NCBI RefSeq assembly: GCF_029626105.1
Contig: NZ_JARUBH010000009.1
Location: 2,480,001-2,544,000, forward strand
Direction of reading: 5' to 3'
Length of the DNA stretch: 64,000 nt
Source: Solwaraspora sp. WMMD792
GTDB taxonomy: Bacteria; Actinomycetota; Actinomycetes; Mycobacteriales; Micromonosporaceae
In this document: in pieces, positions 1 through 64,000 of the stretch
Layout: each line of letters starts with the position of its first letter
How positions within the stretch are numbered: the first letter of the stretch is position 1
Translations under genes and position numbers: made by a program
Notes under the pieces: model-generated
The model's input: the letters and a program-made list of their open reading frames with translations, nothing else
Database searches by the model: none
What the model was told of the DNA's origin: nothing

Positions 1-222
1 CGCACCCTTGCCGAACGAGTTCTGCATCTGAGCGTCGGCCTGGGAGACGGCGACTTTGAACGCGTCCCACTGGGGACGGGATCCGTCGGCCGCGAAGGTC
101 TGCTCGAACGGGGTCAGACCCTGCATGAGCTGCTGCATGGCGTTACGCATCTGGGTCGTCGCCTGCACCATGTCATCGATGGCCTGACTGAGGCCCGGGT
201 GGTTCAGATGGATGTCGGCCAT
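1..222 (-). CDS. WXG100-family ESX protein, N-terminal part (cut by window edge)
   Basis: The first 74 residues are visible and the gene continues past the left edge. The protein begins MADIHLNHPGLSQAIDDM and is a helical, Gln/Met-rich sequence with a central turn around SRPQWDAF. This matches the helix-turn-helix hairpin of WXG100 proteins, although the exact W-x-G triplet is replaced by W-D-A. WXG100 proteins are small substrates or partners of type VII (ESX) secretion. The ATG start is preceded by a GGAG Shine-Dalgarno sequence. The gene is divergent from the EccA-like gene and sits at the edge of an ESX locus, which supports the call. The C-terminal half, with any YxxxD/E export signal, is not visible. 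Confidence 0.75.
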   Translation of the reverse strand, partial: MADIHLNHPGLSQAIDDMVQATTQMRNAMQQLMQGLTPFEQTFAADGSRPQWDAFKVAVSQADAQMQNSFGKGA

Positions 223-479
223 GGCCACTCCTTCGGTGAACAGACCAGCTGGTCGCCTCAGGCCCGGACACTACGGCGTACCCGGGCGGCGGGGCCAGAG
301 TGGGACGGCACCGGACCGCGAACTCTAGTAACCACCCCAGGCTTGTGCCCGCCGCCGTGGAGCCCGCCACACCCGCCGGTACTCTGGTGCGCGAAACGAT
401 ATTCCAGGTACGGTCCGCGGCGTCGGGGCCACCATATGGCGTCCGGTCCACGACAACGTGACGGGACGGCGATGCCCGC

Positions 480-3400
480 GTGACGCGCCAGGTGTTGACG
501 GTCGACCCGTCCCGCCCCGGGGGCCACCGCACGATCACCGACGCTCTGCGCGCCGCCCACGCCGGCGCGTTGATCACGGTCGCCGCGGGTCAGTACGACG
601 AGCGGCTGACCATCACCACCGTGGTCACCATCGTCGCCGCCGACGGTCGTGGTTCGGCGCGGATCACCACCCGCACCGGCCCGGTGGTCCGGGTGCTCGG
701 CGAGGCCGTCAAACTGTCCGGCCTGATCCTGCAGGGCCAGGACGCCGAGAGCGCCACTTTGGAGATCCTGCGCGGTCAGGTGGAGACAGACGACTGCGAG
801 GTCGTCGGCGCCGGCTGGACCGCAGTGCTGGCCGCCAATCAGGGCGCGGTGGCGATGCGCGGCTGCCGGGTGGTCAACCCGGAAGGCGCTGGGGTGGTCG
901 ACACCTCCGGCGCCGGCAGCGTGCTGGAGGACTGCGTCGTCGAGCACGTCGGAACGTCCGCACTGGTGATCGCCGAACGCGGCGATCCGGTGGTCCGTCG
1001 GTGCGTGCTGCGCGACGCCCGCGGCAACGGCATCTGCGTCAACGGGCAGGGTCGGGGGTTGATCGAGGACTGCGAGGTGTCGGCGACCGACAAACCGGCG
1101 ATCGCCCTCGAACAGCAGTGCACCACCCGAATCCAGCGGACCGCCGTCCGGGACACCGACATCGGCGTCTACGTGACGAGCAAGTCCCGGGTCACGCTGA
1201 CCGACTGCCAGATCAGCGACACCCGTAGCCACGGCATGGTTCTCGGCGACGTCTCCGATCCGGTCGTCGAGGGGCTACGGATGGACCGCCCCGGCGGTCA
1301 CGGCATCTGCGTGGTCGAGCAGGCCCGCGGCACCTTCAACCGGTGTGAGGTCACCGAGGCCCGACTGGACGGGCTGTTCGTGAAGGGCGCCGCCGGGCCG
1401 GTGCTGACCGACCTGACCGTCCGGCGGTCCGGCGGCTGCGGCGTCGCGGTGCTCGAGCGGGCCAACCCGCAGTTACACCGGTTGACCGTCGACCACGGCA
1501 CCGGGGCGGCGGTACGGGTCGACGACTCGGCGACCCCGCTGCTGCGCGACTGTCGACTGACCGGAACCGACGGTCCGGGTCTGCTGATCGAGGGCGGCGG
1601 TCAGGGCCGGATCGAGGGCGGTGAGATCGCCGACACCGGGGACGACGGCGTACGGGTCACCGGCTCGGCACACCCCCGGCTGACCGCAGTGACCGTCCGC
1701 AACGCGGCCCACAACGGCGTGTCCGTCGCGGGACGGGCCCGGGTGACCGTGACCGACTGCGAGTCCACCGGAGCCGGCGGGCACGGGATGCTCGCCGACG
1801 AGCAGGGGCAACTGGTCGCTGACCGGAGTCGCAGCCTGCGTAACCGTCGGCACGGCGTACAGGTCGCCGGCGCCGCCCGGGTCTCACTCACCGGCTGCAC
1901 GGTGAGTGAGAACAGCGGCGACGGTGTCCGGGTCGACAGCGCCGAGCCGGTGACGTTGACCGACTGCCAGCTGACCGGCAACCGGGGTGTCGGCCTGCGC
2001 GAAAGCGTCGGCGCCGCCCGGGTCAGCGCCGACAACGTGGTGGACCGCGACAACGAGTCGGCCGCCGCCACCGGCCCCGACGGGCTCCCCGCAGAGCCCG
2101 GTCCGGACGACAGCCCGCTACGCCAGTTGCAGGCCATGGTGGGGCTGCCGACGGTGAAACGGCAGCTGACCAGCCTCGTGGACCTGAACCGGATGGCCCA
2201 ACGACGGCGGGCCGCCGGTCTGCCGGTGCCGCCGACCAGCCGGCACGTGATCTTCGCCGGCCCTCCGGGCACCGGCAAGACCACCGTCGCCCGGCTCTAC
2301 GGTGGCATCCTCGCCGAGCTCGGTGTGCTGCGCAGCGGGCACCTGGTCGAGGTCGGCCGGGGAGATCTGGTCGCCCAGGTGATCGGCGGCACGGCGATCA
2401 AGACCACCGAGGTGTTCACCGCCGCGCTCGGCGGGGTGCTGTTCATCGACGAGGCGTACACCTTGACCGCGCAGGAGTCCGCCGGTGGCCACGACTTCGG
2501 CCGGGAGGCGATCGACACCCTGGTCAAGCTGATGGAAGATCATCGCGACGACGTCGTGGTGATCGCCGCCGGCTACTCCGACGACATGCGCCGGTTCGCC
2601 GCCTCCAACCCCGGGCTGGCGTCGCGGTTCAGCCGGACCATCGAGTTCGACAACTACACCAGCGACGAGATGGTGACCATCGTCGGTCAACTCGCCGAGC
2701 AGCACCGCTACCGGCTCGGGCCGGGCACCGCCGAGACGCTCGCCGCCCACTTCGACCGGATGCCGCGCGACCGGACGTTCGGCAACGGTCGCACCGCCCG
2801 GCAGACCTTCGAGGAGATGGTGGACCGGCAGGCCGGCCGGCTCGCCGCCCAACCCGACGTGGACGGCGACGAGCTGAGCACGCTGCTGCCGCCCGACGTC
2901 GGCGAGCAGCACACCACCGGGCCGGACCCGACGGACATCCCCGGCCCGGTCGAGCGGCTGCGTGGCATGACCGGCCTGCAGGGGGTCAAGGACGCCGTCG
3001 AGGATCTGGTCAACCTGCTGGCTGCGGCCAGGATGCGCCGCGCCGCCGGGCTGCCCGCGATGTCCATCGACAACCATCTGGTGTTCGCCGGGCCGCCCGG
3101 GACCGGCAAGACGACGGTGGCGCGACTCTACGGGGAGCTGCTGACCTCACTCGGGCTGCTGCGGACCGGGCAGCTGGTCGAGGTCGCCCGGGCGGACATC
3201 GTGGGTCGATACATCGGTCAGACCGCGCAGCTGACCCAGGAGGCGTTCGAACGCGCCCGGGGCGGGGTGCTGTTCATCGACGAGGCGTACACGCTGACCT
3301 CGACCGGCGGCGCGATCGCCGACTTCGGTCAGGAGGCGGTGGACACGCTGCTGAAGCTGATGGAGGACCACCGCGACGACGTCGTGGTGATCGCCGCCGG

Positions 3401-3752
3401 CTACTCGACGCAGATGCGCCAGTTCCTGGCGTCGAACCCCGGGCTGGCGTCCCGGTTCAGCCGGACCATCACCTTCGACAGCTACTCCGACGACGAACTG
3501 GTGTCCATCGTCGAACAGGCTGCGGCCGCCGACGGGTACGAGTGCGATCCGCGGACCGTGTCGGCGCTGCGGGAGCATTTCGCCGCCGTACCCCGGACCG
3601 AGACGTTCGGCAACGCCCGGTACGCGCGGACGCTGCTGCAGGCCATGGTGACCCGGCAGGCCGGCCGGCTGCTCGCCCGGCCCGGGGCCAGCGTCGACGA
3701 GCTGCGGCTGCTGCTGCCCGACGACCTTCCGCAACGCGTCGGCGTCGGCTGA
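480..3752 (+). CDS. Right-handed beta-helix protein fused to two EccA/CbxX-type AAA ATPase domains
   Basis: This 1,090-residue protein starts at GTG. Residues 1 to about 530 are short repeats rich in D-C-x-V/I and G-D-G-V-R-V patterns, typical of right-handed parallel beta-helix (pectate-lyase-like) folds. Two AAA domains follow, each with GPPGTGKTT (near residues 595 and 870), a Walker [10 protein letters not shown] and a conserved [13 protein letters not shown] segment. They resemble each other closely, so they arose by duplication. The AAA domains belong to the CbxX/CfqX/SpoVK family, which includes EccA, the cytosolic ESX ATPase that recognises substrates and chaperones. The divergent WXG100 gene and the convergent eccC gene support an ESX role. 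No signal peptide or membrane segment is seen, so it should be cytosolic. The beta-helix may replace the TPR domain of classical EccA as the substrate-binding part; that is inference. Confidence 0.85.
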
Positions 3753-3818
3753 CCGGCCCCGGTCAGCCGAATCTGGTCGATCAGCTCCGGTCAGCCGGCC
3801 CTCGCCACTCGGGCCCGG

Positions 3819-6800
3819 TCAGCCGGCCAGGTCCGGCGGCGGGTCGGGCTCGATCAGAGCGGTCTGCACCTCGGTCACCCGCCGCCGGGTGATGTGCTGT
3901 GCCCGGCCGGTCGGCAGCACCCGGGGCCGGACGTTGTTGAACAGCACCCCTTCGGCCGGTGGGCAGGACAGCAGCAGGGCCGGACTGTTGACCTCCATCA
4001 GGGTCCGCAGCAGCGGGTCCATCATGGCCCGGGACAAACCATTCGCGCTGCGCGCCACCACCAGGTGCAGGCCCAGCTCGGTGCCCTGGGCTAGGAACTC
4101 CAGCAACGGGCCGAACGGGTTGGCCCCGGACGAGTTGGACACCATGTCGTAGTCGTCGACCACGAGGTAGAGCTCCGGGCCCTGCCACCAGTCACGACGA
4201 CGCAGTTGCGCCGGGGTGATGCTGGAGTCGGGCAGGCGCTGACGCATCGCCCGCGCCACCGACTCGACCATCTGCTTGATCCCCGACGCCGACACCCCGT
4301 AGCCGAGCTGATGCTCGGTGGGGATGGCATCGTAGAGGCCACGTCGCACGTCGACCGCCATCACCCGGGCCTCGTCCGGGCGGTACCGGGCCACCACGGC
4401 GGCGGTCACCAGCCTGAGCAGATTCGTCTTGCCGGTCTCGGCGTCACCGGCGACGACCAGGTGCGGGCTCTCCTCGAAGTCGTGCCACTGCACGCCCAGG
4501 GTCTGCCCCTCCCAACCGAGCGGCACCCGCAACGAACCGTCCGCCGCCGGCAACCGGTCGGCGGTGAGCACCACCGGCAGCATCCGTACCGCCGGGGCCC
4601 GCCGGCCCGGCCAGGCGGCGTGGACCGCGTCGACGGTAGCGGCCACCCCGTCACCCGGGTCCCCGGCATCGCGGACCAGATGCGACAGCCGTGGCAGCGC
4701 GGTCAGGAAGTGCAGTTTGGTCTCGGTGATACCCCGGCCGGGGATCTTCGGCACGGTCTGCGCGACCCGCATGTTGACCATCGAGTCGACGGCGTCACCG
4801 AGCCGCAGTTCGAGCCGGGTGCCGAGCAGGTCCCGCAGGTTGGTGGAGATCTCGCCCCACCGGGCCGCCGCCACCACCAGGTGCACGCCGTAGCTCAGCC
4901 CACGGGACACGATGCTGGTGAACGCCGGGGTGAGGTCGATCAGGTCGTGCCGGACGGTGGCCCATCCGTCGACGACCAGGAACACGTCACCGTGCGCCTC
5001 GTCCGGGAACTCGCCGGCGGCCCGCCGGCGGCGGAAGTCGACCATCGAGTCCACTCCGGCGGTGGCGAACAGCCGTTCCCGGCGGCTCATCACCTCCAGG
5101 ACCTCGGCGATGGTCCGGCTGATCCGCTCACTGTCGAGCCGACCGGCGACCCCGCCGACGTGCGGCAGCCGGGCGACGCCGGAGAGCAGGCCACCGCCGA
5201 AGTCCAGGCAGTAGATCTGGACCTCGTCCGGGGTGTGCGACAGGGCCAGGCTCATGATCAGCGTACGGAGCAGGGTGCTCTTGCCGCTCTGCGGCCCGCC
5301 GGCGACGCCGACGTGTCCCCCGGCCCCGGCGAGGTCGACGGTGAGCAGATCCCGTCGCTGGTCGAAAGGGCGGTCCACGACCCCGACCGGGACGGACAGC
5401 TGCGCTGGATCCGCTCGACGGCGCCAGGTCAGCCCGCGCGCCGGGTCGGTGGTCAACGCCGGGAGCAGGTCGTCGAGGGACGGCGGGTCGCCCAACGGCG
5501 GCAGCCACACCTGGTGGGCCGGCGGGCCGCTGTCGCGGAGCCGGTCCAACGCGGTCTCCAGCAACGACGGCGCCTCGTCGTCGGTGCCGGACTCGCCGGG
5601 ATCAGGTTCCGCCTGCGGCGGTTGGTCGGCACCGGGCGGGTCGACCCAGCCGCTGCGGTAGGGCAGCACCCCGGTCGCGACGCCGGCTCCGGGATCCGAA
5701 CGCCGGGCTGGCCGGTACCGGCCCGAGACGTAGGCCGCCTTGAACCGCACCATCGTCGTCACGTCGGTCTTGAGGAACCCGTTGCCCGGCTGCGACGGCA
5801 GCTCGTACGCGTCCGGCACGCCGAGGACACCGCGGCTCTCCATCGCGGAGAAGGTCCGCAGGCCGATCCGGTACGACAGATGCGACTCGAGCTGGTGCAC
5901 TCGGCCCTCGTCGAGCCGCTGCGAGGCCAGCAGCAGGTGCACACCGAGGCTGCGACCGAGCCGGCCGATCATGACGAACAGGTCGATGAAGTCCCGGTGC
6001 GCGGCGAGCAGCTCGCTGAACTCGTCGACCACCACGAACAGGCTGGGCAGCGGGGCGAGTGCCGGGTCGGTGCGGGCGCGGCGGGCCGCGTAGTCGGCGG
6101 CGGAGGTCACCCCGACCCGGCGCAGCACCTCCTGACGGCGGACGATCTCGCCGTTGAGGGCGTCCTCCATCCGGCCGACCAGCGCTTCCTCGTCGGCCAG
6201 GTTGGTGATCACCGCCGAGGTGTGCGGCAACTGGTCCAACCCGAGGAACGTCGCCCCGCCCTTGAAGTCGACCAGGATGAAGTTGAGTGCCTCCGACGAA
6301 TGGGTCAACGCCAGCCCGAGCACCAGGGTGCGCAACAACTCCGACTTGCCGGACCCGGTGGCGCCGATCAGCAGCCCGTGCGGGCCCATCCCGCCGCGCG
6401 CGGACTCCTTGATGTCGAGTTCGACGGCGCGCCCGTCGGCGGACACCCCGATCGGGACCCGTAGCCGCCGTTCGGCCGGCCAGCGCTGCCACAGCTGCGC
6501 CGGGTCGTGCCGGTTCAGGTCGGCGATGCCGAGCATGGAGGTCAGCTCGACGTCAGCGGTCAGCGCCTCCCCGCCGTCCAGTCCGCCGCTGAGCCGCAGC
6601 GGGGCGAGCGCGGTGGCGAGCGCGGTGGCGGTCGCCGGGCCGAGCCGGGTCGGGCGGCCCAGCACGGTCACCCGTTCGGACTGGTCGGGGGCGGCGGTGA
6701 CGGACTCGACCTGCTGCGCCGAGATCCGCAGCCAGAGTGTCTGCGCCCCGGTGCGCCACGGCAACGCGCCGGCCAGGTCCAGCACCGTGACGTTGCGGTA

Positions 6801-7811
6801 CCCGTCGTACCGGATCCGGTGGTTGTCGGGTACCTCGACGCCGTCGAGCAGCACGATGACGTACGGCTCATCGACACTGGCGACCGCGTCGGCGGTGAAC
6901 CCACCTCGGGCGGCGAACTCCGCACCGAGCAGACGTTCCAGGTCGGCCACCCGGTCGGTGAACAGCCGGACGGGGCCGGCACCGTCGTCGTCGGCCGGGT
7001 GCAGGGCGTGCGGCAACCACTTGATCCATTCCCACCGTTGCCGTACCGCGCCGTCGGCGACGACGACGATCCGGACCTCCTCCGGCCCGTGGAACACCGC
7101 CATCTCGGCGAGCAGGGCCCGCACGAGCGCCACGGCGGTGGACCGATCGCCGTGCAGCAGCACCCGGGCGTAGCGGGCGAGGGTCACCGTGATCGGCTGG
7201 TCCGGCACGGTGCGGTACGCCTCGACGAAGCGCCGCAGGGCGTGGGCGGACAACGGTTCGAGGTTCTCCACCGGCTTGGTGTGCAACGGGTGGAAACGCA
7301 GTCCGAGTGGCTGCACCCCGGTGGCCACCCGGACCTCGGTGAAGTCGTCGTGACTCGGACGACGTTCCCACATCCGGGAGGTGCCGACGAAGTTCGGCAG
7401 CGCCTGCGGATCCGGGTGGCGCCACTGCTGGGCCCGATGGTGGCTGATCACGGCGGCCCGCACCTGCCGGCGGATCCGGCTCAGGTAGCTGAGGTAGTCG
7501 CGCCGTTCGCCGTGCAGCTGTCGCTTACGGTCGCGTGCGGTCCGGACCACCTGGCTCAGCACCATGGCCAGGGCGGCGATCAGGATCAGGCCGACCGCGA
7601 ACACGGTCAGGCCGGCACCGCCGCCGCCGACCGGCCGCAGGAAGATGATCACCATGCCGAGTGAGGCGAGCGCCATCGGCAGGTAGCTCAGCATCTGTGA
7701 CAGGCCGCTGACCGGCTCGGGAAGCTCCGGTGGCTCCTGGAGGGTCATGTCACCCTCGACGGCTTCCGGTCCAGGTGGCCGCGGCGGCCGTCGGATCAGC
7801 AGCGTGCTCAC
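3819..7811 (-). CDS. eccC: Type VII secretion ATPase EccC (EccCa-EccCb fusion)
   Basis: This 1,330-residue protein starts at GTG and has the full single-chain EccC layout. Two membrane helices lie near residues 35-80, followed by three FtsK/SpoIIIE-type ATPase domains. Their Walker A motifs are GATGSGKS (about residue 485), GGPQSGKST (about 840) and GDAETGKTN (about 1124), with Walker B strands ending FILVDFKGG, IYCLDFGGG and VMAVDVRRG. EccC is the motor of the ESX translocon: its cytosolic domains bind the C-terminal signal of WXG100 substrates and drive their export. The gene converges on the EccA-like gene (66 bp apart) and diverges from eccD (151 bp between starts). Length and domain count are typical of the family. 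Confidence 0.95.
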   Translation of the reverse strand: MSTLLIRRPPRPPGPEAVEGDMTLQEPPELPEPVSGLSQMLSYLPMALASLGMVIIFLRPVGGGGAGLTVFAVGLILIAALAMVLSQVVRTARDRKRQLHGERRDYLSYLSRIRRQVRAAVISHHRAQQWRHPDPQALPNFVGTSRMWERRPSHDDFTEVRVATGVQPLGLRFHPLHTKPVENLEPLSAHALRRFVEAYRTVPDQPITVTLARYARVLLHGDRSTAVALVRALLAEMAVFHGPEEVRIVVVADGAVRQRWEWIKWLPHALHPADDDGAGPVRLFTDRVADLERLLGAEFAARGGFTADAVASVDEPYVIVLLDGVEVPDNHRIRYDGYRNVTVLDLAGALPWRTGAQTLWLRISAQQVESVTAAPDQSERVTVLGRPTRLGPATATALATALAPLRLSGGLDGGEALTADVELTSMLGIADLNRHDPAQLWQRWPAERRLRVPIGVSADGRAVELDIKESARGGMGPHGLLIGATGSGKSELLRTLVLGLALTHSSEALNFILVDFKGGATFLGLDQLPHTSAVITNLADEEALVGRMEDALNGEIVRRQEVLRRVGVTSAADYAARRARTDPALAPLPSLFVVVDEFSELLAAHRDFIDLFVMIGRLGRSLGVHLLLASQRLDEGRVHQLESHLSYRIGLRTFSAMESRGVLGVPDAYELPSQPGNGFLKTDVTTMVRFKAAYVSGRYRPARRSDPGAGVATGVLPYRSGWVDPPGADQPPQAEPDPGESGTDDEAPSLLETALDRLRDSGPPAHQVWLPPLGDPPSLDDLLPALTTDPARGLTWRRRADPAQLSVPVGVVDRPFDQRRDLLTVDLAGAGGHVGVAGGPQSGKSTLLRTLIMSLALSHTPDEVQIYCLDFGGGLLSGVARLPHVGGVAGRLDSERISRTIAEVLEVMSRRERLFATAGVDSMVDFRRRRAAGEFPDEAHGDVFLVVDGWATVRHDLIDLTPAFTSIVSRGLSYGVHLVVAAARWGEISTNLRDLLGTRLELRLGDAVDSMVNMRVAQTVPKIPGRGITETKLHFLTALPRLSHLVRDAGDPGDGVAATVDAVHAAWPGRRAPAVRMLPVVLTADRLPAADGSLRVPLGWEGQTLGVQWHDFEESPHLVVAGDAETGKTNLLRLVTAAVVARYRPDEARVMAVDVRRGLYDAIPTEHQLGYGVSASGIKQMVESVARAMRQRLPDSSITPAQLRRRDWWQGPELYLVVDDYDMVSNSSGANPFGPLLEFLAQGTELGLHLVVARSANGLSRAMMDPLLRTLMEVNSPALLLSCPPAEGVLFNNVRPRVLPTGRAQHITRRRVTEVQTALIEPDPPPDLAG

Positions 7812-7962
7812 CGCGCCATCCTGCGCCGCGGCCCGTCGACAGGCCAGGAGGCCGCGATTGTCTGGGGATTCACCCAGTCTCCGATGGACCGGTTGGACAA
7901 CGCTGCGGCCGGGGGACTATCCAGTGTGATACTGGCACGGTTCACGGAAAGGCCTACCTCTG

Positions 7963-9318
7963 GTGGCAGACGTCGACACCCTGTGCCGACTGGTCGTCGT
8001 GGTGCCCTCGGGGCGGGTCGAGTTGGCGGTGCCGACCGACGTGGTGGTCGCCGAGTTGCTGCCGGCCGTGGTGCGCCTGGGCGGCGAGGAACTCGCCGAG
8101 GCGGGCATCCCGCACGGCGGCTGGACGCTGCAGCGGCTCGACGGCAGCCGGCTCGACGGGGAGCAGACGCTGCGCCAGGCGGGCCTGGTCGACGGCGAAC
8201 AGCTGTACCTGCGGCCGTACTACGCCGAGATCCCTGCGGTGCACTTCGACGACATGGTCGACGGGGTGGTGACCACCATGGCCGACCGCCCCGACACCTG
8301 GCGGCCGGCATGGACCAGGGCGCTGCTGCTGGCCTGGGTGGGCGGCGCGCTCGTGCTGCTGCTGGCGCTGCTGGCCGGGGCAGGCCGGCCGGGGACGTTC
8401 GCGGCGCTGGCCGTCGGTGTGATCGGGCTCGGCGTGGCCACCGCGGTGGCCCGGGCCCGGGTGCATCCGGCGGCGGCCGGCGTGCTGGCCGCTGTCGGTA
8501 CGGCGTACGTCGCGGTCGGGGTCACCGTCTTCGCGCCGGGCGCCGGGGCCGCTCTGCTGCTGGCCGGACTGGCGGTGGTGGCGGCGGCGCTGGTGGCGGT
8601 GCCAGCCGTCGGATCCCGTACCGCGCCGGTGTTCACCGCCGTGTGCCTGGCCGGCACCATGGCGGCGCTCGGCGGCGTCACCCTGCTGGTCGGGGCCACC
8701 GCCGCCGGCGCGGCGGCGATCGTCGCGGTGACCACCGTGGTGGTCGACTCGCTGCTGCCGGCCACCGCGTTCCGGCTGTCCGGGCTGCGGATGCCGATGC
8801 TGCCGACCGACGCCGGCCAGTTGGCCGACGAGGTCGACCCGTTGCCGGACACCGGTGTCCGGCGACGCACGGCCCGCGCCGACGTGTTCCTCAACTGGCT
8901 GTACCTGGCCAGCGGTACGGTGGCCGGTGCCTGCCTGTTCGTGCTGGCCGGGCAGGACGGCTGGTGGACGTTCGCCCTCACCGCGGTGCTCACGTTGCGG
9001 CTGCTGCTGCACGCCCTGGTGCTGCGGGCCCGCTGGCAGCGGCTGGCCGCCGTCGTACCGGGCAGCGGTGGAGTGGTGCTGATCCTGCTCGACCTGGTGG
9101 CGCGGACCGGTCAGGTCGGTTTCCTGGTGATCGTCGGCGTGCTGCTCGCCGTCTCGGCCGGGCTCGTCATGGCCAGCCACTACGTTCCCGGCCGACGGTT
9201 CGTGCCGTACTGGGGACGGGCGGCCGACCTGGCGCACACGGTGGCGGCCGCGGTGACGGTGCCGCTGATGCTCCAGGTGCTCGGCCTGTACGGCCTGATC
9301 CGCAGCGTGATGGGCTGA
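7963..9318 (+). CDS. eccD: Type VII secretion integral membrane protein EccD
   Basis: This 451-residue protein starts at GTG, with GGAAAGG about 10 bases upstream. The first 90 residues look like the ubiquitin-like (YukD) domain at the EccD N terminus (LCRLVVVVPSGRVELAVP, then a beta-grasp pattern ending LYLRPYYAEIP). The remainder is made of about ten or eleven hydrophobic helices rich in Ala, Val and Leu. EccD forms the membrane pore barrel of the ESX translocon, and its ubiquitin-like domain contacts EccC. It lies immediately upstream of eccB with a 3-base gap, so the two are co-transcribed. Length agrees with the family (about 450-510). Confidence 0.92.
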   Translation: MADVDTLCRLVVVVPSGRVELAVPTDVVVAELLPAVVRLGGEELAEAGIPHGGWTLQRLDGSRLDGEQTLRQAGLVDGEQLYLRPYYAEIPAVHFDDMVDGVVTTMADRPDTWRPAWTRALLLAWVGGALVLLLALLAGAGRPGTFAALAVGVIGLGVATAVARARVHPAAAGVLAAVGTAYVAVGVTVFAPGAGAALLLAGLAVVAAALVAVPAVGSRTAPVFTAVCLAGTMAALGGVTLLVGATAAGAAAIVAVTTVVVDSLLPATAFRLSGLRMPMLPTDAGQLADEVDPLPDTGVRRRTARADVFLNWLYLASGTVAGACLFVLAGQDGWWTFALTAVLTLRLLLHALVLRARWQRLAAVVPGSGGVVLILLDLVARTGQVGFLVIVGVLLAVSAGLVMASHYVPGRRFVPYWGRAADLAHTVAAAVTVPLMLQVLGLYGLIRSVMG

Positions 9319-9321
9319 CCC

Positions 9322-10758
9322 GTGCAGTCCCGGCGCGACCAGGTCCAGGCGCACATGTTCATGATGAGCCGGCTGTCGGCGGCGTTGCTGCGGTCGGCGC
9401 CGGACCACCCGGACCAGCCCACCGGGCGGTCGCTGCGGGGCATGGCCGGCGGGCTGGCGATCGCGTTCATCGTTGCGGTGCTGGTCACCATCGTGACCGT
9501 CCTGTTCCCGCCGGCCCGCGAGGTGAACTGGCGGGTCAACGGCGCGGTCGTGGTCGACCTCGACACCGGTGCCCGGTACCTGTACGCCAACGGCGTGCTG
9601 CATCCGGTGGCGAACCTGACGAGTCTGCAACTGCTGCTGGGCAACCAGCCGTCGGTGGTGACGGTCGGCGGCGCGGTACTGGCCGGCACCCCTCGCGGCG
9701 TACCGCTGGGGGTGGTCGGGGTGCCGGAGCGGTTGCCGGACGCCGCCGGGTTGAGCGTGGCGCCCTGGCTGGCCTGTGCGGGTCGCACCGGTCCGGGTGA
9801 CGGTGCCGCACCACGGTTCACCCTGGAGGTCGCCGCGACCCGCGCGGTCGAGCCGCTCGGCGGTGACGCGGCGCTGGTCAGCGCGCCCGACGGCAGCGTC
9901 CACCTGCTGGTCGGCGAGACCCGGCACCTGATCGACGCGGACAGCGGCGCCCGGGAGGCGTTGGGGTACGGTGCCGCGACCGCGCGTCCGGTACCTGCCG
10001 AGTTCCTGCGGCTGTTGCCGGCCGGGCCCGACCTGACAGCGCCGGACGTGCCCGGACGGGGGTCGGCCGGGCCGACGCTGGCCGGCCGGGACACCCGCGT
10101 CGGCCAGTTGTTCAGCGGGCCGGGCGGCACGGCGTACCTGCTCACCTCCGACGGCCTGGCGCAGCTGACCCCGACGGTGCTGGCGTTGCTGATCGGTGAC
10201 GCCCGCACCCAGGAGCAGGCGTACGACGGGGCCACCCCGGAGTTGGTGCCGCTCGGCGCGAGCGACGTCGCCGACCACCGCTCGGCTGCTCCGTTGGGGA
10301 CCCGGATCGACGCGCTGCCGCCGGCGCCGCCCGCGCTGATCGACCTGGTCGGTGTGGACCTGTGTGCGAGCGTGTCGGCCGATCAGGAGCAGCCGACGCT
10401 GACCCTGGTCACCGCCGGGCCGCTGCCGGCCGCCTCGGGTGGTGTCCCGGACGGTGGCACGCTGCCGGTCGGTGTGGTGCCGGGGTGTGGCCAGGTGGAC
10501 CAGGTGGCGGTCCGGGGAGACACCGGTGTGCTGCTGCAGACCGCCCCGACGGCCGACTGGTATCTGGTAGCCGACAACGGTGTGCGGTACCCGTTGGGCG
10601 CAGACGGCCCGGCCGGCGAGTTGGGCTACCGGGGAGTCCAGGTGGGACGGCTGCCGGCGGCCCTGGTCGATCTGCTGCCGACCGGCCCGCTGCTGGATCC
10701 GAAGGCGTACCGCGAGGGCGGAACGCCCGCCGCGCCCCGCCGACCCGACTGCGGCTGA
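9322..10758 (+). CDS. eccB: Type VII secretion protein EccB
   Basis: The 478-residue product starts at GTG. Its N terminus, QSRRDQVQAHMFMMSRLSAA, is the conserved cytosolic EccB segment. One membrane helix follows at about residues 45-65, then a large extracytoplasmic domain of repeated beta modules (for example RYLYANGVLHPVANLTSLQLL) with two Cys-rich points (DLCAS, PGCGQ). EccB is an essential ESX core subunit on the outer face of the membrane. The gene follows eccD directly. It converges on the large repeat-protein gene with 56 bp between them. Confidence 0.93.
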   Translation: MQSRRDQVQAHMFMMSRLSAALLRSAPDHPDQPTGRSLRGMAGGLAIAFIVAVLVTIVTVLFPPAREVNWRVNGAVVVDLDTGARYLYANGVLHPVANLTSLQLLLGNQPSVVTVGGAVLAGTPRGVPLGVVGVPERLPDAAGLSVAPWLACAGRTGPGDGAAPRFTLEVAATRAVEPLGGDAALVSAPDGSVHLLVGETRHLIDADSGAREALGYGAATARPVPAEFLRLLPAGPDLTAPDVPGRGSAGPTLAGRDTRVGQLFSGPGGTAYLLTSDGLAQLTPTVLALLIGDARTQEQAYDGATPELVPLGASDVADHRSAAPLGTRIDALPPAPPALIDLVGVDLCASVSADQEQPTLTLVTAGPLPAASGGVPDGGTLPVGVVPGCGQVDQVAVRGDTGVLLQTAPTADWYLVADNGVRYPLGADGPAGELGYRGVQVGRLPAALVDLLPTGPLLDPKAYREGGTPAAPRRPDCG

Positions 10759-10814
10759 CCCACAGGATCAGCCGAGGTCGAACCGCTGGATCAGCGAAGG
10801 CGCTACCGCCGCCG

Positions 10815-13796
<2,982 letters not shown>

Positions 13797-13823
13797 CTGA
13801 GTCGCCTCCCGCCTACTCGGCGG

Positions 13824-14231
13824 TTACCGGTACAGGCTCGGCGTCGGCTGCCAGACCTCACGCACCAGGTCGAGCATCTGGGCCTCGGTCAACGCGTCCT
13901 CGGCACCGACGTCGAGCGTCTCCTTGACCTGCAGGAAGTCGTCACGCAGCTTCTCGATGATGGTGAACAGCGCCTGGATGTTGCCCTTCGCGCTGTCGGC
14001 CATCGCCTTGAAGTTCGTCTCCACCTGACCGACCTCGGTCATCACCCGCTCGTTGCCGGCCAGCAGGATGGTGAACGGTGCGAGGTCCGCCGGCGCGGGC
14101 GGCTCTCCGGTGTAGGCCAGCAGCCGCCGCACGTCGTCGTTGTCCCGCACTTCGGCCAGGAACTCCTCGAAGCGTTCCCGGACGGTACCGCTGAGATACT
14201 GTTCGGTGACGGTGAAGGTCTCTTCGGCCAC
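13824..14231 (-). CDS. Small helical protein of the ESX substrate operon, function unknown
   Basis: The 135-residue product starts at GTG. It is predicted to be almost wholly alpha-helical (VRERFEEFLAEVRDNDD, then AKGNIQALFTIIEKLRDDF) with no signal peptide or membrane segment. It lies between the WXG100-like gene (41 bp upstream) and the 993-residue repeat protein (27 bp downstream) on the same strand, so the three form an operon. Size and position fit an ESX chaperone or a partner that pairs with one of its neighbours. No W-x-G or LXG motif is visible, and I do not recognise the family. Confidence 0.7.
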   Translation of the reverse strand: MAEETFTVTEQYLSGTVRERFEEFLAEVRDNDDVRRLLAYTGEPPAPADLAPFTILLAGNERVMTEVGQVETNFKAMADSAKGNIQALFTIIEKLRDDFLQVKETLDVGAEDALTEAQMLDLVREVWQPTPSLYR

Positions 14232-14272
14232 GGCTCAGACTCCCGCTGCTCAGACTCCCGCTGCGTACCGGA

Positions 14273-14614
14273 TCAGCGGCCGACCGGTGCGAGGATGTCG
14301 TAGATCCCGTCGTCGGTGTCCCAGCTGGCTCCCGTGACACCAGCGCTGTCCTCACCGGAGTCGATGATCTGGCCGACGAAGCCGGTCTTCTCGCCGAGAT
14401 CCTGGAACTTGATCATCACGTTGTTGTACGCGCTGATCCACTCATCGAGCTTCGCCTGGAAGACCGAGCTGGAGCCCGCCTGGTAGGTCGCCCGGATCTC
14501 GCCCTGGATCCGGTACGCGGTCTGCCCGGCGACGATCATGCTGCTGACGTGGTCGTCCAACGCCGCGATCGCGGTGGCGAACCCGGCGTCCTCCTTGTTG
14601 AAGTTCCCGTTCAC
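14273..14614 (-). CDS. WXG100-like ESX protein
   Basis: I place the start at the GTG at 14614, behind a GGAAAGGTGG stretch; longer upstream extensions are of low coding quality. The 113-residue protein is helical (FATAIAALDDHVSSMIVAG, then SSVFQAKLDEWISAYNNVM) with the size and helix-turn-helix rhythm of WXG100 proteins. The W-x-G triplet appears as W-I-S. A short acidic tail containing SWDTDDGIYDIL follows. It is the first gene of the three-gene operon ending in the large repeat protein, and probably acts as a co-secreted partner. The family assignment rests on architecture and context, not on a perfect motif. Confidence 0.7.
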   Translation of the reverse strand: MNGNFNKEDAGFATAIAALDDHVSSMIVAGQTAYRIQGEIRATYQAGSSSVFQAKLDEWISAYNNVMIKFQDLGEKTGFVGQIIDSGEDSAGVTGASWDTDDGIYDILAPVGR

Positions 14615-14869
14615 AGTCGCGCCCCACCTTTCCGTCGACACCGGGTCCACACCGCCGACCACACGACGGACCCCGGCTGCACAGCACCCGCTGGAGCCAG
14701 CGTTGCGGCTCGGGCCGACAGCGGCAATAGCGGAATCCCTAGATCCCGCAGGTCCGGTAGGACTTGCGCGGGGTCACCGAGTGCAACGATGATCGGCGAA
14801 CCAGATCCGGCCCGGCAGGTGACGGGCGGGTTCGACAGCCCACGTCCTGATTTGAGATCATCGATCCTC

Positions 14870-16621
14870 GTGGAGACCGCTCAAGACCGCCCGTCCGCCC
14901 CCCAGCCCTCGCTGTGGCGGTTCCTGCGGCACGAATGGACCTTGGCCGTGCTCGGCGGACTACTCTTCGCAGTGGTGCTGACCTGGCCCACCCTGCGCCA
15001 CCCCGCCAGCACCATCCCCGGCGACATCGCCGACCCCACCCTGCAGGCCTGGCAGGTCGCCTGGGGAGGGCATGCCCTGTTGACCGACCCGACCGGGCTC
15101 TGGCACTCCAACACGTTCTTCCCTGAGCGCTACACCTACGCCTACAGCGACACGCTGCTCGGCTACGCACCGGCCGGGATGATCGGCTCCGGCTTCGAAG
15201 CCGCGCTGATCCGCTACAACATCCTGTACGTGCTGCTGTACGCGTTGGCGTTCATCGGCGCGTACGCCCTGATCCGGCAGCTCGGCGCGGGCCGGATCGG
15301 CGCGGCGGTGGCCGGGGTCGCGTGGGCCTTCGCCCCCTGGCGGCTGGCCCACTCCGGGCACATGAACATCCTCTCCACCGGTGGGATCGCGCTGTGTCTG
15401 GCGATGCTCGCCCGTGGCCACGGCTGGTCGTTGCGGCACGGCTACCGCCCCGAACGGCGCAGACCGGGCTGGGCCCTCGCCGGCTGGCTGGTGGCCGCCT
15501 GGCAGATCAGCCTCGGCTTCGGCATCGGGCTGCCGTTGGTCTACTTCCTGCTCGCCGCCGGGGTCGTCGCCGCCGGCGGCTACGGGATCTCCTGGTGGCG
15601 GCACCGCCGCCGCCCACCGTTCGGCCGACGACTGCTCGCGGCCGACGCGCTCGGCGGGGTGATCTTCGGCGCGGTCACCCTCACGATCGCGGCGGCCTAC
15701 TTCCGCGTCGTCGAGCTCAACCCGCAGGCGGAGCGGAGCCTGGCCTGGACCGAGATGTTCTCCCCGCCGGTGGTCGGCCTGATCACCGCACCCGCCGAGT
15801 CCTGGCTGTGGGGGGAACGGCACGCCGCCACCCGGGAGCAGATCTTCTGGCCGCCGGAGATGACGCTGCTGCCCGGGGTGACGCTGATCGCCCTGGCCGC
15901 CGCAGGCCTGGTCGTCTCGTCGTTTCGGATCCGGCACCGGGTGGCGCTCGCCGCCGGAGTCATCGGCACGGCGCTGCTCGCCCTCGGTGCCACGCTCGGC
16001 GGCGACGGCGACCCCGGCTACCTGACGCTGTCCAAGCACCTGCCGGGCTGGGACGCGCTGCGCACCCCGGGGCGGATGATGATCTGGACCAGCCTGCTGC
16101 TCGCGGTCCTGGCCGCCGGGGCGCTCACCGCCGCGGCCACGGCACTGCGCCGGGCCGCCGCCGGATGGCCGCAGTGGTCCCGGCAGGCCGTCGGTGCCGT
16201 ACTGGCGATCCCGCTGGCGCTGGTGGTGGTCGAGGGGATGAACCGGACCGCCCATCCGCAGGTGCCCACCCCACCGGCCGCCTGGGACCAGGTCACCGGG
16301 CCGGTGCTGGTGCTGCCCAGCGACGCCGGCGCGTTCGAGCTGAACGTCATGCTGTGGACCACTGAGGGAGACTTCCCGCAGGTCGCCAACGGTCTGGCCG
16401 GTTTCGTCCCGGCCAGCCAGGAGCAGACCCGGGCGGTCACCGCGTTCTTCCCCGACCCGGCGAGCGTCGAATACCTGCGTGACCTGGGGGTGCGTACGGT
16501 GCTGGTGATGCCGGACCGGCTGATCGGCACACCGTGGGACGGGGTCGCCCAACGTCCGGTCGACGGGTTGGGCATCACCCGTGAGGAGATCGACGGTGTC
16601 CTCGTCTACCGGCTCGACTGA
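14870..16621 (+). CDS. Polytopic membrane protein, GT-C/YfhO-like glycosyltransferase candidate
   Basis: The chosen GTG start gives 583 residues; an ATG at 14789 in the same frame is an alternative, and neither has a strong ribosome site. About ten to twelve membrane helices are visible. The first extracytoplasmic loop is acidic and aromatic (STIPGDIADPTLQAWQVAW, then FFPERYTYAYSDTLLGY), as in polyprenol-phosphate-sugar dependent GT-C enzymes. The last 120 residues form a soluble extracytoplasmic domain. The frame overlaps the start of a GT2 gene of the polyprenol-phosphate sugar synthase type. This suggests that the GT2 makes a lipid-linked sugar and this protein transfers it outside the membrane. 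The donor and acceptor are unknown. Confidence 0.65.
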   Translation: METAQDRPSAPQPSLWRFLRHEWTLAVLGGLLFAVVLTWPTLRHPASTIPGDIADPTLQAWQVAWGGHALLTDPTGLWHSNTFFPERYTYAYSDTLLGYAPAGMIGSGFEAALIRYNILYVLLYALAFIGAYALIRQLGAGRIGAAVAGVAWAFAPWRLAHSGHMNILSTGGIALCLAMLARGHGWSLRHGYRPERRRPGWALAGWLVAAWQISLGFGIGLPLVYFLLAAGVVAAGGYGISWWRHRRRPPFGRRLLAADALGGVIFGAVTLTIAAAYFRVVELNPQAERSLAWTEMFSPPVVGLITAPAESWLWGERHAATREQIFWPPEMTLLPGVTLIALAAAGLVVSSFRIRHRVALAAGVIGTALLALGATLGGDGDPGYLTLSKHLPGWDALRTPGRMMIWTSLLLAVLAAGALTAAATALRRAAAGWPQWSRQAVGAVLAIPLALVVVEGMNRTAHPQVPTPPAAWDQVTGPVLVLPSDAGAFELNVMLWTTEGDFPQVANGLAGFVPASQEQTRAVTAFFPDPASVEYLRDLGVRTVLVMPDRLIGTPWDGVAQRPVDGLGITREEIDGVLVYRLD

Positions 16622-17642
16622 CCGTCCCGGGCCAGCGGCCGGTCGGCCGCTGCGGCTGTCGGTCGTGGTCCCCTGCTTCAACGAGGACGCCTCGCTGGCC
16701 CGGCTGCACACCGCGGTGACCGCCGCCGTGACGGCGCTCGACGACGTCGAGGTCGAGTACGTCTACGTCGACGACGGCAGCACCGACGGCACCTTGGCCG
16801 AGTTGCGCCGACTGGCCGCCGCCGACCCGGCCGTCCGGTATCTCGCGCTGAGCCGCAACTTCGGCAAGGAGTCGGCGATGCTCGCCGGGTTGGACCGGGC
16901 CAGCGGGGATGCCGTCATCGTGATGGACGCCGACCTGCAGCACCCTCCACGCCTGCTGCCCGATATGGTCGCCCTGTACCGGCAGGGGTACGACCAGGTC
17001 ATCGCGTGCCGCGACCGACGGGGTGACCGGTTCGTCCGTACCGTCGCGTCGCGGACGTTCTACCGGCTGATGAACCGCTGGGTGGACGTGCAACTGCTCG
17101 ACGGTGCGGGCGACTTCCGGTTGCTCTCCCGCCGGGCGGTCGACGCGCTGCGGGCCATGCCCGAATACAACCGGTTCTCCAAGGGCCTCTACTCGTGGAT
17201 CGGGTTCAACACGGTCGTCTTCGCCTACCCGAACGAGGCCCGCGCCGACGGCGGCAGCCGCTGGAGTTTCCGGTCTTTGTTGAACTACGCGTTCGATGGG
17301 CTGCTGTCGTTCAACGACCGGCCGCTACGGTCGGCGATCTACGCCGGCATGGGGCTCACGTTCGTCGCCGTGGCGTATGCGGCCTGGGTGGTCGCGGCGG
17401 CGCTGATCCGGGGAATCGACGCCCCCGGCTACACCACGATCATCGTCAGCGTCATCGGTCTCGGCGGCATTCAAATGATGATCCTCGGCGTGATCGGCGA
17501 GTACATCGGCCGGATCTACTACGAGACGAAGCGCCGCCCCCGTTACCTGGTCATGGAGTCCGAAGGGGCCGACGGTACGCCGCAGGTGCCGACGCCTCGG
17601 CGGGAGACGGCCGTCCCCGGCCCGGCGGCCGACGCGGAATGA
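16596..17642 (+). CDS. GT2 glycosyltransferase, polyprenol-phosphate sugar synthase type
   Basis: The GTG at 16596 is preferred because AGGAG sits 7 bases upstream, inside the 3' end of the previous gene. The 348-residue protein opens with a GT-A fold: LSVVVPCFNED, YVDDGSTDGTL, the conserved LSRNFGKESAM, then VIVMDADLQHPP. Two membrane helices follow near the C terminus (AIYAGMGLTFVAVAYAAWVV, and a second around IIVSVIGLGGIQMMILGVIG). This is the layout of the DPM1/GtrB-like family, which joins a nucleotide sugar to a polyprenyl phosphate on the cytoplasmic face. Overlap with the preceding membrane protein implies translational coupling. Confidence 0.85.
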   Translation: MSSSTGSTDRPGPAAGRPLRLSVVVPCFNEDASLARLHTAVTAAVTALDDVEVEYVYVDDGSTDGTLAELRRLAAADPAVRYLALSRNFGKESAMLAGLDRASGDAVIVMDADLQHPPRLLPDMVALYRQGYDQVIACRDRRGDRFVRTVASRTFYRLMNRWVDVQLLDGAGDFRLLSRRAVDALRAMPEYNRFSKGLYSWIGFNTVVFAYPNEARADGGSRWSFRSLLNYAFDGLLSFNDRPLRSAIYAGMGLTFVAVAYAAWVVAAALIRGIDAPGYTTIIVSVIGLGGIQMMILGVIGEYIGRIYYETKRRPRYLVMESEGADGTPQVPTPRRETAVPGPAADAE

Positions 17643-17996
17643 TCCGGCGGGCACCGTCGTTGTGCATGGTCGCGCCACGCACTCCGGCCCGCCACCGCCA
17701 AGCGGCAGCCAGGCTTCGGCCCGCCGGCCGCTAGGCGGCAGTCAGGCTCCGGGCCCGGCCGGGCAGCCCCGGTCGGTGGACCCGGTCGGGAATCGTCGGC
17801 GGGTCGGCATGGTTGTACATGGTCACGGCGCGCAGCAGCGCACCCGCGCCCCACCCCCCTTCGGGGCGTGCCGGAGCCGCCGCGAGCCGACATCGCACGT
17901 CTGAGATCCCGTACCACCCGGATGACCGTTTACCGCGCACCCGCCCGCCCGTGACAGGTGTGGTGTGCCCCCTCGGCAAACGGAAGGTGGACCCCC
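17643..17996 (+). other. 354-bp gap with short repeats, no gene seen
   Basis: No credible reading frame was found here. The gap holds two adjacent imperfect copies of a segment of about 27 bp (17695-17721 and 17728-17754) around AGCGGCAGCCAGGCT / GGCGGCAGTCAGGCT. A second pair reads GCATGGTCGCGCC and ACATGGTCACGGCG, near 17664 and 17817. The stretch CGCGCCCCACCC...GGGGCGTG around 17845-17875 could fold into a hairpin in the leader of the downstream cell-wall gene. I could not match any known riboswitch. Confidence 0.5.
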
Positions 17997-18608
17997 ATGA
18001 CCACGATCATCACCCGCACCCTGCGTACCAGCCTGCGGACCACCGCCCTCGGCATCGCCGGGCTGACCCTGGCCGGCGGCGCAATCGCCGCCCCCGCCCT
18101 GGCCGCCGACCACGCCCCCACCGCCCTCGCCGCACCCGTGGCCGCCGCCAGCAGCGACAGCGTCGACACCGACAAGCTGACCCCGCACGGCGTGCAGGGC
18201 GAGCAGTCCCGCATCACCCTGTCCGGCGAGCAGACCGACAACGTCAAGGGCATCATCGCCGCGACGAAGAAGGCCGGCATGGACGAGCGGGCCGCCGTGG
18301 TCGCCATCGCCACCGCCCTGCAGGAATCCAAGCTGGAGAACCTCGGCCACCTCGGTGACCGCAACGACCACGACTCGCAGGGCCTGTTCCAGCAGCGCCC
18401 CTCCTCCGGCTGGGGCACCGTCGAGCAGATCACCGACGTCGAGTACTCCACCACCGCGTTCCTCAACGGGCTCAAAGCCGTCGACGGCTGGCAGGACATG
18501 CCACTGACCGACGCCGCCCAGACCGTCCAGGTATCGGCGTACCCGGACCACTACGCCCAGTGGGAGACCCAGGCCGCCGAACTCGTCGCCCAGCACTGGA
18601 ACAGCTGA
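17997..18608 (+). CDS. Secreted lysozyme/transglycosylase-like protein
   Basis: The ATG at 17997 has a strong GGAAGGTGG site 5 bases upstream. The 203-residue product has a Sec signal peptide: basic TRTLRTSLRTTA, a hydrophobic stretch, and cleavage near APALAADHAP. The mature part contains AVVAIATALQESKLENLGH and then DHDSQGLFQQRPSSGWG. This E-S-x-L plus S-x-G-L-x-Q-x-R pattern is seen in actinobacterial lysozyme-like and transglycosylase domains, with the Glu of QESK the likely catalytic acid. It probably acts on peptidoglycan outside the cell. A strong hairpin terminator follows. Confidence 0.75.
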   Translation: MTTIITRTLRTSLRTTALGIAGLTLAGGAIAAPALAADHAPTALAAPVAAASSDSVDTDKLTPHGVQGEQSRITLSGEQTDNVKGIIAATKKAGMDERAAVVAIATALQESKLENLGHLGDRNDHDSQGLFQQRPSSGWGTVEQITDVEYSTTAFLNGLKAVDGWQDMPLTDAAQTVQVSAYPDHYAQWETQAAELVAQHWNS

Positions 18609-18632
18609 CCCGAAACACCACAAACTCAGCGC

Positions 18633-18667
18633 GAGGGCCGGACCCCGTACCCCGGGGCCCGGCCCTC
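18633..18667. terminator. Hairpin terminator between convergent genes
   Basis: GAGGGCCGGACCCCG (18633-18647) pairs with CGGGGCCCGGCCCTC (18653-18667) around a 5-base loop with one mismatch. It lies between the 3' ends of the lysozyme-like gene and the allantoicase gene and can serve both strands. Confidence 0.75.
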
Positions 18668-18691
18668 GACGCATGCCCAGGTCAGGTCAGG

Positions 18692-19777
18692 TCAGCCGGC
18701 CGCAGCCGCCGTCCGGTATCGGGCGGCGAGGTCGGCGGCGCCGACGGTGGTGAGCCGGCCGAACAGCCGCAGCCGGGCCATCCCACCGTCGGGATGGATG
18801 TCCAGCCGGACGTGACTGACCGGGCGCGGCCGGTCCAGCCGGAACCGGTGCCGGGTGTCCGGCTGCAACGGGGTCAACGGCAGCAGCTCGGGCCAGTCGG
18901 TGGAGTCGACGCCGGAGCCGCCGTCGAGGGCCGGGTCGGTGCCGGTGAGGTCCGTGCCGAGCAGCCGGGCCGCCGCCGGCGCGTTGCCCTTGAAGTGGCT
19001 GGTGTCCAGCTCGACGAACTCGACGACGCCGACGGCACAGAGCCGGACCTGGACCCAGTCGTTGCCGTCGTCGCGGCGGCGGGCGGTCTCCCAGCCCTCG
19101 CCCATCGTGCGGGCCGGCCCGGGTAGCAGCAGCTGCTGCGGGGATCCGTAGAACCGGTCGCTGCACGCCTCGACCCGGCCACCGTGCTCGACCGCGGCAA
19201 GGTCGAGCACCTCGGTCAGCAGATCCGGGTCGGGCACCGGCTCGCCGTACACCCGCAGCCGGGCGACCCCCCCGTCGGGAAAGATCGTCAACCGTACGTG
19301 GGTCTGCCGTGCCGGCACGTCGACCGGGACGACCAGCTGGCTGTCCCCGGCCAGCGCGGTGCGGGGCACCAGTGGTGTCCACCGCGCCGCGGCGAGTTCC
19401 TGCGGCCCGGGATAGCCCAGGAGGCAGCAACCGTCCACCGCCGCGTACGGCGGGTAGTTGCCGGTGAAGTGCGCGGTGTCAATCAGCACGGCGCGGACCA
19501 CCCCCGGGGCACCGAGCCTGACGATGGCGTGGTCCGCGCCGGGTAGCCGCCGGCGGCGGGTTTCCCAACCGTCGTACACCTGGCCCTTCGCCCCGAAGGT
19601 GCCGGCGGCGAAGACCGGCGGGCGCGGGTCGACCAAATTGTCGGCGGCGGCGAAGAACTCGTCGTTGGCGGCGACCACTCCCCCGCCGAGGGCACGGGAC
19701 GCCAGGTCGGGCAGTCGGGTCGGGTCGGATCCGTCCGGCGGACCCGGCGGTGGCGTGGATACGTGACTACCGGTCAA
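18692..19777 (-). CDS. alc: Allantoicase
   Basis: The 361-residue product hydrolyses allantoate to ureidoglycolate and urea. It contains two homologous jelly-roll halves, each with the family pattern: GQVYDGWETRRRR and DHAIVRLGAPGVVRAVLIDT in the first, MGEGWETARRRDDGNDWVQV and VVEFVELDTSHFKGN in the second. Full length for the family is about 340-370. The apparent start is a TTG that overlaps the end of allantoinase by 11 bp, so translation is probably coupled. It is the last gene of the long minus-strand purine operon. Confidence 0.93.
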   Translation of the reverse strand: MTGSHVSTPPPGPPDGSDPTRLPDLASRALGGGVVAANDEFFAAADNLVDPRPPVFAAGTFGAKGQVYDGWETRRRRLPGADHAIVRLGAPGVVRAVLIDTAHFTGNYPPYAAVDGCCLLGYPGPQELAAARWTPLVPRTALAGDSQLVVPVDVPARQTHVRLTIFPDGGVARLRVYGEPVPDPDLLTEVLDLAAVEHGGRVEACSDRFYGSPQQLLLPGPARTMGEGWETARRRDDGNDWVQVRLCAVGVVEFVELDTSHFKGNAPAAARLLGTDLTGTDPALDGGSGVDSTDWPELLPLTPLQPDTRHRFRLDRPRPVSHVRLDIHPDGGMARLRLFGRLTTVGAADLAARYRTAAAAG

Positions 19778-21092
19778 CGGTCCCCTCTCGCGACAACAGG
19801 CGGCCGCGCGGCGCGTCCGGGGTGACCGGCGCGCCGCGCAGCCAGGTGGCCCGGACGATGCCGGTCAGGCGTCGTCCGGCGTACGGGGTGATCGGATGAC
19901 GTTGCCGCAGCCGGGCGGGGTCGACGTGGTAGCTCGGTGCCGGGTCGAAGGCGACCAGGTCGGCGTCGGCGCCGACGGCGAGCCGGCCCTTGGTGGGCAG
20001 CCCCACCAGGTCGGCCGGCCCCTGGCACATCCACCGGACCACGTCGCCGAGACCGAACCCGCGCCGACGGGCCTCGGTCCAGACCGCCGGCAGCCCCATC
20101 TGCACCGAGGCGATGCCGCCCCAGGCGGCGGCGAAGTCCCCGGTGTCGGGTGCCTTCAGCGCGGGCGGGCAGGGGGAATGGTCGGAGACCACACACGAGA
20201 TGGTGCCGTCGGCCAGGGCTGCCCACAGCGCGTCCTGGTTGTCGCGTTGCCGGATCGGCGGGCAGCACTTGAACTCGGTGGCCCCGTCCGGGATCTCCTC
20301 GGCGGCCAGGGTCAGGTAGTGCGGGCAGGTCTCGGCGGTGACCGGCACCCCGGCCCGCCGGGCCGCAGCCAGCACCGGTACCGCTCCGGCGGCGGACAGG
20401 TGCAGGATGTGCAGTCGGGCGCCGACCCGACGGGCGACGTCGATGGCCGCCGTGACCGCCTCGATCTCCGCGGCCGGCGGTCGGCTGGCGAGGAAGTCCC
20501 GGTAGCGGGTCGAGGAGGCGGCGGCCATGAGCTGGTCGGGTTGTTCGGCGTGCACCACGAACAGGGCGGGTACGGCCGCCAACGCGGCGGCGAGCTGACC
20601 GGTGTCCAGTGGGGGGAACTCCGGCACCCCGGAGTCGGCGAGGAACGCCTTGAACCCGAAGACCCCGGCGGCGTACAGGTCGGGCATCACCTGCTGGTTG
20701 CCGGGGACCGCGCCGCCCCAGAAGCCGACGTCGACATGGCACTGCCCGGCGGCGGCCCGCCGTTTGACGGCCAGCGCGGCCGGGTCGACAGTCGGCGGAA
20801 GGCTGTTCAACGGCATGTCGACGATGGTGGTGACTCCGCCGGAGGCGGCGGCCAGGGTGGCAGTGGCGAATCCTTCCCATTCGGTACGGCCGGGTTCGTT
20901 GACGTGCACGTGGGTGTCGACGAGTCCGGGCAGCAGCGCGACGTTGCCGAGGTCGCTGTCGACCGTCGCCGGCACGTGTTCCCGGTAGTCGGCGACGGCG
21001 ACGATCCGACCGTCGCCGACGGCGATTGCGGCCGGACGCTCACCGTCGGGCAGCACCGTGCGGCGGGACCGCAGTACCAGATCAACGGGCAT
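19767..21092 (-). CDS. allB: Allantoinase
   Basis: The ATG at 21092 is preferred because a GAGGAG site precedes it; longer versions add only a Pro/Arg-rich extension. The 441-residue enzyme opens the hydantoin ring of allantoin to allantoate. Amidohydrolase landmarks are present in order: LLPGLVDTHVHVNEPGRTEW (two metal His), a Lys in GFKAFLADSGV (the usually carbamylated lysine), FVVHAEQ, RLHILHLSAAG and SCVVSDHSPCPP (metal Asp). The start lies inside the 3' end of the DUF6986 gene (11-bp overlap), consistent with a tightly packed operon that also contains urate oxidase and allantoicase. Confidence 0.95.
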   Translation of the reverse strand: MPVDLVLRSRRTVLPDGERPAAIAVGDGRIVAVADYREHVPATVDSDLGNVALLPGLVDTHVHVNEPGRTEWEGFATATLAAASGGVTTIVDMPLNSLPPTVDPAALAVKRRAAAGQCHVDVGFWGGAVPGNQQVMPDLYAAGVFGFKAFLADSGVPEFPPLDTGQLAAALAAVPALFVVHAEQPDQLMAAASSTRYRDFLASRPPAAEIEAVTAAIDVARRVGARLHILHLSAAGAVPVLAAARRAGVPVTAETCPHYLTLAAEEIPDGATEFKCCPPIRQRDNQDALWAALADGTISCVVSDHSPCPPALKAPDTGDFAAAWGGIASVQMGLPAVWTEARRRGFGLGDVVRWMCQGPADLVGLPTKGRLAVGADADLVAFDPAPSYHVDPARLRQRHPITPYAGRRLTGIVRATWLRGAPVTPDAPRGRLLSREGTVDR

Positions 21093-22368
21093 GGTCGGTG
21101 GGCTCCTCACCGGACGCGGTCGGTGGGTGGGCGGTCGGCGCGGCATCTCCAGCGGCGGTCGGCACAGCCTCAGTGGCGCCCGGACCGGCCAGGGTGGTCA
21201 GTACGGTGCGGTCGAAACCGGCGTCGGCCGGGTCGACAGCGCCGCAGTCCAGCCCGCGCAGCAGGAAACGGGCCAGCGCCCGGGCGGTCGCCGGCTCGTC
21301 GAGGATTCCGCCGGACCGGCGGGCGAGGTAGGCGTCGAGCCGCCGGACGGTCTGCGCCCGGCCGGCACGGTAGAAGGCGTAGGTCGCCGCGAACCGGGTC
21401 GGCAACTGGTGCGGGTGCAGGTCCCAGCCCTGGTAGAAGCCGCGTTCCAGGGATCTGCGGACCAGGCCGGCGTGGCGCTGCCAGGCAGACCGCACCGTCT
21501 CGGTGTCGCCGACCGGCAGGATGTTGGTGGAGCCGTCGCTGAGCGGTACACCGGTGCCGGCGGCGGCCACCTGCATGACGGCTTTCGCGTGGTCGGAACT
21601 TGGATGGTCCATACTCAGGTAATCGGCGGCGACGCCGCAGGCGGTTCCATAGTCGTAGGTGCCGAAGTGTAGTCCGGCACACCGTCCGGCTGACTCACCG
21701 ATCAGCCGGGCGACGGTCGCTGTGCCATCGCCGGCCAGCACCGCCGCCGGCGTCTCGATCTGGATCTCGAACCGCAGCGCCCCGTCCAGCAGCCCGTACG
21801 CCTGCTCCAGCCGGACGCAGACGTCGACCATCGCGGCGACCTGGGCCGGGTGGCTCACCTTCGGCAGGGTGACCACGAAGCCGTCGGGCGGCCCAGCGCA
21901 GGCGTCCAGAAAAAGGTCGAGGCTGCGCACCGCCCGCCGCCGGGTGGCCGCCTCCAGAGACTTGATCCGTACCCCGACGCGGGGTGGACCGACGCCGGCC
22001 GCACGTGCCTCGGTCAGCGCGCGCGCAGCGGCCCGCAGGTCGGCGTCCTCGGTGGCGTCGTCGCGGACACCGTACCCGTCCTCGACGTCGATGCGCAGGT
22101 CCTCGACCGGCTCGCGGGCCAGTTTGGCGCGGACCCGTCGGTCCAGTTCGGCCGGGTACGGAGCCGGCGGATGGGCGTCCAGCGCGGCCAACGCCGCCGC
22201 GCCCCAGGTCGGCACCAGATCGACGGTGATCCGGTCGGCGGGCACGTACACGGTGTGCACCGGCTGGCGCCCCGGCGTCTCACCCGGGTAGCGGGCCCGC
22301 AGCGCGGTGTCGACGTCGGCGAGCCGGTCGTCCAACGCGGCGTACACCGCCGGGTCGAGCCGGGCCAT
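21082..22368 (-). CDS. DUF6986 family HpcH/HpaI aldolase-like protein
   Basis: The start ATG shares its A with the stop codon of malate synthase. The 428-residue protein has the TIM-barrel lyase signatures LRFEIQIETPAAV and GLHFGTYDYGTACG. It also has an acidic early motif (DLRIDVEDGYG) and the helical C terminus of CitE/HpcH-like aldolases. I recall this family (DUF6986) as a recurring neighbour of malate synthase and ureide genes in actinobacteria, but its reaction is not settled. Context suggests it acts on glyoxylate or on a carbon skeleton released from ureidoglycolate. That is inference. Confidence 0.75.
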   Translation of the reverse strand: MARLDPAVYAALDDRLADVDTALRARYPGETPGRQPVHTVYVPADRITVDLVPTWGAAALAALDAHPPAPYPAELDRRVRAKLAREPVEDLRIDVEDGYGVRDDATEDADLRAAARALTEARAAGVGPPRVGVRIKSLEAATRRRAVRSLDLFLDACAGPPDGFVVTLPKVSHPAQVAAMVDVCVRLEQAYGLLDGALRFEIQIETPAAVLAGDGTATVARLIGESAGRCAGLHFGTYDYGTACGVAADYLSMDHPSSDHAKAVMQVAAAGTGVPLSDGSTNILPVGDTETVRSAWQRHAGLVRRSLERGFYQGWDLHPHQLPTRFAATYAFYRAGRAQTVRRLDAYLARRSGGILDEPATARALARFLLRGLDCGAVDPADAGFDRTVLTTLAGPGATEAVPTAAGDAAPTAHPPTASGEEPTDHAR

Positions 22369-23990
22369 CAGTCGATCAGCCGGTACGCCGGCAGGGTCAG
22401 GAAGTCGACGTAGTCGGCACCGAGAGCGACCTCCTCGAACAACGCCCGGGCCTGCGGGAACCGGCTCGCCGCCCAGTCCGGTTCGGTCAGCGCGGCGTGG
22501 ATCGCCGCGAGTTCGGCGTCGCCGATGGCCCGGACCAGGTCGGCGGTCACCAGGGTGCCGTCGGGCAGCCGTACCCCGTTGCGAATCCACTGCCAGATCT
22601 GCGACCGGGAGATTTCGGCGGTGGCCGCGTCCTCCATCAGGTTGTCGATCGCCACCGCGCCGTTGCCGCGCAGCCAGGCCTCCAGGTAGCGCACCGCGAC
22701 GGCGACGTTCGCGCGCAGCCCGGCCTCGGTCACGGCACCGCCGGTGGCGGCGACGTCCAGTAGCTGCGCGGCGGTGACCGCCACGTCCGGGCGTTGCCGG
22801 TCGAGCTGGTTGGGCCGGTCACCGAGGGCCTCGTCGAAGACCTCCCGGCAGGCCGGCACCAGGTCGGGGTGGGCGACCCAGGACCCGTCGAAGCCGTCGG
22901 CGGCCTCCCGACGTTTGTCGGCCCGGACCTGGTCGACGGCGCGGGCGGTGACGTCGGCGTCCCGCCGGTTGGGGATGAACGCCGACATGCCGCCGATCGC
23001 CATCGCACCCCGCCGGTGGCAGGTGGCGACCAGCAGTTCGGTGTAGGCGCGCATGAACGGCGCGGTCATGGTGACCGCCGCGCGGTCCGGCAGCACGAAC
23101 CGCTCGCCGGCGTCACGGAAGTTCTTGATGATGCTGAACAGGTAGTCCCACCGGCCGGCGTTGAGCCCGGCGGCGTACGAGCCGAGCGCCCACAGGATCT
23201 CGTCCATCTCGAACGCGGCGGTGATCGTCTCGATCAGCACGGTGGCCCGGATGCTTCCGGCCGGCAGGCCGAGCGCCTGCTCGGTGTGAACGAACACGTC
23301 GTGCCACAGCGCTGCCTCCTCGTGGCTCTCCGTCTTGGCCAGGTAGAGGTAGGGGCCGCTGCCCCGGCGCAGCAGTTCGGCGGCGTTGTGGAAAAGGTAG
23401 AGACCGGCGTCGACCAGCGCGCCGACGGCCGGCGCGCCGTCGATGACGAGGTGCCGCTCGTCGAGGTGCCAGCCACGGGGCCGGACCACGATGGTCGGGT
23501 ACGGTCCCGGGCCGAGCCGGTAGGTCTTCGTCTCGGTCCGCAGCTCGATGGTGCGCCGCACGGCGTCGGCGAGGTTGCGTTGCCCGTCGATCACGTTCGC
23601 CCAGTGTGGGGTGTTCGCGTCCTCCAGGTCGGCCAGCCAGACCCGGGCACCGGAGTTCAACGCGTTGACGGTCATCTTCCGGTCGGTGGGACCGGTGATC
23701 TCGACCCGCCGGTCGGCCAGGTCGGGCGGGGGCGGCGGCACCGTCCAGCTGCCGGCCCGGACCGGCGCGGTGTCGGGGCGGAAGTCCAACCGGCCGGTGC
23801 GGGCGATGTCGGCCCGGCGGCGACCACGGGCGGCGAGCAGCTCGGCCCGGCGGCCGGCGAACCGGCGGTGCAGTCCGGTGAGGAAGGCCACCGCGTCGCC
23901 GGTCAGCACGTCCCCGGTGGCCGCCGGCCGGCCGGCCGGGGCCGAAACGGTCACGGCGGCTGGCGGCGGGTCGACCTGGCTGCGGGGCAT
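22368..23990 (-). CDS. aceB: Malate synthase A
   Basis: The 540-residue enzyme condenses glyoxylate with acetyl-CoA. Family landmarks are present: DRKMTVNALNSGARVWLADL, EDANTPHWANVIDGQ, TIVVRPRGWHLDERH, SIRATVLIETITAAFEMDEI, GRWDYLFSIIKNFRD, and DGSWVAHPDLVPACREVFDE near the C terminus. Length is typical of the A isoform (about 530-545). The ATG overlaps the stop of the upstream deaminase gene by one base. Its place inside the ureide operon indicates a dedicated route for glyoxylate from allantoate breakdown, in place of a glyoxylate-shunt role. Confidence 0.96.
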   Translation of the reverse strand: MPRSQVDPPPAAVTVSAPAGRPAATGDVLTGDAVAFLTGLHRRFAGRRAELLAARGRRRADIARTGRLDFRPDTAPVRAGSWTVPPPPPDLADRRVEITGPTDRKMTVNALNSGARVWLADLEDANTPHWANVIDGQRNLADAVRRTIELRTETKTYRLGPGPYPTIVVRPRGWHLDERHLVIDGAPAVGALVDAGLYLFHNAAELLRRGSGPYLYLAKTESHEEAALWHDVFVHTEQALGLPAGSIRATVLIETITAAFEMDEILWALGSYAAGLNAGRWDYLFSIIKNFRDAGERFVLPDRAAVTMTAPFMRAYTELLVATCHRRGAMAIGGMSAFIPNRRDADVTARAVDQVRADKRREAADGFDGSWVAHPDLVPACREVFDEALGDRPNQLDRQRPDVAVTAAQLLDVAATGGAVTEAGLRANVAVAVRYLEAWLRGNGAVAIDNLMEDAATAEISRSQIWQWIRNGVRLPDGTLVTADLVRAIGDAELAAIHAALTEPDWAASRFPQARALFEEVALGADYVDFLTLPAYRLID

Positions 23991-25393
23991 CAGAGGTCAC
24001 TCCTGTTCGATGGGACCGGGGACATCAGGGTCCGGTGCGTACGGGCGGCCTCGCGGGCCAGGTCGGCGGCGTCGGCGGTACGCAGCTCGCCGCGTTCGAC
24101 GACCGGCCGGCCGCCGACCAGCAGCAGCTCCACCGGGGCGGGTGGGCCGAGCACCAGCGCGGCGACCGGGTCGTCGATGCCGGCATGGCCCAGCCCGTCG
24201 ACCCGCCACAGCGCGACGTCGGCGAGCTTGCCCACCTCCAGCGAGCCGATCTCGGCCGCCCGGCCCAGGCAACGTGCGCCGCCGATGGTGCCCAGCGCGA
24301 GGGCGTCGCGGGCGGTCAGCGCGGCGGGTCCGCCGCGCAGCCGGGCCGCGTACAGCGACTGGCGCAGCTCCGCACCGAGGTGGCCGACCTCCTGACTGGC
24401 GGAACCGTCGACGCCCAGGCCGACCGGTACGCCGGCGGCGAGCAGGTCGGTCACCCGGGCGGTGCCGGCCCCGAGCCGGGCGTTCGAGCTGGGACAGTGC
24501 GCGACGCCGGTGCCGGTGGCGCCGAGCCGGGTCACCGCCGCGTCGTCGAGGTGTACGCCGTGCGCCAGCCACACGTCGTCGCCGAGCCAGCCGAGCTGTT
24601 CGGCGTACTGCACCGGGGTGCAGCCGTGCGTGGTCCGGCAGTACTCCTCCTCCTCGACGGTCTCGGCGAGGTGGGTGTGCAGCCGGACCCCCCGGCGGCG
24701 GGCCAGTTCGGCCGACTCGCGCATCAGCCGGGGGGTGACCGAGAACGGCGAGCACGGGGCGACGGCGACCCGCAGCATCGACTCCGGAGCCGGGTCGTGC
24801 CAACGGTCGATCGCCGCCTCGGTGGCGGCCAACGCGGCGTCCGTGTCCTCCACCGTGGAGTCCGGCGGCAGTCCGCCGGCCGACCGGCCGAGGTCCATCG
24901 AACCCCGGCAGGGATGAAACCGCAGCCCGATCCGGCGCGCGGCGGCGATCTCGGCGGCGAACAGGTCACCGCCGTCGCGAGGGAAGACGTAGTGGTGGTC
25001 GGTGCTGGTGGTGCAGCCGGACAGCGCCAGCCAGCCGAGGTTGGCCGCGGCGGCGGCGTGCACCGTGTCGGCGTCCATCCGGGACCAGACCGGGTAGAGG
25101 GTGGTCAGCCAGCCGAACAGGTTTTGCTGCTGGGCCAGGCCACGGGTGGCCCACTGGTAGAGGTGGTGGTGGGTGTTGACCAGGCCGGGGGTGGCCAGGC
25201 AGCCGGTACCGTCGACCCGGCGTACCCGGCGCGGGTCCCCGCCGGTGAGCGCGTCGAGCAGGCCGGCGGGCACGTCGCCGGGGCCGACGGCGGCGATCCG
25301 ACCGTCGTCGCCGACGACGAGATGCCCGTTGCGGTGCTCGGTGCCGGCGACGTCGACCGTGGCGACGGCGGTGCCGGTGACGACGATCACCAC
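23990..25393 (-). CDS. 8-oxoguanine deaminase-type amidohydrolase
   Basis: The 467-residue protein starts at one of two consecutive GTG codons. It is an amidohydrolase of the TrzA/AtzA/guanine-deaminase-like branch, with CLATPGLVNTHHHLYQWATR (metal His pair), VRLHTHLAETVEEEEYC, DDVWLAHGVHLDD and GVPVGLGVDGSASQE (metal Asp). Proteins with this order of motifs include 8-oxoguanine deaminase, which converts 8-oxoguanine to urate. Such a reaction would feed directly into the adjacent urate oxidase. Other deaminated purine-like substrates cannot be excluded. It overlaps urate oxidase upstream and malate synthase downstream. Confidence 0.82.
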   Translation of the reverse strand: MVIVVTGTAVATVDVAGTEHRNGHLVVGDDGRIAAVGPGDVPAGLLDALTGGDPRRVRRVDGTGCLATPGLVNTHHHLYQWATRGLAQQQNLFGWLTTLYPVWSRMDADTVHAAAAANLGWLALSGCTTSTDHHYVFPRDGGDLFAAEIAAARRIGLRFHPCRGSMDLGRSAGGLPPDSTVEDTDAALAATEAAIDRWHDPAPESMLRVAVAPCSPFSVTPRLMRESAELARRRGVRLHTHLAETVEEEEYCRTTHGCTPVQYAEQLGWLGDDVWLAHGVHLDDAAVTRLGATGTGVAHCPSSNARLGAGTARVTDLLAAGVPVGLGVDGSASQEVGHLGAELRQSLYAARLRGGPAALTARDALALGTIGGARCLGRAAEIGSLEVGKLADVALWRVDGLGHAGIDDPVAALVLGPPAPVELLLVGGRPVVERGELRTADAADLAREAARTHRTLMSPVPSNRSDL

Positions 25394-26247
25394 TGCCCCA
25401 GCTCCGGCGGCGCGTCGTCGCGGGTGACGGTGCCCTCGATCAGCCCGTACGGCCGGTCGGCGGCGACGAAGACGCTGTTCGGGTTGTCCAGGTCGAACGG
25501 GCTCAGGTCGACCAGCAGGTGGTGCTTGTTCGGCAGGGCCAGCCGCACTTCCACCACGTCGGGCCGGTCGGTCAGCACCCGCTCACCCATCGCGTACAGC
25601 GTCTGCTGCAGGGACCGGCTGTAGGTGCCGACGAACGCGTCGACCAGCGCCTGGCGTACCGCCGCGTGGGCGACGTCGAAGCCGCCGGGCGGCGCGGTGC
25701 CGGCGTAGCGCCACCGGGCGTCCACCGCGGTGGCGAGGATCCGGTCGTCGGTCTCCGGCAGGGTGGTGTACGGGTCGACCACGTAGCCCCGGAATTCCGA
25801 GTCGGTGGAGTTGAGCAGGACCAGGTCGGACAGGCCGGCGATCACCTCCGCCCGGTCGCCGTCGTAGCGGACCGTGACGGTACGGGTGGACCCGCCGTCG
25901 CGTTCGAACGAGTGCGGCCCGAGCCGTCGCCAGTCGTACTGCTCGATGTCGACGCGGGCCCGGGTGATGCCGGGCTGGCTGTCCACGAAGTGCCGGGCCA
26001 GCAGCACGGCGAAGTCCTCGGCGCTGGCGATACCGTGGCGACGGGCGAACGCGTACACCGTGTTCTTCTGCGTGTCGGTCGGCAGCACCTGGCTGTTGTC
26101 GCCGGTGAGGTGGGTGGCGGCGAGGTCACCGGCGAGCGCGACGGAGACGTTGAGGTCGCGCAGGCTGTGCCGGTCGCCGTCGCGGTCCACCCGGACCACC
26201 CGGGTCTGTGCCTTGCCGTACCGGTTCGGCCCCAGAACGATTCCCAT
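25387..26247 (-). CDS. Urate oxidase (uricase)
   Basis: The 286-residue protein shows the two tandem T-fold halves of uricase. Key segments are MGIVLGPNRYGKAQTRVVRV, LTGDNSQVLPTDTQKNTVYA (containing the catalytic Thr), DLVLLNSTDSEFRGYVVDPY, and LTDRPDVVEVRLALPNKHHL. The enzyme oxidises urate to 5-hydroxyisourate without cofactor. The bifunctional gene for the next two steps lies 4 bp upstream on the same strand, so substrate would pass down the operon. Length is usual for the family (about 290-300). Confidence 0.97.
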   Translation of the reverse strand: MGIVLGPNRYGKAQTRVVRVDRDGDRHSLRDLNVSVALAGDLAATHLTGDNSQVLPTDTQKNTVYAFARRHGIASAEDFAVLLARHFVDSQPGITRARVDIEQYDWRRLGPHSFERDGGSTRTVTVRYDGDRAEVIAGLSDLVLLNSTDSEFRGYVVDPYTTLPETDDRILATAVDARWRYAGTAPPGGFDVAHAAVRQALVDAFVGTYSRSLQQTLYAMGERVLTDRPDVVEVRLALPNKHHLLVDLSPFDLDNPNSVFVAADRPYGLIEGTVTRDDAPPELGQW

Positions 26248-26251
26248 CCGG

Positions 26252-27187
26252 TCAGCTCCCTCGGTAGGTGGTGTAGCCGTACGGGCTCAGCAGCAGCGGT
26301 ACGTGGTGGTGGCGGGCGGCGTCGCGGACGGTGAACACCACCGGGATCTCGGTGTAGAAGGCGTCCGCCCCGAGTCGGTCGGCCACGTCGAACACCAGCC
26401 GGTACGTCCCGGCGGCCCAGCCGGCGCCCGGCACCCAGTCGCGCAGCCGGCCGTCGGCGTCGGTGTGTCCGGTGGCGACGGTGCGCCAGCCGTCGACCGG
26501 GTCGGCGGCGTCGAGCCGCACGGCGATGCCGGCCGCCGGGGTGCCGGTGGTGGTGTCCAGCACGTGGCTGGACAGCGGCGCCGGCGCGGCGATGTCGTCG
26601 ACCAGCCGGCCCAGGCGCAGCGCGGCGATGTCGCCGAGCTCGGTGCGGACCACGCCCTGCTCGGTGTCCGGGTCGTGGTGCAGCCGCTGTCGGGCGGCGG
26701 CCACCAGTTCGGCGGCGCCGCGGCCGTTGGCGAAGATCAGGAAGCGGTACCCGAACCGCTGCTCGTAGGCGTCGTTGGCGGCCGCCAGGTCGGCCGCGAC
26801 GGCTGCGCCGGCCCGGTCGACGGCGGAGCCGTCAGCGCCGGAGCCGTCCGTGGCGGAGCCGTCCGTGCCGGAGCCGTCCGTGCCGGAGCCGTCGGTGGCG
26901 GAAGCGGCCGTCGCCGCCGCCTGCTCGCGACGGGACCACTCGGCGTCCCGGCCGGTGCCGGTGGGGGGCCGCCCGATCCGCGGGTGGGCGGCGACCGCGC
27001 CGACCACCTCCGGCCAGGGCAACGCCCCGATCCGTGCCCGCGCGGCGGCGGTCAACGCCGCCCGGTCGGCGTACGGCCGGCCGGCCGTCACCGCGGCGGC
27101 CCAGCCGGGCGCGGCGCAGCAACTCAGCAGCAGTTCCCGCACGTCATCGGCGGGCAACGTGTTGAACACGTCGAGTCCGCGGTCCAA
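26252..27187 (-). CDS. OHCU decarboxylase / 5-hydroxyisourate hydrolase fusion
   Basis: The TTG at 27187 is chosen because GAAAGGGG lies 6 bases upstream and the protein then begins directly with the decarboxylase helix DVFNTLPADDVRELLLSCC. Residues 1 to about 195 are 2-oxo-4-hydroxy-4-carboxy-5-ureidoimidazoline decarboxylase (AAHPRIGRPP with the catalytic His, then YEQRFGYRFLIFANGRGAAE). Residues about 203-311 are the transthyretin-like 5-hydroxyisourate hydrolase (LSSHVLDTTTGTPAAGIAV, HHHVPLLLSPYGYTTYRGS), ending in the diagnostic YRGS. The two halves are the last steps from 5-hydroxyisourate to S-allantoin. The arrangement resembles plant and some bacterial TTL/allantoin synthase proteins. 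A Gly/Asp/Ser repeat at residues 96-121 sits inside the decarboxylase domain. Confidence 0.93.
   Translation of the reverse strand: MDRGLDVFNTLPADDVRELLLSCCAAPGWAAAVTAGRPYADRAALTAAARARIGALPWPEVVGAVAAHPRIGRPPTGTGRDAEWSRREQAAATAASATDGSGTDGSGTDGSATDGSGADGSAVDRAGAAVAADLAAANDAYEQRFGYRFLIFANGRGAAELVAAARQRLHHDPDTEQGVVRTELGDIAALRLGRLVDDIAAPAPLSSHVLDTTTGTPAAGIAVRLDAADPVDGWRTVATGHTDADGRLRDWVPGAGWAAGTYRLVFDVADRLGADAFYTEIPVVFTVRDAARHHHVPLLLSPYGYTTYRGS
26826..26900 (-). repeat. Five tandem 15-bp repeats in the OHCU decarboxylase reading frame
   Basis: Five copies of a 15-bp unit, consensus GAGCCGTCCGTGCCG on the + strand, run head to tail. On the coding strand they encode the pentapeptide pattern G-T/S-D-G-S, which gives a low-complexity loop. 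The unit length preserves frame. Confidence 0.9.
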
Positions 27188-27286
27188 TCCGGTCCCCTTT
27201 CGCTGGGCAGCAGCAGTCAAGCAGTTGCGGCGAGCCGGCCGGTAGCGGCGCAGGGACCAAAGACGAAACATCGTCACCGTACGGTT

Positions 27287-27302
27287 TTGGAGGTTCATCC
27301 AA
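27287..27302. promoter_or_regulatory. Putative PucR operator, copy 1
   Basis: TTGGA-GGTTCA-TCCAA is a perfect inverted repeat with 5-base arms and a 6-base spacer. It lies in the divergent promoter region between the uric acid operon and pucR, about 25 bp upstream of the pucR start. A second copy with one arm mismatch occurs upstream of xdhB. The shared central GGTTC(A/G) supports a common regulator, most simply the PucR protein encoded alongside. Confidence 0.6.
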
Positions 27303-27326
27303 TCACCGTGACCGGAGGCGACCCCT

Positions 27327-28880
27327 GTGCTGCTGGCCGACGTGCTCGACAAGGCCCACCTGAAGCTGGTGCCGCTGACCGGCGACGACGGTCGGGACCG
27401 CACCGTCGGCCGGGTCAACGTCATCGACCTGCCCGACCCGGGCCGCTACGTGTCCACCGCAGACCTGGTGCTCACCGGCCTGATGTGGCACCGGGGGCCG
27501 GCCGATTCCGAAGTCTTCGTCGCGGCGCTGGCCGCCGCCGGGGTGACCGCGCTGGGCGCGGGTGAGGCGCTGCACGGCAGCGTGCCCCGCGACCTGGTCG
27601 CCGCCTGCCGCCGGCACCGGCTACCGCTGTTCGAGGTGCCCGCCGACGTGTCGTTCCGCGACATCATCGACGACGTTCACCCGACCCTGTGGGCGCAGCG
27701 GGCCAGCTCGCTGGCGGCGGTGCTGGGCCGGCAGCGCGGACTGGTCGCCGCGATGGCCGCCGGCGCCCGGCTGACCGATCTGCTGCCGACCGTCGCCGCG
27801 GCGATCGACACCGACTGCTGGACGTTGACCACCAGCGGCCGGGTGGTGGCCGGAACGGCCGAGCTGGCCGATCCGGTCGCCGAGGCGCTGAGCCGCGCCT
27901 TCCTGACCGCGCAGCGGCTGCCCGCGACGGTGACGGTCGATGGTGCGCGGTTCTCCGTGTTCGGGGTGCCCGGCCGGGCCGAGCACCGGCTGGCTGCCTG
28001 GTTGGTGGCCTGCCGTGGCGCGCTCGACACGCTGCCCGGCACGGTCGACGAACTGACCAGCGTGGTGGCGCTGGAGCGAGCGCACCTGGACGAGGCCGCC
28101 CGGGTGGAGGCACGGTTGGCCGGTCAGCTGCGGGCGGCGCTGCGGGCGCCGGGGGACCTCGCCGGACTGCGGGCCGCGCTGCTGGCCGCCCGGCTCGACC
28201 CGGACGCCACGTTCGTCGCGGTCGCCGCCACGCTGGACGGGATGCGCGCACCGGCGACGCTGACCGTCGCCGTGGTCGACGAGTTCCTCAGCCGGCTGGC
28301 ACCCGACCGGGCGGTCGCCGTCCTCGAACCCGACCTGCCCTCGGGGGCGCTCGCCGTGCTGGCGCTGGCTCCGCAGGCCGCCGGCACCATAGGTTCGGCG
28401 CTGGTCGCCGCCGCCGACCGGATGGCGCCGGGGCTGCGCGGCGGCCGGCTCATCCTGGGCGTCTCCGCCGCCGGCGTGGGTGCCGCCGGGCTGGGCGGGG
28501 CGGTCGAGGAGGCGCTGCACGCGCACCGGTCCGCCACCGGCACCGCGACCGGCCCGGTCAGTGTGGTGGCCGCCGGTGACCTGGCGTCGCATTCGCTGCT
28601 GCTGGCCGGGGTGCCGGCCGGCACCCGGCAGGGGTTCCGCGGCCGGCTACTCGGGCCGGTCGAGGAGTACGACCGGACGCACCATGCCGACCTGCTGCGT
28701 ACGCTGTCGGCTTTTCTCGACTGTGACGGATCATGGAGCCGCTGCGCGCAACGGCTCCATGTGCACGTCAACACGTTGCGGTACCGGATCGGCCGGATAG
28801 AGCAGTTGACCGGCCGGGACCTCGGCCGGTTCGAGGACCGGGTGGACTTCTTCCTGGCGTTGCGGCTCACCGCCGGCTGA
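27327..28880 (+). CDS. pucR: PucR-family transcriptional regulator
   Basis: The 517-residue protein starts at GTG. Residues 1 to about 125 are the PucR N-terminal domain (VNVIDLPDPGRYVSTADLVL). A variable middle section follows, and the last 60 residues are the PucR C-terminal helix-turn-helix (FLDCDGSWSRCAQRLHVHVN and TLRYRIGRIEQLTGRDL). PucR in Bacillus activates purine-degradation genes in response to ureides. Here the gene is divergent from the uricase operon and convergent with xdhC, with which it overlaps by 150 bp at the 3' end. It is the obvious controller of the whole island. Confidence 0.92.
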   Translation: MLLADVLDKAHLKLVPLTGDDGRDRTVGRVNVIDLPDPGRYVSTADLVLTGLMWHRGPADSEVFVAALAAAGVTALGAGEALHGSVPRDLVAACRRHRLPLFEVPADVSFRDIIDDVHPTLWAQRASSLAAVLGRQRGLVAAMAAGARLTDLLPTVAAAIDTDCWTLTTSGRVVAGTAELADPVAEALSRAFLTAQRLPATVTVDGARFSVFGVPGRAEHRLAAWLVACRGALDTLPGTVDELTSVVALERAHLDEAARVEARLAGQLRAALRAPGDLAGLRAALLAARLDPDATFVAVAATLDGMRAPATLTVAVVDEFLSRLAPDRAVAVLEPDLPSGALAVLALAPQAAGTIGSALVAAADRMAPGLRGGRLILGVSAAGVGAAGLGGAVEEALHAHRSATGTATGPVSVVAAGDLASHSLLLAGVPAGTRQGFRGRLLGPVEEYDRTHHADLLRTLSAFLDCDGSWSRCAQRLHVHVNTLRYRIGRIEQLTGRDLGRFEDRVDFFLALRLTAG

Positions 28881-29996
28881 CCCGTGCGCCGCAGGCCCGT
28901 ACTCCGCCGGATGGATCGAGCCCCGGCCGCCGGTCAGCCGTCCGCCGTCGCGGCCGCTGCCGGCCGCGACGATCTCGGCGGCGATGCTGACCGCGGTCTC
29001 CTCCGGGGTCACCGCCCCCAGATCCAGCCCGATCGGCGCGGACAGCCGGGTCAACGCGGCCGGCGGCACCCCGACGGCACGCAGCCGGGCCGCCCGGTCG
29101 GCGGCGCTGCGCCGGGACCCCATCGCCCCGATGTAGGCCAGCGGCAGGTCGAGTGCGGTCCGCAGCAGCGGTACGTCGAACTTCGGGTCGTGGGTGAGTA
29201 CGCAGAGCACCGTACGCGGGTCGACCCGACCGGCGGCGGCCTCGGCGCTCAGGTAGCGGTGCGGCCAGTCGACGACCACGTCGTCGGCGTCCGGAAACCG
29301 CTGCCGGGTGGTGAAGACCGCCCGGGCGTCGCAGACCGTCACCCGGTAGCCGAGGAACCGGCCCTGCCGGGCGAGCGCGGCGGTGAATTCGGTCGCCCCG
29401 CAGATGATCATCCGGGGCGGTGGCAGGATGCCGAGGACCAGCAGGGTGGTGCCGGCGGCGGGCTGGGCGAGCGTGGTCCGCCCGGTCTCCAGGGCCGCCC
29501 GCGCGGCCCGGACCGCCGCCGCGTCCAGCGTCGGACCGCCGAGCGAACCCCACTGACCGTCGGCGTCGACCAGCAGCCAACGGCCCCGGCTGGCTGGCGG
29601 CCCGGTGAGGCAGGTGACGACCGCGACCGGGCGGGCGGCCCGGGTCGCCGCATGCAGCCGGTCGAGCTGCGGCACGCTGTCGCGGTCCACCCGCTGCACG
29701 TACACCTCGATGGTGCCGCCGCAGGTGAGACCGGGGTCGAACAGCTCGTCGCCGGTGTCACCGAAGCGCGCCAGCCGCCCCTCACCGGTGTCCAGCACGG
29801 TACGGCACAGCTGGTAGATGGCGGCCTCGACGCAGCCGGCCGAGACGCTTCCGGTGACCGTACCGTCCGGGGCGACGAGCATGCTGGTGCCCGGTGGCCG
29901 GGGTGCGCTACCGGAGGTGGCGGTCACCGTCGCGACGGCCACCTGCTCACCGGCGTACCACCAGCGCATCGCCTCGTCGAGGACCGGCCCGATCAT
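28731..29996 (-). CDS. xdhC: XdhC/CoxI-family molybdoenzyme maturation factor
   Basis: The ATG at 29996 overlaps the stop of the nucleotidyltransferase gene (ATGA). The 421-residue product begins with the XdhC/CoxI domain (PVLDEAMRWWYAGEQVAVAT, SVSAGCVEAAIYQLC). It continues with a Rossmann-like XdhC C-terminal domain (MIICGATEFTAALARQG, VLCVLTHDPKFDVPLLRTAL, YIGAMGSRRSA). Such proteins bind the molybdenum cofactor and insert it, with its sulfido ligand, into xanthine dehydrogenase. The last 50 residues lie antisense to the 3' end of pucR and are low complexity, an unusually long convergent overlap. Confidence 0.9.
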   Translation of the reverse strand: MIGPVLDEAMRWWYAGEQVAVATVTATSGSAPRPPGTSMLVAPDGTVTGSVSAGCVEAAIYQLCRTVLDTGEGRLARFGDTGDELFDPGLTCGGTIEVYVQRVDRDSVPQLDRLHAATRAARPVAVVTCLTGPPASRGRWLLVDADGQWGSLGGPTLDAAAVRAARAALETGRTTLAQPAAGTTLLVLGILPPPRMIICGATEFTAALARQGRFLGYRVTVCDARAVFTTRQRFPDADDVVVDWPHRYLSAEAAAGRVDPRTVLCVLTHDPKFDVPLLRTALDLPLAYIGAMGSRRSAADRAARLRAVGVPPAALTRLSAPIGLDLGAVTPEETAVSIAAEIVAAGSGRDGGRLTGGRGSIHPAEYGPAAHGSAGGEPQRQEEVHPVLEPAEVPAGQLLYPADPVPQRVDVHMEPLRAAAP

Positions 29997-30655
29997 CCGG
30001 TCGCCACCGTCCGGGCCGATGCACCGCCGGACCCGCCGCCCTCGATGAGCCGGTCGAGGTCGGCGAGCCGGTCGGGCTCCGGGAACCGGGCCAGGTCGCC
30101 GGGCCGGTCCAGGTCGGTCGGGTCGGCCACGTCGTCGCACGGCACCAGACGCAGCTGGTCGGGGTGGGCCCGCAGGTAGTCGCGGGCGCCGGTGTCACCG
30201 GTCGCCGACGCCGCCACCGCCGTCCAGTGTGCCCGACCCAGTACCACGGGATGCCCCGGCCGCCCGTCGACGTAGCTGGCCGCGGCCAGCGTCCGCCGAT
30301 CGGCGCCGGCCGCCACCCGGCGGACCGCCGCTGGACCGATCCCCGGCATGTCGACCAGCAGGACGGCTGCGGCGTCCGCCGGGCTGATGCCCACCGCCGC
30401 CAGGCCGACCCGCAACGACGAGCCCATCCCGGTGGCCCAGTCCGGGTTGACCGCCGGCACGGCACCGGCCAGGTCGGCACTCGTACACACCGCGTCGGCC
30501 GCCGCGCCGAGCACCACGATCACCGGCCGGCAGCCGGCCGAGCGCAGCGTCTCGACGGCCCGGGTCACCAACAGGGTCCCGTTGAGACGGACCAGCGCCT
30601 TGGGCCGACCGTAGCGGTGGCCGGCGCCGGCGGCGAGGACGATTCCGGCAAGCAC
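29993..30655 (-). CDS. MocA-like molybdenum cofactor nucleotidyltransferase
   Basis: The 220-residue product starts at GTG and has an NTP-transferase fold: LAGIVLAAGAGHRYGRPKAL (nucleotide-binding loop and Lys), NPDWATGMGSSLRVGL, AAAVLLVDMPGIGP (acidic metal site), and YVDGRPGHPVVLGRAHW. This set is typical of MocA, which adds CMP to molybdopterin, and of the related CoxI-partner transferases. It is coupled to xdhC and divergent from xdhBA, so it probably prepares the cofactor form used by the xanthine dehydrogenase. A GTP-preferring MobA-like role is less likely. Confidence 0.85.
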   Translation of the reverse strand: MLAGIVLAAGAGHRYGRPKALVRLNGTLLVTRAVETLRSAGCRPVIVVLGAAADAVCTSADLAGAVPAVNPDWATGMGSSLRVGLAAVGISPADAAAVLLVDMPGIGPAAVRRVAAGADRRTLAAASYVDGRPGHPVVLGRAHWTAVAASATGDTGARDYLRAHPDQLRLVPCDDVADPTDLDRPGDLARFPEPDRLADLDRLIEGGGSGGASARTVATG

Positions 30656-30707
30656 CCGTCAACGATGGGCAGCGGCTGATCACCCGGTCAAGGCGCCCGG
30701 GTGCGCC

Positions 30708-30723
30708 TTGTAGGTTCGTCCAA
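30708..30723. promoter_or_regulatory. Putative PucR operator, copy 2
   Basis: TTGTA-GGTTCG-TCCAA matches the perfect palindrome at 27287-27302 at 14 of 16 positions. It lies 70 bp upstream of the xdhB start and 53 bp upstream of the divergent nucleotidyltransferase gene. Its place in a second divergent purine promoter is what makes the motif credible. Confidence 0.6.
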
Positions 30724-30793
30724 CCACCCGGCTGATCGGCGGGTCGGGATTGTGTTCCGCCGTCATTGTCCGGGCCGACGGCGGCGGCGGACG

Positions 30794-31639
30794 ATGCGGA
30801 CCGTGGATCTGCATACCGTCTCCGACGTGATCGCCGCCGACGCCGACGCCTGGCGCCCCGGCGACCGCTGGCTCGCCGGCGGCAGCTACCTGTTCTCGCA
30901 ACCTCAGCCCGGGGTGCGCCGGCTGCGTGACCTGACCCGGCTGCGCTGGCCGTCGATCCGGATCGATTACGACGGGCTGGAGATCGCCGCTACCTGCACC
31001 GTCGCCGAACTGGCCCGGTTCGCCCCGCCGCCCGGCTGGAATCGGGTGACGGAGCTGGTCGCCGGCTGCTGCGACGCGTTCCTCGCCTCCCGCAAGATCT
31101 GGAACGTGGCGACCGTCGGCGGCAACATCTGCGCGGCGCTGCCGGCCGGTCCGATGACGTCACTGGCGGTGGCGACCCGGGCCGAGTACCTGCTCACCGA
31201 CCTGGCCGGCGGGCAGCGCCGGGTGCCCGCCGACGGATTCATCCGCGACGTCGGTGCGACGGTGCTCGACGCCGGCGAGTACCTGCGCAGCGTCCGGCTG
31301 CCGGCAGCCGCCGCTCGGGCCCGGTACGCGATGCGCCGGGCGTCGCTGTTCCGGCACGGCCGGTCGGCGGCGCTGGTCATCGGCTCGGTCGACCAGGACA
31401 CTGGCGGGTGGACGATGTCGGTGACCGCGGCCACCCGCCACCCGGTGGTGCTGTCGCTGCCGGCCGCACCGACCGGGCCCGAACTGCTGGACCGGGTCGA
31501 CGCCGGATGCGCCGCCGCCGGCTGGGTCGACGACGTGCACGGCCTGCCGCGCTGGCGGCGGCACCGCACGCTGCGGATGGCCGAACAAATCCGGGCCGAA
31601 CTGGCCGCGGCCGGCACCGACGGCGAGGACGGCCGGTGA
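30794..31639 (+). CDS. xdhB: Xanthine dehydrogenase, FAD-binding subunit
   Basis: The 281-residue subunit starts at ATG 30794. It carries the FAD-binding motifs of the CoxM/XdhB family: WLAGGSYLFSQPQPGVRRL near residue 25, and the IWNVATVGGNICAALPAGPM loop that binds the flavin diphosphate. It passes electrons from the Fe-S clusters to NAD or another acceptor. The stop codon overlaps the GTG of xdhA (GTGA), showing coupled expression of the enzyme subunits. Confidence 0.92.
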   Translation: MRTVDLHTVSDVIAADADAWRPGDRWLAGGSYLFSQPQPGVRRLRDLTRLRWPSIRIDYDGLEIAATCTVAELARFAPPPGWNRVTELVAGCCDAFLASRKIWNVATVGGNICAALPAGPMTSLAVATRAEYLLTDLAGGQRRVPADGFIRDVGATVLDAGEYLRSVRLPAAAARARYAMRRASLFRHGRSAALVIGSVDQDTGGWTMSVTAATRHPVVLSLPAAPTGPELLDRVDAGCAAAGWVDDVHGLPRWRRHRTLRMAEQIRAELAAAGTDGEDGR

Positions 31640-34383
31640 ACGTCGTGGTGAACGGCACCGCCGCCGCCGGGGAACCGGCCGCCGGCCAGTGCCTGCGCAC
31701 GTTCCTACGCGACCAGGGCTGGTACGGCGTGAAGAAGGGCTGTGACGCCGGGGACTGCGGGGCGTGCACGGTACACGTCGACGGAGTCCCGGTACACAGC
31801 TGTGTCTTCCCGGCGGTACGGGCCGAGGGCCGGTCGGTGACCACGGTCGAAGGACTGGCCGACGGCGACACGCTGCACCCGGTGCAGCAGCGGTTTCTCG
31901 ACGCGCAGGGATTCCAGTGCGGATTCTGCACCGCCGGGCTGGTGATGACGGTGGCCGCGCTCGACGGCGACCAGCACGCTGACCTGCCGCGCGCGCTGAA
32001 GGGCAACCTGTGCCGGTGCACCGGCTACCGGGCGATCCGCGACGCGCTCGACGGGGTACGGCACGTGACCGGCACCGCCGACGGCACCACCGGCGGCGGC
32101 CCTGGCTGCCCGGCGGTCGGCGGCAACGCGGCCGCCCCGGCGGCCCGGCAGATCGTCACCGGCACCGCCCGATTCACCTTCGACGTCGATGTTCCCGGGC
32201 TGACCCACCTGAAGCTGGTCCGCTCGACGGTGCCGCACGCCCGGATCGTCGACGTCGACACCGACGACGCGATGCGGGTACCCGGGGTTCTGGCGGTACT
32301 CACCCACCGCGACTGCCCCGACCTGCGGTACTCGACGGCCCAGCATGAGAACCCGCGCGAGGACCCGGCAGACACCCGGCTCCTTGACGACGTGGTCCGC
32401 TTCGTCGGACAGCGGGTGGCGGCGGTGGTCGCCGAGACCGAGGCGGCCGCCGAGACGGCCGCCAACCTGGTCCGGGTCAGCTACCAGCCGCTGCCGGCGG
32501 TGTTCGACCCGGCGGCGGCGATGCTCCCGGGCGCGCCCGTCCTGCACGACCTGGATCCGGCGGTCAGCGGCATCGCCCGGCCAGTGGACAACGTGGCCGG
32601 TGAGGTGCACGGTGAGATCGGCGACGTCGACCGGGCGCTGGCCGACGCCGACGAGGTCTTCACCGCGACGTTCCGTACCCAACGGGTGCAGCACGCCCAC
32701 CTGGAGACGCACGGAGCGGTGGCCTGGCCGGAGCCGGACGGCGGGCTGACCGTACGGTCCAGCACCCAGACGCCGTACCTGACCCGGCGGGCGCTGGCCC
32801 GGCTGTTCGGCCTGCCGGTCGAGAAGGTCCGGGTGGTCGCCGGCCGGGTCGGCGGCGGATTCGGCGGCAAGCAGGAGATGCTCGTCGAGGACGTGACGGC
32901 GCTGGCCGCGCTGCGCACCGGACGACCGGTGAAACTGGAGTTCACCAGGGCCGAACAGTTCACCGCGGCGACCACCCGGCATCCGTTCCGGACCCGGGTG
33001 ACGGTGGCGGGGCGCCGCGACGGGACGCTGACCGCGATCCGGCTGCATGTCGTCGCGGACACCGGCGCGTACGGCAACCACGGCCCGGCGGTGCTGGCAC
33101 ACGGCTGCAGCGAATCGGTGGCCCTCTACCGGTGTGCGAACAAGCAGGTCGACGGTTGGTCGGTCTACACCAACACGGTGCCGGCCGGCGCGTTCCGCGG
33201 CTACGGGCTGGGGCAGGTGTCGTTCGCGGTGGAGTCCGCCGTGGACGAGCTGGCCCGCCGGCTCGGGTTCGATCCGATCGCGTTCCGCGCCCGCAACGTG
33301 ATCGGCCCGCAGGATCCGCTGGTCACCCCGGTCGGGCACGACGACACCGTACGGGTGCACAGCTACGGCCTGGACCAGTGCCTGGAGCTGATTCAGCGGG
33401 CTCGGGACGAGCACCGGCATGCGGACGCCGGAGCCGGCTGGCTGGTTGGCGACGGCATGGCGGTGGCGATGATCGCCACCGGACCACCGGGCGGTCACCA
33501 CGGCCGGGCCCGGGTCACCCTCGACACCGACGGCGGCTACCAGTTGGACATCGGGATGGCCGAGTTCGGCAACGGGTCGACCACCGTGCACCGGCAGTTG
33601 GTCGCCGACGCGCTGGCCACCACCGTGGACCGGATACGGATCCGGCAGTCGGACACCGCGCTGGTCGGTCACGACACCGGTGCGTTCGCCTCGACCGGCA
33701 CCGTGGTGGCCGGCACCGCCGCTCAGCGCGCCGCGCTCGCACTGCGGGACGTGCTGGTCGACGCCGCCGCGCGGGCGACCGGCGTCGACCCGCGGGAGTG
33801 CCGGGTGGACGCGACAACGGTGCGGTGCGCCGGCCGGCGGATCGATCTGGTCGACCTGGCCCGGGCCGCGTCGACGGCCGGCCGGCCGCTCACCGCCGAG
33901 GGGCACGCCGACGGAGCGCACCGCTCGGTGGCCTTCGACGCGCACTGGTTCCGGGTAGCGGTCGACCCGGACAGCGGGGAGATCCGAATCCTGCGCAGCG
34001 TGCACAGCGCGGACGCCGGCACGGTGCTCAACCCGATGCAGTGCCGGGGGCAGGTGGAAGGTGGGGTGGCGCAGGCTCTCGGTGCCGCCCTCACCGAACA
34101 TGTGGACATCGACGACCAGGGTCGGGTGACCACCGACGACTTCCGCAGCTACCACCTGCCGACCTATGCCGACGTGCCGCTCACCGAGGTGCTGTTCGCC
34201 CAAACCAGCGATCCGCTCGGGCCGGCGGGCGCGAAGTCGATGAGCGAGAGCCCGTTCAATCCGGTGGCCGCCGCGCTGGCGAACGCGCTGCGGGACGCGA
34301 CCGGAGTCCGCTTCACCGATCTGCCGTTCACCCGGGACCGGGTGTGGGACCGACTGCAGCGCGGTCGGGCCGGCGGCGAGTAA
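31636..34383 (+). CDS. xdhA: Xanthine dehydrogenase, fused [2Fe-2S] and molybdopterin subunit
   Basis: The 915-residue protein joins two modules that are often separate. Residues 1 to about 150 hold the two [2Fe-2S] sites (GVKKGCDAGDCGACTVHVDG with a later C, and FQCGFCTAG...LCRCTGYRAIRD). Residues about 165-915 are the molybdenum hydroxylase domain, with GRVGGGFGGKQEMLVEDVTA, PAGAFRGYGLGQVSFAVES (the substrate-binding Arg region) and GPAGAKSMSESPFNPVAAAL (containing the conserved Glu region near the molybdenum). It hydroxylates hypoxanthine and xanthine to urate. With XdhB it makes a two-gene enzyme served by the divergent XdhC and MocA-like factors. Confidence 0.94.
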   Translation: MNVVVNGTAAAGEPAAGQCLRTFLRDQGWYGVKKGCDAGDCGACTVHVDGVPVHSCVFPAVRAEGRSVTTVEGLADGDTLHPVQQRFLDAQGFQCGFCTAGLVMTVAALDGDQHADLPRALKGNLCRCTGYRAIRDALDGVRHVTGTADGTTGGGPGCPAVGGNAAAPAARQIVTGTARFTFDVDVPGLTHLKLVRSTVPHARIVDVDTDDAMRVPGVLAVLTHRDCPDLRYSTAQHENPREDPADTRLLDDVVRFVGQRVAAVVAETEAAAETAANLVRVSYQPLPAVFDPAAAMLPGAPVLHDLDPAVSGIARPVDNVAGEVHGEIGDVDRALADADEVFTATFRTQRVQHAHLETHGAVAWPEPDGGLTVRSSTQTPYLTRRALARLFGLPVEKVRVVAGRVGGGFGGKQEMLVEDVTALAALRTGRPVKLEFTRAEQFTAATTRHPFRTRVTVAGRRDGTLTAIRLHVVADTGAYGNHGPAVLAHGCSESVALYRCANKQVDGWSVYTNTVPAGAFRGYGLGQVSFAVESAVDELARRLGFDPIAFRARNVIGPQDPLVTPVGHDDTVRVHSYGLDQCLELIQRARDEHRHADAGAGWLVGDGMAVAMIATGPPGGHHGRARVTLDTDGGYQLDIGMAEFGNGSTTVHRQLVADALATTVDRIRIRQSDTALVGHDTGAFASTGTVVAGTAAQRAALALRDVLVDAAARATGVDPRECRVDATTVRCAGRRIDLVDLARAASTAGRPLTAEGHADGAHRSVAFDAHWFRVAVDPDSGEIRILRSVHSADAGTVLNPMQCRGQVEGGVAQALGAALTEHVDIDDQGRVTTDDFRSYHLPTYADVPLTEVLFAQTSDPLGPAGAKSMSESPFNPVAAALANALRDATGVRFTDLPFTRDRVWDRLQRGRAGGE

Positions 34384-34423
34384 CGACATCGGCGAGTAAC
34401 GACTGAAGGAAGAATAGATTCGT

Positions 34424-35527
34424 ATGGTGGCTGTTTCGTTGGCGGAGATCGTTCGGGCGCCGAAGGTGCTGCTGCATGACCATCTGGATGGTGGGTTGCG
34501 GCCGGCGACGGTGGTGGAGTTGGCGGACGAGGTGGGTCATGTGTTGCCGGTGACGGATCCGTCGGAGTTGGGTCGGTGGTTCGTGTCGGCGGCGGATTCG
34601 GGGTCGTTGGAGCGGTATCTGGAGACGTTTGCGCACACGGTGGCGGTGATGCAGACGGAGGCGGGGTTGTTCCGGGTGGCGGCGGAGTGTGCGGTGGATC
34701 TGGCGGCGGACGGGGTGGTGTACGCGGAGGTGCGGTTCGCGCCGGAGCAGCATCTGTCGCGGGGGTTGGGGTTGGGTCAGGTGGTGGAGGCGGTGTTGGC
34801 GGGGTTCGCGGCGGGGTGTGCGGAGGCGGCGGAGGCGGGTCGGGTGATCCGGGTGGGGACGTTGTTGACGGCGATGCGGCATGCGGCGCGGTCGCAGGAG
34901 ATCGCGGAGTTGGCGGTGCGGTACCGGGATGTGGGGGTGGTGGGGTTCGATATCGCGGGTGCGGAGGCGGGTTTTCCGCCGACGCGGCATTTGGACGCGT
35001 TCGAGTTTTTGCAGCGGGAGAATTTTCATTTCACGATTCATGCGGGTGAGGCGTTCGGGTTGCCGTCGATTTGGCAGGCGATTCAGTGGTGTGGTGCGGA
35101 TCGGTTGGGGCATGGGGTGCGGATTGTGGATGATATTGAGGTGGGTGGGGGTGGGGTGCGGTTGGGGCGGTTGGCGTCGTATGTGCGGGACAAGCGGATT
35201 CCGTTGGAGTTGTGTCCGTCGTCGAATGTGCAGACGGGTGCGGTGGGTTCGATCGGTGAGCATCCGGTGGGGTTGTTGCGTGATCTGCGGTTCCGGGTGA
35301 CGGTGAACACGGACAACCGGTTGATGAGTGGGACGTCGATGTCGCGGGAGATGTGGTTGTTGGTGGAGGCGTTCGGGTGGGGGTGGTCGGAGTTGCGGTG
35401 GTTGACGGTGAACGCGATGAAGAGTGCGTTCATCCCGTTTGACGAGCGGCTGGCGGTCATCGACGACGTCATCAAGCCCGCGTACCGGTCCCTCGTCGAG
35501 GACGAGGAGGTCGACCGTGTCGGTTGA
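34424..35527 (+). CDS. add: Adenosine deaminase
   Basis: The 367-residue enzyme converts adenosine to inosine and so feeds purines into the island. Landmarks: [20 protein letters not shown] (metal-site region, with HDHLDGG where HxH is expected), [15 protein letters not shown] (His and Glu), [27 protein letters not shown], and [20 protein letters not shown] (metal Asp). AAGGAAGA precedes the ATG. The coding strand from 34424 to about 35440 is strikingly depleted of C: Leu is almost always TTG, Val GTG, Gly GGG/GGT. The last 80 bp return to the C-rich style of the neighbours. The gene is intact despite this. Confidence 0.93.
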
Positions 35528-36212
35528 CGCCCAACCCCGCCGATGCGGCGGAGCGACCGCCGGCCGGTGGGGCGCCATCCCGCACCGCAGGCTGCTCGAC
35601 GCGGTCGCCGCAGCGGTTCCGGCCGACCGGCTGCCCAGAGTGGAGACCGCCACCGTGACCCATCTGCTGCGGCCGGTGCCCTGGCAGCGGCGCTCCGGGC
35701 TGGTCAGTCTGGTCAGCACCGCCTACCCGGCGCTCGCCCACCGGGTGGCCACCGTGGTCGACGGCGAGTTCCCCGGGGTACGGATCGCCACCACCGCCCG
35801 GATGAGCGGACGCGACGACCGGGACCGGTTCGACGTACTCGTCCCCAGCGGTCGGGCCGACGAGGTGCTCGGCTGGCTCGCGCGGCTGTGGCAGACGGCA
35901 GCTGAGCAGGTCGGGCCGCACGCCCGGCCGGGTCTGCGCACGCCGGCCGCCCGGACGATGTGGCGGGCGGCGCTGCTGGTCGCCAACGGCTCCCGCCGCC
36001 GCAGCCAGGTCCGGGTCCGGGTGCCGGATCCGGCTGCGTTGACCGCGCTGACCCAGGCGGGTGACGCGCTCGGCCTGGCTGTGCACCAGCACGTGCGGCG
36101 GGGCAACTCCTACTTCGTCACGGTGGATGATCCGGCCCAGTCGGTCCAGTTGCTCCGGATCGTCGGCGCCGGGCCACACGCCGAGGCATGGGTGCGCGAC
36201 ACCGCCGCCTGA
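35517..36212 (+). CDS. WhiA-like LAGLIDADG-domain protein lacking the HTH
   Basis: The GTG at 35517 has GAGGAGG 6 bases upstream and overlaps the end of add. The 231-residue protein resembles the N-terminal two thirds of WhiA. It contains [13 protein letters not shown], then [20 protein letters not shown], and ends [20 protein letters not shown] followed by HAEAW, matching in order WhiA's A-W-R-G-A-F-L, the L-E-V-x-C-P strand and the L-L-x-x-L-G-A-H-E-x-V-L-A-W end. The DNA-binding helix-turn-helix that normally follows is absent; the protein stops about 9 residues later. It could be a WhiA antagonist or a degenerate paralogue. The assignment rests on pattern matching from memory. Confidence 0.55.
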
Positions 36213-36330
36213 CCGGTCGGCCGTGCGGACAGCTCCGCGGGGCTCCCGAGCCGTGTCGCCAACCTAGAGTCGTGGTACGGTCACCCTCGGTCGCTATGAT
36301 CCCCAGCAGGACACAGGGGCGGGAGGCCGA

Positions 36331-37488
36331 ATGCAACCGGTAGATCCGTACCGGCTCGTCGAAATGCTGGGATCGTGTCCGGCGGGCAGCGTCTGGTCGG
36401 CTGTGGAACCCCACGGCGAGCAGATCACCGTGGCGATCCTCGACGCCGATGTGGCCGCCGACGAACGGTGGCGGGAGGCGTTCTCCTCGGCCGCCGAGGC
36501 GCTGGCCGACCCGGCGGCGGGAGCGCCGGCCTTCCGATACGCGAACTTCACCGCCCGGGTCCCCTGGGTCGCCTGTGGTGCCGGGCACGGTGAAGGGGCG
36601 GAGCGGATCTTCCTCGCCCTCGGCCAGGAGTACCAACCGGCCGGACCGCAGGGCGCGGTCGGCCCGGCAGCCGAGCGACCAGCGGCCCTGGCCCACCAGC
36701 CGGCGTACCCTCCGGTGCCCCGGTTCGCCCCGGCCGAACCACCGCGCCGACGCGTTCCGGGCCCGCTGCTGGCCGGGGCGGCGGTCGTGGCGGTCCTGCT
36801 GGCCGGTGCCGCCGTCACCTGGTGGCCGGACCGGTCCACCGAGAACCCACCACGGTCCGCAGCGAACGCGTCGCCGGGCCGGGCGGTCGACACCCCGCCG
36901 AGCGACACCCCGCCGGGCGGCCCTCCGCAGGATGGCACCCCGCCGCTGGCCACCCCGGACCAGCCCGGGTTGGAGCCACCGGCGGAGAGCTCCTGGCGGG
37001 CCGACTGGCCCCGGTTCACCCCGGAGGACACGGTCCGCACCTACACCGACCTGGCCGACGTGGGTCTGATCCTCAAGGTGCCGTGGAGCTGGGACTGCTC
37101 CCCCGTCCCGGACGACCGGGCCCCGCAGACCCGCCGCCTGCGGTGCAGCGGCACGTTCAGCGAGCAGCAGCAGGAGGTCGGTGGCGAGGTCGTGGTCCGG
37201 CCCTGTCCACAGCGGTGCACCCCGGACCGGCAGGCGAGGATGCGCCAGGCCGAGGAGGCGTGGAGTCAGCAGTGGTTGCAGGCAGGCATCGCTACCGCGT
37301 ACGCCGAAGTCAGCACGCTGGAGGTCGACGGTGAGCGGCGGCACGGTCTGGTGATGGTCGCCTACTGGCGCGGCGGGCAGGACGGGTCGATCGACCGGCA
37401 GCTGGTGCTGCGACTGACCGGCCCGGCCGACGGGGCCAGCCCGCTGCGCATGATCGCGAACTATCTCCGCAGTTCGCTGCTGCTGTAG
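36331..37488 (+). CDS. Single-pass membrane protein, function unknown
   Basis: The 385-residue product starts at ATG behind GGGAGG. Residues 1-100 form an unrecognised soluble domain (QPVDPYRLVEMLGSCPAGSV) and residues about 100-140 a Pro/Ala-rich linker. One membrane helix follows at about 144-166 (LLAGAAVVAVLLAGAAVTWW). Beyond it are a Thr/Pro-rich stalk with repeated TPP units and a C-terminal extracytoplasmic domain of about 170 residues with Cys at CSPVPDD, LRCSG and RPCPQRC. Four Cys in the outer domain suggest disulfides. The gene stands alone and converges on the exopolysaccharide operon. Confidence 0.65.
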   Translation: MQPVDPYRLVEMLGSCPAGSVWSAVEPHGEQITVAILDADVAADERWREAFSSAAEALADPAAGAPAFRYANFTARVPWVACGAGHGEGAERIFLALGQEYQPAGPQGAVGPAAERPAALAHQPAYPPVPRFAPAEPPRRRVPGPLLAGAAVVAVLLAGAAVTWWPDRSTENPPRSAANASPGRAVDTPPSDTPPGGPPQDGTPPLATPDQPGLEPPAESSWRADWPRFTPEDTVRTYTDLADVGLILKVPWSWDCSPVPDDRAPQTRRLRCSGTFSEQQQEVGGEVVVRPCPQRCTPDRQARMRQAEEAWSQQWLQAGIATAYAEVSTLEVDGERRHGLVMVAYWRGGQDGSIDRQLVLRLTGPADGASPLRMIANYLRSSLLL

Positions 37489-37507
37489 TCGGCTGGCGGC
37501 GGTGCCG

Positions 37508-38599
37508 TCACCGACACTCGGCTTCGATCCAGTCGGCGAGCTTCGCGGCGAACTCGGCCGCGGCGAACGACTTGGCGTGTGCCTGGATACCGGCGGCGTC
37601 GAGCTGGTCGAGCCGGCGCAGCAGCGGAACGTAGTCGTCGGCCCGGGTCGAGTCGACGAGGTGTCCGGTCGCACCGTCGACGACGGTCTCCAGCAGCCCG
37701 CCACGGCGCAGCCCGAGGACCGGCGTACCGCAGGCCTGGGCCTCGACCGGGATGATGCCGAAGTCCTCGTGCACCGGGAAGAGCAGTGCTCGGGCCCCCC
37801 GGTAGAGCTGCCGCAGCCGGGCCCGGTCCGGACGTACCTCGAAGGTCACCTCGGCGCCGACCCGGTCGGCGTGCCGGCGCAGGTTGGCCTCCTGGGGCCC
37901 GGAGCCGGCGACGACCACCGGCATCCGGGCGGCCGCGGCGATCGAGATGATCAGATCGAAGTTCTTGTACGGTATCCAGCGCCCCACCCCGAGCAAATAG
38001 TCGCGTTGCGCGACGGGGTCGTCCGGCTGGGCGGTGGCGAAGTAGTCGACGTCGACCGGCGGATGGATGACCACCGCGTCGCGGTGCCAGAACCGCCGGA
38101 TCCTGTCCCGCACCTCACGGGAGTTCGCGGCGTAGCTGGCCACGTGCCGACTGAGCCGCACGTCCACCGCCTGCAGGGCCCGCCGGGGCAGGGCGAGCAG
38201 CCGGCCGGAGCCGCGGCCGTCGTAGTCGGGACTCCACACGTACCGAGCCGGCGAGTGGACGTAGCTCAGATGCCGGGTCCGCCCCGGCGCACCAAGCCGT
38301 ACGGTGTGCGCGAAGGCGTGGCTGGACGACAGGACCACGTCGAAGTGCTCCCGGCTGAGGGTCCGCCACACCAGCGGCATCAGCGGCAGGGCGAGGGTCT
38401 TGCTGCGGCGCAGCGGTGTCCGGGCAAGCCAGGATTCCCGCAGGCCCTGGTCGGTCACCCCGGGGTCGGACCACAGCACGAACCGTTGGGCGTGCGGGAC
38501 GAGGTCGGCGATCCGCCGGAACACCTGCTCCGACCCGCCGGTGTCGCCGAACCACTCATGGACGAGTGCGACCGAGCGGCCGGCAAGTGGTGTCGTCAA
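37508..38599 (-). CDS. GT4-family glycosyltransferase
   Basis: The 363-residue enzyme appears to start at a TTG, with GAGGGGAG about 8 bases upstream. It has the GT-B layout of group 1 transferases: SVALVHEWFGDTGGSEQVFR (N-terminal glycine loop), YLLGVGRWIPYKNFDLIISI (start of the C-terminal domain), VVVAGSGPQEANLRRHADRV, and the E-x7-E motif LLFPVHEDFGIIPVEAQACG. It resembles mannosyl- or rhamnosyltransferases of capsule pathways. It lies downstream of the glycosylphosphotransferase on the same strand (45-bp gap), so it probably extends the lipid-linked sugar made there. Confidence 0.85.
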   Translation of the reverse strand: MTTPLAGRSVALVHEWFGDTGGSEQVFRRIADLVPHAQRFVLWSDPGVTDQGLRESWLARTPLRRSKTLALPLMPLVWRTLSREHFDVVLSSSHAFAHTVRLGAPGRTRHLSYVHSPARYVWSPDYDGRGSGRLLALPRRALQAVDVRLSRHVASYAANSREVRDRIRRFWHRDAVVIHPPVDVDYFATAQPDDPVAQRDYLLGVGRWIPYKNFDLIISIAAAARMPVVVAGSGPQEANLRRHADRVGAEVTFEVRPDRARLRQLYRGARALLFPVHEDFGIIPVEAQACGTPVLGLRRGGLLETVVDGATGHLVDSTRADDYVPLLRRLDQLDAAGIQAHAKSFAAAEFAAKLADWIEAECR

Positions 38600-38644
38600 C
38601 TCCGCGAGCTCCCCTCATCTGCGTCGGTGTGCCGGTCGGCTGGA

Positions 38645-40147
38645 TCAGCGCCCGCGGCCACGGAGCACCTCGGCGACGGTACGCAGCACCACCTTGATGT
38701 CCAGCCACAGCGACCAGTGCTCGATGTAGAAGTTGTCGAACCGGGCCCGGTCGGAGATCGGCGTGTCCCCCCGCAGGCCGCTGACCTGAGCCAGCCCGGT
38801 GAGTCCCACCGGGACCCGGTGGCGCGAGGCGTAGCCGGGCAGCTCGGCGGAGAACTTCGCCACGAAGTACGGACGTTCCGGACGGGGACCGACCACGGTC
38901 ATGTCGCCGCGCAGGATGTTCCACAGCTGTGGCAGCTCGTCGAGCGACGTACGTCGCATGAACCTTCCGATCAGGCTGACCCGGCGGTCGTCGGCGATCG
39001 ACCAGGTGGTCCGGGCCTCCTGGTCGGTCTCGGGGCGCAGCGACCGGAACTTGATCACGTTGAACGTCCGGCCGTGCTGGCCGATGCGCTCCTGCCGGAA
39101 GAAGATCCCCCGGCCGCCGTCGATGAAGGTCGCCAGTGCGCACAGGGCGAGCACCGGGCTGAGCAGGACCATTGCCACCGAGGCGAGTGCCACGTCGGAG
39201 GCCCGCTTCACCATCCAGCGCGGACCGGACAGGGCGATGTGCCGCACGTGGACCAGCGGGATCGCGCCGATGTGGTCGGGTTGCCGCCCGTACGATCCCG
39301 ACCCCCACAGTCTGGCCACCGCCCAGAGGTCCTGGCTGGCGCACTCGGGTCGGCGCAGCAGATCCATCAGCCCGGCTTCGGGGCAGTCCGGATCGGCGAT
39401 GATGAGCACGTCGCACTCGACCATGTCGATCAGCCGGCCGAGGTCGTCGAACGTCCCGACCAGCGGCAACGACGCGCCGTCGGTCTGCCGGGCGGCTGAG
39501 TCCACGCAGCCGGCGAACCGCAGGCCGTAGCTGGGGTAGCGGCGCATCAGCCGGGCCAGCTCGGCCGCGACCGGACCGCTGCCCAGGATCAGGGCGTTGT
39601 GTTCGACCCAGCGGCGGCGACGGGCGAAGACCACCACCGCCCGGGTGATCGAGCGTCCGATGATCAGCAGTACGGCCGAAACGGCGATCCCCCGCATCAG
39701 GTCGGCCACGTACTCCACCGAGTCGTGCCGCAGCCCGGCGATGATCGCGACGGTGCCGGACGCGGTGAGCAGGCGTCCACACAGGGTCGGCAGTTCGTCG
39801 AGGAAGCTGACATGGCGTCTGGCCCGGTAGAGCCCGCTGAACGCGAAGACGGCGATGGTCAACGCCGCCATGAACAGGGTGCCCCGCCAGTAACGGTTCG
39901 AGATCAGCAGCGGAGCGAGCAACGCGGCGAGGTCCACCGGGGCGGCGATCATCCAGGCCCGTAGCGGCCGGGTGCGGCTCGATGCCCGCGAACCGGCGTA
40001 CGGCAGGACGGCGGTGGCGCCAGTCGACGGATCCGGCCCCTCGTCCGGCCGTGGCCGGGGCACCAGCGGCAGCAACGGGGCTTCCACGACTTGGCCATGC
40101 CTTCCCGGTTCGATGGAGCGGGGCTGGTGGTCGGTGCCGGAGGTCAC
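38645..40147 (-). CDS. Exopolysaccharide polyprenyl glycosylphosphotransferase
   Basis: The 500-residue protein starts at a GTG that overlaps the stop of the LCP gene. The N-terminal half has four membrane helices and a CoA-binding-like Rossmann domain (NALILGSGPVAAELARLMRR). The C-terminal 210 residues are the catalytic bacterial sugar transferase: a membrane re-entrant helix (VKRASDVALASVAMVLLSPV), FFRQERIGQHGRTFNVIKFRS, SLDELPQLWNILRGDMTVVG, and PRPERPYF. Enzymes of this WbaP/CpsE type start repeat-unit synthesis by moving a sugar phosphate to undecaprenyl phosphate. Confidence 0.92.
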   Translation of the reverse strand: MTSGTDHQPRSIEPGRHGQVVEAPLLPLVPRPRPDEGPDPSTGATAVLPYAGSRASSRTRPLRAWMIAAPVDLAALLAPLLISNRYWRGTLFMAALTIAVFAFSGLYRARRHVSFLDELPTLCGRLLTASGTVAIIAGLRHDSVEYVADLMRGIAVSAVLLIIGRSITRAVVVFARRRRWVEHNALILGSGPVAAELARLMRRYPSYGLRFAGCVDSAARQTDGASLPLVGTFDDLGRLIDMVECDVLIIADPDCPEAGLMDLLRRPECASQDLWAVARLWGSGSYGRQPDHIGAIPLVHVRHIALSGPRWMVKRASDVALASVAMVLLSPVLALCALATFIDGGRGIFFRQERIGQHGRTFNVIKFRSLRPETDQEARTTWSIADDRRVSLIGRFMRRTSLDELPQLWNILRGDMTVVGPRPERPYFVAKFSAELPGYASRHRVPVGLTGLAQVSGLRGDTPISDRARFDNFYIEHWSLWLDIKVVLRTVAEVLRGRGR

Positions 40148-41250
40148 CGCGCAGCGGCGAGGATCTCGTCGACCGCGTCGCGACGGACCGCGTCATAGAA
40201 GGAAGCGGCCGCCTCGGTGTCGGCGAACACCACGCTCTCGTCACCGACCCGCCCGGTGCCCTCGGTCGGGCTGGTGACGAAGGTGAGGTCGTCGCCGCGC
40301 AGGTGTCGCAGGTCCATGCCGAAGTCGAGCAGGGACAACGTCTCGTCGACCGCCACCGCGTCGGCCGTGGCCCGGATGAACGAGTTCAGCGTGGCCGGGC
40401 TGGACAGCACCCCACCGGAGGCCGCCTTCTCCAGGATGGCCTTGATGACCTGCTGCTGGTGGCGGATCCGGGCGAAGTCGCCATCGGCGAAGGCGTACCG
40501 CTCGCGGGCGTAGTCGAGGGCCGCCGCGCCGTCCATCGTCTGCGGGCCGGCGGCGAACGACCGTCGGTTGTCAGGGTTGAGGGAATGGTTGGAGGTGAAC
40601 GCCTCCTCGACGTCGATCTCGACCCCGCCGAGCGCGTCGACGATCTCCCGGAATCCGGCGAAGTCCACCAGGGCGACGTTGTCCACCCGTACTCCGGTGA
40701 ACTCCTCGACGGTCTGCACCATCAGCGGGATACCACCCCAGGCATACGCGGCGTTGATCTTCGCTTCCCGTCCGCCGTATGTTCCTTCCTGGTTTTCCGG
40801 CACGAAGACCCAGGTGTCCCGGGGAATGGAGATCAGCTGGGCGCTCTGCCGGTCGGCCGCGATGTGCGCCAGGATGATCGTGTCACTGCGGGAGCCCGAC
40901 GTGCTCTGCGGGTCCCGGGTATCGCTGCCGAGGATGAGGATGTTCGTGGCGGTGGTCACCTTTTCCGGCCGGAACTCCTCCGGCACGTCCACGAACGCCT
41001 CCACCCGCTCGATCCCGGACTCGATCGACCGCAGGTAGAACCCACCGGCGAGCAGTCCACCGCCACCGAGCAGCGTCAGGACCACGAGCACCGTCAGAGC
41101 GATCCGCAGCCCGCGGCGACGGCGACGCGGTGGCGCGGCGGCGGAGTCCATTACCGACTCGGGATCCTGCGTCCCCGGCTGCACCCCGTCCGCAGCCCCG
41201 CCCAACTCCTGGGCGGCCGTGGGGTCCGCGAGCCGTTCTCGACGTGACAT
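40144..41250 (-). CDS. LCP (LytR-CpsA-Psr) family cell-wall ligase
   Basis: The 368-residue protein has a short basic cytosolic segment, one membrane helix at about residues 48-70, and an extracellular LCP domain. Diagnostic segments are TNILILGSDTRD, GSRSDTIILAHIAADRQSAQ, LISIPRDTWVFVP, KINAAYAWGG and LDYARERYAFADGDFARIRH (Arg residues that bind the pyrophosphate lipid). LCP enzymes attach lipid-linked glycopolymers to peptidoglycan. As first gene of the operon with a glycosylphosphotransferase and a GT4, it probably ligates the polymer that they start. Confidence 0.93.
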   Translation of the reverse strand: MSRRERLADPTAAQELGGAADGVQPGTQDPESVMDSAAAPPRRRRRGLRIALTVLVVLTLLGGGGLLAGGFYLRSIESGIERVEAFVDVPEEFRPEKVTTATNILILGSDTRDPQSTSGSRSDTIILAHIAADRQSAQLISIPRDTWVFVPENQEGTYGGREAKINAAYAWGGIPLMVQTVEEFTGVRVDNVALVDFAGFREIVDALGGVEIDVEEAFTSNHSLNPDNRRSFAAGPQTMDGAAALDYARERYAFADGDFARIRHQQQVIKAILEKAASGGVLSSPATLNSFIRATADAVAVDETLSLLDFGMDLRHLRGDDLTFVTSPTEGTGRVGDESVVFADTEAAASFYDAVRRDAVDEILAAAR

Positions 41251-41526
41251 GTCAGTGATAGTACTGACGAAGGTTTCCGGATGATGTCCGCCCGGGACAG
41301 TCGAAGATCCACTTTAATCATCCACGCCGGTCTTATCCGCATTCATCTTCCTACCGGCGCGGCTCGGGACAGTGGATCATCGTCCCTACCTTGCCGACGG
41401 ACCTGACGGATTCCCGTCAAACCGCCGGGCATTCTGCCCTAATCGTCCGGTCCGCAAGCCAGCAGGTGGCAGCCCTGACCGACACTGGATGGACCGTCCG
41501 CTCGACCGCAGGATCGGAGTGCCGAG

Positions 41527-44223
41527 GTGACCATGGAGGCCGGTGCGAACCGGGCACGTGACCGGCTCGCCTCCCGGGGCGTGGCCGAACTGCTGACCCT
41601 CGTCGGCCGGCTGCTGCGCCGGCCCCGGCGCGGCGAGCACGATCTGCCGGTCGTCGTGGCCGTTGGCGCTGCCGGGTCCGAGGTGCACGCCGGGCTGCTG
41701 CGCCGGCTCCGCCGGCCGGCCCACCGCCGAGTGCCGCATGTCGACGTCGACGCCACCGAGTTCCCCGACGGAGCAGGAATCCGCCCGCTGCTCGACGCGA
41801 TGCACCACCAGCTCGCCCTCGACGCGTTCGGCGGTGAGCCGTTCACCTTCCGCCACTATCCGCTGGCCCGCTGGCTGATGGACCAGCGGTTGGCCGACGT
41901 CGAGGTCACCGAACGCCGGGCCCGGCTCACCCAGATGCTCCGCGACTGGCGCCGCCGGCCGGCCGCCGAGAACCTGAGCGGCGCCTCGGACGCCGAGACC
42001 ATGTTCGCCACCGCGTACCGGCTGCTGCTCTGGCTGGTCCTGCGGGCGGTCCCGGACGTGGTCTTCCGGGCCGCGTTGTCCGGACGCCTACCGGTGATCG
42101 GCGGCCGGTACCGCTGGTTCATGCGCCAGCAGTACCTCGCGCCACGACAGAGCGGCACCTTCATCGGCTTCGCCGAACGACTCACCACCGACCTGCGTAC
42201 CGGGGAACAGCCCGAGCAGGTGCGCAAACTGCTCGTGCACGCCTTCCTGGAGGACCTGCGCGCCGGACATCTGCGCCGCGTCTGGTCACCGAACGGCTGG
42301 CAGCGCACCGCCTATCCGGTGCTGCTGCTGCGCGACGTCGCACCGGACAACGCCGGACACGCCCTGCTGCGGCTGGTCAACGATGTCCGCAACGAGACCG
42401 GCCGGTGGGACCCCCTGCTGATCCTGGCCACCGCGGCCGAAGGCTACGCCCCGGTACCGGACGCTGCGACCCCGATCCGGCTGACCGAGGTGGACATCGG
42501 CCTCGACGAGTGGCGCGACGCCCTGCCGGAGCAGCGGCGGCTACGCCGCGCCGACGCATGGATCCTGCCGCTGGCGGCGACCGCCGACCCCGACGACCGC
42601 TACGGGCACCCGACCGCCGCCGACCTCGCACCGCCGGCGCCACCGTGGTGGGCCCGGCGAACCGTCGCCGCCGCCGTGGTCCTGGCCCTGCTCGCCGGTG
42701 GACTGTTCTGGGCCGGCGGGCGGTGGGGTCCGGGCTGCCTGCCGCACCCGGGGCAGGGCGAGATCTCGCTGCGGCTGATCGACGGCGAGTGCGTCGGTTA
42801 CAGCGACAACCTGGCGTACGTGTTCAACCACGACCCGGGCCAGGAGGCGCTGCGCGGGGTACAGGAACGCATCTTCCGGCAGAACGAGGAGGTCATGCAG
42901 GTCTGGCGGAGCAGCCAGCGCCGCCGCCCGCTGATGACGCTGGTCTATCTGGGCATCATGACCGGCCAGCGGACCGGTCCCCGAGAGGTCTCCTACGTCT
43001 CCGAACGCGAAGAACTCGAAGGGATGGCGGTCGCCCAGTACGCCCGGATGAAGGCGTCGGCGAGCACCGACGGCCAGGCGCTGCTGCGCATCGTGGTGGC
43101 CAACGGCGGCAAGCAGATGCGACACGCGGAGCGGACTGTGGAGCTGCTGGCCGGGCTGGCCCGCCGGGATCCGACGGTGGTCGGCGTGGTCGGCCTGGTG
43201 GAGAGCCGCACCACCACGGCCCGGGCCCTGCGGCGACTCAACGAGGTGGGGCTGCCGGCGGTCGCGCCGACGCTGTCCGCCGACGGGCTGCACCGCAACT
43301 CGCGGCTCTACCTGCAGATGGTCCCGCCCAACGCCGACCAGGCCGAGCTGGTGTCGGCGTACGCCACCCGGGTGCTCGGCCTGTCCGAGGCGCACATCTA
43401 CTACACCACCGGCGACAACAGCCCGCTCGCCGATGACCTGTACGTCAACACACTGGTCACCGGCCTGACCGAGCGGCTCGGCGAGCAGGCCACCGCGCGG
43501 CCGTTCCGGGTCGGCGACTCGCTCGGTCACGAGTGCGGCTACCCCGGTCTGCTCTTCTTCGCCGGCCGGTACTCGGAGTTCGACGAGTTCCTGGAGGCGC
43601 TGCGGGGCTGCCGGAACAATCCTCCGCTGCATCTGGTGGCCGACGACTCGGTCAACCGATACCTGGCCAACCACCAGCTGCGGGCGAACGCGCCGGGCAA
43701 CCTGCCGGTGACGTACGTGTCGAAGGCCGCGTTGGCGATGTGCACCCGGCTGGTGACCGACGCGGTCGCCGACGAGTCACGCCGCCGGTTCCTCGACCTG
43801 ATCCGGCGCGACGACCTGCTCGGCGAACGGCGGTGCGTGGACGGCTCCGGGCCGCCGGTAGGCGAACGCGTGGCGCTGGCCTACGACGCGACGATGATGC
43901 TGATCGCGGCGGTGGAGCAGCTCGCGGCCCGGCTGAACGTCGGCTCCCGGCCGTGGGACGCGCGGGCGGTCAGCCCGGTCGCGGTCTTCACCGAGGTGCT
44001 GCGGCAGAACGCCGCAGCGGCGTACCCGGGGGTGACCGGGCCCACCCGGTTCTCGGCGGACACCGGTGAGCCGGTGGAGAAGCGACTGTCGCTGATGTAC
44101 GTGGCCAGCGTGCCGCAGGTCGACCAGGAACCCACGGAGGTCTTCTACTGTGGCCGGGCACAGCCGGAGGACCCGCCCGGCTGCCATCCGGCCCCGGCGA
44201 CCCCGACCGGCGACACCGGCTGA
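41527..44223 (+). CDS. Receptor-like protein: degenerate NTPase-like domain, one TM, periplasmic-binding domain
   Basis: The 898-residue protein starts at GTG (ATG at 41533 is an alternative). Residues 1 to about 370 form a cytosolic domain with an NTPase-like fold order (LPVVVAVGAAGSEVHAGLLR, PVLLLRDVAPDNAGHALLRL), but no GxxxxGK[ST] is present. One membrane helix lies at about 372-398. The extracellular part resembles type 1 periplasmic-binding domains of branched-chain amino acid receptors (PTVVGVVGLVESRTTTARAL, GLPAVAPTLSADGL, then YLQMVPPNADQ). It probably senses a small molecule outside. It lies just upstream of an ECF sigma factor, so a signalling link is possible. Confidence 0.65.
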   Translation: MTMEAGANRARDRLASRGVAELLTLVGRLLRRPRRGEHDLPVVVAVGAAGSEVHAGLLRRLRRPAHRRVPHVDVDATEFPDGAGIRPLLDAMHHQLALDAFGGEPFTFRHYPLARWLMDQRLADVEVTERRARLTQMLRDWRRRPAAENLSGASDAETMFATAYRLLLWLVLRAVPDVVFRAALSGRLPVIGGRYRWFMRQQYLAPRQSGTFIGFAERLTTDLRTGEQPEQVRKLLVHAFLEDLRAGHLRRVWSPNGWQRTAYPVLLLRDVAPDNAGHALLRLVNDVRNETGRWDPLLILATAAEGYAPVPDAATPIRLTEVDIGLDEWRDALPEQRRLRRADAWILPLAATADPDDRYGHPTAADLAPPAPPWWARRTVAAAVVLALLAGGLFWAGGRWGPGCLPHPGQGEISLRLIDGECVGYSDNLAYVFNHDPGQEALRGVQERIFRQNEEVMQVWRSSQRRRPLMTLVYLGIMTGQRTGPREVSYVSEREELEGMAVAQYARMKASASTDGQALLRIVVANGGKQMRHAERTVELLAGLARRDPTVVGVVGLVESRTTTARALRRLNEVGLPAVAPTLSADGLHRNSRLYLQMVPPNADQAELVSAYATRVLGLSEAHIYYTTGDNSPLADDLYVNTLVTGLTERLGEQATARPFRVGDSLGHECGYPGLLFFAGRYSEFDEFLEALRGCRNNPPLHLVADDSVNRYLANHQLRANAPGNLPVTYVSKAALAMCTRLVTDAVADESRRRFLDLIRRDDLLGERRCVDGSGPPVGERVALAYDATMMLIAAVEQLAARLNVGSRPWDARAVSPVAVFTEVLRQNAAAAYPGVTGPTRFSADTGEPVEKRLSLMYVASVPQVDQEPTEVFYCGRAQPEDPPGCHPAPATPTGDTG

Positions 44224-44279
44224 GCCGCCCACCGGCCGACGGATGGAACCTTCCGGACCGCCGGGGAGTCGGGCACTGC

Positions 44280-44837
44280 ATGGGAGAATCCCCGCCGGAC
44301 GCCGACGGCGGCGGCCTGGCGCACCCCGACGACGTCGTCGGCCAGGTGTACGCCGGCAGCTACCGGCGGCTCGTCGTGCAGCTGTACGCCGTCACCGGCG
44401 ACCTGGGCGAGGCACAGGAGACGGTGCAGGAGGCGTTCGTCCGCGCCCTGCTCGCCCCGCACCGCTTCGCCGAGCTGGACAACCCGGAGGCGTGGCTACG
44501 CCGGGTGGCGGTCAACGTCGCCCGCAGCCGGCACCGCCGCCGGGCCGTTCTCGCCCGGCTGCTCCCCCGGCTGGCCGCCCCGGTCGACACCGAACGGCTG
44601 ATCGCCGACAGCTCGGCCGAGCACGTCGCGCTGATGCGGGCGCTGCGCCAGCTGCCGGCCGGGCAACGACACGCGATCGCCCTGCACTACCTGGCCGACC
44701 TGCCGGTCGCCGAGGTCGCCGACGCGCTCGGCGTCACCGAGGGCACCGTCAAGTCGCGACTCTCCCGAGGCCGGACGGCCCTCGCCGGTCTGCTCGTCGA
44801 CACGTCGACCAGTTACACCCGGAGCAGCCATGCCTGA
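44280..44837 (+). CDS. ECF sigma factor, SigE-like
   Basis: The 185-residue protein starts at ATG. Region 2 is LVVQLYAVTGDLGEAQETVQ followed by EAFVRALLAPHRFAELDNPE, and region 4 is AIALHYLADLPVAEVADALG followed by VTEGTVKSRLSRGRTAL. It directs RNA polymerase to a small regulon. The stop codon overlaps the start of the next gene, whose product carries a single membrane helix and is a candidate partner. The receptor-like gene lies 56 bp upstream on the same strand. Confidence 0.9.
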   Translation: MGESPPDADGGGLAHPDDVVGQVYAGSYRRLVVQLYAVTGDLGEAQETVQEAFVRALLAPHRFAELDNPEAWLRRVAVNVARSRHRRRAVLARLLPRLAAPVDTERLIADSSAEHVALMRALRQLPAGQRHAIALHYLADLPVAEVADALGVTEGTVKSRLSRGRTALAGLLVDTSTSYTRSSHA

Positions 44838-46002
44838 CCTGCGGCTGACCACCTTCGACCGGGAGCGAATCAGCGAAGCGGTGATCCAGCCGGCACTGGA
44901 CCGGCTCCGGGCACGGGCCCGACGGCGACGGCGGACCATGATCGTCGCCGCCGCGCTCGGCCTGCTGCTGGTGGCGCTGGTCGCCCCGGGCCTGGCCGCC
45001 ACGGTGGGCCGTCACCGGTCCGACGGCCCCGCGCCACCCGGCCCGCTGCGGATGACCGTGTGGGACGACCGGACCGTGGTGGGCTTCGACGGCCCCGGCG
45101 AGGACTGCCGGTTCCGGTTCACCCGCAGCGACGACGCCGGATCGACGTGGCTGCCGCTGAACGGACCGGACACCACCGCGGACTGCCTGCACGACGCGGA
45201 CGGCCACCCGGTGTCCCGGGCGGTGGCGTTCAGCCTCACCCCGGACGTCTTCCTGGTCGGCGTCGGCGTAACCGACCACGTGTCCACCGACGCCGGCCGG
45301 ACCTGGCGGGACGCCACCGCGACGACCCGCACCGTCACCGTGTTCCCGCCCGAGGCACAGCCGGTCGACTGTCTGACCCACTGCGCCGACCTGCGCCCGC
45401 CGGTCGCGGTCGACCCGGTCGCGGGCACGGTGTACCGGCTGGCCGATCCGCCGACGGTCGGCGGACGGGTGTACGTGGCCCCGGACGGGGCGATCTGGAC
45501 CGCCGGAGCGGCCGGAGACGGGCCGGGCACCGTGATCGCGGTCAGCACCGACCGGGGCGCCAGCTGGCGGACCACCGCCGGACCGGCCGGCGCCCTGGTC
45601 GCCGGCCTCGCGGCCCGCGACGCCCGGCAGGCGTTCGTCCTGTTCGACCCGATCGACGCGGGCGAGACCGGCTCGTCGGCCGCCCGGCCGGTGCTGTGGC
45701 GTACCACCGACGGCGCGCGCAGCTGGCAGGACCTGGCCGTCCCGCTGCCCAGGCTGGACCAGAGCGCGCTCACCGTCGGCGACGACGGCCGGCTGCTGGT
45801 GGGCGGCCTCGGCCGGCACACGGTGCCGACGTGGACCAGCGACGACGACGGCACGACCTTCACCGCCGGCACCGCCGGCCCGTACGGCGAGCTCGGTGCC
45901 CTGCCGGGACGGCTGTGGGTCTCCGCCGGGCAGCCCGGCGCGCCCGGCTCGGTCACCGTCGACGGCACCAGCTGGCAATCCGTACCACTGCCGACACAGT
46001 GA
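44830..46002 (+). CDS. Membrane-anchored BNR-repeat protein, candidate partner of the ECF sigma factor
   Basis: The 390-residue product starts at an ATG within the 3' end of the sigma gene. Residues 1-35 are cytosolic and basic, one membrane helix lies at about 36-58 (TMIVAAALGLLLVALVAPGL), and the rest is an extracytoplasmic beta-propeller-like domain. That domain holds BNR/Asp-box type repeats (SDDAGSTW, STDAGRTW, STDRGASW, TTDGARSW, SDDDGTTF). Translational coupling with the sigma gene suggests an anti-sigma or sensor role, but the short cytosolic segment has no recognisable anti-sigma motif. Confidence 0.75.
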   Translation: MPDLRLTTFDRERISEAVIQPALDRLRARARRRRRTMIVAAALGLLLVALVAPGLAATVGRHRSDGPAPPGPLRMTVWDDRTVVGFDGPGEDCRFRFTRSDDAGSTWLPLNGPDTTADCLHDADGHPVSRAVAFSLTPDVFLVGVGVTDHVSTDAGRTWRDATATTRTVTVFPPEAQPVDCLTHCADLRPPVAVDPVAGTVYRLADPPTVGGRVYVAPDGAIWTAGAAGDGPGTVIAVSTDRGASWRTTAGPAGALVAGLAARDARQAFVLFDPIDAGETGSSAARPVLWRTTDGARSWQDLAVPLPRLDQSALTVGDDGRLLVGGLGRHTVPTWTSDDDGTTFTAGTAGPYGELGALPGRLWVSAGQPGAPGSVTVDGTSWQSVPLPTQ

Positions 46003-46114
46003 CCTTCCGACCTGGTCTGAGCTGCGCGGATTCATGATCACGTGACAGCCGCGTCACGGTGCCGACATCAACCGGCCGGAGATTGTGGCCACCGCTTCAC
46101 CGCCAGGAGGTTCC

Positions 46115-46420
46115 ATGGCCCCCACCCCTCCGACCGACGACGAGTTGAACACCTTCATCGTCGCCCAACTCGCCTCGCTCGGCATCGACCTCGACCAACT
46201 GCCGGCCGGCACCACCGCCGACCCGGTCACCGGCTCTCCCGGCCGCGACTCGGTCCTCGCGTCGCTGCGGTCCTTCATGCGCAGTACGGTGCCGGCCCTC
46301 GCCGCCTACCAGATGCCGACCCCGGACGCCGGCGACCCGGCGACCGCCATGGCACTGTCCCAGCAGCCCGCACCGGTCCTCTACCCGTCGATCAGCACCG
46401 AATGGCGCAAGCCCCGTTGA
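46115..46420 (+). CDS. Small protein of unknown function, upstream of the TnpB element
   Basis: The ATG at 46115 has an AGGAGG site 5 bases upstream, which decides the start. The 101-residue product (APTPPTDDELNTFIVAQLAS) is acidic, has no signal peptide or membrane segment, and belongs to no family I know. It stops exactly at the left boundary of the TnpB element, and a Tat-exported amidase gene resumes on the other side of the element. The two may once have been adjacent in one operon. The internal PLYP-like end (PVLYPSISTEWRKPR) may be conserved; comparison would tell. Confidence 0.6.
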   Translation: MAPTPPTDDELNTFIVAQLASLGIDLDQLPAGTTADPVTGSPGRDSVLASLRSFMRSTVPALAAYQMPTPDAGDPATAMALSQQPAPVLYPSISTEWRKPR

Positions 46421-47633
46421 CAATCCTCCCCGCCCTAAGGACGGGGATTCCCTGGGTCGCCCCAGGGGGTTCCTGTTTCACCGACGACCGCCCCGTCCGA
46501 GAGGAGGACTCCCGGTGAGGTCTTACACCGCCTCCACAGGCAATCACGGAGAGCCCCTCCGCGAGAATGTTCCGTGCCGCGTTGACATCCCGGTCATGGG
46601 CCTGCCCGCACCGGCAGGTCCACGACCGGACCGCCAACGGCATCCGCTCGGCCAGTACGCCACACGCGGAGCACAGTCGGGTCGACGGGAACCAGCGGTC
46701 CACGACCACCAGGTCGCGGCCGTACCAGCGCGTCTTGTACTCCAGCATGCTGCGGAACTGCCGCCAGCCCGCGTCGGAGACGGCGCGGGCCAGACGGTGG
46801 TTGGCCGTCATGTTGCGGACGGTCAGGTCCTCGATCACGATCGTTTGGGTTTCACGAACGAGCCGAGTGCTGAGTTTGTGCAGGTGGTCGCGGCGGCGGT
46901 CGGCGATCCGGGCATGAATCCGGGCCACCGCCAGCCGGGCCTTGGCCCGGTTCGCCGAGCCTTTGGCCTTGCGTGCGAGGTTCCGCTGGGCGCGGGCCAG
47001 CCGCCGCCGGTCGCGGCGTTCATGTCTCGGGTTGGGGATCTTCTCCCCGGTGGACAGGGTGAACAGGCTGTCGAGGCCGGCGTCGACCCCCACCACGGCA
47101 CCCGACGCCGGGGCCGGTTCGATCCGGTCGTCGCAGAGCAGGGAGACGAACCAGCGGCCCGCCGGGTCCTGCGACACCGTCACCGTCGACGGCGCCGCGC
47201 CCTCCGGCAACGGTCGGGACCACACGATGTCCAACGGATCGGACATCTTCGCCAGGGTCAGCCGACCGTCGCGCCACCGGAACGCGCTGGCGGTGTACTC
47301 CGCCGACCGCCGCGACCTCTTCCTCGACTTGAACGTCGGGTACCGGGCCCGTTTCGCCCAGAAGTTGGTGAACGCGGTCTGCAGGTGCCGCAGCGCCTGC
47401 TGCAGAGGGACGCAGGAGACGTCGTTGAGGAACGCCAGGTCGTCGGTCTTCTTCCACGCGGTCAGCATCGCCGACGTGGCGTTGTAGGTGACCCGTTCCC
47501 GACGCAGGGTCCACGCCTCGCTGCGGGCGGCCAGCGCCATGTTGTAGACCAGCCGGACACAACCGAACGTCCGGGCAAGCTCGGCGGCCTGCCCGGGGGT
47601 GGGGTAGAAGCGGTACCTGAACGCCCGCTTCAC
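46392..47633 (-). CDS. tnpB: TnpB RNA-guided nuclease
   Basis: The GTG at 47633 begins the standard N terminus KRAFRYRFYPTPGQAAELAR. The 413-residue protein keeps the RuvC catalytic set: Asp in GAVVGVDAGLDSLFTLSTG, Glu in QTIVIEDLTVRNMTANHRLA, and Asp in QAHDRDVNAARNILAEGLS. It has the zinc ribbon C-S-A-C ... C-R-C-G between the last two, so it looks active. TnpB proteins cut DNA guided by an RNA (omega/reRNA) made from the 3' end of their own element. The C terminus reads through the right-end hairpins and ends 28 bp inside the neighbouring small gene. Confidence 0.93.
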   Translation of the reverse strand: MKRAFRYRFYPTPGQAAELARTFGCVRLVYNMALAARSEAWTLRRERVTYNATSAMLTAWKKTDDLAFLNDVSCVPLQQALRHLQTAFTNFWAKRARYPTFKSRKRSRRSAEYTASAFRWRDGRLTLAKMSDPLDIVWSRPLPEGAAPSTVTVSQDPAGRWFVSLLCDDRIEPAPASGAVVGVDAGLDSLFTLSTGEKIPNPRHERRDRRRLARAQRNLARKAKGSANRAKARLAVARIHARIADRRRDHLHKLSTRLVRETQTIVIEDLTVRNMTANHRLARAVSDAGWRQFRSMLEYKTRWYGRDLVVVDRWFPSTRLCSACGVLAERMPLAVRSWTCRCGQAHDRDVNAARNILAEGLSVIACGGGVRPHRESSSRTGRSSVKQEPPGATQGIPVLRAGRIVNGACAIRC

Positions 47634-47790
47634 GGTCCTGGACACAGTCCACAGTCTAGCGATTCGGTCGTGAGCCATGGGGTCGCGTGTGCGGTGGACG
47701 CCGATCCGCCTCGGCACCGGATCGGCTTTCCCTGCCCTGCTCCGCAGGAGTTCCGTTTCCTCCCCGGCCTGAAGGCCGGAGTATCCACGG
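46421..47790 (-). mobile_element. Solitary TnpB element (IS1341-like group of IS200/IS605)
   Basis: The element contains tnpB on the minus strand and no tnpA. Both ends carry a CCTCCCCG-type hairpin. At the left (tnpB 3') end TCCCCGCCC-TAA-GGACGGGGA (46427-46447) is followed by CCCTGGG-TCGC-CCCAGGG (46450-46467). At the right end TTTCCTCCCCGGCCTGAAGG folds as CCGGCC-TGAA-GGCCGG (47764-47779), with a further perfect hairpin CCGATCCG/CGGATCGG at 47701-47725. The left end abuts TTGAC. Exact ends are estimated. Such elements need a TnpA supplied elsewhere in order to move. Confidence 0.75.
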
Positions 47791-47800
47791 AAGGAATCCG

Positions 47801-49507
47801 ATGACAACAGAGGACGCCATGACAGACGCTTCGACAGGCGTACAACTGCCGCTCGACCGGCTCCTCGACCGCCGCGCGTTCCTGGCCCGCACCGCCGCGC
47901 TGGCAGCCACCGCCGCTGTCGGCACCGTGGCGCTGCCCGGCCTGGCCGGGCTCGCCTCGGCCGCGCCGAGCGACACCAGCGCCCCGGCCGTCACATTCAA
48001 CCCGGATCTGGACCGGGGAGCCGCGTACAACAAACCACGCGAGTCGGCTATGTCCGATCCGACCGAATGGACCATCTCGGAAGCCGCCTGGATGATCCGG
48101 CACAACAAGATCGTGCCGGTCGAGCTGGTGCAGGCCTACCTGGACCGGATCACCGCGTACGAGTCGACGTACCAGGCGTTCAACGTGGTGCTCGCGGAGG
48201 CGGCGGTCAAGGCCGCCCGGCAGTGGGCCAACCGGCCGTACCGGGGGCCGCTGCACGGCATCCCGCTGGCCATCAAGGACAACTACTTCACCGAGGGCGT
48301 GCCGACCACCGCGAACTCGTACCTGTTCCAGGACTTCGTCCCACCGTACGACGCCACCTCGGTCGCCAAGCTGGTCGTGCAGGGCGGCATCGTGCTGGGC
48401 AAGACCCAGATGGGTCCGCTGGCCACCACCCGGGCGACCCTGCCCAACGGTCAGGTCACCACCGTCAACGCCTGGACGCCGACGAACCCGTCGACCAACC
48501 CGGGCGGATCGTCGACCGGCACCGCCACCGCCGTCGCCGGCCGGCTGGCCAGCTCGGGGATCGGCACTCAGACCGGCGGCTCGATCACCTCGCCGTCCAA
48601 CGCCCAGAACCTCACCGGCATAAAACCGACGATGGGCCGGGTGTCGCTGGCCGGGATCGTCCCGCTCACCTACACCCGCGACCATCCCGGCCCGCTCGCC
48701 CGCGACGCCAAGGACGCGGCGATCATGCTGATGGCGATGGCCGGGCCGGACCCGGCCGACCCGCGCAGCCAGGGCCTGCCGCCGGTGCCGAACCTGATCA
48801 ACGCGGCGACGCCCCGCTACGACGGCGACAGCCTGCGGATGCGCTGGAAGACCCGGATCGGGGTGCTGCCCGGCTATGCCGACGGCGGCTCGGAGACGGC
48901 GGCGGCCCGCCGGGCGTTCCTCGCCGAGATGGCCGCCATACCGGAGTGCGAGCTGGTCGAGGTGCCGTTCCCGGACGAGTGGAGCCTGCTCACCGGCAGC
49001 GCGTTCAACAACGTACGGCTGCCGGAGCGCAGCGAGCCGTTCATGCCGTACCTGCGCAGTGACCTGCGTGGCTTCGGGGTGTCGGTGACCAGTTGGCTGC
49101 AGGGCGCGTTGCTGGGCGCCAACGGGTGGGTCACCGGCCAGCGCGCCAAGCTGCTGCTGCTGGACCGGATTCTGGACCAGATCTTCAGTAGCTGCGATGT
49201 GGTGGTGCAGACCAGCCCGGTGCCGTTCGACATCGTCGGGCTGCCGGAGATCGCGTTCCCGATCGGCTTCTCCGGCGGCGGGGTACCGATCGGCACCATC
49301 CTCGGCGGGCAACCGTACGCCGAGGACCGTCTGCTGTCGGTGGCCGCCGCGTACCAGGCGGTCACCGACTGGCACTGGCGGCGGCCGGCCGACCCACCGG
49401 CGGTCGACCCGTCGCCGACCGCGTCCACCGCCGCCGCCCGGTCCGCGGCGGCGACGCCGTCGCGGGGTCGGTTGACCGCCGAGGAGGTCGCCGAGCTCAC
49501 CCAGTGA
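47801..49507 (+). CDS. Tat-exported amidase-signature hydrolase
   Basis: The ATG at 47801 has GGAAGG 8 bases upstream. The 568-residue protein begins with a twin-arginine signal (LDRRAFLARTAALAATAAVG) that suggests export of a folded enzyme. The body is an amidase-signature domain with the Ser-cisSer-Lys triad: Lys in GIPLAIKDNYFTEGVPTTAN, then GGSSTGTATAVAG and the nucleophile region GTQTGGSITSPSNAQNLTGI. It hydrolyses an unknown amide outside the cytoplasm. Its ribosome site lies just outside the right hairpin of the TnpB element, so its promoter may now be provided by, or separated by, that element. Confidence 0.9.
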   Translation: MTTEDAMTDASTGVQLPLDRLLDRRAFLARTAALAATAAVGTVALPGLAGLASAAPSDTSAPAVTFNPDLDRGAAYNKPRESAMSDPTEWTISEAAWMIRHNKIVPVELVQAYLDRITAYESTYQAFNVVLAEAAVKAARQWANRPYRGPLHGIPLAIKDNYFTEGVPTTANSYLFQDFVPPYDATSVAKLVVQGGIVLGKTQMGPLATTRATLPNGQVTTVNAWTPTNPSTNPGGSSTGTATAVAGRLASSGIGTQTGGSITSPSNAQNLTGIKPTMGRVSLAGIVPLTYTRDHPGPLARDAKDAAIMLMAMAGPDPADPRSQGLPPVPNLINAATPRYDGDSLRMRWKTRIGVLPGYADGGSETAAARRAFLAEMAAIPECELVEVPFPDEWSLLTGSAFNNVRLPERSEPFMPYLRSDLRGFGVSVTSWLQGALLGANGWVTGQRAKLLLLDRILDQIFSSCDVVVQTSPVPFDIVGLPEIAFPIGFSGGGVPIGTILGGQPYAEDRLLSVAAAYQAVTDWHWRRPADPPAVDPSPTASTAAARSAAATPSRGRLTAEEVAELTQ

Positions 49508-49528
49508 CCGGACGCGCTTCGGCGCGCT

Positions 49529-49561
49529 GCGGGCCGTCCACCCGGTGGGTGGGCGGCCCGC
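49529..49561 (+). terminator. Hairpin terminator after the amidase gene
   Basis: GCGGGCCGTCCACCC (49529-49543) pairs with GGGTGGGCGGCCCGC (49547-49561) around a 3-base loop, with one wobble pair. It starts 21 bp after the amidase stop codon. Confidence 0.75.
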
Positions 49562-49633
49562 GCTCCGTTGCCGTCGGAAGCGGTGCCGCGACGATCCGCT
49601 GCGGGTCGACCTTCCGGACACCCGGACGACCAA

Positions 49634-49653
49634 TTAAGGTTAGGCAAACCTGA
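49634..49653. promoter_or_regulatory. IdeR/DmdR-type iron box
   Basis: TTAAGGTTAGGCAAACCTGA matches the actinobacterial iron-box consensus TTAGGTTAGGCTAACCTAA at 16 of 19 positions. It is the only such site I see, and it lies 87 bp upstream of the siderophore-interacting protein gene, as expected for iron-repressed control. Confidence 0.8.
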
Positions 49654-49739
49654 CTTGACCTCCCGGGAGTCCCGTGACCACGCAGCCGCACCGGCCTCCG
49701 CCGCTCGGCCGGGCGCGCCCCCGTGCGACAAGGAGAACC

Positions 49740-50534
49740 ATGAGCTTCAAGGATGCCAAGAAGCACACCACGCTGTGTGTGGTGAACGTCGTCGGCACCG
49801 AACGGATCAGCCCGAACTTCATCCGGGTCACCCTCGGCGGCGACCAGTTGCAGCGCCTGCCCGACCACGGATTCGACCACTGGTTCCGGCTCTTCCTGCC
49901 GCAGGAACACGGCGAGACCACCTTCGACCTGCCCAACCGGGCCGACACCATCGGCTACCTGAAGTACCTGCGGATCCCGTCGGCGACCCGCCCACACCTG
50001 CGCAACTACACAGTCCGCGCGTTCCGGCCACAGGACCGCGAACTCGACATCGATTTCGTCGTGCACGGCGACGAGGGGGTCGCCAGCCGCTGGGTGCAAC
50101 GCACCAAGGCCGGTGACACCGTCGCTCTGCTCGACCAGGGCTGCGGATACGAGTTCGCCCCCGACACCACGTTCCACCTGCTGGCCGGCGACGAGACCGC
50201 GCTGCCGGCGATCGTCGGCATCCTGCGGGACCTGCCGCGCGACGCCACCGGCCTGGCCCTGGTCGAGATCCCCGACCCCGCCGACGCCCAGCCGGTCGAC
50301 GCACCCGCCGGGTTCGAGGTCCGCTGGCTGCCCCGGCCGGCCGGGACCCGGCCGGGCAGCCTCGCGCTCGCCGCGGCGCAGGCCTGGACGACCGACAGTC
50401 CGACCACGGTGTCCGCCTACTTCGCCGGCGAGCAGGCCCTGCCTGCCGGGGCCCGCCGCCACCTGGTCGAAATCGGGGTCCCGAAACGCAGGATCGCGTT
50501 CACCGGCTACTGGCGACTCGGCAAGACGCACTGA
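49740..50534 (+). CDS. Siderophore-interacting protein (FAD/NAD(P)H ferric reductase type)
   Basis: The ATG at 49740 has AAGGAG 5 bases upstream. The 264-residue cytosolic protein has the ViuB/SIP layout: an FAD-binding barrel with LRNYTVRAFRPQDRELDIDF and VVHGDEGVASRWVQRTKAGD, then a nucleotide domain with HLLAGDETALPAIVGILRDL and a C-terminal GYWRLGKTH. These enzymes reduce ferric siderophores to release iron. The iron box upstream indicates derepression under iron starvation. No siderophore biosynthesis or uptake genes adjoin it in the window. Confidence 0.93.
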   Translation: MSFKDAKKHTTLCVVNVVGTERISPNFIRVTLGGDQLQRLPDHGFDHWFRLFLPQEHGETTFDLPNRADTIGYLKYLRIPSATRPHLRNYTVRAFRPQDRELDIDFVVHGDEGVASRWVQRTKAGDTVALLDQGCGYEFAPDTTFHLLAGDETALPAIVGILRDLPRDATGLALVEIPDPADAQPVDAPAGFEVRWLPRPAGTRPGSLALAAAQAWTTDSPTTVSAYFAGEQALPAGARRHLVEIGVPKRRIAFTGYWRLGKTH

Positions 50535-50695
50535 ACCGGCCAGTCTGCCGCCGCCACCCGCTGCACGGAGCGGGCGAATTGCAACCGCAGTGGATCGTGT
50601 GACGGCGGAACCGGCGGTAGATTACCTCAAGCGTCGCCGCCCCCGGCGGCGCCGATCACGGTTCGTCCGTGCACATTCTACGAAGGGATGATGTG

Positions 50696-52390
50696 GTGAG
50701 CAGACGCTTCACCGCCGGTGCCGTCGCTACCGCGACGACCCTGGCCCTGCTGGGCGCCGTACCGGCCGGACCGGCCGCCGCCGCCCCCGGCGCCTCGGGC
50801 GACGTCACCGAGTACACGGTGGTCGCCGAGGCCGGCACCGGCACCGCCGAGGCGACAGCGGCCATCGAGGCCGCCGGCGGCACCGTCACCGGCAGCACCG
50901 TCGACGTGGGCATGTACCAGGTCGTCACTGACGACGCCGAGTTCGCCGCCAAGGTCGCCGCCGCTCCCGCGCTGCTCGGCGCCGCGGAGAAGCGGGCCAT
51001 CGGGTACGCGCCACGCCAGCGCTTCGACACGGTGGAGCAGGAGCACCGCATCGCCGGCGCGACATCCGCCGGGGCGGCCGGGCGACGCGGCACCCGGATG
51101 GACCCGCTCGACGACAAGCTCTGGGGCCTGCCGATGATGCGGGCGGACAAGTCACGCCGGGTCGAGCCGGGCGACCGGCGGGTCACCGTCGGCATCCTGG
51201 ACACCGGGGTCGACGGTCAGCACCCGGACATCAGGCCCAACTTCAGCTACTCGCTGTCGCGCAACTTCGCCCCCGACATCCCCGACATCGACGGGACGTG
51301 CGAGGTGGAGTCCTGCCTGGACCCGGTCGACCGCGACGACAGCGGCCACGGCACCCACGTCGCCGGCACCATCGGCGCCGCCGCCAACCGCTTCGGCCTG
51401 TCCGGCGTCGCCCCCAACGTCACCCTGGTGGCGCTCAAGGGTGGCCAGGACTCCGGCTACTTCTTCCTCGACTCGGTGGTCAACGCCCTGGTCTACGCCG
51501 GTGACGCCGGCATCGACGTGGTCAACATGTCGTTCTACATCGACCCGTGGCTGTACAACTGCCTGGACAACCCGGCCGACTCCGCCGAGGAGCAGGCGTC
51601 GCAGCGGGCCACCATCGAGGCGGTCAACCGGGCGCTGCGGTACGCGCACAAGCGGGGCGTCACGCTGGTCGGCTCGCTCGGCAACAACCACGAGGACCTG
51701 GGCGACCCCCGCCCGGACTCGTCCAGCCCCAACTACGGCGGCACCCCCCGGCTGCGCACCATCGACAACGACACCTGCTGGGACCTGCCGGTCGAAGGCG
51801 CACACGTGATCGGGGTGTCGGCGCTCGGCCCGTCGAAGGCCAAGGCGGACTACTCCAACTACGGCACCGAGGAGATCTCGGTCGCCGCGCCCGGCGGCTG
51901 GTTCCGCGACGGGTACGGCACCCCGACCCACCGGACCTACGACAACACCATCCTGTCGTCGTACCCGCTGCACGTACTGCAGGAGGAGGGCGCGGTCGAC
52001 GCTGACGGCAACATCGTGCCGGACGCCGAGTCGTACGTGTTCAAGGAGTGCACGTCGGCCGGGACCTGCGGCTACTACACGTACCTGCAGGGCACCTCGA
52101 TGGCGTCGCCGCACGTCTCCGGGGTGGCCGCGCTGATCGTCAGCCGGTACGGCAAGCGCGACGGCCGCCGGGGCGGGCTGACCCTGGACCCGGACAAGGT
52201 GGAACGGCACCTGTACCGGACCGCCGCCGACACGGCCTGCCCCGAGCCGCGCCTGGTGTCCTACGCCAACGAGGGCCGGTCCCCCGAATGGGACGCCTAC
52301 TGCGACGGCGGCACCAGCTTCAACGGCTTCTACGGCCACGGCATCGTCGACGCCTTCGCCGCGGTCACCCGACCGCTGCACCACCACTGA
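50696..52390 (+). CDS. Secreted S8 (subtilisin-like) serine protease
   Basis: The GTG at 50696 follows GAAGGGATG. The 564-residue preproprotein has a signal peptide (SRRFTAGAVATATTLALLGA, cleavage near AAA-AP) and a prodomain of about 110 residues. The catalytic domain has Asp in VTVGILDTGVDGQHPDI, His in DDSGHGTHVAGTIGAAANR and Ser in LQGTSMASPHVSGVAALIV. Four Cys in CEVESC and CTSAGTCGYY may form disulfides. The chain ends in HHH. The closest families are secreted actinobacterial subtilisins; its substrate is unknown. A hairpin terminator follows. Confidence 0.93.
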   Translation: MSRRFTAGAVATATTLALLGAVPAGPAAAAPGASGDVTEYTVVAEAGTGTAEATAAIEAAGGTVTGSTVDVGMYQVVTDDAEFAAKVAAAPALLGAAEKRAIGYAPRQRFDTVEQEHRIAGATSAGAAGRRGTRMDPLDDKLWGLPMMRADKSRRVEPGDRRVTVGILDTGVDGQHPDIRPNFSYSLSRNFAPDIPDIDGTCEVESCLDPVDRDDSGHGTHVAGTIGAAANRFGLSGVAPNVTLVALKGGQDSGYFFLDSVVNALVYAGDAGIDVVNMSFYIDPWLYNCLDNPADSAEEQASQRATIEAVNRALRYAHKRGVTLVGSLGNNHEDLGDPRPDSSSPNYGGTPRLRTIDNDTCWDLPVEGAHVIGVSALGPSKAKADYSNYGTEEISVAAPGGWFRDGYGTPTHRTYDNTILSSYPLHVLQEEGAVDADGNIVPDAESYVFKECTSAGTCGYYTYLQGTSMASPHVSGVAALIVSRYGKRDGRRGGLTLDPDKVERHLYRTAADTACPEPRLVSYANEGRSPEWDAYCDGGTSFNGFYGHGIVDAFAAVTRPLHHH

Positions 52391-52406
52391 GCACGTCCGG
52401 TCCGGA

Positions 52407-52442
52407 CGGCCGGGGTTGGCTGATCACCGCCCACCCCGGCCG
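52407..52442 (+). terminator. Hairpin terminator after the subtilisin gene
   Basis: CGGCCGGGGTTGG (52407-52419) pairs with CCCACCCCGGCCG (52430-52442) over a 10-base loop with one mismatch. It lies 17 bp after the stop. The remainder of the gap to 52667 shows no gene. Confidence 0.65.
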
Positions 52443-52667
52443 CCGGCCGCAGCCGGTCCCGCACCGCCGCCGGTCGACGTCGCGTGACATCGCCGAATCC
52501 ATCCGACCCTCCTCGTCATACCAGCAGAATCGTCAGGTTCGCAGGGTACGGACCGCAGGCCGGTCCGGTGACCGGTCAAGGTTGCGCCGTCGTTCGGGTG
52601 GCCACTGCCCGCCCATCGACCGACTGGCGCCGTCCAGCATATTCAGAAGGACCGCCGGACAGCTTGT

Positions 52668-53375
52668 TCAGGAGGACCGCCGGCCGGCGGGTCGCGGGTG
52701 GACCAGGCCGCTTTCGTACGCCGCGATCACCAGCTGTGCCCGGTCCCGGGCGGACAGCTTGGCCAGCAGGTTGCCGATGTGGGTCTTGACGGTCTTCACC
52801 GAAATGGTCAGTACCTGCGCGATGTCGTCATTGGACAAGCCCTCGGCGACCTGGACCAGCACCTGTTTCTCCCGGTCGGTGAGCCCGTCGAGGGTGGGCG
52901 CCCGACGCCCGGCGCGCCGGTCGGCACGGTCCACGTAGTGCGCCACGATCCGGGCCAGGACGCTGGGAGCGAACAACGACTCCCCCGCGTGGATCCGCCG
53001 GACGGCGTCGAGTAGCCGGTCCGGGTGGGTGTCCTTGAGCAGGAATCCGCTCGCGCCGGCACGCAACGCTCCGTACACGTACTCGTCGAGTTCGAACATG
53101 GTGAGCACCACCACCCGCACGTCGCGCAGCGTGCCGTCGCCGGTGATCGCGCGGGTGGCGGCGATGCCGTCCCCGCCGGGCATCCGGATGTCCATCAGGA
53201 CGACATCCGGACGCAGCAGCCGTGCGAGGGTCACCGCGTCCGCGCCGGTGGCGGCCGAACCGACCACCACCAGGTCGTCGACGCTGTCGATCACGATGGC
53301 GAGGCTGTGCCGCAGCAACGGTTGATCGTCGGCGACCAGGACCCGCACGGGTCGGCGCGCCGGTCGCGACGTCAC
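52668..53375 (-). CDS. NarL/FixJ-family response regulator
   Basis: The GTG at 53375 overlaps the kinase stop codon (GTGA) and gives 235 residues; a GTG at 53348 is the minimal alternative. The receiver domain has VRVLVADDQPLLRHSLAIVI (acidic pair), the phosphoacceptor Asp in PDVVLMDIRMPGGDGIAATR, and Lys in GASGFLLKDTHPDRLLDAVR. The LuxR-type DNA-binding domain is LTDREKQVLVQVAEGLSNDD followed by IAQVLTISVKTVKTHIGNLL. It forms a two-component pair with the kinase and is divergent from an ABC transporter operon and the P450-RiPP genes. It may control them; inference. Confidence 0.92.
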   Translation of the reverse strand: MTSRPARRPVRVLVADDQPLLRHSLAIVIDSVDDLVVVGSAATGADAVTLARLLRPDVVLMDIRMPGGDGIAATRAITGDGTLRDVRVVVLTMFELDEYVYGALRAGASGFLLKDTHPDRLLDAVRRIHAGESLFAPSVLARIVAHYVDRADRRAGRRAPTLDGLTDREKQVLVQVAEGLSNDDIAQVLTISVKTVKTHIGNLLAKLSARDRAQLVIAAYESGLVHPRPAGRRSS

Positions 53376-54235
53376 CCCGCCGCCCCAGGCTCGGGTAGCC
53401 GCGCCACCAGGTGGAACCCGGGACCGACCGGACCGGCGTGCAGCGACCCGCCGAGGGCGTCCACCCGCTCGCGTAGCCCGGTCAGCCCGTGGCCGGCGCC
53501 GGGCTGCGGGCACCATCCGGCAACGGGTCCGCCGTCACGGACGCTGGCGACCACCGCGTCCCCGTCGCGGTGCACCCTGACCCGGACGTCGGTCGGCCCG
53601 GCGTGCCGGGCGGTGTTGTGGAGTCCCTCCCGGACCACCGCACACACCGCCAGCTGCACCCCGGACGAGACCGTGCCCAGCTCCGCCAGGTCGAGCGCGG
53701 CGGGCAGCCCGCTGTCCCGGGCCGCGCCGACGATCCCCGGCAGGTCGCCCAGCGACGCCGCCGGCAGCACCGGTGCCGGCCCGTCACCCGAGGTACGCAG
53801 GACGGTGAGCAGCCGTCGCAGTTCGGTGGTCGTCTCGCGGGCCACCCGCTCGATGTCGGCGAGTGCGGCGGCACGTTCCGCGTCACCGCCCACGCCGGCC
53901 ACCCGGTTGGCGGCCGCCGCCCGCACCGTGACCAGGCCCAGCCCGTGTGAGACGAGGTCGTGCAGGTCACGGGCGATCCGCAAGCGTTCGGTCTGACCGG
54001 CCCGCTCGGCGGCCCAGGCGGTCAGCTGCTCCTCGTAGCGGCGGCGCTGCCGGCGGCTGCGGACCAAGGCCCAGGCCAGCACGACGAACGCCGAGACGAT
54101 CGCGAGGGCCGGAACGACCAGCGCCGCCGGCCCTTCGGCACCGGTCACGAGGGCCAGCGTGACAAGGACGGCGGCCAGCGCGGCGGCGACCAGCCACACC
54201 CGGGAACGCCAGGTCGGACGCCCACTGCTGTCCAC
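53372..54235 (-). CDS. Sensor histidine kinase, NarX/DesK-like
   Basis: The GTG at 54235 is chosen because the frame then opens with the first membrane segment and a good promoter lies just upstream. The 287-residue protein has two membrane helices (SRVWLVAAALAAVLVTLALV and LVVPALAIVSAFVVLAWALV) with almost no external loop. The HisKA_3 dimerisation domain follows (RLRIARDLHDLVSHGLGLVT, with the phosphorylated His in DLHD) and then an HATPase domain (VVREGLHNTARHAG, GHGLTGLRERVDALGG). Kinases with no extracellular domain often sense membrane perturbation, including by antimicrobial peptides. Confidence 0.9.
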   Translation of the reverse strand: MDSSGRPTWRSRVWLVAAALAAVLVTLALVTGAEGPAALVVPALAIVSAFVVLAWALVRSRRQRRRYEEQLTAWAAERAGQTERLRIARDLHDLVSHGLGLVTVRAAAANRVAGVGGDAERAAALADIERVARETTTELRRLLTVLRTSGDGPAPVLPAASLGDLPGIVGAARDSGLPAALDLAELGTVSSGVQLAVCAVVREGLHNTARHAGPTDVRVRVHRDGDAVVASVRDGGPVAGWCPQPGAGHGLTGLRERVDALGGSLHAGPVGPGFHLVARLPEPGAAG

Positions 54236-54242
54236 CGGCCCG

Positions 54243-54271
54243 AGTCTAGGTCCGCCGGGTCGGGCCGACAA
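54243..54271 (-). promoter_or_regulatory. Promoter of the kinase/regulator operon
   Basis: On the minus strand TTGTCG (-35) and TAGACT (-10) are separated by exactly 17 bases. The -10 ends 7 bases before the GTG start, so the transcript would be leaderless or nearly so. Confidence 0.6.
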
Positions 54272-54359
54272 TCGGACCGTGGTCGCACGACCACGGTCGC
54301 AGGACCGGTCCGCAGGTCCCGTCCCCGGCCCGACGACACGGCGACGGATCGGCGGTGGG

Positions 54360-55085
54360 ATGGCAGGCATGCTGCTCATCGACGACGTCGTCAAACGGCG
54401 AGGTGCCCGACAGGTGCTGCGGGGCGTCAGCTTCGAGGCGGTGCCCGGTCGGGTGACCGGATTCGTCGGCCCCAACGGGGCCGGGAAGTCTTCCGTCCTG
54501 CGGATCCTGCTCGGTCTGGACCGCGCCGACGCCGGCCGGGCCCTGGTCGCCGGACGGCCGTACCGAGAGCTGCGCCGGCCGCTGCACACGGTCGGTGCGA
54601 TGCTCGACGGCTCCGGCGCGCACCGGTCCCGTACCGCCCGCAGCCATCTGACCTGGTTGGCGCGCAGCAACGGGATCCCCCGACGCCGGGTCGACGAGGT
54701 CCTCGACCAGGTCGGGCTGGCCGAGGCCGCCCGGCAGCGGGCGGGCCGGTTCTCCCTCGGGATGGGTCGCCGACTCGGGCTCGCCGCCGCGCTGCTCGGT
54801 GAGCCGGCGGCGCTGGTGCTGGACGAACCGGTCAACGGACTCGACCCGGACGGCGTCCGGTGGGTCCGGCGGCTGTTGCGGGCCCACGCCGACGCCGGCG
54901 GGACGGTGTTGTTGTCCAGTCACCTGATCGGCGAACTCGCCGGCATCGCCGACGACCTGGTGGTCGTCGCCGACGGCCGGACCGTCGCGGCCGGCCCGCT
55001 GGCCGAGGTCGTCGCCGGACACGGCACTGCCGAGGCGGCGTTCTTCGCCCTCACCGGCAGCGACGCGCGGCCCGGCGCCCGGTGA
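54360..55085 (+). CDS. ABC transporter ATP-binding protein
   Basis: The 241-residue protein has Walker A GFVGPNGAGKSSVLRILLGL, a signature region AGRFSLGMGRRLGLAAALLG (F-S-L-G-M in place of LSGGQ, as in BcrA/DrrA-type exporters), Walker B AALVLDEPVNGLDPDGVRWV, and the switch His in TVLLSSHLIGEL. It is the energising subunit of a drug- or peptide-type exporter with two permeases. The stop codon overlaps the first permease start. The operon is divergent from the two-component genes and ends 185 bp upstream of the first micro-precursor gene. Confidence 0.93.
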   Translation: MAGMLLIDDVVKRRGARQVLRGVSFEAVPGRVTGFVGPNGAGKSSVLRILLGLDRADAGRALVAGRPYRELRRPLHTVGAMLDGSGAHRSRTARSHLTWLARSNGIPRRRVDEVLDQVGLAEAARQRAGRFSLGMGRRLGLAAALLGEPAALVLDEPVNGLDPDGVRWVRRLLRAHADAGGTVLLSSHLIGELAGIADDLVVVADGRTVAAGPLAEVVAGHGTAEAAFFALTGSDARPGAR

Positions 55086-55897
55086 CGGCGTTCGACACGG
55101 TCGCCGCCGAATGGCGCAAGGCCGTCACCCTGCCGGCGACCGCCGTCGCGATGGCCGTCGCGGTCATCGGATCGGTCGCGATCACCCTGGTCAACTCGGT
55201 CACGGTACGCGGCGCATTGGCGTCCGGCCGTCCCGAACTGGTCGCGTACACGTCCGCGCCGGAGGCGTTCTTCGCCGCTGTGCCGCTCGGCACCGTCGGC
55301 GCGGTCGTCATCGGCGTCGTCGTGGTCGGCAGCGAGTACACCGCCAACAGCAGCGACAGCGGCGGTGGCCGGCAGATCACCACGACGCTGACCGCCGCGC
55401 CCCGGCGGCTGCCGGTGCTGGCGGCGAAGGCTTTGGTCGCGGTGGGGCTGGTCGCCGTGACGGCCGGGGTGGCGGTGCCCGCGTCGCTGGCCCTGGCCCA
55501 TGCTGTCGTCGGCGGGGCGGGCGCCAACGCCGGTGCCGCCACCGTCGCCAGCGCCACCGCGACGGCGGACACCGTGGTCCGGGCGGTCGGCGCGGCCGTC
55601 TACTGGGCGCTGACCGCGCTCACCGCACTGGCGGTCACCGTCGTGACCCGCAACGGGATCGTGCCGATGACCGTGCTCATCGTCAACAACTCGCTGGTGT
55701 CGCTGTCACTGCTGCTGTCGTACGTCACCCCGCTGGCCCGCTACCTGCCGGATCTCGCCGGCATCCGGCTGTTCGCCCGCGAACACGTCGCTTTCGGCGA
55801 CGCGCTCGCCCCACTGGCCGGCGGGCTGGTGATGGCCGGCTGGACGTTCGGGCTGCTCGCCGTCGCCGCCGGGGTACTCCATCGGCGCGACGTGTGA
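55082..55897 (+). CDS. ABC transporter permease 1
   Basis: The GTG overlaps the previous stop codon (GTGA). The 271-residue protein has six hydrophobic segments (LPATAVAMAVAVIGSVAITL, GTVGAVVIGVVVVGSEYTAN, and so on) and the layout of ABC-2 permeases, ending in AAGVLHRRDV. The S-E-Y segment after the second helix is common in bacitracin/lantibiotic immunity permeases. It pairs with the following gene, whose product ends in the same RRDV, so the transporter is probably a heterodimer. The substrate is unknown. Confidence 0.85.
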   Translation: MTAFDTVAAEWRKAVTLPATAVAMAVAVIGSVAITLVNSVTVRGALASGRPELVAYTSAPEAFFAAVPLGTVGAVVIGVVVVGSEYTANSSDSGGGRQITTTLTAAPRRLPVLAAKALVAVGLVAVTAGVAVPASLALAHAVVGGAGANAGAATVASATATADTVVRAVGAAVYWALTALTALAVTVVTRNGIVPMTVLIVNNSLVSLSLLLSYVTPLARYLPDLAGIRLFAREHVAFGDALAPLAGGLVMAGWTFGLLAVAAGVLHRRDV

Positions 55898-56640
55898 CCG
55901 GCGGTCTCGGCGACGTCGTCGCGGCCGAGCTGGTCAAGCTGCGGACACTGCCGGGTGTCGTCGCCACCCTCGGCGGTACGGTCGGCGCGGCGGTCGCCGT
56001 CGTCGCCGTGACGGTCGCCACGGCCCGGTCGACCGGCGAAGGCGGGCCGGCGGGTGTCGACGCCGTGGCCCTGGCCTGCCGGGCGGTTCCCTTCCTGCAG
56101 GCGGGCCCGATCATCATCGGGGTCCTCGGCGGCGCGGCCGAGTACGCCGGCGGCCTGCTGCGGACCGCCCTGGTCGCCTGCCCGGACCGGCGGACGGTGC
56201 TCGCCGGTCGGGCGGCGGCGTACCTGGTCGTCGCTGCGCTCACCGCCGCAGCGGCGCTGGGTGCCGGCCTGACGACCGGTTGGATCGCCGGTGCCACCGT
56301 GCGGCCGGTCGGCTGGGCCGCTGTGCAGGTGTCGGTCGGCGCGGTCGGCTATCTGGTCCTGGTCGGGCTGCTCGGCCACGCCGTCGCGGTCGTGCTGCGC
56401 GGAGTCCTACCAGGGTTGGCCGTGACGCTCGGGCTGGTGTTCGTGGTCTGCCCGGTGCTGGCCGGGTTCACCGGCGTCGCCGGTGTCCTGCCGGAGCGGG
56501 CCGGTCGGCTGCTGGCCGGAGCGTCGGACGCTGCTGCGGTCGCCGTGCCGGATCTGGTGACCGGGCTGATCGTCCTGCTCGGCTGGATCGGGGTCATCGG
56601 CACGGTGGCGGCGACGGTCTTCCTTCGACGCGACGTCTGA
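55894..56640 (+). CDS. ABC transporter permease 2
   Basis: This 248-residue protein starts at a GTG overlapping the stop of permease 1. It has six membrane segments and an early soluble turn LGDVVAAELVKLRTLPGVVA, the usual entry of ABC-2 permeases. It has the sequence LGGAAEYAGGLLRTALVACP where permease 1 has SEYTAN, and ends VFLRRDV like its neighbour. The two are distant paralogues. With the ATPase they form a complete exporter that could serve as self-protection or export for the adjacent RiPP. Confidence 0.85.
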   Translation: MTGGLGDVVAAELVKLRTLPGVVATLGGTVGAAVAVVAVTVATARSTGEGGPAGVDAVALACRAVPFLQAGPIIIGVLGGAAEYAGGLLRTALVACPDRRTVLAGRAAAYLVVAALTAAAALGAGLTTGWIAGATVRPVGWAAVQVSVGAVGYLVLVGLLGHAVAVVLRGVLPGLAVTLGLVFVVCPVLAGFTGVAGVLPERAGRLLAGASDAAAVAVPDLVTGLIVLLGWIGVIGTVAATVFLRRDV

Positions 56641-56825
56641 GGCCGCACCCAACCTGACCGCACCCAACCTGACCACGCCTGGCCTCGCCGAGGTCGGTTC
56701 CGGCACCCCGCCGGCACCATCCGAGCAGACGTAACAAGCTGTTTCGCTGCGATGGCGTTGTGTGCGGCATCCTCAGGTGACACGATCAAGAAAAGCATTC
56801 ACCTAATCCGATCGAGGAGGTGGAC

Positions 56826-56915
56826 ATGCGGACGTTGCGGCACCTGGCGGCCCGGCTGGTGGGCAGGAGGCGGATCAGCGGCCGGTACGAGTGGTGGTAC
56901 TACCACCAGGCGTAG
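56826..56915 (+). CDS. P450-RiPP precursor peptide 1
   Basis: This 29-codon gene has a perfect AGGAGG 5 bases before ATG. The peptide is a basic, helical leader MRTLRHLAARLVGRRRISGR followed by an aromatic tail YEWWYYHQA. It shares 21 of 29 residues, including all of positions 1-11, with a second micro-gene on the other side of the P450 gene. Short precursors with a basic leader and a Trp/Tyr/His-rich end next to a single P450 are the mark of biarylitide-, cittilin- and atropopeptide-type RiPPs. In those, the P450 makes aryl-aryl or aryl-nitrogen crosslinks. The Y26-H27 pair and W24 are shared by both tails and are the likeliest crosslink sites. Core boundaries are not known. Confidence 0.85.
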   Translation: MRTLRHLAARLVGRRRISGRYEWWYYHQA

Positions 56916-56941
56916 ACAGCCGTCGGACACCGGGAACGAAG

Positions 56942-56967
56942 GCAGGATCCCGGTAGCGGGGTCCTGC
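56942..56967 (+). promoter_or_regulatory. Stem-loop between precursor 1 and the P450 gene
   Basis: GCAGGA-T-CCC pairs with GGG-G-TCCTGC around the loop GGTAGC, a 10-bp stem with one T-G wobble. No T-run follows. It lies 26 bp after the precursor stop and 19 bp before the P450 start. It could act as a partial terminator or stabiliser that keeps precursor mRNA in excess over enzyme mRNA, as in many RiPP operons. Confidence 0.55.
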
Positions 56968-56986
56968 ACCTGGTTAGGAGCCGCAG

Positions 56987-58306
56987 ATGGCACCGCTGAA
57001 GCAGGGCGACCGGCCACCGGGGCCGCGCGGGCACTGGCTCACCGGCAACACCCCGGCCTACGAGGCCGACCGGATCGGCTTCATCGAGCGCAATCACCGC
57101 GAGTACGGCGACGTGTTCACCTTCGACGACCGCACCGTGTTCGTGATCGACCCGGAGCTGGCCCACGACGTGCTCACCCGGCCGGGCAACGCCTTTCTGC
57201 CCGAGCTGGCCCCGTTCGACGCCCGCCCCGACCTCGACCGGGCCGCCGAGCGGGCCGAGGCCTGGATGCCGGCCCGTCGGGCCGCGTGGGCCGGTCTCGA
57301 CCGACAGGCCAGCGCCGCCTTCGACGGGCGTACCGTCGAGATCCTCGACGCGGACCTCGACGCCGCCGCCGGCCGGGAAACCGACGTGCTGGCGATGATG
57401 CGACAGTACGCCGCCGCGACGATCGCCGATTACTGCTTCGGAGCCGACTCCGCAGGGGTCCCGGAGCTGCTCGCCGAGGGCGTCGCCGCCACCGCGCCGT
57501 TCGAGACCGCGAAGTACGGGTTCGCGGCCTGGCTGCCGATTCGGCGCAACCGTCGGTTCTTCCGCGCACACCGCACGTTCACCGACGCCCTGCTGTCGGT
57601 GGTGCGACGCCGTCGGGCCGGGACCGCCCCGACCGGTACGGCCTCGGCCGGTACATCCACCCTGGACCTACTGGACGTGCTGCTGGCGGCCCGGCCGGCA
57701 CTGCCGGACCGGGCGGTCGTGTCGACGCTGCGCCCGGTCCTGCTCGGCGGACACGGCGTGCCGGCTGCCGCGCTGACCTCGCTGACCTGGGAACTCGCCA
57801 GCCGGCCGGAGCTTGTCGCCGCGCTGCGGGCGGAGGCGGGCGGGCCGGCCGGTTCCGGCGACCCGCCGCCGGCGGCCCGGCTACCGCTGGCCGAGGCCGT
57901 GGTCAACGAGGCGCTGCGGCTGTATCCGCCGGCGTGGCTGATGACCCGGACCGCCCGTACGGCCACCGGGTTGGGTCCGTGGACGCTGCGGCCCGGCGAC
58001 GAGGTGCTGATCGGCGCGTACCTGATCCATCGGGATCCACGGTGGTGGCAGCGGCCCGACGAGTTCGACCCCGGCCGGTGGGCCGCCGGCCGGCCGGCAC
58101 CGGGAGCGGCGTTCCTGCCCTTCGGCGCCGGGCCCCGGGTCTGTATCGGTACGGCGTTGACCATGCGTCAGCTCACCCTCACCGTCTCCCGGCTGGCCCA
58201 GCGCGGCTCGGTCGAGTCGTCGAACGCCGCGTCGACCCGGCTGCGGTTCGCCGGCCGGCTCGCACCGGCCGGCCTGCGGGCCCGGTTTGTCGACGGAAAG
58301 TTCTGA
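56987..58306 (+). CDS. Cytochrome P450, predicted RiPP crosslinking enzyme
   Basis: The ATG has AGGAG 6 bases upstream. The 439-residue soluble P450 has E308-x-x-R311 in VVNEALRLYPPAW and the heme loop AFLPFGAGPRVCIGTALTMR with the ligand Cys386. In the I helix, where most P450s have (A/G)-G-x-(D/E)-T, it has G254-G-H-G-V-P, so the acid-alcohol pair for oxygen protonation is missing. P450s that couple aromatic residues instead of inserting oxygen often vary here. The gene sits between two near-identical 29-residue precursor genes, so those peptides are its probable substrates. Ferredoxin and reductase are not encoded nearby. Confidence 0.92.
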   Translation: MAPLKQGDRPPGPRGHWLTGNTPAYEADRIGFIERNHREYGDVFTFDDRTVFVIDPELAHDVLTRPGNAFLPELAPFDARPDLDRAAERAEAWMPARRAAWAGLDRQASAAFDGRTVEILDADLDAAAGRETDVLAMMRQYAAATIADYCFGADSAGVPELLAEGVAATAPFETAKYGFAAWLPIRRNRRFFRAHRTFTDALLSVVRRRRAGTAPTGTASAGTSTLDLLDVLLAARPALPDRAVVSTLRPVLLGGHGVPAAALTSLTWELASRPELVAALRAEAGGPAGSGDPPPAARLPLAEAVVNEALRLYPPAWLMTRTARTATGLGPWTLRPGDEVLIGAYLIHRDPRWWQRPDEFDPGRWAAGRPAPGAAFLPFGAGPRVCIGTALTMRQLTLTVSRLAQRGSVESSNAASTRLRFAGRLAPAGLRARFVDGKF

Positions 58307-58384
58307 TCACGTCTCGTTGCGTACCCGCAACCGGTGTGCGATGGTCATGAGAATTACTCACCTCGATCGAACGAGGAGGTAGCC

Positions 58385-58474
58385 ATGCGGACACTGCGTC
58401 ACCTGGCCGCCCGGCTGGCCGGCAGGAAGCGGGTCAGCGGCCGGTACATCTACTGGCCCTACCACTACGAGTAG
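58385..58474 (+). CDS. P450-RiPP precursor peptide 2
   Basis: This second 29-codon gene also has AGGAGG, 5 bases before ATG, and follows the P450 gene by 78 bp. The leader MRTLRHLAARLAGRKRVSGR differs from that of precursor 1 only at V/A12, R/K15 and I/V17. The tail is YIYWPYHYE. Y21, an aromatic at 23, W24, Y26 and H27 are kept, while E22, Y25, Q28 and A29 of the first change to I, P, Y and E. The tail starts with Y-I-Y-W, reminiscent of the Y-I-Y-Y core of cittilin. The 5' leader regions of both genes share TCACCT...CGATCGA...GAGGAGGT, so promoter and gene were duplicated together. Confidence 0.85.
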   Translation: MRTLRHLAARLAGRKRVSGRYIYWPYHYE

Positions 58475-58509
58475 GCCGACCCGGCGGACGACGTCGACGA
58501 CTGCAGGAC

Positions 58510-58553
58510 ATGGTCCCCGGGGCCCCGCCGATCGGCGGGGCCCCGGGGACCAT
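58510..58553. terminator. Perfect 44-bp palindrome, terminator of the RiPP operon
   Basis: Two 22-base arms, beginning ATGGTCCCCGGGG and ending CCCCGGGGACCAT, are perfect reverse complements with no spacer. It lies between precursor 2 and the convergent esterase gene, 36 bp after the precursor stop, and would stop transcription from both sides. Confidence 0.85.
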
Positions 58554-58613
58554 CCTTGTCTGACTGCCCGGACCGGTGTTCCAGCCTGTCCGGACCGGTG
58601 GTTCAGCCGCTGG

Positions 58614-60005
58614 TCAGCTGATGGTGCAGGCGGCACCGTTGAGGGTGAACGAGCTCGGTGCGCCGGCGTTGCCGGTGTGGGTGGCCTGGAAGCCGATGTC
58701 CACCGAGCCGTTGACCGGGATACTGGCGTTGTAGGACATGTTGCGGGCCGTCACCTGCCCCGAATTCGGTGAGTAGGTGGCGTTCCAGCCCCCGGTGATG
58801 GTCTGCCCGCCGGGCAGGGTGAAGACCAGCGACCAGCCGTTGACGGCGCTGGAACCGGTGTTGGTGATCCGGAAGTTCCCGGTCAGCCCGTTGTTCCAGG
58901 CGTTGATGGTGGCCGCGACCCGGCAGGCACCGGTGGGCGGCGGCGCAGTCGTCGGCGGCGGCACGGTGGTCGGTGGCGGAGCCGTCGTCGGCGGCGGTGC
59001 GGTGGTGGGCGGTGGAGCCGTCGTCGGCGGCGGTGCGGTGGTGGGTGGCGGAGCCGTGGTCGGCGGTGGGGTCGAGGTCAACCCGAAGAACTCGATGGCA
59101 ACGGCGGCCATGCCGCCGCTCGGCAGGCTGTGGCCGGCGCCCTGGATGCTGTACGCCTCGACCTGGACGGTGCCGGAGCTGTCAGCGAACTGGCGGCGGT
59201 TCCAGCCGGACCGCGGGGTGTCGGTACGGGTCGGTGTCTGGCTGAGCCCGAACACGTTGGTCCACTGGTCGACCGCCTCCTGCAGCAACGAGTACGGCAC
59301 CAGGGTGTCGGCGGTGCCGTGCCACAGCTGCGCCCGCGGCCGCGGGCCGGAGTAACCCGGGTACGCCTGACGGACGGCGTCACCCCACTGCTGCGGGGTC
59401 CGGTTCATGTTGCCACCGGTGCACTGGCTGCTCCACGGCGGATAGTCGGCCGCGTTGGCGAAACAGTTGTACGGCACTCCCATGAAGGCCGACCCGGCCT
59501 TGAACACGTCCGGGTAGACGGCCAGCATGTGGTTGGTCATCATGCCGCCGGACGAACTGCCGGTGGCGTACACCCGGTTGGGGTCGCCGCCGTACTGCTG
59601 CTGGGCGTACTGGACCATCGACATGATCGACACCGGGTCGCTGCCGCCGCCCCGCCGCCTCGCCGCCTCGGACCAGACGTCGAAGCAGTTGCCGAAGCCG
59701 GCCTGCTGGGTGGCGGTCGGGTAGATCACGATGAAGCCGTACCGGTCGGACAGTGAGGCGAACTCGCTGCCGGAGTAGAAGCCGGGCCCGGATCCGCCGC
59801 AGCCGTGCATCGCCACGACGATCGCCGGGTTCGCCGGACGGCTGTCCGGCACGTAGACGTGCATCTGCATTCCGCCCGGGTTGTTACCGAAGTTGGTCAC
59901 CTGGACCAACGACGCCGCGTACGCCGGCCGGAGCGCCGGGACGACCAGGCCGGCGGCGACCAGCGACATCGCCATGCCGAGCAGCAGTTTTCGTCTGACT
60001 CTCAT
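58614..60005 (-). CDS. Secreted PHB-depolymerase-family esterase with CBM2
   Basis: The ATG at 60005 has GGAAGGAG upstream and opens a signal peptide (RVRRKLLLGMAMSLVAAGLV, cleavage near AYA-AS). The 463-residue protein has an alpha/beta-hydrolase domain with PAIVVAMHGCGGSGPGFYSG (oxyanion region), the nucleophile Ser in RVYATGSSSGGMMTNHML, and a His in QGAGHSLPSGGM. This type includes poly(3-hydroxybutyrate) depolymerases and acetylxylan/feruloyl esterases. A P-P-P-T-T-A linker and a family 2 carbohydrate-binding module (about residues 365-463, with CRVAATINAWNNGLTGNFRI) follow, pointing to plant polysaccharide rather than polyester as substrate. Confidence 0.92.
   Translation of the reverse strand: MRVRRKLLLGMAMSLVAAGLVVPALRPAYAASLVQVTNFGNNPGGMQMHVYVPDSRPANPAIVVAMHGCGGSGPGFYSGSEFASLSDRYGFIVIYPTATQQAGFGNCFDVWSEAARRRGGGSDPVSIMSMVQYAQQQYGGDPNRVYATGSSSGGMMTNHMLAVYPDVFKAGSAFMGVPYNCFANAADYPPWSSQCTGGNMNRTPQQWGDAVRQAYPGYSGPRPRAQLWHGTADTLVPYSLLQEAVDQWTNVFGLSQTPTRTDTPRSGWNRRQFADSSGTVQVEAYSIQGAGHSLPSGGMAAVAIEFFGLTSTPPPTTAPPPTTAPPPTTAPPPTTAPPPTTAPPPTTVPPPTTAPPPTGACRVAATINAWNNGLTGNFRITNTGSSAVNGWSLVFTLPGGQTITGGWNATYSPNSGQVTARNMSYNASIPVNGSVDIGFQATHTGNAGAPSSFTLNGAACTIS
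58932..59073 (-). repeat. Tandem 18-bp repeats encoding a PPPTTA linker
   Basis: About eight copies of an 18-bp unit encode P-P-P-T-T-A/V between the esterase and the CBM2. Alternate units use different synonymous codons, so the array is a protein linker repeat and not a selfish DNA repeat. Confidence 0.9.
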
Positions 60006-60254
60006 GCACCTGACTCCTTCCTGTCGTGTGCTGTCCCCTGTCGTGTGCCGGCCGGCGGGACGTCCGGCCCTGCCCCGCCCGGCCTTCGCACGGCAATGTG
60101 TGGCACTTAGTGTTCCCGCCGGACAGACAAGTGTCAATCGATACAGCTCGATCACAATCCCGGGTCGTTGCCATGAACCCAGGTCACCTGCGCCAACCGG
60201 AGATCACGCCGTCTACAGTCGGTACCGCTGCCCCCGAGCCACGCCGGAGTGCCC

Positions 60255-61355
60255 GTGACGAGCCTGTTCAGCATCGAGGAGATCTATCCGGAGGAGGCGG
60301 GCCGGCCGGTGCGGCTGCCCCGACGGCAGACCGGCAACTCGCCGCAGGGCCTCGCGGTGACCCTGCTGGCCGACTACACCCTGCGGACCCGCGCCTGGCT
60401 GCCGTCGGCCGCCATCGTCGCGCTGCTCGCCGAATCCGGCGTCACCCCCGCCGGCGCCCGGACCGCCATCAGCCGGCTCGCCCGCCGAGGGGTACTCGAA
60501 GGCAGTCGACGCGGTCGGCACAGCTCGTACCGGCTCGCCCACGCCGCCGCCGCCAGCCTGGCGATCGGCGGACACTGGATTCTCACCGCCACCGCGACGG
60601 CCCGGCCGTGGGACGGCCAGTGGACCCTGGTCGCGTTCACCTTGCCGCAGGAGCACAGCGCGCAACGGCGGGCGCTGCGGGGCCAGCTCCGGTGGCTGGG
60701 GTTCGCGCCGCTGTACGACGGGTTGTGGATCTCCCCCCGCACGCTGCCCGGGCCCGCGATGCGCCATCTCGCCCAGCTCACTCCCGGCACCATCTCGGTC
60801 TTCCGTGGCCGGCAGGCCGACCTGGGCGCCACCACCGGTCGCGACCCGCTCGACGCCTGGGACGTCGAGGCCATCGCCGGACAGTACGGCGACTTCGTCG
60901 ACCGGTGGCAGGCGCTGCTGCCCCAGGTGCACTCCGGTCAGGTGAGCGGACCGGCGGCGGTACGGGCCCGCACCGAAGTGATGGACACCTTCCGGCGGTT
61001 CCCCACCCTCGATCCGCAGTTGCCGGTCGAGCTGCTGCCGGCCAACTGGCTACGGGATCCCGCCCGGGAGGTCTTCGCCGCCGTCTACGACGGTCTCGCC
61101 GACGTCGCCGAACGACACGTCCGGGCGGTCGTCACCCGCTTCTCCGGTGACGCGGCCCCCGACCACGTACGGGCCCACACCACCGGCGATCTGTTGGCGG
61201 GAGTCCAGCCAGCCGGTCCCGGCCCCGGCTACAGCCCCGGCCCGGGCTTCGACCCCGGCCCGGGCTTCGGAACGGGCCTGGGCCTCGGCCTCGGAGCTGG
61301 AGCCGGGCACCGGACGGCGCAAGCCGGGTCGGCGGCCCGTACCGTCGGACAGTGA
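60255..61355 (+). CDS. PaaX-family transcriptional regulator
   Basis: The GTG at 60255 has GGAG 5 bases upstream; a GTG two codons earlier is possible. The 366-residue protein has the PaaX N-terminal winged helix (SAAIVALLAESGVTPAGART, then AISRLARRGVLEGSRRGRHS), the central domain (WDGQWTLVAFTLPQEHSAQR, then RALRGQLRWLGFAPLYDGLW), and the C-terminal helical part (LPVELLPANWLRDPAREVFA). Classical PaaX represses phenylacetate catabolism, but no such genes are near. An extra 50-residue tail of PGPGF and GLGLG repeats is unusual. Its stop overlaps the start of the caspase gene, so the regulator is probably tied to that system. Confidence 0.88.
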   Translation: MTSLFSIEEIYPEEAGRPVRLPRRQTGNSPQGLAVTLLADYTLRTRAWLPSAAIVALLAESGVTPAGARTAISRLARRGVLEGSRRGRHSSYRLAHAAAASLAIGGHWILTATATARPWDGQWTLVAFTLPQEHSAQRRALRGQLRWLGFAPLYDGLWISPRTLPGPAMRHLAQLTPGTISVFRGRQADLGATTGRDPLDAWDVEAIAGQYGDFVDRWQALLPQVHSGQVSGPAAVRARTEVMDTFRRFPTLDPQLPVELLPANWLRDPAREVFAAVYDGLADVAERHVRAVVTRFSGDAAPDHVRAHTTGDLLAGVQPAGPGPGYSPGPGFDPGPGFGTGLGLGLGAGAGHRTAQAGSAARTVGQ

Positions 61356-62473
61356 CCACGACCGCACCGCAGCACCCCGACGCCCGGGTGGTCGCCGTCG
61401 GCGTCGGCGCCTACCAGGCCGGCGACGGCTGGACCCTGACCGGGCCGGTCCACGACGCCGTCCGGATCGCACGGTTCTTCGTCGCCCACGGCGTACCCGC
61501 CGGGAACGTGGACCTGCTCACCGACCCGGCGCCGCCCGAGGACGATCTGCCGGCCGGGGTGCGACGGCGACCCGCCGACCGGACCACCGTCCGTCAACTG
61601 CTGCTGCGCGAGCTGCCCGACAGCTCCGCCCGGGAACTGTACGTCTACTGGGGCGGTCACGGCTTCGTCGACCCCGGTCGGCGGCGCCGGCTCTACTACG
61701 CCGACGCGACCGACGCCGACGCCGTCGACCTCGGCCTGGACTCGCTGCTGGCGACGTACGCCTCGGACCTCGTCACGGCGCTGCACCGGCAGCTGTGGCT
61801 GGTCGACGTCTGCCAGACCCACGGCCCGGCCCGGCCACGCCGGATCGACGGACACGAGACCTTCCCAGTCGGTGAACCGGTCGCTGGGCGCAGCCAGGAC
61901 GTGCTGTTCGCCGCCGCCGTCGGCCAGCCTGCCGCCAACCTGGACCGGCAGCGGACCGGGCTGTTCAGCCGGGAACTGCTGCGGCTACTGGACGCCGACG
62001 GCATCGCGGCGCTCGACGACGCACAGTGGCTCGCGGACCGGCTCCGTACCCGGTTCACCGCGTTGCACGCCGAAGGTCTGACCGGGCAGACCCCGACCTA
62101 CCTGTGGTACCGCAACGCCTACGGCGACGAAGGTCTGCTGCTGGCGGCGGAGCCGGCCGGCTCGCGAGAGACCGCCGGCAGGCCGGCGCGGCCGTCGACG
62201 GCGGCGATCGCCGCAGTGGTGGCCGCGCTGTTGGAGATCCCGGAGTTTCTTCGGCCGAACGACCGCGAGGAGATCCTGTCCCTGCTGCCCCCGTCGGTCT
62301 ACGCCTCGATCCGGCGCAACCCGGCTGCGCGGATCGACGCAGTGAACATCGTCCGCGGCTGTCAGCGGCACGCCACCGGACTGTCCGAACTCGTCGCCGC
62401 CGTCCGCTTCTTCGCCGGCGACGATCCGGCCGTCGACCACCTCGCCGAGACGGTCCGGAGGCTCGCCGCGTAG
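61352..62473 (+). CDS. Caspase-like (C14) protease with C-terminal effector-associated domain
   Basis: The GTG overlaps the PaaX stop codon. Residues 1 to about 240 of the 373-residue protein are a caspase-hemoglobinase fold domain: VVAVGVGAYQAGDGWTLTGP, His103 in YVYWGGHGFVDPG, and Cys154 in LWLVDVCQTHGP. The catalytic dyad is therefore present. Residues about 275-373 match the pattern of an effector-associated domain of the EAD2 type (EIPEFLRPNDREEILSLLPP, IVRGCQRHATGLSELVAAVR). Such domains recruit caspase, TIR or trypsin-like effectors in actinobacterial conflict systems by homotypic contacts. A FxSxx-type peptide gene and a HExxH enzyme gene follow on the same strand. Confidence 0.88.
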   Translation: MTTTAPQHPDARVVAVGVGAYQAGDGWTLTGPVHDAVRIARFFVAHGVPAGNVDLLTDPAPPEDDLPAGVRRRPADRTTVRQLLLRELPDSSARELYVYWGGHGFVDPGRRRRLYYADATDADAVDLGLDSLLATYASDLVTALHRQLWLVDVCQTHGPARPRRIDGHETFPVGEPVAGRSQDVLFAAAVGQPAANLDRQRTGLFSRELLRLLDADGIAALDDAQWLADRLRTRFTALHAEGLTGQTPTYLWYRNAYGDEGLLLAAEPAGSRETAGRPARPSTAAIAAVVAALLEIPEFLRPNDREEILSLLPPSVYASIRRNPAARIDAVNIVRGCQRHATGLSELVAAVRFFAGDDPAVDHLAETVRRLAA

Positions 62474-62575
62474 GTGCCGCCGCTGTGACGCATGTGCCTC
62501 GGCGCTTCCGTTGCCGTACGGGGATGAGCGATGATGAGGACATCGACCGTCACCTTTCGTGAAGGGCTACCGCTG

Positions 62576-62794
62576 ATGGACAGCACCCCGGCCGGAATCG
62601 AGTCCGAGATGCTCGATCTGTCGATGGTGGACGTGGCGACGTTGCGCAGCGTCGACGGTTCCGACATGGCCGCCGCGATGGCCCGGGTTCGGAACTGGAT
62701 CGCAGACCCCGAAGGCAGTGTCAGCGACTACAACGGCTCATTCTCCAGCGAGGTCCCGTCCGGTGGCCCTCAACCGGAAGACCTGATCGGTTGA
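62576..62794 (+). CDS. FxSxx-type RiPP precursor-like peptide with internal motif
   Basis: The ATG at 62576 has GAAGGG about 9 bases upstream and is preferred to an ATG at 62531. The 72-residue product has the leader pattern of FxSxx-COOH peptides (EMLDLSMVDVATLRSVDGSD, then MAAAMARVRNWIADPEG) and then F56-S-S-E-V60, a match to F-x-S-x-x. In the known family the protein ends there; here 12 further residues follow (PSGGPQPEDLIG). The stop overlaps the TTG start of the HExxH enzyme gene. Partner enzymes of this family are a radical SAM maturase and a HExxH protein; only the latter is in the window. Confidence 0.78.
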   Translation: MDSTPAGIESEMLDLSMVDVATLRSVDGSDMAAAMARVRNWIADPEGSVSDYNGSFSSEVPSGGPQPEDLIG

Positions 62795-64000
62795 CCGGCC
62801 AGACACCTGCCACGCACACGATAACTGCGGCGGACTTCCAAGCCCTGGCTACCGGCTCCGAGAATGACCGGGGCGTCGCAGCCCTACGCCGGTCAGAGCG
62901 GAGCTGGAGGCTGCTGGCGATACGCAGCGTCATGGACATCGCTAGGACACATCCCGAGGCCGCAAGTCCCCTACCGTCGGTCGACGTCGCCTGGCAGTTG
63001 CTGATCCGGGCGCACCTGGTCGATCCGGACGCCACCGAAGATGTGCTCGCCCAGCCGCAGGTCGGGGTCTGGGCCGCACACGCCCTGCGCCGGCTGGTCC
63101 ACCACTCCGCCACCGCCACCGACGCTGGTCGGCTCTGGAAGGACCTCGGCTACCTGCACACCCTAGCCGCCGCTGCGGCAGTGCGCGCCGGGCTCAGCTT
63201 CGAGCTCGACGTCCCGGCTCGCTACGGACTCGCGGTGCTGCCCACCGTCGGCGCCGCGTCGTTGCCACCGCGTTGCCACCGGGCCCGGGTGGTGGCCCGC
63301 GACGGAGCTGTCACCATGACCGACGATATCGGGCAGCGGACCAGTCCCGGTGACCGTCACTGGCACCATCCGATCCGGCTGACGGTCGCCGCAGGCGGCG
63401 TCACCCTACGGATCGAGGTAGTCGACCGTGACGTGTACCGGAACCTGCGCGGAACCGCCGCGCCAGCACCGCTGGACGACGACCAGGTACGCCGCTGGGA
63501 GGCGCTGCTGCGGCGCGCCTGGTACCTGCTGGTACGGGAACAGCCAGCCCGCGCCCGGTCGATCGCGGCGACACTGCGGACCATCGCTCCGTTGCCCGCC
63601 GGACAGCGGTTCCGCCCATTGTCGGCCTCGGGGACGGAGGCGTTCGGCGGCGTGCTGCTATCCGAGCCGGACGACGCCGTCCAACTAGCGGCGACGTTGG
63701 TGCACGAGTCGCAGCACCACAAACTCGGCGCGCTGACACACCTACTCACGCTGGTCCGCGCCGATCCCAACCGGCGGTTCTACGCCCCGTGGCGCGACGA
63801 CCCGCGACCGATTGGCGGACTGCTGCAGGGGTCGTACGCGTTCGCCGGCGTCACCGAGTTCTGGCGGATTCGTCGCCTACACGCGGTGGCCGGCGACGCC
63901 GATCTGGCCGCCTTCGAATTCGCACTGTGGCGTCGGCAGACCAGGTACGCACTGCGGGAGCTACTCGAATCGAGCCAACTGACCGACCATGGACGCCGGT
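62791..64000 (+). CDS. HExxH-motif peptide-modification enzyme (C-terminus beyond window)
   Basis: The TTG at 62791 overlaps the peptide gene's stop (TTGA) and 403 codons are open to the window end. The protein is mostly helical and carries H305-E-S-Q-H309 in QLAATLVHESQHHKLGALTH, with a conserved downstream YAPWRDDPRPIGGLLQG and GVTEFWRI. This is the HEXXH motif domain found beside FxSxx peptides. Members of the related aKG-HExxH group are reported to be peptide beta-hydroxylases that use the His/Glu motif to bind iron. A metallopeptidase role is the older alternative. Overlap with the peptide gene makes that peptide the likely substrate. Confidence 0.85.
   Translation, partial: MTGQTPATHTITAADFQALATGSENDRGVAALRRSERSWRLLAIRSVMDIARTHPEAASPLPSVDVAWQLLIRAHLVDPDATEDVLAQPQVGVWAAHALRRLVHHSATATDAGRLWKDLGYLHTLAAAAAVRAGLSFELDVPARYGLAVLPTVGAASLPPRCHRARVVARDGAVTMTDDIGQRTSPGDRHWHHPIRLTVAAGGVTLRIEVVDRDVYRNLRGTAAPAPLDDDQVRRWEALLRRAWYLLVREQPARARSIAATLRTIAPLPAGQRFRPLSASGTEAFGGVLLSEPDDAVQLAATLVHESQHHKLGALTHLLTLVRADPNRRFYAPWRDDPRPIGGLLQGSYAFAGVTEFWRIRRLHAVAGDADLAAFEFALWRRQTRYALRELLESSQLTDHGRR

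Follow-up and report, generated by a model that had tools for sequence, protein, structure and literature searches.

One cytochrome P450 between two diverging micro-genes: a probable two-precursor P450-modified RiPP locus in Solwaraspora sp. WMMD792

Introduction

P450 enzymes that crosslink short ribosomal peptides are in demand as a source of rigid macrocycles, and the kind of RiPP that they produce is known, with related single-peptide versions in many actinobacteria. What is to be made of a locus in which one such P450 is accompanied by two different peptides, a pairing that is unusual? The case considered here lies in a stretch of 64,000 nucleotides (hereafter the window; bases 2,480,001-2,544,000 of contig C9, in a genome of 7.4 Mb), and a preliminary description had read it as a dual-precursor cluster whose P450 ties Trp24 to His27 of its peptides. 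We put the probability at roughly 0.85 that this is indeed a P450-modified two-precursor RiPP locus, a minimal operon of the 'cyptide' kind. The minimal P450-modified locus and the paralogous precursors of that description are retained below, but not its Trp24-His27 bond.

Layout of the locus

The operon runs from precursor 1 through a P450 of 439 residues to precursor 2 and a hairpin, the three genes sharing one strand (Table 1). Both micro-genes, the P450 between them and the AGGAGG preceding each micro-gene lie where the preliminary description had placed them, and recomputing the comparison of the two peptides returned the same values, 21/29 identical residues with residues 1-11 invariant. 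The region 58475-58575 folds at -67.2 kcal/mol (z -5.4), an energy equalled by none of 200 shuffles. A consensus scan for T-run terminators listed none, and the hairpin within this region, itself devoid of a T run, is a probable terminator.

Table 1. Features of the two-precursor locus, in window coordinates
Feature	Position	Strand	Evidence
Ribosome-binding site of precursor 1, AGGAGG	56815..56820	+	sequence
Precursor 1, 29 aa, MRTLRHLAARLVGRRRISGRYEWWYYHQA	56826..56915	+	sequence; orthologues in L009, L010; profile match E 4.1e-15
Parts of precursor 1: leader MRTLRHLAARLVGRRRISGR, tail YEWWYYHQA (apparently the diverged paralogue)	within 56826..56915	+	
Ribosome-binding site of P450, AGGAG	56976..56980	+	sequence
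Cytochrome P450, 439 aa	56987..58306	+	Pfam PF00067 E 2.6e-46; I-helix alignment; model mean pLDDT 86.3
Ribosome-binding site of precursor 2, AGGAGG	58374..58379	+	sequence
Precursor 2, 29 aa, MRTLRHLAARLAGRKRVSGRYIYWPYHYE	58385..58474	+	sequence; L009, L010, L016, L024, L025; profile match E 8.3e-17
Parts of precursor 2: leader MRTLRHLAARLAGRKRVSGR, tail YIYWPYHYE (form common to single-precursor congeners)	within 58385..58474	+	
Strong G+C hairpin separating precursor 2 from the convergent gene	58510..58553		folding vs shuffles

The locus occurs a second time, in identical form, in the same assembly, on contig C1 (25,674 bases, 25.7 kb), which repeats window 28918-43087 and 48399-59904 at 100% identity without 43088-48398. 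Because C1 begins and ends inside long ORFs, it is probably a redundant or rearranged assembly contig, and its copy was not counted as a second cluster. The stretch missing from it includes a gene on the minus strand (46392-47807) whose product, a TnpB-like transposon protein of 471 aa, matches Pfam OrfB_IS605 (E 3.8e-31) and Cas12f1-like TNB. Elsewhere in the window, at 61352-62473, a 373-aa protein carries a C-terminal Effector-associated domain 2 (Pfam E 4.2e-19), and a caspase-like N-terminal part is suggested by visual inspection only.

Conservation of the micro-genes

Both micro-genes look like genuine precursor genes. The whole window holds 920 micro-ORFs that run from start to stop over 15-50 aa, nested starts being counted apart. 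Only six of them have at least five W, Y or H among the nine residues at their end, and each of the six is a nested start of one of the two precursors. When 300 genomes of the same family were queried with the P450 at a threshold of E 1e-60, 24 had a match. A profile built from 32 precursors matched 20 of the 300, and every one of its 25 matches adjoins the P450, so that in the genomes searched the precursors occur only with this P450 type. As the profile was made from peptides beside these very P450s, the independent part of this co-occurrence test is the absence of the peptides elsewhere. The 20 precursor-positive genomes are exactly those of the 24 whose P450 is at least 46% identical; the remaining four (37-42%) offer weak candidate peptides only. 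Of these 20, the window's genome, G093 and G114 have two precursors each and the other 17 a single one.

A scan of named genomes supplied a second collection of 54 loci, seven of which appear to repeat contigs of the first set. With a profile of 22 precursors, of which the 54 loci had contributed eight and contigs repeated among these loci another three, a precursor at E 2.5e-10 or better was found beside the P450 in 27 of the 54. Sixteen of these positives lie outside the profile, many being close to its members, and they include five that the first filter had overlooked (L032, L033, L034, L037 and L039). The hosts of the 27 include Streptomyces, Catellatospora, Allorhizocola, Micromonospora, Nonomuraea, Bailinhaonella, Saccharopolyspora and Amycolatopsis. 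In the 27 loci without a strong match, weak candidates (E 0.03-0.05) turned up for L056 and L057 and nothing convincing for the others. Weak-scoring peptides ending in RMGGRYIWIP (L028/L056), RMGGRYPWIP (L057) and RMAGRYPWRH (L029) adjoin P450s of 39-42% identity.

Within the window's own genus, six of seven genomes possess the P450 with its precursor or precursors, and two congeners (L009 and L010) keep both peptides beside the orthologous P450. In congener G079 the subtilase and esterase genes that neighbour the cluster are present, their alignment ends lying 271 bases apart, and neither the P450 nor either peptide was found there. The preliminary description was to be given up if the micro-genes proved not to be conserved beside orthologous P450s in relatives; they are conserved, which favours the idea.

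Origin of the two precursors

How did one P450 come to have two peptides? The paralogues differ over residues 1-21 by five synonymous and three non-synonymous changes (pS 0.26, pN 0.07), and over the tail (22-29) by 0.2 synonymous and 9.8 non-synonymous ones (pN 0.47). Precursor 2, compared with the single precursor of congener G105, has a leader with pS 0.59 and pN 0.05 and a tail unchanged at the protein level. Two species have EWWYYHQA as the tail of precursor 1, and the third has DWWYYHQA. IYWPYHY-type tails are found in the single-precursor congeners L016, L024 and L025, as well as in L058, and in all four the single precursor gene stands upstream of the P450. Because the single-precursor congeners bear tails of this type, the EWWYYHQA peptide, present in three of the 20 genomes, looks like the diverged duplicate.

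Copies 1 and 2 also have stretches in common upstream of their start codons. A quick P450 tree with SH-aLRT support only groups the three two-precursor species in a single clade (100), which joins L016, L024 and L025 at 89 with the inner branching unresolved. We infer that the duplication took place in the ancestor of the three two-precursor species and that the upstream copy then altered its tail, which thereafter would have stayed nearly fixed.

The P450 and its neighbours

The heme loop (FLPFGAGPRVCIG) and the ExxR motif (EALR) of the P450 are intact, and its I-helix is atypical: it reads GGHGVPAAA, with G257-V258-P259 where canonical P450s have Glu/Asp-Thr. The acid-Thr pair of the I-helix serves oxygen activation in P450s. 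Once repeated sequences had been removed from the alignment, this G-x-P was seen in all 37 P450s with a strong precursor match, and ET in 14 others, none of which has a precursor match beside it; a search of 22 ET-type control loci for precursors gave a best match no better than E 1.8. G-x-P also occurs in seven P450s without a strong precursor match, five of which adjoin weak candidates (E 0.027-1.2); no candidate was found beside the other two (L059 and L063). Because the usual Glu-Thr pair is replaced by Gly-x-Pro, the pattern fits enzymes specialised for coupling rather than hydroxylation. Two further aligned P450s, both from Xanthomonas, have EPM at this place and stand beside the peptide MKRLFDSLSRWVQSLGGRKLGYIYTY. 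This 26-aa peptide is encoded behind AGGAG and upstream of the EPM-type P450 gene (L067, 3749-3829; L070, 3735-3815), and the pair is possibly another P450-RiPP type.

To which known enzyme is this P450 closest? Its best NCBIfam match is ApyO, at 133 bits against an equivalog cut-off of 525 bits or more. Over an alignment of 34 P450s that includes some of the ET type, the best E values were 8.8e-86 and 6.8e-80 for terpene P450 models and 8.9e-53 for ApyO. The ApyO model found nothing above its cut-off in six genomes and nothing at E 1e-120 in 150, where the controls gave no signal either. General P450s are among the matches listed for a Foldseek search with the P450 model (best 50 of 1672) and for a profile search of solved structures (best 60 of 267), and likewise for a single-sequence search of solved structures.

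When ORFs of at least 130 aa were clustered over 37 loci, the P450's own overlapping frames being excluded from the ranking, no gene besides the P450 was common to more than seven loci. The widest set spans seven, in several of which its ORFs overlap an ABC-ATPase match; sets of five follow, and one of these reads like a second P450 (L033, L034, L045, L046 and L101). So few shared neighbours mean that the core cluster is minimal. The adjoining ABC transporter and two-component genes (about 52.7-56.6 kb; PF00005, PF07730, PF00072) were considered as cluster parts and rejected, because L099 and L100, which carry the same P450 and both precursors, have no match to them at E 1e-10. Neither does the syntenic subtilase (PF00082) qualify as a dedicated leader protease, being found also in the cluster-free G079; it could nonetheless act as a general one. 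Aminopyruvatide clusters have an MNIO gene, in contrast to the two-precursor locus, and the sole PF05114 (MNIO) match in this genome (C9:3093771-3094553, E 4.1e-77) lies more than 500 kb away, where it possibly belongs to another RiPP locus.

Residues likely to be joined

Which residues would such an enzyme connect? A hand-picked selection of 32 aligned precursors (31 distinct) has Y21 throughout and an aromatic residue at position 23 throughout (28 Tyr, 4 Trp); position 24 is Trp in 31 and Tyr in one, and position 26 is Y or F in 27. Position 27 is His in 14 and elsewhere N, G, F, A, W, Q or nothing. R16 is present in 25, the other seven having Q. Both precursors of the window have Arg five residues ahead of Tyr-x-Tyr/Trp (R16, Y21, W23/Y23). 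This is the spacing of the ApyO substrate as reported in the accessible part of its source (PMC13192836), where ApyO joins both Tyr of RMGEGYLYD and requires Arg five residues before the first.

A ring between Y21 and the aromatic residue at position 23 is our first-ranked bond, with a chance that we judge slightly better than even; W24 is as conserved as position 23, and conservation therefore leaves the ring partner unfixed. It is accordingly conceivable, though with clearly lesser likelihood, that the ring is Tyr21-Trp24 (i, i+3), or that two bonds (e.g. 21-23 and 24-26) yield a bicyclic product. The presence of W24 in 31 of the 32 precursors and of Y or F at position 26 in 27 speaks for these arrangements, as does the report, in the text available from PMC11450843, that a single P450 makes several bonds in atropopeptides. 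They are harder to reconcile with the most distant candidates, which keep the Tyr-x-Trp part alone (YVW in L055; YPW or YIW in L028, L029 and L057), L055 being the only one of the four with a strong precursor match. That the same locus should instead join W24 to H27, as the preliminary description proposed, appears improbable. Both tails do contain the two residues, and a Trp(i)-His(i+3) C-N bond is ascribed to the P450 SroB in the accessible part of PMC11002830; yet the bond is poorly supported, because H27 occurs in only 14 of the 32 precursors and Y21, position 23 and W24 are near-invariant, and it would leave the invariant Y21 unused. The Tyr21 ring to position 23 is thus likelier than Tyr21-Trp24 or the bicycle, and these in turn are likelier than W24-H27.

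Proposed route and its alternatives

If the locus is what it seems, the P450 would bind the basic leader and the R-x-S-G-R-Y segment of a precursor, take up the C-terminal tail in its active site and couple aromatic side chains oxidatively, with the loss of 2 H per bond. With 2 H lost, the tails would have calculated [M+H]+ values of 1343.548 (YEWWYYHQA) and 1331.573 (YIYWPYHYE). In precursor 1 the bond would link Tyr21 to Trp23 (Tyr-Glu-Trp) and in precursor 2 Tyr21 to Tyr23 (Tyr-Ile-Tyr), Tyr21 to Trp24 being the alternative in both. Release and transport would fall to a host protease and an exporter not dedicated to the locus. A single enzyme would then yield two different small cyclic peptides, EWWYYHQA representing the newer, diverged copy. 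That one P450 installs two ring types, Tyr-Glu-Trp in a precursor that has acquired a new function and Tyr-Ile-Tyr (or Tyr21-Trp24) in the one of ancestral form, is a tentative proposal, to which we give rather less than an even chance.

Could the second peptide be superfluous? Seventeen of the 20 family genomes manage with a single peptide, and the leaders of precursor 1 have accumulated non-synonymous changes between species, as would be expected if only one precursor were a substrate and the other a decaying duplicate or a regulator. This is unlikely, though, given that the reading frame, ribosome-binding site and tail of precursor 1 are kept in all three two-precursor species and that pN of its leader (0.05-0.10) lies below pS (0.11-0.20) in all three species pairs, few as the changes are and with non-synonymous changes as numerous as synonymous ones or more so in two of the pairs. 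Far less credible still is an ordinary monooxygenase with chance micro-ORFs alongside, for which one may cite the commonness of P450-like genes in this genome (six other matches apart from the two copies of the cluster gene). Chance is very unlikely because the peptides are conserved beside the P450, with profile matches always adjoining it, and the same reading is at odds with the confinement of W/Y/H-rich ends to the two precursors, the joint absence of P450 and peptides from G079, the I-helix G-x-P and the combination of a conserved leader with a diverged tail in the paralogues. A P450-modified locus with two substrates is thus the reading that we prefer.

Relation to known P450-crosslinked peptides

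With a P450 gene adjoining a short precursor gene of aromatic-rich end, the locus has the feature by which cyptides are recognised. The comparisons that follow rely on the accessible portions of the cited papers. Pseudosporamide is N-acetyl-Tyr-Pro-Trp (PMC7277628), and an enzyme is reported for a Tyr(i)-Trp(i+2) C-C bond of its kind (PMC11002830); taken together, PMC11002830, PMC13250620 and PMC12299652 would make this the enzyme of micitide, a combination that is our own. The Tyr(i)-Trp(i+2) spacing of pseudosporamide and micitide 982 is that of Y21-E22-W23 in precursor 1, which, compared by description only, differs from pseudosporamide in having Glu/Asp as x and a second Trp and further residues after it. 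The YPW of the weak candidate precursors beside related P450s (L029 and L057) recalls pseudosporamide as well. Another cyptide P450 joins Tyr(i) to N1 of Trp(i+2) (PMC11002830) and can be named lapparbin's by way of PMC13250620; lapparbin, roseovertin and rubrin, all cyptides with single-P450 aromatic crosslinks, are likened to the two-precursor locus by description only. Aminopyruvatide (ApyA/ApyO) shares with both precursors the Arg five residues before Tyr-x-Tyr/Trp (PMC13192836). ApyO acts on a C-terminal 10-mer (PMC13192836), and ApyA is 66 aa long, as against the 29 aa of the peptides here.

Atropopeptides (tryptorubin, scabrirubin) resemble this locus in their two-gene minimal cluster, short leader, aromatic tail and single P450. 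Their defining features are KSLK, a core Trp2 and the class P450 (PMC11450843), and membership was rejected: at residues 17-20 the precursors have ISGR and VSGR in place of KSLK and, unlike atropopeptides, a conserved Tyr21 ahead of the other aromatics. As to the core Trp2, precursor 1 has W23 and precursor 2 has Y23, the start of the core not being fixed. The sole KSLK-type reference P450 aligned, that of L095, could be matched to the cluster P450s locally only (33-45% over 85-129 residues, best 15) and is not alignable at the I-helix. L095 (genome G752) itself holds an atropopeptide-type precursor, MKLLFAIRNKAAARKSLKASAWYLWY, whose end reads AWYLWY (compare AWYIWY) and which ends at 4481, just before a divergent P450 frame within 4283-5644. 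The KSLK-type pattern was absent from 296 genomes of the phylum and from 246 of one genus taken for Streptomyces, and a looser version matched one of 392 genomes of the genus taken for Streptomyces (L094/L095); a search of a plasmid collection gave no match. Biarylitides likewise have a P450 adjoining a micro-gene, but their five-residue precursor (PMC13417212) sets them apart from the 29-aa peptides here, and membership was rejected on that ground; their micro-gene pattern was absent from 286 genomes. The cittilin core is YIYY. It is found in neither of the two tails, YEWWYYHQA and YIYWPYHYE.

Significance

How new is this arrangement? Two precursors per cluster are not unheard of, because two such atropopeptide clusters, or a small clade of them, are reported in the text available from PMC11450843. 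One P450 with two precursors that differ at the likely crosslinking residue (Trp23 vs Tyr23) was not found in the accessible open-licence literature, and six tail strings are absent from the open-licence full text searched; the family may already be catalogued in larger surveys (Nam 2023; He 2023; Hu 2023). Together, the G-x-P P450s and R-Y-x-Y-W-type precursors of Micromonosporaceae, Streptomyces, Nonomuraea and Saccharopolyspora offer several dozen comparison points. Six congeneric species amount to a natural experiment on a single enzyme lineage, with one substrate in L016, L024 and L025 and two diverged ones in the window's species, L009 and L010, and the two-peptide system could show how far one P450 tolerates a changed crosslinking residue. 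If the proposal of two ring types is true, duplication of a precursor alone would have led to new P450 crosslink chemistry with no further enzyme gene required, and the two products may work together as a pair.
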